The notes under the pieces were generated by a model. It saw nothing but the letters and a program-made list of their open reading frames with translations. It ran no database searches and was not told where the DNA came from. Positions 1 through 27,616 of a stretch of 27,616 nt of DNA are shown in pieces (positions within the stretch are counted from its first letter, which is position 1; each line of letters begins with the position of its first letter). The position numbers and the translations under genes are program-made. Source of the DNA: Leucogyrophana mollusca (taxonomy: Eukaryota > Basidiomycota > Agaricomycetes > Boletales); NCBI GenBank assembly GCA_021014945.1, contig MU266641.1:1-27616 (forward strand). Reading direction: 5' to 3'.

Positions 1-240
1 GACACCGCCGCTGCCAAATATGGCTTCGAGACAGCGATGGTAATCGCGGGGAACGTTGTGCACTCAGACATGTCCCTCGGTTGTGTCCATGAAACGCCTG
101 GCGCGACTGAGGTGAGTAACGTTTGTAGTCACGTTGGATTGTGAATCGCTGACTGGTGTGTAACATCACAGTTCTTCGTCGTGAGGTTTCGAGCTGAGGA
201 AGACACGGTTCTGGGTCACTTCAAGGCCCATCTATTGTAA
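1..240 (+). CDS. 3' end of an unrecognised spliced gene (partial)
   Basis: The frame is open from base 1 to 111 (37 codons), then a 60-nt intron fits (112-171: donor GTGAGT, branch GCTGAC, acceptor CACAG), and the next exon (172-240) continues in phase to a TAA at 238-240. The joined C-terminus reads ...ETPGATE/FFVVRFRAEEDTVLGHF... and looks protein-like throughout. The start and most of the protein lie outside the window, so no family is assigned. The perfect phase across a consensus intron is the main evidence. Downstream sequence turns directly into degenerate repeat. Confidence 0.6.
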
Positions 241-569
241 GCCGTCTTCCACTTCCGCACAACCAGTCTGCTGATCAAACAACAGCAATCTGGTTTCACT
301 CGCTGTCGTGAAGGAGGCTAATGAGGAAGAGCGGGGTATCGGGGTAAGTGTAGTCAAGGTGCACAGTGATACCAGGCAAGTCCATGATGACTACGGTCGT
401 CTTGTCCTCGATCAACGCGCGTAGCGCGTGGGGGATTTGGAGGGTGGGGTCACGCCGAGCGCGCTCATGCGGGGCTCGATTTCGGGGAAGTTAATCTAGA
501 CGGTGGGGAAGATGATATTCTCATACTCGAGGGTGACATTGCGATTAAGTGGTTTGTATGAGAGAGGGG
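241..569. other. Gene-free stretch with decayed homology to 17940-18110
   Basis: No gene is supported. Read on the minus strand, 330-490 resembles 17950-18080 on the plus strand (GAGCCCCGCATG, ATCGAGGACAAG and TACCCCGA are shared in the same order). It is therefore one half of a dispersed inverted repeat and probably a relic of coding sequence. Which frame was coding cannot be told. Confidence 0.4.
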
Positions 570-700
570 AGGAGGTATCGTCGGTTCCGACAGTTCCGAG
601 CCACTTTGAACTTCAGAATTGGTGTTCCGAGCATTCCGGAAAGTTGGAACCATGCACTTCGGAACGATTGTTCCGAGGCTCACGGGAAGGTTCCGGATAA
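570..700 (-). repeat. TTCCGA/TCGGAA-rich dispersed repeat, copy 1
   Basis: The stretch is dense in TTCCGA and its complement TCGGAA. Reverse-complemented it aligns with 17826-17945: both contain CGGAAC, then GTGAGCCTCGGAA, then TCGTTC, then GTGGTTC or ATGGTTC, in the same order. No open frame is convincing. It may be part of a non-autonomous mobile element; its termini are not visible. Confidence 0.5.
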
Positions 701-751
701 TGTTTCATTGTAGGGAGTTTTTCATTGTGCTAGAAAATGGGAGTTGTGAAT

Positions 752-892
752 TTAGTACGGCTTGATATCTGGCGACGTCGACTCGGTCGTCACGAGCCGT
801 GACACGCGACAGGTGAAGGGCGGTGTTGTTCGAGCTCTCCGTAGGAGCTTGACCAGGGAAGGTCGGAAGGCAAAATTTCGGCCTGGTAACAT
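752..892 (-). pseudogene. First exon of a methionyl-tRNA synthetase, decayed copy A
   Basis: From an ATG at 890-892 the minus strand encodes 46 codons beginning MLPGRNFAFRPSLVK and ending SPDIKPY, followed by TAA at 752-754. Copy D (26788-26962) continues at this point as PYYITSPIFYPN, the conserved strand that precedes the HIGH motif in methionyl-tRNA synthetases. The R/S/T-rich, acid-poor N-terminus fits a mitochondrial presequence, so the source gene was probably the mitochondrial enzyme. The stop replaces the second tyrosine of the PYYIT stretch. Only the 5' exon is present; no HIGH or KMSKS motif is found. Confidence 0.7.
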
Positions 893-1324
893 TCACATGT
901 CTGACGCCGTGTCTTTAATGCAAAGTCCACTTTCAGATGTAAGAATCAAGACTTTTTGCAGCAAAGAATCAACATACCAGGACGGTAGAATTAAAGACGA
1001 AACTCTAGAAGGAAAGCCAGAGATCGGCACTGGGCAGTGCCCGACGACGCTCTTTCCGCAAGTACTACGCTTTGCCCTAATAGCATGCCCAAGGGCCTCT
1101 GTTATTTTACCTAGGGTTTCTCAAAGCTTTCTATTAGAGAGACCGCCCTCCGCTGTGCTCGAAGATGAATGCGCTCTGCGAAACCTATGCGCGCCGGCAG
1201 TTTGTAAATTGGCGTTGGCGAATAAAGTGCAAAATGACCACATACTCTGCCGCCGGTGCGGTCGTTGTGCAGGCGTGGTGGCCGGGATAATGAGATAATA
1301 AGAAGGCTGCTGCAAGGGAGAGGC

Positions 1325-2640
1325 TGCGCATGACCTTGGGGGATGAATCGATGACGATGGGGTGGACGTGAACCTGCGTGGACGCCAAAGATATCATCAC
1401 GTGGTAGTTGGGGTGCCTAGCGCTCATAGGCGGGAGGAGTCTGCTTGGAAAGTGCTCGATCGGGGCCATGGTGGCTGCGATATCACATTGGGGTCGGGTA
1501 CACTGACCAGTCCTCATTCAACAGATGGTTATCCTGTTGCTCCAGTCCGTCGCAGACCCACCGCAGTAAGCACCCCCGCTGCTTCTATCAATACAGGTCC
1601 TGACCCGTTGTTTGTTTTCTGACACCTCGCCGCGATTGACCCATAGATCCGAATACACAGTACCCCATCTCATAGTCCCCACCACCATCATTGACACCTC
1701 GCCTCTCCCCGACATCGGGCGCGGCGTCGCCACGAACATCACCGCCTAACTCCTTCGCCGGTGTCACACAGGTAGGAGATGTCTGGGGTCACTGCCAACT
1801 GGGCGACAATGCGCTGCTTGGAAAGCGGTCTATCAGGGTCATGGCGGGTGGAAGCGGCGTGGTTTGACTGCCATAGCGCTCTATGGACATAGCTCTTTCA
1901 GTGGTCTCGTTGGAATTGTCCCCTTGTCAACGGGTTCCCTGTCCATGGAATCTCAGTCCATGTGGGATTGTTTCACCCGCTCTGCTCGCTGCAGATATTA
2001 ATATCTGGCGTTGACCGTGCTGATGGCGTCCTGGTGCAACCCAGTCTTCTCATGTTCCTTTCCACCACTACCTCCAACGATACCCATTACCTAATGCCAG
2101 TCACGACGTCCATGGACGCCCCCATTGATGGCCACGACTACTTCAGAGTATTTACTATTTACCTGCCCCGCCGTTTGGATATTCACCGTCCAGTCTTGAC
2201 TATATTTATCGGTCAGGCTTTCGCTGAGTCTTGCCACATCTTCTAGCCTTGTTATCGTCATTCCTTCGACTCCCTCAACTTGGGTGTTGTCTGCGACAAA
2301 CCACCCCCGAGGAAAGGGCGCTCTGCGGCAAGGACTCTCGTCCCAGAACGCACTTGTATCCGTACTCCATCTGGGCCTGTTCGTCGTAGCCTTCCTGCCT
2401 CGACCTCCACGACCGTGAGGGACGTGATGCGGTGATCACGAACACGATCGAGCCATATACGCGACCCACGTCAAGTACTGGCAGTGGTAGCGTCGTGGTA
2501 TATCCTAACGCATCTCTGGCATCATTCGACTTAGACTCTACGCGACCTACGTCCACCGCCACCCACGTCAAGCCGACCCGCACCGAGCGCCTTCCTGTGG
2601 CTGTAGCGAATCGAGCGACCTCTTGTGTCTAATCCCAGAC
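1325..2640 (+). pseudogene. Decayed fragments of the cassette's EHTPLYW-family gene (copy A)
   Basis: Several short segments match copy D read on its minus strand. These are 1325-1520 (against 25830-25600), 1690-1860 (LPDIG-type segment then the NALLGK block), 1860-1990 and 2100-2290 (hydrophobic ...SSLVIVIPSTL... region of copy D). The order is kept but frames are interrupted everywhere, so this is a relic and not a gene. The short plus-strand frame 1962-2246 is one surviving piece. The homology is at DNA level; the protein identity comes from the better copies B, C and D. Confidence 0.5.
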
Positions 2641-2676
2641 AAGTCGCACGTTCCGAAAGGAGTGTTTCACACCTTC

Positions 2677-2781
2677 GACGCTAGGAGGGGGCTTGAACTT
2701 TGAATGCTAGCGGGAGCCTTTAACTTTGGGCGCTAGCAAGAGCCATTAACTCAGGACGCTAGTGCGAACCATGAACCTCGA
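2677..2781 (+). repeat. 26-bp minisatellite, about 4 units
   Basis: Four units of about 26 bp each begin with a variant of GACGCTAG followed by G-rich sequence and TTAACTT or TGAACYT. The same array occurs inverted at 24446-24550, so it predates the duplication that made the two arms. Confidence 0.75.
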
Positions 2782-3002
2782 ACTCAAGCCCTGAACTCCG
2801 AGCACGTAGCGCATCTGTCCCGATCTCTGGGCCTCGAGAACGTGCTGTTGCCGCTGCTGGGATTTCTCAGACCTGTGCGTCGGCGTTGTGTGGGGAGAAG
2901 GAAAGTCGGGTTCTGGTGCTCAACCTTCGTCTGGGGAGTCTTTTACTGCGAACTCTCAGGCCTCGGTGTCGATCCCGCGCTCGATCTCTCCTGTTAACCC
3001 CC

Positions 3003-3650
3003 CTGGCGCGCATAGATCGGAAGGTGTTGGCAAAGGTCGATAGATGGTTGGTTATTTGTTAGCCCGAACCATTCAATCAGTTGACCGTTCTCAGTTCAGC
3101 GATTGAGTTGCTACTTCGAGCGCTCCATCCGCACCTGCCAACAGTGAACAACGTCGTTGACGCACCCCCCGGAGCGTCGGTGTTAATCCCCCAAACATTG
3201 TCTTATGTCCTGGTAGACAAGATACAGTCGCATTTGGGGACATGCCAATCCAAGTTGTGCGGTTGTGCTGCAACAAAACGGGGTCCGGAGGTCCCCAGTT
3301 CACGGGTGGCAGAGGTACGGCCCACCGCAGAGTTGAATCAGGTCGAGCAAGATCCGCTCAGAGCGGCCCAAAGGAGAGATGCCCGAGCAGCTCTGCATAT
3401 GAGTGCCGTGGCTTCCTATGCTGGCCACCGCAGGGATGACGTGTGGTATTCGTCGTCCAGTGGCCATCTAGGTCGGCAGAACTTAGGTGACTTTCACTGG
3501 GCGCTTACCTTCTTGGACCATCACCATGCAACGCAGGGCGACATAGTTACAGATGTGGTTGTCGTGCTCTCCCAAGTCCGTGATATTTCCCTCTGGGAAA
3601 ACAATTGAAAGGCTTAAAATCCCGGAAATGGTCCACAAAATGGGGGGAAA
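3003..3650 (+). pseudogene. Truncated fragment of a second DUF6535 gene
   Basis: The segment aligns directly with 22170-22880 of the DUF6535 gene. It contains the end of one exon (GCGCATAGATC), a GTTGGT-type intron ending TTCTCAG at 3094, and the following exon from 3095 (SSAIELLLRALHPHLPTVNN). Shared protein blocks include SKLCGCAA, GHLGRQ, DFLDHH-like FLDHHH and DISLW. The copy begins in mid-gene at about 3003, lacks the membrane domain, and loses roughly 90 nt near 3603 relative to the larger copy, which produces a stop at 3606-3608. It is a broken duplicate. It is useful because it keeps CGA where the larger copy has TGA. Confidence 0.8.
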
Positions 3651-3690
3651 TCAAAATCGGAATATACTGTACTCTCTCCTGCTTCAGAGC

Positions 3691-4845
3691 TTATTTCAGA
3701 GCTGCTGTCAATGCTATCAGGTTCCGGGTGCTGTTTGGACGTGGTGTCCTCTCTTGATGATCCTGCTTGCAGTCGGATTTCAGCTTTGTTCGATAGCTAC
3801 AACATGTAATGCACTTGCCACCATCGGTCGTCTCAAATTCATTAGCGCGTTCAATAGCTTGCGAGAAAAGCAGCACCTCAGCTCGTGCACGGTACATTCT
3901 TGTACGCAAGACGCGCGACTCCAACTCAGGAGAACGTGCCTCGGGAAGCGCATCTAGCGAGTCGCGGGGTGTCGGCATTAGCTCCTCCCGGCAGGCTAAT
4001 TCCACTCCCCGTGCGTCATCGTACGCTTGCCGAGCCTTTCGGTCGACCCAACCGCTGACCAGTACAGAGGGGCAATCGGGAACCTGTTCGACAATCAGAA
4101 TGGTTGTCGAGGTGCAGGTTAGTGCACCTACCGTGAATTGCTGTAGGGCGCTGGGAACACCTGAACTTACGGATGCAATGAACAATGACTTGTGGTGCTG
4201 AGGGTCTGCGGTCAAATCGGGGTCCTCGTCAAAGCTCTGGTGCTCATCAAAAGGGTCGTCCGCGAACTCAGATGATACTGATGCCAGCCACCTAGTACAT
4301 TTATCCTGTATCATCGTGGGTGGGTGAAAAGAGGCATGGGGTTTGCTGGAGATCGTTTCAGATATTGGAGAGGTTCTGCTTCTGGGCTGGTGATGAGCTG
4401 AGTTGTTGGAGGGTGAAAATGTCAACCTGGGCAAGTCTAAGCGAACGAAACAGACTCACAGTCTAGCAGCTCTTGCAGGGTTCCGATGGCTTGGGTGCAC
4501 AGCGATACTTCAATCTGCGCTCTGTATCTCTTCTTTTCCATAAGACACAACTCGGCTCTTCGAAGTGTTTTGCTGTCATAAGCTAGTTGTGGCGTTTGTA
4601 GAAAATATTCTTCCCGGGTTTCGAGATTGCGAGCAATGAGTAGTTCCCATAGGTCAACAGAGAAGACGCGGCCTTCCAACAAGTACAGCAATAATTCGTA
4701 TTCGGTTTGAAGCTGCGACAAAAGCATCAGACAAAAAGTAAAACAAAGAGGAATCACATACGCTGGGAATTCGACACTGGCATTGAATCCAGAACTTCAT
4801 CACATCGAGCCCTGTGCGCGATAGGGCAATCGCACCTCTCTCCAT
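3691..4845 (-). CDS. Hypothetical protein with an internally duplicated helical module
   Basis: Three exons fit without conflict: 4762-4845, 4460-4712 and 3691-4397. The introns are 49 and 62 nt (donors GTATGT and GTGAGT; acceptors CGCAG and CTCAG) and phases agree, giving 347 aa from an ATG at 4843-4845. The second exon ends with a charged helical stretch (RRAELCLMEKKRYRAQIEV then SLCTQAIG). The last exon holds a second version (RTRMYRARAEVLLFSQAIE). R-x-RA-x-x-EV-x-L-x-x-QAI is shared, so the protein carries two copies of one module of about 60 residues joined by a Ser/Asp-rich linker. An 87-nt stretch at 4084-4170 has splice-like ends and is in phase, so it may be an optional intron. The family is not recognised. 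It is one of the few intact-looking host genes here. Confidence 0.6.
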
Positions 4846-4929
4846 AGCGGGTTTGCGTTGATGTGCGACAGTTAGCAGGCACAAAGCGGGTGGAGAGTTG
4901 GTGCATCATGTGGAGCTAGTCGATGTCAC

Positions 4930-6632
4930 TTATTACATAATGAAGTAAACAGATATTGATATTTCCGAATTCCTACGATATGGCTTATTCCTCGATCGAG
5001 CCCCCCTACACTGAGGACACACTCGCTGATCGAGGACAAGATACCCTCCCCCCCCCCCTTTAGCAGTGACAACACTGAAAACTCTGGCGCCCCTAAACGA
5101 TGTCCCCGCCCCCACCTTACGCACGTCACGCCCGCCTCGGTCCAGGTCTCGGGGTTGGGGGGCTGTTTGCGGGTAGAAACACGGGTTCAGCATTTGGCGT
5201 GGAACGTGATAACGGTCGGTTCCATTTGGCGGAAGCGTGGGTCAGCGGTGGGTGTAAGACAGGGAGGGGTGAATATGAGTCAGTGCGTTTAGTCCATGAG
5301 GTAGCCTGAGCACGACGACACGCGCACTGGTACGCACCGATATCACCCCTCTTCTCCGTCCCCCTTCCCGGCCTTGTACGCGAGCATACTTTCCCAGGGT
5401 GAGGGGGACTATGATCCCGCCTGCCGACAGGGTGGCGAGGGACGCGTTCGACGTCGCAGTTCATTTGACCTGGACCTGCGCCCTGTTGAGTTGGTCCTAG
5501 AGCTGTGTATGCTAGACCTCGAACTGCATTAGCTAGTCCTATATCTGCATTCGCTGTATTTAGAGCTGCAGAAGAACACGGAGGAGCGATAGGAACCTCA
5601 GCGACGAGCTGCACATCGACGTACGTCGGCGGACTGTGCTTCAGGGGCCCGAGCGCGACGCGCCACGTTTCTGCCGTTGTCGAGGGCAGATATAAGCCGG
5701 CGGACCCCAACCTATTTCAAAACCGGTTCGCAACCACCTTTCATTTTTTCCGGGGCATCTCGAGGGCTGTCAACATCCACAGACCCCTGCGCGCGATGTC
5801 ACTGACACCCACGCGCCCTGCGATGCGCATCCGCCGCTAGCACAGCGCGATATCGATGAGGGCGACGAACGCGCCGACGTTGTGCACGCGGTGGCGTGGG
5901 GTGCGCAAGGAGTGCGTCTGTCGCTGTGGGCGTGTACACGGTGTCTATTAGTGTGTGCGTGAAAGGGGAGATGTGAGTCAACGGGAGGATTCGCGTGGAA
6001 CGGCGCCTACCGCCCATACAGTGCGGCGGATAGCACCTGGTTCGACGCCACGAGGCACGCGTGCTGGAGGTTCGAAATAGTCAGGGGCGTGAGGGGCGTG
6101 GTGTGGTGGAGGATTGCAGGGAGGAGGTCCGTGCGGTGCGATGGGGTGGCTTGGGGTGTGTGGGTTTGGCTTGTGTGGCAAGGTGTCAGGTGTGGCTCCA
6201 AGACGATGGTCCAGTAGAGCGCGGTGTGCTCGGCGATGGAGGCCTCCTGGAGGAGTGCGGAGAGAAACGGATGCATGTCAGAGATGGAGTGAATCGCTTT
6301 CACCTGCCACGACCCCGATAAATCACCTCCAAAGCAGCGCCTCGTCCCGCCCGGTGAACGGCGATCGTCCCAGCTACGTGATGTCGGTAGAGGGGTTAGG
6401 CGGTGAGGGCTTCGAGGTGGCGTTGTGCCCGACGTCGGGGAGGGTGGCGAGAGCTTTGGGGTCGTGTTCGGATCCATGGGTCGATCATGGCGAGATATTA
6501 GAACACTAGCAATAAAACACCCATTCACTTTCGAGCACACCGGAGGGAAGTGTCTCTGATAGAGAACTCTGAGGCTTGGTAAAATGTTAACGATGATCGC
6601 TCTTGGCGTGGTACTATCATTGTATCAAGGGC
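4930..6632 (-). pseudogene. EHTPLYW-family gene, decayed copy B
   Basis: Read on the minus strand, the 5' part (6540 to 5980) contains a segment with LLQEASIAEHTALYW and then ...PLTPLTISNLQHACL..., which I recall from a widespread Agaricomycete protein family of unknown function. The 3' part includes LGPLKHSPPTYVDVQL near 5640-5590. These pieces lie in different frames with stops between them, so the gene is broken. DNA alignment to copies C (18100-19545) and D (25560-26480) is clear over 5870-6540 (for example GGTGTGCTCGG-GATGGA near 6225). Its 5' flank is cut by the transposon at 6640 and resumes at 15816. The 5050-5062 C-run and a 21-bp minisatellite lie in its 3' part. Confidence 0.6.
5465..5569 (-). 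repeat. 21-bp minisatellite, five units
   Basis: Five 21-nt units in tandem (105 bp). On the minus strand they read GCAGCTCTAAATACAGCGAA-type units and translate to seven-residue repeats such as AALNTAN, ADIGLAN, AVRGLAY, TALGPTQ. Keeping the frame across all units suggests expansion while the host sequence was still coding. Confidence 0.7.
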
Positions 6633-6638
6633 AAAGTG
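6633..6638 (+). repeat. Putative target-site duplication, left
   Basis: AAAGTG immediately before the left terminal repeat (counted as 28 bp from 6639), pairing with GAAGTG at 15817-15822. Confidence 0.5.
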
Positions 6639-6639
6639 T

Positions 6640-6666
6640 ATGGCAACAGATTGTGAGGAGGTTCAA
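6640..6666 (+). repeat. Left terminal inverted repeat
   Basis: Starts ATGGCAACAGATTGTGAGGA and ends GTTCAA. It is identical over 27 nt to the reverse complement of 15789-15815; inward of this the two ends diverge at once. Confidence 0.9.
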
Positions 6667-6789
6667 ATTTCCTTTTGTGGGTGTTTTGTTTGGTTGTGCC
6701 GGGGAAGCCGGCTGTATAGCCACAGCTTGAACCCCCGACACCCATGATTGGAATGTAGTCGACGAGCAAGATGGTCCTGATCACAGGCA

Positions 6790-6966
6790 GGGATAAATAT
6801 GTAAGGCAATCCAACACTGCTAGTATACAATATGAGTGAATATGAATGTCAGCACCACATCTTTTTGCAACTTTCCTGTGTGCGGAATTTCGGACTGCCT
6901 AAGTACAAGTTTGGACTGTAGTGAACAGGAGATGCTGTCCCGCACAGTAGGGATTAATATGTAAGG
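6790..6966 (+). repeat. GGGATAAATATGTAAGG motif, left pair (160-bp spacing)
   Basis: Copies at 6790-6806 (GGGATAAATATGTAAGG) and 6950-6966 (GGGATTAATATGTAAGG) start exactly 160 bp apart. The same motif appears in the opposite orientation at 12623-12638 and 12946-12961, with a variant at 12782-12798. Sequence between the copies is barely conserved, so the spacing itself may be the conserved property. Confidence 0.8.
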
Positions 6967-7153
6967 TATAGCAAGAGTGGATTACAGTTTATGAGACATC
7001 TCTATGAACATTGGAGTTCAAACTTGGCAACTCTCGCTCATATTTTGTCCTCAGCTGTAGACTCAGAGAAAGTCCTCAGACCACCAGTATGCAAATCAAG
7101 ACGAGTCACACCACGTTCACTGAGTGCAAGTACAACAGTAATACGGTGACAAT

Positions 7154-7305
7154 GTGATGGTTGAACATCCTGTGTATGTAGGGAATGAATCTAATGCGAT
7201 GGTGAGCATCAAGTACTAGTGAGTGAAGTGGTGATGGTGCGATGGTTGAGCATCCTGGGTATGTAAGGAGTGAATTTAATGTGACGGTTGAGCATCAAGT
7301 ACCAG
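7154..7305 (+). repeat. Tandem duplication of about 85 bp
   Basis: Two units start at 7154 and 7239. Each runs GATGGTTGARCATCCTG, GTATGTARGG, GTGAAT or ATGAAT, TAATG and GAGCATCAAGTAC. The GTATGTARGG core resembles part of the GGGATAAATATGTAAGG motif nearby. It lies in the presumed 3' flank of the kinase gene. Confidence 0.75.
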
Positions 7306-7378
7306 CAAGGAGGGCGTGAATGGAGATTGAACTGAAAGAATGAAAATATTCAAGATGAAAACGCTTACGCCCTCCGGG

Positions 7379-10209
7379 TCAGGTGTTCAAGTGGGAAGTC
7401 TTCGAGAAAGACATATCCTTGGAGCCCTGAGAGAGTAGATCCTGTGCGGACAGTGAGGAAACAAAAAGTGGTCCCTCATGTGCAGAAACGTCCACCCCAA
7501 CTTCATACTTGGCATAGTCTTGAGGGACACGGAAGAACTCGCAGAATTTGTTGCATTCATGTTCCTTCTCGAAGTTCTCGAACGCCTCAGGAATATTGCC
7601 AGATGTGAAGACTGGTCCAAGTTCGCTAGCAGGCCACTTGCTTAGTGACCGAGTCGCCAGGTGGGGGGGGGGGGCTTACCGCTTAGTAACTATCTGTGGG
7701 TCAGTCAAGAGTGTTTTACCGCCTACACAATGGAAGAGTAGTGAGTAATAAACGAAGCGCACACCGCAATGAAGTACCGCCCAGCTCACCCTGGTAATCA
7801 CTGACAAACACGCACTTCTTGGTCTTGAAGTACTGCACATGCTGAGTAAAAGCAAGGAACTCGGCGCGATGATTATCCTCGTCATTGAAGAATAAAAAAA
7901 GCTTGGCACTGTCGTTGTTGATGTACTTCTTGAAAGGACCTTCAACCTCTGGACGTATCTCCTCTTCCAATAGGAAGACCCTAGCCTCCTTATTCGTCTT
8001 TCCTTGCTCTATCGCCAACGCCATTTCCACGAAGCGAAACTTGGGGATTTCAAAAGGTGGATCTCCAAGTCCCAATGTTTCCGACTGCTGCCTCATGAAT
8101 CCGTATGAAACTCCAAGAAGTGCTGATCCCCAGACACGGTTGTTGCCCTCCATGGAAAGATTCTTGACCAGCGTAGGTCCATCATCTACCATGATCGTTG
8201 GAGCAACTGGCTGACCATTGTTGCCAGGGGAGTTCGGGATGGTGTAGAATGTTTGCTTTGCACAAACTCGCCGGTCTAGATCATCGAAGACTGGGGGCGT
8301 TGCCAGACCAAACATAGCAAACTTAGAGGCACCAGCCTTGCGCCTACGGACACTGGTATCAAGCTGGATATTGGCGACAAAAGAATTGTTGTAATCGAAT
8401 TCAAGGCCACGTGCTGGTCGAGCTGTCAGCTCCTCAAGCGTACGGGGTATCACGGGATGAATCAGCATCTGGTAAGCCTTGATATCAACTGTACGATGGC
8501 TCTGTCAGATCGCATATTTGAACATACAGTATCAAAATAACGCACAAATAGGACGAGCATGTTGGAAGGAGGATGATCGCTGGATGCGCAGAGCATTGTC
8601 CAAACGTTGTTGCTCTGGAGAGATCACTTCAGGTTGTAACTGGAAGCGTTTAGGCGGGGGTGTGGTGGGTCGGGCAGAATCCATAATTGACTGTAAATTC
8701 AAACGGTAGATATAATCAGCATAGGTGTTGTATGATTGTCGGATATGACATACCTCTGACGAGCGTTTGCGTTCTACAATCATACTGGTAGGTGGTACCA
8801 GTGCGCTACCAGCAGTACTAGTGGACGATTTGGATGTACTGGTGGTCCTTTTCTTTCCTGTCGCACGGCTGCCCTTCGCAGCTTTTGATGGAGGCTTGAC
8901 AGGATAATTGCCCTCTAAAATCTCAGACGCAGGTTCAAGACCAGAGGAGGAAAGCTAAAGTGTGAATAAGTATGCCACGACATGGTATGATAGAAGGAAC
9001 AAAAAAACCGTACCCCACTGCTGGCCATTTCTCTGGCCTCTTCTTCATTCAGCGCATCTTCATACACATCAGCTGGGACTTGAAGAATCATCTTGATCTG
9101 CCCGGGCTTGAAGGTCATCGCACCATTCTTGCCTGGCTTATGGAAGTGTCTCCAGATGATACGGTCGTCCAGAGCATGACTCTTAGGTTCCTCAATTTTT
9201 GTCCAGTCCTTGAGCCGTAAGACAAGTTGGTTGGCAACGAGGGGATAAGCAAAGTCCTTCTGCCATGCCGCCTGCACAGCGTGGAAAAGCAGGGACTTCA
9301 GTTCATGGTATCTGATATCGACAGCAACATCCCCAATGGTTTCAAACTAGCAAGAAATTCAGTAAAATTAGGTTGAGTTCCCATGGTACTGATTACTCAC
9401 TCCGAGGAGGCGTCTTTTGTCACTCCGCTCTGGCATATGCACCAACTGGACGCCCACAGAGACCACCTTGGCAAGTTCTTTCGCATATGCTTGACTGGCA
9501 TATTTTGCACGCTCAAATTGATAATGCTGATGGTTTGCTGAATATCCAGACTTCCCAGCAATAGGAATTGAGCTGGTGACTTTCGGGTGAGGCACAGGAG
9601 GAGGGCCCATGGTACCAATAGCACCAGCGCCTGGTACATTGATCACGGGTCTCGAAGGAGCAATGAAACCCCTGTTGAGGAGCTGGAGTGCAGCTGCGAT
9701 TGCTTCAGGTGTGTGGCCCTCCAATTTCAGGGCTGGTTGCATCAGGGACCGGGGTGCCTCCTGAGCTGCCGCTGATGAACCCTGACCAGGGCCTACCGGG
9801 CGAACAGAAAAAGTGAGGTCTTCACCAGTTGTGAGTGAAGGGTCACATTGATGTAAAGCTGCCACTGACCCCCTCTCTGTGCCTTTGCAACCCGCTGATG
9901 AACATCGACTGCGTGTTGAGAATGGGTTTGCTGGGCGTCCTGCCCCTTGTTCGGGACGGCTTAAAAATTGAATCAGTGATAAGTTTAACAGTCACTATTG
10001 AAGGTAAATTCACCAATTCGCCTTGTGGTTGGTTTTACTTCATAATATTGAACGCATTCTGTACAGAGACGTCGAGCAGGGACATTCCCATCATTGGAAT
10101 GGACCGTGACCAGCTCACTAGCAGGTAAGGTCTTTCCGCATTTTGGGCGTTCGCACACACCAGATTGAGGGAGGTCTGAGAAGTCTGCTGCAAGAGCCTG
10201 AGGGGTCAT
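7379..10209 (-). CDS. Alpha-type protein kinase with N-terminal Cys4 motif
   Basis: An atypical (alpha/MHCK-type) Ser/Thr kinase, about 800 aa. Exons fitted: 10014-10209, about 9401-9939 (this acceptor is uncertain by a few codons; 9930 also keeps frame), 9014-9346, 8754-8954, 8546-8690, 7790-8488, 7680-7722, 7379-7625. Near residues 19-52 a C-x4-C...C-x2-C set (CERPKC ... LCTEC) suggests a zinc-binding domain. The middle is Ser/Thr/Lys-rich linker. The kinase domain fills the C-terminal third: RVCAKQTF with the candidate ATP-site lysine near 549, then SDYQG and LLTDPQI near 702-715, matching the family's D-x-QG and LTDP motifs, and HECNKFC near 741-747, the family's C-terminal zinc-binding motif. 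All key residues seem present, so it may be active. The 43-nt exon 7 encodes exactly the LTDPQI segment. Exon 7's downstream intron contains a G12/C12 run. It is the element's most downstream gene. Confidence 0.88.
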
Positions 10210-10372
10210 AACTGCCGAGGGTTAAATGTGGTGATTACGCTGGTACAACAGACAGCAGAGCTGAGGGTGTTGTGAGCACAACAGAAACTAGGGAGCACAG
10301 CTTACTGTCATGACTGTACAGTTCTACGGTGATGGAACAGGATGATTTGGGAGGAACATGGCATTGTGATGG
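10210..10372. promoter_or_regulatory. Spacer between integrase stop and kinase start
   Basis: Only 163 bp separate the integrase stop codon (10373-10375) from the kinase ATG (10207-10209). This must hold the integrase 3' end and the kinase promoter. I see no clear TATA box or polyadenylation signal. Confidence 0.4.
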
Positions 10373-12209
10373 TTACTTGTCTTCCTCCTCATCGGAGAAA
10401 TCACGATTAGCATATAGACGGCGATGACTATTGCTACCCTCTTCCTCATCCCCCTCACCATCCCCCTCGGCCGAGGGAGGGTTTTCCAACCCTCCCATAT
10501 AGAGATATCCTAAGTCACCAATACTGTCCTCTCCGAAGCGCAGATTTTTCAAGCCATCTAAAAGGGCAACATCAGGCAGTGTCTCCTCATCCCCCTCTCG
10601 TTCATAAGTCTTCATAAATTCGTCTAGAGCAAAGGCAGAGCTGTGTGATTCAAAGGCGTTGAGAAGAGTTGTGTATATGTCCCAGAATGAGTCCGAGGAG
10701 ACGGCTGGTGCACCCATCGCACCATAAAGCAGCTGTGCCTGTGTCTCAAACTCGGGGGGAACGAGCTGAAATATAGGATGCTCAGCAGGGGCCCATTTAT
10801 CCTCCATCTCGTCAAGCAGCTCGTCTGGGACATGTATCTGAGAGAAAATATTCAGCTGTTACTTCTTTTTAGAGCGCTGAATTCATACTACCTTGAAGTC
10901 TAGAGCCTTGTATCGGTGGGGTTGTGTGCGTATTATATCAGGAATGCCTTGTGGAAGGACTTTGTTGCGATCAGAGCGACGGGGTGTGGTATTCCAGCGA
11001 TGAACCCAGTGATCGATCTCTTTCTGCATCCATGGAATAGCAAGCCAAAGAAAGATGAGCCTGGAAAGAGAAATCGGTTGTGAGCGATGAGCAGAACACT
11101 CAAACTGATAATACCTATGGAGTGGATCATCTGGAACATATAATCCTTCGTTCACACCGTGGTCCAGAATGTCTTCAAAGCCTGGTGTGAAGTGGCGGCG
11201 GATTTGGGACCAGCCACACTCTGCCTTGATGTTCATGTTCTTTCGCATCCATCGATGCTGCAGTGTGTCGGTGAGTGAAGGGTCAAGGCGATGGCGGATT
11301 AGAGTGTGAAGATTGGCAACACTGTTGTTTTCTGTCCCTGGGTCGCTTTGGGTAACTAGTGGAACACCTGAGGCGACATCATAAGAAGATAAAAGGTGAT
11401 ATACGATGCCATGCAGACACACCACCAAGTTTCCTCACCGCTTCAAGGTAATACCTGGCAATCAGCCTGGGATTCCTGTTTGCCCTCCATATCTTGACCC
11501 AGGCAATAAATCCGCTGAAAGGATCCAGACCGAGATGTAGCCATAGGCCAAAACGCTTCCACTTGTCATGCTGATCCATGGTAACAATGTCCATGACTCC
11601 AGCAGCGAAGAACCTTTTGCGCTTGAAGCGCTTTGCCTTTCGGGCCTTGACACGCTCAGGCTCGTGTTTTTTCAAGAGGTTTGCTACCAACACTCTGATC
11701 GGAGTGGAATCAGCGTGTCAATTTGCATAGAATAAATTATAGTACAACTCACTCGGGCACTTTGACCTTGTAATCCTGTCGCAGTGTATGTACCATGGTC
11801 CGGGCTCCCATGTTTGGGTATCTCTTGCGTATTTCCTGATAAAGGGGAAAAACTGTTTCCTCTGTGTGTTTTTGCTTTCTGGTGCTATGCCAGCCCCAGG
11901 ATGTTCGCCACTCCCTGAACGTCCAGACACTGGAAGAAAGTGTTTTCCATTCAGTCAATCAGCCATGCAGCAAAGTCTGGACGGTGAATCAGAGAACAGC
12001 AATCTTACCTAAGTCCATACTTGTTCGTATCATAATGGTCAGTCAAGTGGTCGACGATTTTTTCATCCGTCATTCCCATATGCCAGTATTGTTCTGCATG
12101 TACCTTGATGGTCGCCTTGGGTGCTGCAGTCCAGATATATTTTAATAGCACATACTAAATAGGAGTAGGATCACTTACGGGTGGGTTTGTGCTGATTGGA
12201 CTGAGGCAT
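10373..12209 (-). CDS. DDE integrase-core (rve-like) protein, probable transposase
   Basis: Seven exons fit in phase: 12179-12209, 12009-12123, 11753-11929, 11423-11694, 11115-11367, 10892-11060 and 10373-10837, giving 493 aa. Residues about 30-107 look like a helix-turn-helix DNA-binding region (VWTFREWRTSWGWH, NMGARTMVHTLRQDYKV), followed by a basic stretch (KARKAKRFKRKRF). The catalytic core resembles eukaryotic integrase-core-domain proteins: VTMDQHDKWKRFGLWLHLGLD (D148), VTQSDPGTEN (D207) and NIKAECGWSQIRR (E248) supply a plausible DDE triad. The C-terminus is strongly acidic (EGDGEGDEEEG, SDEEEDK). The protein should act in the nucleus on the element's ends. Donors are consensus except GTGTGT after exon 4 and GTATTA after exon 5. 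It sits between the unknown gene and the kinase, same strand. Confidence 0.85.
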
Positions 12210-13151
12210 GATGGGGGATGGAAGCACAGTTGTCGATCGGCATTGAAATGGGTCAATCTGCCACATAGTTGCGGTGACATTTGGCCTAGTTCCGCTCCAG
12301 GTACATCTGCACTCCAAACATGTGAATGGTGACATACTAGATATCATAGCCTAACAGAGGGCAGATAATCCACCAAAGGCATTACACAGAGTCGCTTGCA
12401 TTCAGTTGAATTTATTATCCAAACCCCAAAGACAGCAATTTCAATGGGCTCGGATGACTTGGATGTCGTTGGACCATCCAGATTGAGCGTGAGAACTTTC
12501 CATAGGATGAGCAAGACACCAAAGAACGGCTTGTCTCCAACTCTACTACAGCAGGAGTTGATTAGACTTATGATAGGCTGAGAGATATGAGGTATATCTC
12601 ATCACCTATAGGTCAGTAGAATCTTACATATTTATCCCTGGAGCAGTGAGGTCGATAAGTCAACAGGAGCGGGTAGAACCCCTGACTGAGATGCTTCATC
12701 ACACTGCTGGCCCAGAGTTGCACGATTCATACTCACACATATAGCCCATATACTATTCTTTCATATGGATTGTTGGATATACCTTAGGTATTTATCCCAT
12801 TTACACTATGAGTAAATTTCTGTGCGCCTCACAATGCTGACAGCATGTGACGCTTGTGGTCTTCAAAGAGGACATGAAAGTCGTAAGTTTGCTTTGGATT
12901 TCTGATCGCATAGAACTTAGAAGTCATTTTCACTCTGGTGCAATGCTTACATATTTATCCCGGTGGGCTAAGATCTTTTAGAATGACCAGTTGGGCGTAT
13001 CCGTCAGATACGATATACTGGATGGGTGTACTACTGTGCAGTCAAAGTCTCTATTTATTTTAGGTATCTATCACAAAGGCTTATGGGGCTATGTAAACGA
13101 TGGTATTCATGTGGTAAGATACACAACAAATGCGCAAGGCCACAATTAAGC
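12210..13151. other. Non-coding 5' region of the integrase gene
   Basis: About 940 bp with no supported gene between two same-strand genes. It holds three copies of the ATATTTATCCC motif (next entry). A 61-codon plus-strand frame at 12396-12581 has no recognisable content. The region presumably includes the integrase promoter on its left and the 3' end of the upstream gene on its right. Confidence 0.5.
12623..12961 (-). repeat. GGGATAAATATGTAAG motif, right group (about 160-bp spacing)
   Basis: On the minus strand the motif occurs at 12946-12961 and 12623-12638 (both GGGATAAATATGTAAG, identical to the left copy at 6790) with a variant GGGATAAATACCTAAGG at 12782-12798. Starts are 159 and 164 bp apart, close to the 160 bp of the left pair, and orientation is opposite to the left pair. 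A further weak relative (GATAGATACCTAA) lies near 13061-13074. Confidence 0.8.
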
Positions 13152-15815
13152 TCAGAAGATAGGTAAAGAGTCAGGAAGCGCTGTGCTGCAACTACTAGAT
13201 CGGCGAGTTTGTCGCCCAGCATTCAGATGTAAGTGTGATGACCCCAGAACCAACTTACTATCGACCCCAAGGCGCCTCCGCTTTACACCATTGGCAGATG
13301 GTGAGTGGCCTAGGACATCGCAGGGCTTGTCATCCGAGATCTCATCCTCCAAATCCACGAACGACCGTTTCCGCCATCCTCCTCGACCATATTGCCCATT
13401 ACCTGTGGCATGTGATGCCCCCCTACGCTGCCGTCCATCTGTGATTCTGTCAATGCCTGCCAATTCCCGGTTGCGATAAGTTTCTGGTATGCATGGATCG
13501 TGCCTACACAAAGAGACCCTATAAGATAAAGAGGTTCAGTCACAGACATTACAAAAAGACAAGTCTAGGTGAGATACGTACAGAGGGTCTGCCTTCCCTG
13601 CATGCTGACGATGAATGAGCCGGGCAACCCCACAGTATTCGAGGGGGCCAACAGCAGCTCGGCGAGTGTGTGTGATTACGTGAAGGAAGGTGTGAGTAAG
13701 GCGAACATCTGGTGTTACACAGAATAAGGCCTTGTCTGTGGCACGGCGATTGGACCTTGTCAACCTGTTAGCGGAGAGGAGATGGCGAGGGGGAGTAACT
13801 CACTTGTTGCGCACACCGTGGACGAGACTGTCTGGGAAGTTGTGAGTGATCGTCCATAGCTGCTTTTGGTGATCACCGGAGTAGAGATATGGGGTGACAG
13901 CACGTTTCCGCATGTCCCTGGGCTCTAGAAACAGGGGATCGTAAAGGGAGACATTGATGAATGACTGTGAAGACGGGTACAACCCTATTTAGAAGGTGTT
14001 TATTGGAGATGAGTGTCCAGGAAGAATCAGCTGTCACTGCAACGCACCTGTCTGACGAAACAGTTGTGTCAAAGCGTCATCTTGTTGGGACACTGTACCA
14101 CCAAGCTGCCTCCACTTCTCCTCGCCGAAGATGAGGTGCCCAAGGTTCACCTCTTTCTCAAGGCCCAAGCGGATGTATGTAGGCTCAAATACATCGAAAA
14201 GTCCAATTGAACTGTTTCGGACTGCCGTATCATTGGTCTCCTCGAAGCTGGAGATAATCACCTTTCAAATGTGTCAGAATAAGTAAATGCCCATTATAAT
14301 AACTTACATTATAGGACTCGAGCAAGTCATACATGCGCTGGGGCATATGTGTTTGCTGCTTGGAAAACACTCGCAGCCAGTGCGAATACTTAGCACGCTG
14401 GTCCTTTGTAGCTGCAAGGATATATCCTTGCCAACAAGGGCGGAGGAGCTCACTAGAGTGTTAGATGTGAAACGTGAGCTTCGTCGGATCAGCGTCAGCA
14501 GGGTTGTTACTCACTCTAGGTGAAGATGCGAGTGACATGCGAACGCCCAGAATGCCTCACAAAATCGAGCAGCACGATCTGGGGTATCAAAGACTTCTGC
14601 TTCAGTCAAGAAGACAGAGAGCCCTATATGTATCTGAGTAAAAAGCGAAAGCATTAAGTAGAACACATATGAGGTACTCACCAGCCGAGAAGAATAATTC
14701 GACGATTGTGTATGAACCAATGCCACCAAAGCATAAGTGGCCATCTGTGCGAATCACGTTGACGGCAAGATTGGTGCGGACCGCTGTCTTACTTCGCTGG
14801 CGTTGAGAGATCCACGCCGCAACTGTCACGAGAAATTTCGGATAGTCCGAGTAGACGTCCACATGTTGAGCCGGCAGATCCGCACGTGTACGAGCCCAGT
14901 GAGGCTAGAGAAAGTTAATCAGTCGGAAAAGATGAGACAAGAGTGACATACTGTGTAGATATTATCGAGAGTATCAAATGCGAGGACGTACTCGCCAAAA
15001 TCCAAGGCAATCCCTACCTTGAATCCCCGTGACTGCAGTGGCCGAAATTTTCAGTTGTGGTGGTTTGGTAGTAGAAATGTCATGTACTCACCATCGAGTC
15101 CACTACTGCAATGCTATCGTCCCATTGGGAGCGTGTGTAAACTTGAGGAAGGGTGTGGGTATGAAGCTGCACCTAAGGGGGCGGTTGTGTGATACTTTCA
15201 ATCAGAACAACTTGGATAGTACGAGAAAGACGCTTACCTGGAGCCAGAGCTTTCCAAGGTTTAAAATGACATTGCGAGGCGAGGTGTGAACACCCTGCAA
15301 GTTAAGCAAGCTCAAAGGAGCAGGCTTCGACCGGTTACTCCATACCCCGGGAGGGTAAACCGGTTTTTGAGCGCGGTTGGTTCCACGTTTGATCTTCGTG
15401 GTGTGCGAGAGCCGATAAACGAGTCCATTTTTTACACGAGCGTCTTTGGAAGTATTACGCTCGTCTTCGGTTGCGTCTGCCCAGATGGCCTGCAGAGGGA
15501 GGCCGATTGCACCAGTTGAGATATCCTTGAACCAGCGTTCAATAGTTTTGAAGGCTGCGAGGCATTCGCGGTACTCGGGCATTGAGCAACTTCGATGGAC
15601 AATTATTTGAGGAACACCACTGGTCCCACGAAACGCGTCGACGTGTTCAACCAAATGCGAGACGCGTCGACGCGACGTGATTGAAAATTACTAAATTCTG
15701 ACTATGTATACTACTTGCGTCGGTATTCTGGGTCCTACCTACACGGCAGGGCCTGCCGACAGATTTGTTTGTAGCACCTTACTCCCTGTTGAACCTCCTC
15801 ACAATCTGTTGCCAT
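13152..15815 (-). CDS. Unrecognised transposon protein, about 640-680 aa
   Basis: Exons that fit in phase: 15238-15582 or longer, 15092-15172, 14952-15032, 14682-14904, 14515-14623, 14308-14452, 14048-14261, 13804-13984, 13582-13755, 13152-13518. The first ATG in the long 5' frame is at 15582 (SMPEYREC...), giving 639 aa. A longer model starts at an ATG formed by the first three bases of the right terminal repeat (15815), with exon 15739-15815 spliced to 15619, giving 677 aa. Recognisable stretches are KVGIALDFGEYVLAFDTLDN, DVYSDYPKFLVTVAAW, CFGGIGSYTIVELFF, YSHWLRVFSKQQTHMP and a basic/acidic tail (DLEDEISDDK, VKRRRLGVDS) that could be a nuclear signal. I find no kinase, DDE or tyrosine-recombinase motifs. 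A possible intron starts at GTAAGT near 13260 and would change the last residues. Co-orientation with the integrase suggests a transposition role; that is inference. Confidence 0.7.
15789..15815 (-). repeat. Right terminal inverted repeat
   Basis: The plus strand ends CTCACAATCTGTTGCCAT. Read on the minus strand it begins ATGGCAACAGATTGTGAGGA, identical to 6640-6666. The first three bases form an ATG opening a 25-codon frame into the element. Confidence 0.9.
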
Positions 15816-15816
15816 A

Positions 15817-15822
15817 GAAGTG
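15817..15822 (+). repeat. Putative target-site duplication, right
   Basis: GAAGTG immediately outside the right terminal repeat (counted as 28 bp to 15816), differing at one position from AAAGTG at 6633-6638. Confidence 0.5.
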
Positions 15823-15823
15823 T

Positions 15824-16320
15824 GTACTTACCACAAGAGCATCCTCGGGCAATGCCGAGCTTGCACTTTTCTTCTCGAGTGTCGTCTTGAGCTTTGCACT
15901 TCTGGTAAGTGGATTCTTCGCGGAATAAGGTCTTGATTCTTACCTTTTCTCGCCTTGAAGGATAGTCAACAAACACAGCGTCAGATGTGTGAATGTTGCC
16001 AGGCCGAAATTTTACCTTTCGACCTGCCCTGGCCAAGTTTCTACTATGAAGAGCCTGAACGACGATACCCTTGATCTATCGCCTCTTGCGATTCATCACT
16101 GAACCGAGGACAGGTGGATAATCCATTACATGGTTTTACAAACTGTGAACGGGTGCATTTTTTCGAAAATGACAAGGATCTTGTAATCCCTGGCAAAATC
16201 TTATAATGCAATACCCACCTGTCTCTAAATCGCTGATGCTTCATAACAGCCGAGTGGACGTTGCCGGACGCTAAGCCATACTATATCACGAGTTCCATTT
16301 CTACACCGATGCAGTGAGTC
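15824..16320 (+). pseudogene. Methionyl-tRNA synthetase first exon, decayed copy B
   Basis: This continues cassette copy B beyond the transposon. The 5' flank (CGGGCAATGCCGAGC near 15848) matches copies A, C and D. ATG at 15993-15995 opens MLPGRNFTFRPALAKFLL and stops at TGA 16047-16049. Homology to copy D resumes at about 16250 with AKPYYITSS, the PYYIT part of the strand before the HIGH motif, and ends at a damaged splice donor (CAG/TGAGTC near 16314). The gap between the two parts holds a short foreign insertion (16110-16222). The frame is broken, so no enzyme is made. Confidence 0.65.
16110..16222. mobile_element. Possible 113-bp MITE-like insertion
   Basis: The segment starts ACAGGTGGATAATCCATTAC and ends with sequence whose reverse complement is ACAGGTGGGTATTGCATTAT, an imperfect terminal inverted repeat of about 21 bp. 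It interrupts the synthetase fragment; copies A and D lack it. Cassette-like sequence seems to be repeated on both sides over about 25 bp (CTTGCGATTCATCACTGAAC against GATGCTTCATAACAGCCGAG), but no clean target-site duplication is visible. Confidence 0.45.
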
Positions 16321-17395
16321 TCTCCCAGACGCGTTTCGTATCCATACCACCATCTCTTGTCGCATTTCATCTCTCTTGTATACAGCCTCTCCGTTCTCAT
16401 CGTAAAACAACTGACCAGAAACCAAGTTCCTCACATAGGTCACTCTCTTGTAGCCCCTGGCCCATTAAGGCCTGTCGTCTTCCTCGCAGGCACAGTCGAG
16501 CACGGGCTCAAGATCCAGGAGGCGGGCTAGGGCCCGTACGACCTTCCAGCGTACGACGGAGGACACGCACCGCAAAACCGTTGAGCACGTCTGGGGAAGT
16601 ACCCTCTCCTGTCCCCCGATCCCCCCACAATCAGCCGAACAGAAGTGTATTCAGCAGGCTCTTCTACAGATCAATTCGACGGGATCTGGACGCCCGACAG
16701 CGATCACCTAACGTTCTGCAATGCACCGCAGGCACCTTAACAGCTCTCGTCCCAGTTGTGCCCTGCATGAAATACAATAAACGCGTCTCCGCGAGGTCCT
16801 GCACCCTCTCCAGGCGTAGTCCAGGCCAAGTACTAGCACGGGGGAGCATTCAGTCAGTCCGCCATTCGCCGATATGCACGAGTGATCGAGCTGTAAAGGA
16901 GACGCCCAGCCGAGCTCCACCGACTCTCTCAGCGTGCGCTCCCTCAAGCCGAACGTAGCGAGCGTTGTCGCGTCCTGGTTGTGCGTCCTTGCCTATCCCG
17001 TTCCCGAAATTCGGGAGGGGCGGTTTCGGAGCCTGTCTTGATGGCACCCAGTCAGATATGCACGAAATAAAAGGATGGGATAGCACGTAGTAAAATTGTA
17101 ATTATGTGTTCCATCTCAACTGAGCGGCCTCTCTCTAACCTTCCGATTCAAAGGCTGGATTGGTTCACGAGTATGCGTGTCTACGAGTTAAACTTAAGTC
17201 AGCCTAAGCGATCCAACCTCGTGGGACTCACAGACGAGGAGACGACTCTCTGGACTCATCACGATGCATACGGTCCGAAGTATAGTCTGTGCTTTAACAT
17301 TGGGCCACTCATGGATGATGAGTCGCGGCGGCGAGTAGAATTGGCGTTGGGTCGGCACATGGTTTGCTGGGGCTCGTGAAAACACAATACATATC
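16321..17395. other. Largely gene-free stretch with one weak ORF
   Basis: Up to about 16400 it still resembles the flank of copy D (CGCGTTTCGTATCCATACCA against 26976-26998). From 16440 to 17090 I see only GC-rich sequence with overlapping frames of low-complexity Arg/Ser/Pro composition and support no gene. 17104-17379 (+) encodes 91 codons (...DDESRRRVELALGRHMVCWGS) with balanced composition and could be a small gene or an exon, but it has no recognisable family and the minus strand is also open there. Confidence 0.35.
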
Positions 17396-17731
17396 CTACC
17401 CGATGATGGGAACCTCTCGCAGAAAATCAACTGGCATAAAGTCCACCCCGTGTCGTACGGGCACCTCGGGGAAGTTCACTCCCCAAACCTGAACGCGAGG
17501 GCCCGATGAGATACTCCGACAGAAGTAGATCGAACGAGATGCACGTACCTCCTTTGCTTGCTCAAGCATGCCAGGCAGGCCCCACAGCGTAACTTTGAAG
17601 TGGGGGAACATCCTCGCGAGCGGCATTGCAAAGGTGACACAGTCCAAGTAACGGCTCGTCTCGCCAAATGGGCACCGAGCACCTCGAATGCGTAATGCCA
17701 TCCCCGGCGTCCATGTCCACGCCACCGCCAT
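17396..17731 (-). pseudogene. Remnant of a spliced gene, last two exons
   Basis: On the minus strand 17549-17731 (...FGETSRYLDCVTFAMPLARM..., ending GMLEQAKE) joins in phase across a 60-nt intron (17489-17548; donor GTACGT, acceptor TTCAG) to 17396-17488 (VWGVNFPEVPVRHG...EVPIIG, stop). The clean splice phase argues for a former gene. Upstream no continuing exon is clear; another frame there (DGGGVDMDAGDGITHS) resembles the acidic DGVDVDSGDEITQL segment of copy D near 25780, so it may be a chimera or a frameshifted relic. The family is not recognised and it may be a short functional gene. Confidence 0.45.
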
Positions 17732-17825
17732 CCGCCGTGTCTATCACGAACACACTACTTAAAGAGGTCGAACAGAGAATCGATGTATAGTGAAATTGTA
17801 ATGAAAGGCTTGAGACATTAGCCCG

Positions 17826-18060
17826 GAACATCCTGTGAGCCTCGGAATTGTCGTTCGAATTGCGTGGTTCTGAGTTCTCGGAACCTCGGAAGGTCAGCCG
17901 GAACACTCGGAACGTCGTAAATTCTGTAGTTTGGAACAGGCCCGAATTCCCTGACCTTGAGCCCCGCATGCATGAGGGTGCTCCGCGTGGTGATCGAGGA
18001 CAAGAAGATGGCCGCGGTCGTCGTGGACTCACCAGTTATAGCTGCGTACTGTGACTGCAC
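17826..18060 (+). repeat. TTCCGA/TCGGAA-rich dispersed repeat, copy 2
   Basis: Inverted partner of 570-700 and, further in, of 330-490. It contains many CGGAAC/TCGGAA steps, then GAGCCCCGCATG and a segment reading GATCGAGGACAAGAAGATGG. It joins cassette copy C at about 18060-18100. Confidence 0.5.
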
Positions 18061-18099
18061 GTACCCCGACACCCCGCTCCTCCTTCCCCCCAACTAATA

Positions 18100-19545
18100 G
18101 TGGCAACGTTAAGAACTCTGGCACCACAATCAGCACCCCCGCCCACACCGCCCCCACCACGTCCTCCGCTCTCGCCCCCTCCCCCGTACATGCTCTCCTT
18201 TCGAGTGCACACCTGCGCCGTACTCAATCTCGCGAGTCATGCATAGTACAAGCGTGCGAAGGAAAAAATACTCGGGAACAAAGGGGCTTGAGCGTGCGGA
18301 GTGGAGGTAACAGAACTGGAAAGTGCCCGAAGACGTGTGAGGCGTCGTCGATAGGTACCCCAAGCCCCTCAACCCCACTCCCAACCCGAGTCACCAGTAC
18401 ATCCGCGGCCCCACACTCATACACGAAAACTTCACACTCCGGGCGGCACACCTCCAGCCAGCTCCTCCCGCCATACGAGTAGGTCCGCATAGATGCATGG
18501 GACGGCGGGCGGTGGGCTGCGTTGGTCTTGGACGCGATGGAGGGGTGGTTCGTGCTCCTGGCAGATTTAAGCCCTGGGCTCCGAAGAAGGGAGAGGCTAC
18601 TCGCTCGAGGAATGTCAACGTCTACAGCCGCCCGCTCGTGATGACATCGACGGCCGCGCGCCCGCCGATGCGGCAGGGCGCAATATCGACGAGCGGATGA
18701 GTGTGCCGACGTTGCGCACGCGGACAGAGTCTGTTGAGCTTGCTGTGGCCGTGTGCGTGGTGTGAGTTAGTGTGCACGTAAAAAGGAAGATGCAAGCCAA
18801 CGAGAGAGCTCACCTGTCTTGGCCCCTGCCTCGCCACCCATCCCGTGGAATGGCGCCCTCCGCCCGCGCAATGTGGCGTAGCAGAGGAGTACGGAGAGGA
18901 TGTCCGCGCGGTGTGATGGGATGGTTTGGGGAGTGTGGGGTGGTTGCGAGTGTGGCTTATGGACGGCGGCCTAGTACAGCGGGGTGTGCTCGGCGATGGA
19001 ACGCTCCCAGAGGAGTGTGGAGAGGGAGACGGATGTGCGCGAAGAGCACGCAGCGAGGGCGGATGCGGGGTCCTGCGTGGGACTATTCGAGCCCTGGGTG
19101 AGTGGACTAGCAGGTGCGGAGAAGTTATGGTGCGGAGAGATGGCGGGTTCGTAGATCGCAGCCAGCCGGAGGTGCGCGTCTGGTGAGAGCTCGGTGTGGT
19201 TGCAGGAGGACTTGATGTAGGTAAATGGACTTGATGTGTGTCGCGGATAAACTGACGGTGGTCGAGTTGAATCTGAATTGAATCATCCCAGAGATGCAGT
19301 GGATCATTAGGACTCACTACTTCCGCCCGCCGCGACCCCGACATATCACTTCCCGAGGAACGCCTTGTCCCGCCCAATGAACAGCAAACGCCCCAGCTAC
19401 GTGGCGCAGGCGGAGAGGTTTGGCGGTGATGTTTAGTGGCGGCGCTGTGCCCGATGTCGGGATGTTGGGCAGGGTAGCCAAAGCTTTGCGGTGGTATACG
19501 TGGCGAGATGTCAGAGACTGAGCAGTCAAACGCGCAATCACTTTC
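18100..19545 (-). pseudogene. EHTPLYW-family gene, decayed copy C
   Basis: DNA alignment to copies B and D is clear at 18700-18790 and 18950-19540. On the minus strand near 19033-18971 one frame reads SVSLSTLLWERSIAEHTPLY and stops at TAG (18971-18973), where copies B and D have tryptophan (TGG). Further upstream lie LPDIG-type and LWDDSIQIQLDHRQFIRDTH segments in other frames. A 340-codon minus frame at 18622-19644 crosses these pieces out of phase and is a composition artefact. The gene is non-functional. Confidence 0.6.
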
Positions 19546-19770
19546 TAGCACATCAGAGAGAAATCTCTCTGTACAGAACTCTGAGACACCCCAGGTAAAA
19601 TGGCGGACGCCTTTGGGCGGGGTAAATAAGGCAAAGCGTGGCACTTACAGAAAGAGCGTCCTCGGGCACTGCCGAGCTCGGACTTTCCTTCGACAGTTTC
19701 GTCATGAACTCTGCGGTCCGCCTGGAGGACTGGGACAAGACTGGCAGAGGACCCGACAACAAAACAATCA
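19546..19770 (+). promoter_or_regulatory. Copy C version of the divergent cassette promoter, upstream of the DUF6535 gene
   Basis: The segment (AGAACTCTGAGACACC near 19577, GGGCACTGCCGAGCTCGG near 19666) matches 26430-26700, which in copy D separates the EHTPLYW gene from the synthetase exon. Here homology ends at about 19725 and the DUF6535 gene follows instead of the synthetase. It also gives an uninterrupted version of the site hit by the transposon (GGCAAAGCGTGGCACTTAC near 19630). That it drives DUF6535 transcription is inference. Confidence 0.45.
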
Positions 19771-20031
19771 TTTGAAGTTTTCGTACCCTTGCGGATGGTC
19801 TTCGCGGTGATGACCAGAAAGGTTACGCGCGTGGTACTTACTTTATCGATCTCGCCGCTGATCTTTACGTTCATCAGCCTTGCTCCTTCCACCACTTATC
19901 GCCTGTGCTGCATGCCTCCTCGCAGACACCACCTGTCTTCCTTAGGCTTGCCTGCAGGATTCGGCCCCGGCGTCAGAGGCAGGGATATATAATGCATGCG
20001 TGCGAATGGAAGGGCCCCAACCTCTTACCCA

Positions 20032-23000
20032 ATGGCATCCGTCACGGAAGAAAGTCCCCCTGCGTCTCAGTCAACCGAAAATATCCCAGAAGCTAGCAAC
20101 AGCACCGCTAAGGGCAAAGCACCAGCGAGAACAACAGTCTTGGAAGCCCAGTGCGAGACCTCTTACTTCGGTTGTGTCTTTCATTCTCATCATAGCTGTC
20201 AGATCGTATCACCCTTCAGCTCAAACAGTCGACCACTCTGCGGAACGTAATGACGATCCAACTAGAGGTGGTATTGCACCAGACCCGGCCGCCCAGGACG
20301 TCCAGTGCGATGCTATCTTTTCTTGTCTTTATCCGGCTCACCATCGCTCGTAGGTCACAGCTCTTGCAGAAAATACTCGGAACTCTCGAAGAGTCTAACG
20401 AAACTCTCAAAGAGTCTAATAAAACTCTCAAAGAGTCGACTCAAACTTTGAAAGCATCTACGATTGCCCAAGAGACCAGCACCGACACTCGTTCCCGTTT
20501 TTGGGCCACGTACAAGCGCCAAGCGGACGACTATGACTCGGAGTTTCTCGAGAAATACAAGGACGACATGGATATCGTGCTCATTTTCGTCAGTACTTTA
20601 ATTTGCATGACTCCTGTGAATAAGTTTCTCATTTTCCCCTACGGGCCGGTCTCTTCTCTGCTGTCAGCACCACGTTCATCACGGGTATGCAGTCCAGTCT
20701 CAGCCCCGACCCGACGGACACCACCAATGCCCTGCTCAGGCAACTGATACAAGCCACCAACAGCAGCGCCTTCGCTGGCCAGTCGTTGGACCCTCCCACG
20801 TGGAACGGGCCAGGTACGACTGTGATCTGGACCCAATCGTTCCTGTACGCCAGCCTGTGCGCGAGTCTTCTTGCAGCTTTGGGCGCGGTGCTAGGGAAGC
20901 AATGGCTGGGCCATTACCGCCGTCGCGGTAGTGGAACGATCGAGGAGCGGGGCAAACGTAGGCAGCAAAAGCTCAGTGCGCTCGAGGCATGGCACTTCCA
21001 CGCTGTGCTGGAAGTGTTACCCGTTTTGCTGCAGATCTCTTTGCTTTTGTTCGGGGTTGCCCTCTCCGCCTATGTTTGGACTGAGCAATCTACCATTGGC
21101 GGGGTCGTCATCGGAACTACCGCTTTTGGGATCCTGTTCTACATCTCAATAACGCTGGCATCCTTGATCTCGCCCACTTGCCCCTTCCAAACTCCGGTAT
21201 CGAGCATCCTACCAGTCTTACTCCAGCCCGTGCTCCGTTTCAAGGACGATGTTGTCGAATGGTTCCGCAGCCAGGACGGAGATGATATTGTGTTCTTGAT
21301 TGCAGCCACGATACTCTTCCCGGTCACCTTGGTCTTCCTCGCGTATGTCTTTTTTGTAGAGTATGAGGTAGCTCATCGGGCTGGCCGTCTCTGGCAGATG
21401 GTGTTACGTCGGGTGCGGGCTACATCTGATTCACCTAGCGACTTGGAATCCTCACCAGCATCATCGTTGCCTCTGACGCCGGACCCATTGAAACTAGACA
21501 TCCCATCTCTTCCTATCGACTCGCAGGGGGCCTTATCAATAAAATGGATTCTCGAGACATCCACGGATCCGGATGTCATCGCGACCGCCGCCGGGATGGT
21601 GCCGGAAGTAGAGTGGTCAGTCGAGCTGGACGTGTCGGATATGTTCGTGCAGCTACGGGACACCTTCAAAGGATATTTTGTGCCCGTGCCAAGCGACTCC
21701 AATAAATGGAAACTTGTGCCGTTTGGACAGGAACGGGCCCTTGTTTTCGGGAAAGCCATTGTGCACCTATATTGCAACAGACTCTACCCCTCATCCAGCG
21801 ACGACCCTGACTATCGCTATACGACTCTGAGCGATATGGCTGGCAATCGTGAATTACCTGCGCTTTTCGCATGCCTGGAACATTGTGACACGAAGAGTGC
21901 TACCTCTTCATTTGTTTGCGCCATAGCACGGCTCTCTTTGTTCATTGGCGAACACGCTGGGCGGGAGTTAAGGAACGACCCATTGCCCCCGGTTCCGGAA
22001 CCCTGTCGTACATGGATGCTGCACTTATCCCCCACCTGCTCGCACATCCGCGGTGCCCTCCCACGCTGAAACTGATGGCTATGGGTGAAATCACAAGATG
22101 GATTACCTCTCCGTTTCCCCCCCAGCATATACTTGCCGACTGCATCCTGTCTGCCGCTATCTTGATAGGCGTGCGCATAGATCCGAAGGAGTTGATGAAG
22201 GTCAATAAAAGGTTGGTTGTTTATTAGCCCGATCCACCCAGTCAGCTCACCGTTCTCAGCCCAGCGATCAAGTTACTACTTTGACAGCTCCTACAACACC
22301 TACCGACAGTGCACGACATCAACAACACACACCGCGGCGCCTCGGCGTCACTTCTTGAAATGTTGACTCATATCCTGGAAGGCGAGATACAGCCGGATTT
22401 TGGCGCATGTGAATCAAAGTTGTGTAGCTGTGCTGCAGAAAAACGGGGTCTACAAGTCTGCATTTTATGGGTGGCGGAGATGCGGAGAAACACAGAGTTG
22501 AATCAGGCCGCGCAAGATCTGCCCAGAGTGGTCATATGGAGATATGCCCGAGCAGCTCTGCATGTGAGTGCCGTGGCTTCCTGCATTGCCCACCGCCGTG
22601 TCTACCTGGACATGTGGCATCCGTCGTGCGGCGGTCATCTAGGTCGGCAGACCGCAGGTGACTTTCAGTGGGCGGCTGACTTCTTGGACCATCACTGCGG
22701 ACCACAGGATGAAACAGCAGTTGGTGATATGTTTGTCATGCTCTACCAAACCTGTGATATTTCCCTCTGGGCAAACGAACCCGCATTCGTTAAGGCCATC
22801 ATTGTCGCCATGGAACCGGACAAACCCACTCGAGTCCGTCACGCTGCGCTGCGCACTGCCTGGGAAATCAGAGAGGCTTTGAGATCCCCGGGCAACGCCA
22901 TACTGCCCTTGTTGCCCGCCTTCTCTTCTGCGCTACGCTCTGCTGTTTTGACCAACATACATTCCGAGGAAGATACCACCACTTGGGATTCCCCCGACGG

Positions 23001-23463
23001 GTTCTTCGACTGGCAGCGGGATCTTTGTTACCTCCAAATCATATACGCACTCGTTCGGAGCTCTGGTGGCATTTGGGACAGACATCTGCACGATAATGGG
23101 CATTTCGACTGATGCCTCTCCATCTCCAGGTATTTACGTTCTGACCACTACACAGAGATGGGAGCGTATCTCGCTGCGATAGTGGAGAACCTTGAAGCCT
23201 GCGGTGCCGAGCACAGCTTCACAAACGATGATGTCGAGCTGCTTATTCGTCATGCGTGGCACATGATGGAATTTATCACTCCTGATCTGGAAGAACTCCT
23301 GGAGGCCCTCATAGCATTCACGCGGACACATCGCGATGTCAATGTCCGCTTAGCCGAAGATATCAGGGATGATGTCCGGGGCGCACTGAGGCATCTTAAG
23401 CAGAAGCAACCGCAAAGTTCAGTGATCGGCTCGCTGAACGAGTTCCTGGTATGGTTAGGATGA
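20032..23463 (+). pseudogene. DUF6535 membrane protein gene with several lesions
   Basis: DUF6535 proteins are an expanded, functionally unknown Agaricomycete family. Exons: 20032-20170, 20220-20304, 20354-20588, 20645-22211, 22260-23463. A TATATAA lies at 19986-19992. The N-terminus is Ser/Pro-rich, then a heptad coiled coil, then FWATYKRQADDYDSEFLEKY, which marks the DUF6535 start. Hydrophobic segments include FLYASLCASLLAALGAVLG, LPVLLQISLLLFGVALSAYV, VVIGTTAFGILFYISITLA and IVFLIAATILFPVTLVFLAY. The remainder is a long helical cytosolic region (VRHAALRTAWEIREALRS). Lesions: intron 3 ends CGG at 20642-20644 instead of the expected AG; a 1-nt deletion near 22001 shifts ...PVPE to LSYMDAALIPH; TGA at 22282-22284 (CGA in the 3095 copy); TGA at 23110-23112. 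It is probably a recent pseudogene; sequencing error could explain single lesions but hardly all. Confidence 0.82.
20382..20459 (+). repeat. 21-nt repeats encoding a heptad coiled coil
   Basis: About four units of 21 nt (ACTCTCAAAGAGTCTAAYRAA type) encode TLEESNE, TLKESNK, TLKESTQ, TLKASTI. They form a short coiled coil just before the membrane domain of the DUF6535 gene and could vary in number by slippage. Confidence 0.8.
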
Positions 23464-24239
23464 GGGGCTTGCGGCGGACATTGATACACAGGACACTGTA
23501 CGAATCGTCATTGCGAGTCTACATGTTTTTTCCGTACAGCAGGTGTACAGATATGGGTGTACCAGTACTTATCACTATATGATACGATGTACGGAGAAGG
23601 GGTTCTTGTCGTCGTGGTGCGAAGGGTTCTAGAGGTCTAAGTGACGCCCACCAACCAAGTCTGTCGTTCCCCTCACCTAATCCGCGGAAGTGCAGTTGCT
23701 TTTGTTGAAGGCTCATTCGAGGGGGGCTCGGCAGGCAAAGCCACCCGAACAAGCAATACCGTTTGCGTCAAGCAGCTGAGTCGTATCATCAAAGTCACGG
23801 TACCGTTAGAACAAGGTCGAGGCGTCTTCGGCGCCCTTGCCCAAGCACCCCGGCCATCTCCCCTTGCATACCGTGCACCGAAGCCGCTGATAGATTCTGT
23901 GGCAACTACGATGAGAGTGTGGCAGGACCGAAGCAAGTGATAGCCATTATAGATGAATAGGACTGACGTCGTTTATAGGACTCTAGGACCGGCGGTATCC
24001 AGACGAACGGCGGCTGAGACGAGTCGGCATACAACATGCAGCCGGGGACAGACAGTGGGGATCGGTTGCCTCGATGTTCCACCAAGAAACTACAAAGGGT
24101 CAGTTGAGAGGGATCCATAGAATTGGAGACACCCGGGCCAGACGTATCCGTGGGGTCTACGCCAGCACGTTACTGTCCTCAAGAGAGGTGGCCGCATCGT
24201 AATTGTTGGAGGTAAGTGAACCTGTCTAATCGAATGAAT
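23464..24239. other. 3' flank of the DUF6535 gene, no clear gene
   Basis: The stretch 23464-23640 looks like a 3' UTR. The overlapping frames at 23641-23940 (+) and 23673-23936 (-) have no recognisable content. At 24120-24214 a short plus-strand piece between a CATAG acceptor and a GTAAGT donor reads ...LRQHVTVLKRGGRIVIVG and may be a stray exon; no partner exon is found. Confidence 0.35.
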
Positions 24240-26480
24240 AGGCAAGCTTGGGGGATTAAGAGGAGAGAGATGGAGCGCGGGGCTGAGAGTTCGGAGTAAG
24301 AAGACTCCCCAGACAAAGATCTTACCGCGACGCACCACACACAGCGCCGACGCACAGGTCCCAGCAATCCTAGCAGCGGCAACATCTTCTCGAGAATGAG
24401 GGACAAGGACAGTCTGCTGCGTCCTCGAAGTTCAGGGTTTGAGTTCGAGGTTCAAGACTCGCGCTAGCGTCCCAAGTTGAAGGCTTTCACTAGCGCCCGA
24501 AGTTGAAGGTTCCCGCTAGCGTTGAAAGTTAAAGCCCCCTCCTAGCGTCGAAAGTTTGAAACACTCCTTTCGGAACATGCGACTTGTCTGGGATTCGATA
24601 CAAGAGGATGCTCGATTCGCTACCGCCACAGGAGGGCGTTAAGTGCGGGTTGGCTTGACATGGGTGGCGGGTAGATGTAGCTCGCAAATGGACTTAACGT
24701 GTGTTGCTAATAGAGTGTCGTAGGTCGCTTAGGATCTGAATCAAATTATGCCAGAGATGCATTAGGGTGTACACCGCTATCACTGCCAGTACTTGATGTG
24801 GGTCACGTATATGGTTCGATCGTGTTCGCGATCACCTCATCACGCCCCCCACGGTCGTGGAGGTCGAGGCGGGAAGGCTACGACGAACAGGCCTAGGTGG
24901 AGTACCGAGAAAAGGACGTTCTGGGACGAGAAACCTCGTCGCAGAGCGCCCCTTCCTCAGATGTGGTTCGCCGCAGACACCACCCAAGTTGAGAGAGTCG
25001 AAGGAATGACGATAACAAGGCTAGAAGACGCGGCAACACCCAGCGAGAGCTCGACCGATAAATATAGTGAAGACTGAACAGTGAATATCCCGAAGGCGTG
25101 GCAGGTAAACGGTAAATACCCCGGGGTGGTCATGGCCATCGATGGGGTGCCCGTGGATGTCGTGACCAGTATTGGGTAACGTGTAGTGACGGCGCTGTTT
25201 GAGGTCGTGGTGGAAAGGGACTTGGGGACGATTTCTACCAGGGCACCGTCAGCACGGTTGACGTCAGGATACTACTATTCGCAGGGAACAGAGTGTATGA
25301 TACAATCCCACATGGACTGAGGTTCCATCGACAGGGAACCCGCCGACAAGGGGGCGGATCCAACGAGACCGCTGAAAGAGTAGTGTTCATAGAGCGCTAT
25401 TGCAGTCAAATCACGCTGCTTCCACGCCACGGCCCCGATAAACCACTTTCCTAGCAGCGCATTGTCACTCCATGACCCCAGACATCTCCTAGCTGTGTGA
25501 CGCCGGCGGGGGAATTGGGTAGCGATGTTCATGGCGACGCTCCGCCCAATGTTGGGGAGAGACGACGCGTCAGGAACAGGACAGCCGTTTGCCGAATGAG
25601 GACGGGTTAGTACATACTCCTGATCGGCGGTCGGTGCAGGGTGAAGGAGTGATCCTGACGTGGGGCATGATCATGAGCTACCTATTCAATCAATGTGGTA
25701 TCGCAGCCATGACGCACCACTCGCTTTCCAAGCCGCACCTCGTCCCGCCCAATGAGCACCAGGCGCCTCAGCTGCGTGATCTCATCCCCGGAATCCACAT
25801 CCACACCATCACCATTGCCTGTGTCCATGCCATCCCCCAAGATCCTGCGCGTGTGGCGAGCTTGCGGGTGTGGCTAGTAGACCATGACCCAGTAGAGCGG
25901 GGTGTGCTCGGTTATGGAGCGCTCCTGGAGGGGTGCTAAGAGGGAGATGGATGTGTGTGAAGCGCATACGGTGGGGGCGGCCGCGGGATCATGCGTGGGG
26001 CTACTCAAGTCCTGGGTGAGTGGATCACCAGCTGCGGGGGAGCGGGAGTGTGGGGGGACGACGAGCTCGTGAATGATGTGGGTCGCGGGTGGACTTGGCG
26101 TAGGTCGCAAATGGGCTGAATTTGTGTGGCGATGGACTGTCGGCGGTCGCATGGAACCTGAATCAAAGCATGCCAGAGATACAGTGAATGATTAGGACGT
26201 ACCACTTTCACCTGCCAAGACTCCGACAGATCACCCCCGAGCAGCGCCTTATCCTCAGCTACGTGACGCCGGCGCAGGGGTTATGCGGCCATGTTCGTGC
26301 GGCACTGTGCCGATGTCGGGGAGGGTAGCGAGAGCTTTGGGTGGAGCTCTGCGTGGTCGCCAAGGATCGGCGAGATGTCAGAAAACGAACAATATCAAAC
26401 ACGCATTCACGTCGGAGGGATTAAGACTCTTGATAGAGAACTCTGAGACACCCTCGGTAGAATGATAGACACCCTTGGGC
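24240..26480 (-). pseudogene. EHTPLYW-family gene, decayed copy D
   Basis: This is the most readable copy of the minus-strand gene. It has HIIHELVVPPHSRSPAAGDP then PAAAPTVCASHTSISL then ERSITEHTPLYWVMV at about 26085-25880, and DGVDVDSGDEITQLRRLVLI near 25790-25735. A segment with LLGKWFIGAVAWKQRDLTAI follows near 25460, then a hydrophobic stretch (GVAASSSLVIVIPSTLSTW) near 25050 and LEKMLPLLGLLGPVRRR near 24400. Several stops and frame changes separate these. The first blocks recur in B and C, the later ones in A. I recall the EHTPLYW blocks from many Agaricomycete hypothetical proteins; the function is unknown. Confidence 0.6.
24446..24550 (-). repeat. 26-bp minisatellite, about 4 units (inverted copy)
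   Basis: Units carry CGCTAG and TTGAAG or TTAAAG every 26 bp; reverse-complemented they align unit by unit with 2677-2781. Confidence 0.75.
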
Positions 26481-26599
26481 GTGGTGATCGGGCAAAGCGT
26501 CGTCCTTGAAACAGACTTGAGCGAGATGTTGTTTGTCTCTGTTTTATTTCAAAGCCTTTGTCACACAAGCACACACAATCTCCCCATTTGTCCACCGCG

Positions 26600-26962
26600 C
26601 ATTCCAGTAACGGATCAATCCAAATTCCCGAAAGAGTGTCTTCGGGCACTGCCGAGCTCGGGCTTTCCTTCACCAGTCGTCCCGAACTTTGCAGTTCTGG
26701 TAAGTCGATTCTTTACTGAACAGGGTCTGCATCCTTACCCATCCCCGCCTTTGAAAGTAGTGAACAAACACAGCGTCAGATGTGTGTATGTTGCCAGGTT
26801 GAATCTTTACCTTTCGACCTTTCCTGGCCAAATTCCCACTACCAAGAACCCAAACGACAACATTCTTCGTATTTCGCATCTCGCGCTTCGTGACGACCGA
26901 GTCGACGCCCAAAAATGTCAAGCCGTACTATATCACGAGTCCCATTTTCTACCCCAACGTAG
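26600..26962 (+). pseudogene. Methionyl-tRNA synthetase first exon, decayed copy D
   Basis: ATG at 26788-26790 opens MLPG and hits TGA at 26800-26802, where copies A and B read CGA (MLPGRNF). Past the stop the frame stays open to the splice donor after 26962: FTFRPFLAKFPLPR, then FRISRFVTTESTPKNVKPYY and ITSPIFYPNV, then GTGAGT. PYYITSPIFYPN is the class-I methionyl-tRNA synthetase segment (compare PYYITTPIFYVN in other members) just before the HIGH motif. The expected next exon with HIGH is not found downstream. The Arg/Thr-rich leader suggests the mitochondrial enzyme. An intron-like stretch with donor GTAAGT at 26700 lies in the putative 5' UTR and is conserved in copy B. Confidence 0.72.
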
Positions 26963-27258
26963 GTGAGTATCCCGCAGACGCATCTCGTATCCATACTATC
27001 ATGTCTCTATATCGCATTTCACATCTGCAAAACACCCAAATTCTCGCTTAAGTTCGCCTATTGTGAGAGAAGTTTGATGCTTTACGACCCGTGTGAAGGA
27101 GTGTTTTGATTGGTGGAGATGCCATGACGGCCAACGGAGTAGAAATATTAGCACACAGATAAGATAAGTTCACGCCGTTCGGGTTGTACGCATCGAAATC
27201 ATATCAGTACAGGTACCATTGAGATCGTATCAGTAGTGTACATTGGAAAATTGATCTA
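26963..27258. other. AT-rich spacer between convergent gene ends
   Basis: No gene is seen. The first 40 bp are the synthetase intron start shared with copy B (ATCTCGTATCCATACTATCA). The rest is AT-rich and includes a short local repeat (ATCATATCAGTA, ATCGTATCAGTA) at 27198-27236. Confidence 0.4.
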
Positions 27259-27600
27259 CTAAGTAGTTAGCGTTAATCCCTTCGATATGAGTCGTTCCTT
27301 CATGCTCTCGAATCTCGCACGGCGGGCTGGATCGGGTAGAATATCGTTGTTGATGATATCCAGGATGCGGAGATGTACACGTTCGAACGCCTGGGGTGAG
27401 AAGTCGAGGGGCTGGTAGCGCCCATTGTGCTCAGAAAGGGAGTGGGAGATGGCGGCGCCGGCCAGGGAGATTACGGCGTGAAAACCATTACCGTCGAGGT
27501 CAACGTATTGATGAAGTCGACGACAGTATAATACGTCGACGAGAACCTCAAAGAGGGCGGGGTGCTCCAGCGCGTGATAGGCGGTGACGCCAGGTGAAAT
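27259..27600 (-). CDS. C-terminal exon of a helical protein, possibly DUF6532-like (partial)
   Basis: The minus strand is open for 113 codons plus a TAG stop (27259-27261). It is preceded by a well-formed acceptor at the window edge (branch ACTAAT, CATAG at 27601-27605). The sequence (SPGVTAYHALEHPALFEVLV, then QPLDFSPQAFERVHLRILDI, then ARFESMKERLISKG) has even composition and looks functional. It resembles what I remember of the C-terminus of DUF6532 proteins of Agaricomycetes, but I could not confirm this. The upstream exons lie outside the window. It converges on the synthetase fragment. Confidence 0.6.
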   Translation of the reverse strand: MSPGVTAYHALEHPALFEVLVDVLYCRRLHQYVDLDGNGFHAVISLAGAAISHSLSEHNGRYQPLDFSPQAFERVHLRILDIINNDILPDPARRARFESMKERLISKGLTLTT

Positions 27601-27616
27601 CTATGTCAATATTAGT

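What the first reader, a model, noticed from the sequence alone, without database searches (positions are those of the whole stretch)
6640..15815. A 9.2 kb DNA transposon carrying an alpha-kinase, an integrase-core protein and an unknown protein
Perfect 27-28 bp terminal inverted repeats enclose exactly three spliced genes on one strand. A eukaryotic alpha-type kinase inside a terminal-repeat element with a DDE integrase is, as far as I know, not a described transposon type. It could help explain why alpha-kinases are so numerous in some mushroom genomes. That they travel together is inferred from the repeats.
Basis: partly seen in the sequence, partly recalled or inferred. Interest (0 to 1): 0.88.

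Follow-up and report, generated by a model that had tools for sequence, protein, structure and literature searches.

The report
Mushroom transposon carrying a DNA glycosylase
A 9.2 kb jumping gene in a mushroom carries its own transposase, an unusual protein kinase, and an overlooked protein built like the enzymes that cut damaged or modified bases out of DNA, which might help it escape silencing by its host.

The parts
6633..6638 (.). left target-site duplication AAAGTG
   Evidence: AAAGCG in two diverged empty paralogous sites
6639..6666 (+). left terminal inverted repeat, TATGGCAACAG...
   Evidence: 28/28 with the right arm
6790..6805 (+). internal 16-bp motif GGGATAAATATGTAAG, copy 1 (copy 2 at 6950-6965, one mismatch)
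   Evidence: 5 copies in the window, 0.03 expected; no copy elsewhere in the held genome at up to 1 mismatch
7379..10209 (-). gene C, alpha-kinase, 807 aa, 8 exons
   Evidence: PF02816 61.1 bits, cut-off 21.3
10373..12209 (-). gene B, DDE integrase-core (rva_4) transposase, 493 aa, 7 exons
   Evidence: (PF24764 43.4 bits, cut-off 26)
12623..12961 (-). three further copies of the 16-bp motif (12623-12638, 12783-12798, 12946-12961) upstream of gene B, start-to-start spacing 160 and 163
13152..15582 (-). gene A, Fpg/Nei-fold DNA glycosylase homologue, 639 aa, 10 exons, start M-P-E-Y-R-E
15789..15816 (-). right terminal inverted repeat
15817..15822 (.). right target-site duplication GAAGTG (one mismatch to the left copy)

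Best explanation
It is an autonomous cut-and-paste DNA transposon of the IS3EU kind (about 0.85). Its integrase-core transposase is expected to bind the 28-bp ends, cut the element out and join it to target DNA with a 6-bp stagger; the duplication is shown, the chemistry is inferred from the DDE family. It carries two passengers that move with it: an alpha-kinase, and a protein with the Fpg/Nei DNA glycosylase fold and its N-terminal proline active site (fold about 0.95; an active glycosylase/AP lyase about 0.7). The most likely use of the glycosylase (about 0.35-0.40, inferred) is to excise bases derived from 5-methylcytosine in element DNA and start base-excision repair, erasing the CpG-methylation mark by which the host silences it. 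The substrate could be 5mC itself or the oxidised forms made by the TET enzymes that mushroom genomes and some of their transposons encode. That would parallel the TET gene that some fungal IS3EU elements carry. What the kinase phosphorylates is unknown; I guess at regulation of the transposase or of host silencing or repair proteins.
Against: No sequence profile reaches significance for Fpg/Nei: 0 of 48 members match an Fpg or H2TH family in Pfam at E<=10, no PDB chain matches the profile at E<=1, and hhalign to an enterobacterial Fpg alignment gives probability 0.9% (that alignment is very narrow, Neff 1.3). The Asn that Fpg has in its H2TH turn is Val in 39 of 48 and Ser in this copy; a loose H2TH-like pattern is found in 43 of all 87 homologues and the strict one in 18, some records being partial. 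The Fpg catalytic Lys may be Arg103, so chemistry may differ or be lost. No TET gene lies between transposase and kinase here. CpG depletion shows that the element was not fully protected. The exact terminal repeat is unique in the genome. The erasure role has no direct evidence.
Confidence: 0.72

Rival explanations
1. The glycosylase serves transposition or its repair: it processes abasic or flapped DNA at the excision or insertion gap, or protects single-stranded intermediates, and has nothing to do with methylation.
For: Fpg/Nei enzymes cut abasic sites by beta,delta-elimination (established knowledge). A related gene A copy (C324) sits between inverted arms (208 of 220 bases identical) with no transposase match found, and one Mycena homologue is annotated as one protein with a long unrelated part (P0201), so it may ride on different elements.
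Against: The second bounded element shows transposase and kinase but no gene A in the tblastn scans, so transposition may not need it; a very diverged gene A could have been missed.
Confidence: 0.2
2. The glycosylase counters mutation rather than silencing: it removes the T:G, U:G or 5hmU lesions left by deamination of methylated CpG, slowing RIP-like decay of the element.
For: The elements show the signature of such decay, CpG depletion with TpG/CpA excess.
Against: The decay has happened all the same, strongest at C324 (CpG o/e 0.22), which carries a gene A copy itself. Fpg/Nei enzymes are not known for T:G repair (recalled).
Confidence: 0.15
3. Gene A keeps the Fpg/Nei fold but is no longer an enzyme; it acts as a DNA-binding or DNA-bending cofactor.
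For: Asn of the H2TH turn is replaced, the catalytic Lys position is uncertain, large insertions, no profile-level similarity.
Against: M-P-E..E, an N-terminal active site of use only after Met removal, is among the best conserved parts of the family: 60 of all 87 listed homologues begin MPExxE as annotated, and genomic copies C194 and C324 begin MPEYRE and MPEYCE.
Confidence: 0.2
4. An ordinary chromosomal gene trio with accidental inverted repeats.
For: Exact repeat present only at this locus.
Against: 28/28 arms plus duplication plus empty paralogous sites; the second element; step in CpG content between element and flanks; a family with several loci in this and many other mushrooms.
Confidence: 0.03

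Closest known systems
TET-bearing IS3EU elements of rusts and one truffle (Kojima 2025, PMC12730594)
   Same: 6-bp duplication and TAYGG..CCRTA ends (rust families), transposase plus alpha-kinase, plus a third gene for an enzyme of DNA base modification
   Different: Third gene here is a glycosylase-fold protein, not a TET/JBP dioxygenase. It lies outside the transposase-kinase pair, all three genes share one strand, and only 163 bp separate transposase and kinase. Host is an Agaricomycete. TIR is 28 bp, the rust ones are longer than 30.
IS3EU/GingerRoot superfamily in general (PMC10045372, passages)
   Same: TA..TA ends, usually 6-bp duplication, integrase-type DDE transposase
   Different: Transposase phylogeny against Repbase families could not be run here
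Fpg/Nei DNA glycosylases (MutM, NEIL1, NEIL3, plant and fungal FPG)
   Same: Fold over 248 residues, start M-P-E..E, G[IV]GxY helix-two-turn-helix-like signature
   Different: Twice the length, large insertions, extra C-terminal region, mostly GIGV instead of GIGN, no profile-level similarity, carried by transposons. The host also has an ordinary H2TH gene elsewhere (C16; exon matches 32.5 bits, just under the cut-off of 34.7; MPELPEV start by my own splicing).
Kyakuja, Zisupton, Plavaka and other mushroom transposons with TET genes (PMC12730594)
   Same: Transposon-borne enzyme acting on modified cytosine (for theirs)
   Different: Unrelated transposases; dioxygenase rather than glycosylase

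Membership tests
IS3EU | 6-bp target-site duplication | tested here: met
   AAAGTG/GAAGTG, 5 of 6, here; CACATG 6 of 6 in the second element. For the second element an 8-bp reading (ACACATGT with ends AC..GT) cannot be excluded
IS3EU | TA..TA termini; in rusts TAYGG..CCRTA | tested here: met
   TATGG..CCATA here; TACGAATGG..CCATTCGTA in C18 (TA..TA met, TAYGG not)
IS3EU | TIRs longer than 30 bp (stated for the TET-bearing rust families, not for the superfamily) | tested here: not met
   28 bp here; over 100 bp in the C18 element
IS3EU | transposase clusters with IS3EU transposases | not testable with these tools
   Repbase not held; PF24764 match only
TET-bearing IS3EU subgroup | TET/JBP gene between oppositely oriented transposase and alpha-kinase | tested here: not met
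   163 bp between B and C, same strand. At C142 the two are in opposite orientation with the gene A remnant outside
alpha-kinase (PF02816) | curated domain score and catalytic residues | tested here: met
   61.1 bits against 21.3 for the window's protein. K529, D690, Q692, D700 (P0208 numbering) in 22 of 22 aligned homologues; the window's protein, not in that alignment, has the matching residues by eye. Model of the homologue P0208 (mean pLDDT 63) matches solved alpha-kinases, E 2.6e-10
Fpg/Nei DNA glycosylase | two-domain Fpg/Nei fold | tested here: met
Fpg/Nei DNA glycosylase | N-terminal Pro nucleophile and adjacent Glu (P2, E3) | tested here: met
   43 and 44 of 48 aligned members
Fpg/Nei DNA glycosylase | H2TH motif with G[IV]GN turn | tested here: inconclusive
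   GIG-x-Y..E.FF.AG signature present, but Asn replaced, by Val in 39 of 48 and Ser in this copy
Fpg/Nei DNA glycosylase | catalytic Lys and zinc or zincless finger | tested here: inconclusive
   Arg103 aligns near Fpg Lys57 only in a non-significant hhalign; model coordinates not inspected residue by residue
Fpg/Nei DNA glycosylase | significant sequence-profile similarity | tested here: inconclusive
   none at profile level; the comparison alignment was narrow
Fpg/Nei DNA glycosylase | base excision or AP-lyase activity | not testable with these tools
   needs biochemistry

The most novel reading that the evidence does not exclude
Mushroom IS3EU-type transposons encode the missing base-excision half of fungal active DNA demethylation: a proline-dependent, Fpg-fold glycosylase that excises 5-methylcytosine or its TET-oxidised forms, used by the element to erase host CpG methylation.
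Probability: 0.35. Interest if true: 0.9.

Novelty: new variant of a known kind. Interest (0 to 1): 0.72.

Why it matters
Mushroom genomes hold TET genes, some on transposons, and oxidised cytosines have been measured in two of them, but excision activity had not been discovered in fungi (PMC8889193, passage; it mentions one predicted thymine DNA glycosylase gene). A transposon-borne Fpg/Nei-fold protein with a conserved active site is a concrete, expressible candidate, and would show transposons recruiting a second step of demethylation beside TET. It also gives a first identity to a family of 'hypothetical proteins' of Agaricomycetes, and ties 3 of the 5 alpha-kinase loci found in this genome to transposase genes.

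Tried and rejected
Rejected: (1) 'undescribed transposon type because of the alpha-kinase': in print for IS3EU. (2) Gene A as TET/JBP: no Pfam match; the fold is Fpg/Nei. (3) An 8-bp duplication: gives 6 of 8 here against 5 of 6 for 6 bp (sequence).

The TAY..RTA scan found no pair at C142, C255, C518, C194 or C324, and a looser scan none at C255 and C142; some ends are off the contig. No repeat pair in 6.5 kb around the rva_4 locus C308 or in the short loci of three others. The profile route to Fpg failed, and a profile search of the transposase gave no useful solved structure. Alpha-kinase N-terminal half: low confidence, no identified domain beyond the kinase.

Literature for a transposon-encoded Fpg/Nei or other glycosylase: searches (15 listed of 211 papers; 3 of 3; 9 of 9): no such report in the titles and abstract openings shown. 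Kojima 2025 has one mention of glycosylase (thymine DNA glycosylase) and none of Fpg or NEIL in its main text. Iyer 2014 (PNAS) is not held and was not checked. Kinase plus transposon: 2 papers; 3; 0; 1; passages say nothing on transposons. IS3EU plus Agaricomycetes: (3 papers, only Kojima opened). GingerRoot: (listing). Supplements were not available.

Not supported: 'all alpha-kinases ride transposons'. Of 5 alpha-kinase loci found in this genome (C315, C18, C142, C255, C518), 3 have a transposase within about 5 kb; C255 and C518 lie about 0.6 and 0.7 kb from a contig end and have none upstream in the 14 kb and 10 kb read. Of 7 contigs with rva_4-like hits, 3 have a kinase match. These searches give lower bounds.

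Full report
1. The element. The window (a whole 27,616-base contig of Leucogyrophana mollusca, named by NCBI records) contains a 9,178-bp element at 6639-15816. Its ends are 28-bp perfect inverted repeats TATGGCAACAG... The bases outside are AAAGTG and GAAGTG, a 6-bp duplication with one difference. The flanks belong to a diverged repeat present several times in the window. When the flanks are joined without the element, copies at 19320-19714 (68.9%) and 806-1171 (reverse, 69.1%) align with gaps across the junction, and both read AAAGCG at the target site, so the left copy of the duplication looks nearer the ancestral state. A scan for such pairs finds one in the window and none in 5 of 5 mononucleotide shuffles. 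The exact repeat is found nowhere else in the held 32.3 Mb assembly, so the family is single copy there.

2. The genes. Hand splicing gives three open genes on the minus strand, in the order of transcription A (639 aa), B (493 aa), C (807 aa). B matches the integrase-core family PF24764 (rva_4, 43.4 bits, cut-off 26); C matches the alpha-kinase family PF02816 (61.1 bits, cut-off 21.3); A matches no Pfam family at E<=1. Among 24 aligned homologues of B (24 of the 120 listed), D196 is invariant and D137 and E237 are at least 90% conserved. Among 22 of the 31 homologues of C, the residues K529, D690, Q692 and D700 never vary; the window's own C is not in that alignment but has the matching residues by eye. 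The model of the homologue P0208 (mean pLDDT 63, kinase part higher) matches solved alpha-kinases.

3. Co-mobility. (a) The same genome holds a second element, C18:33474-38608 (5,135 bp). Of the first 120 terminal bases 116 are inverted-identical, the duplication CACATG is perfect, and it encloses a diverged B (E 9e-10) and an alpha-kinase (30.6 bits). Its repeat too occurs only there. I saw no gene A in it. (b) C142 carries the C-terminus of gene A (+), B (-) and C (+) within 7.3 kb; its left end is off the contig. The gene A piece is weak by tblastn (E 1.2e-6 and 1.9e-4 with two queries; none at 1e-5 with 39 homologues) and rests on its GPLDYCG motif and basic tail. (c) In Hygrophoropsis aurantiaca the three homologues have consecutive locus tags on one 17,662-base contig. 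A seventh (P0209, Tricholoma furcatifolium) is one 1,206-aa prediction with both domains. Two of the 31 share a contig with a homologue of A (H. aurantiaca, F. claudopus). B and A share a contig, besides the window's own, in H. aurantiaca, a second L. mollusca contig (27,970 bases, consecutive tags), Rhodofomes roseus and Mycena capillaripes. Several of these contigs are long, so a shared contig alone is weak for them; most of the 31 kinase homologues show no listed partner. (e) In this genome 3 of 5 alpha-kinase loci have a transposase within about 5 kb and 3 of 7 contigs with rva_4-like hits have a kinase.

5. How it works. Shown: bounded element, duplication, open genes, conserved active-site residues, repeated association. 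Inferred: the transposase cuts and joins with a 6-bp stagger. A 16-bp motif GGGATAAATATGTAAG occurs five times inside this element (0.03 expected in the window) and nowhere else in the genome at up to one mismatch. Its surroundings are not conserved; the spacings are 160, 160 and 163 bp, near the left end and upstream of the transposase gene, so it is a candidate binding site. Elements of this kind show CpG depletion with TpG/CpA excess compared with their flanks (0.68 against 0.97 and 0.97; 0.78 against 0.93 and 0.96; 0.60 against 0.96; 0.22 at C324), the footprint expected of past CpG methylation. Coding against non-coding composition is an uncontrolled confounder, and the host Fpg locus is at 0.88. 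Against that background a glycosylase passenger most plausibly acts on methylcytosine-derived bases. I put this at 35-40%, with transposition repair, anti-deamination repair and an inactive DNA-binding cofactor as rivals.

6. Known or new. TET-bearing IS3EU families of rusts and one truffle carry a transposase and an alpha-kinase gene in opposite orientations with the TET gene between (PMC12730594, section 4.1; truffle in the passage); ends TAYGG..CCRTA and 6-bp duplications for the rust families are in section 3.1.3 (passage). IS3EU in general has TA..TA ends and usually 6-bp duplications (PMC10045372, passages). So the kind is known. New here, as far as my searches go, are the Fpg/Nei-fold passenger, the same-strand arrangement, and an alpha-kinase IS3EU-type element in an Agaricomycete. 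Iyer 2014 was not available. PMC8889193 (passages) says that excision of oxidised cytosine had not been discovered in fungi, while naming one predicted thymine DNA glycosylase gene, which makes the Fpg-fold protein a testable candidate.

Noticed in passing
window 6790-6805, 6950-6965, 12623-12638, 12783-12798, 12946-12961: A 16-bp motif GGGATAAATATGTAAG repeated five times only inside the element, with spacings of 160, 160 and 163 bp, near one end and upstream of the transposase gene.
   Followed up: partly
G000 contig C18:33474-38608 (L037/L038): Second, different transposase plus alpha-kinase element with over 100 bp of inverted repeats and perfect 6-bp duplication CACATG.
   Followed up: yes
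G000 contig C324:19099-25177 (L044/L045): A gene A copy between inverted arms (208 of 220 bases identical), no integrase-core or kinase match found, CpG observed/expected only 0.22: the glycosylase gene may ride on another kind of transposon.
   Followed up: partly
P0201 (Mycena venus): Gene A homologue predicted as one protein with a long unrelated N-terminal part; the source calls it a MULE domain-containing protein, but no Pfam family matches at E<=0.1.
   Followed up: no
G000 contigs C298, C308, C53, C362: Stronger rva_4 matches than the window's own transposase, with no alpha-kinase match listed on those contigs.
   Followed up: partly
window 1-6600 and 15817-27616: Both flanks consist of several diverged direct and inverted copies of the same repeats, with one long unidentified ORF at 20624-22069.
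   Followed up: no
L. mollusca contig of 27,970 bases (P0104, P0124): Another transposase and gene A pair with consecutive tags (1050884/1050885) is in NCBI records, but the protein P0104 does not find its own locus in G000, so the held assembly seems incomplete.
   Followed up: no
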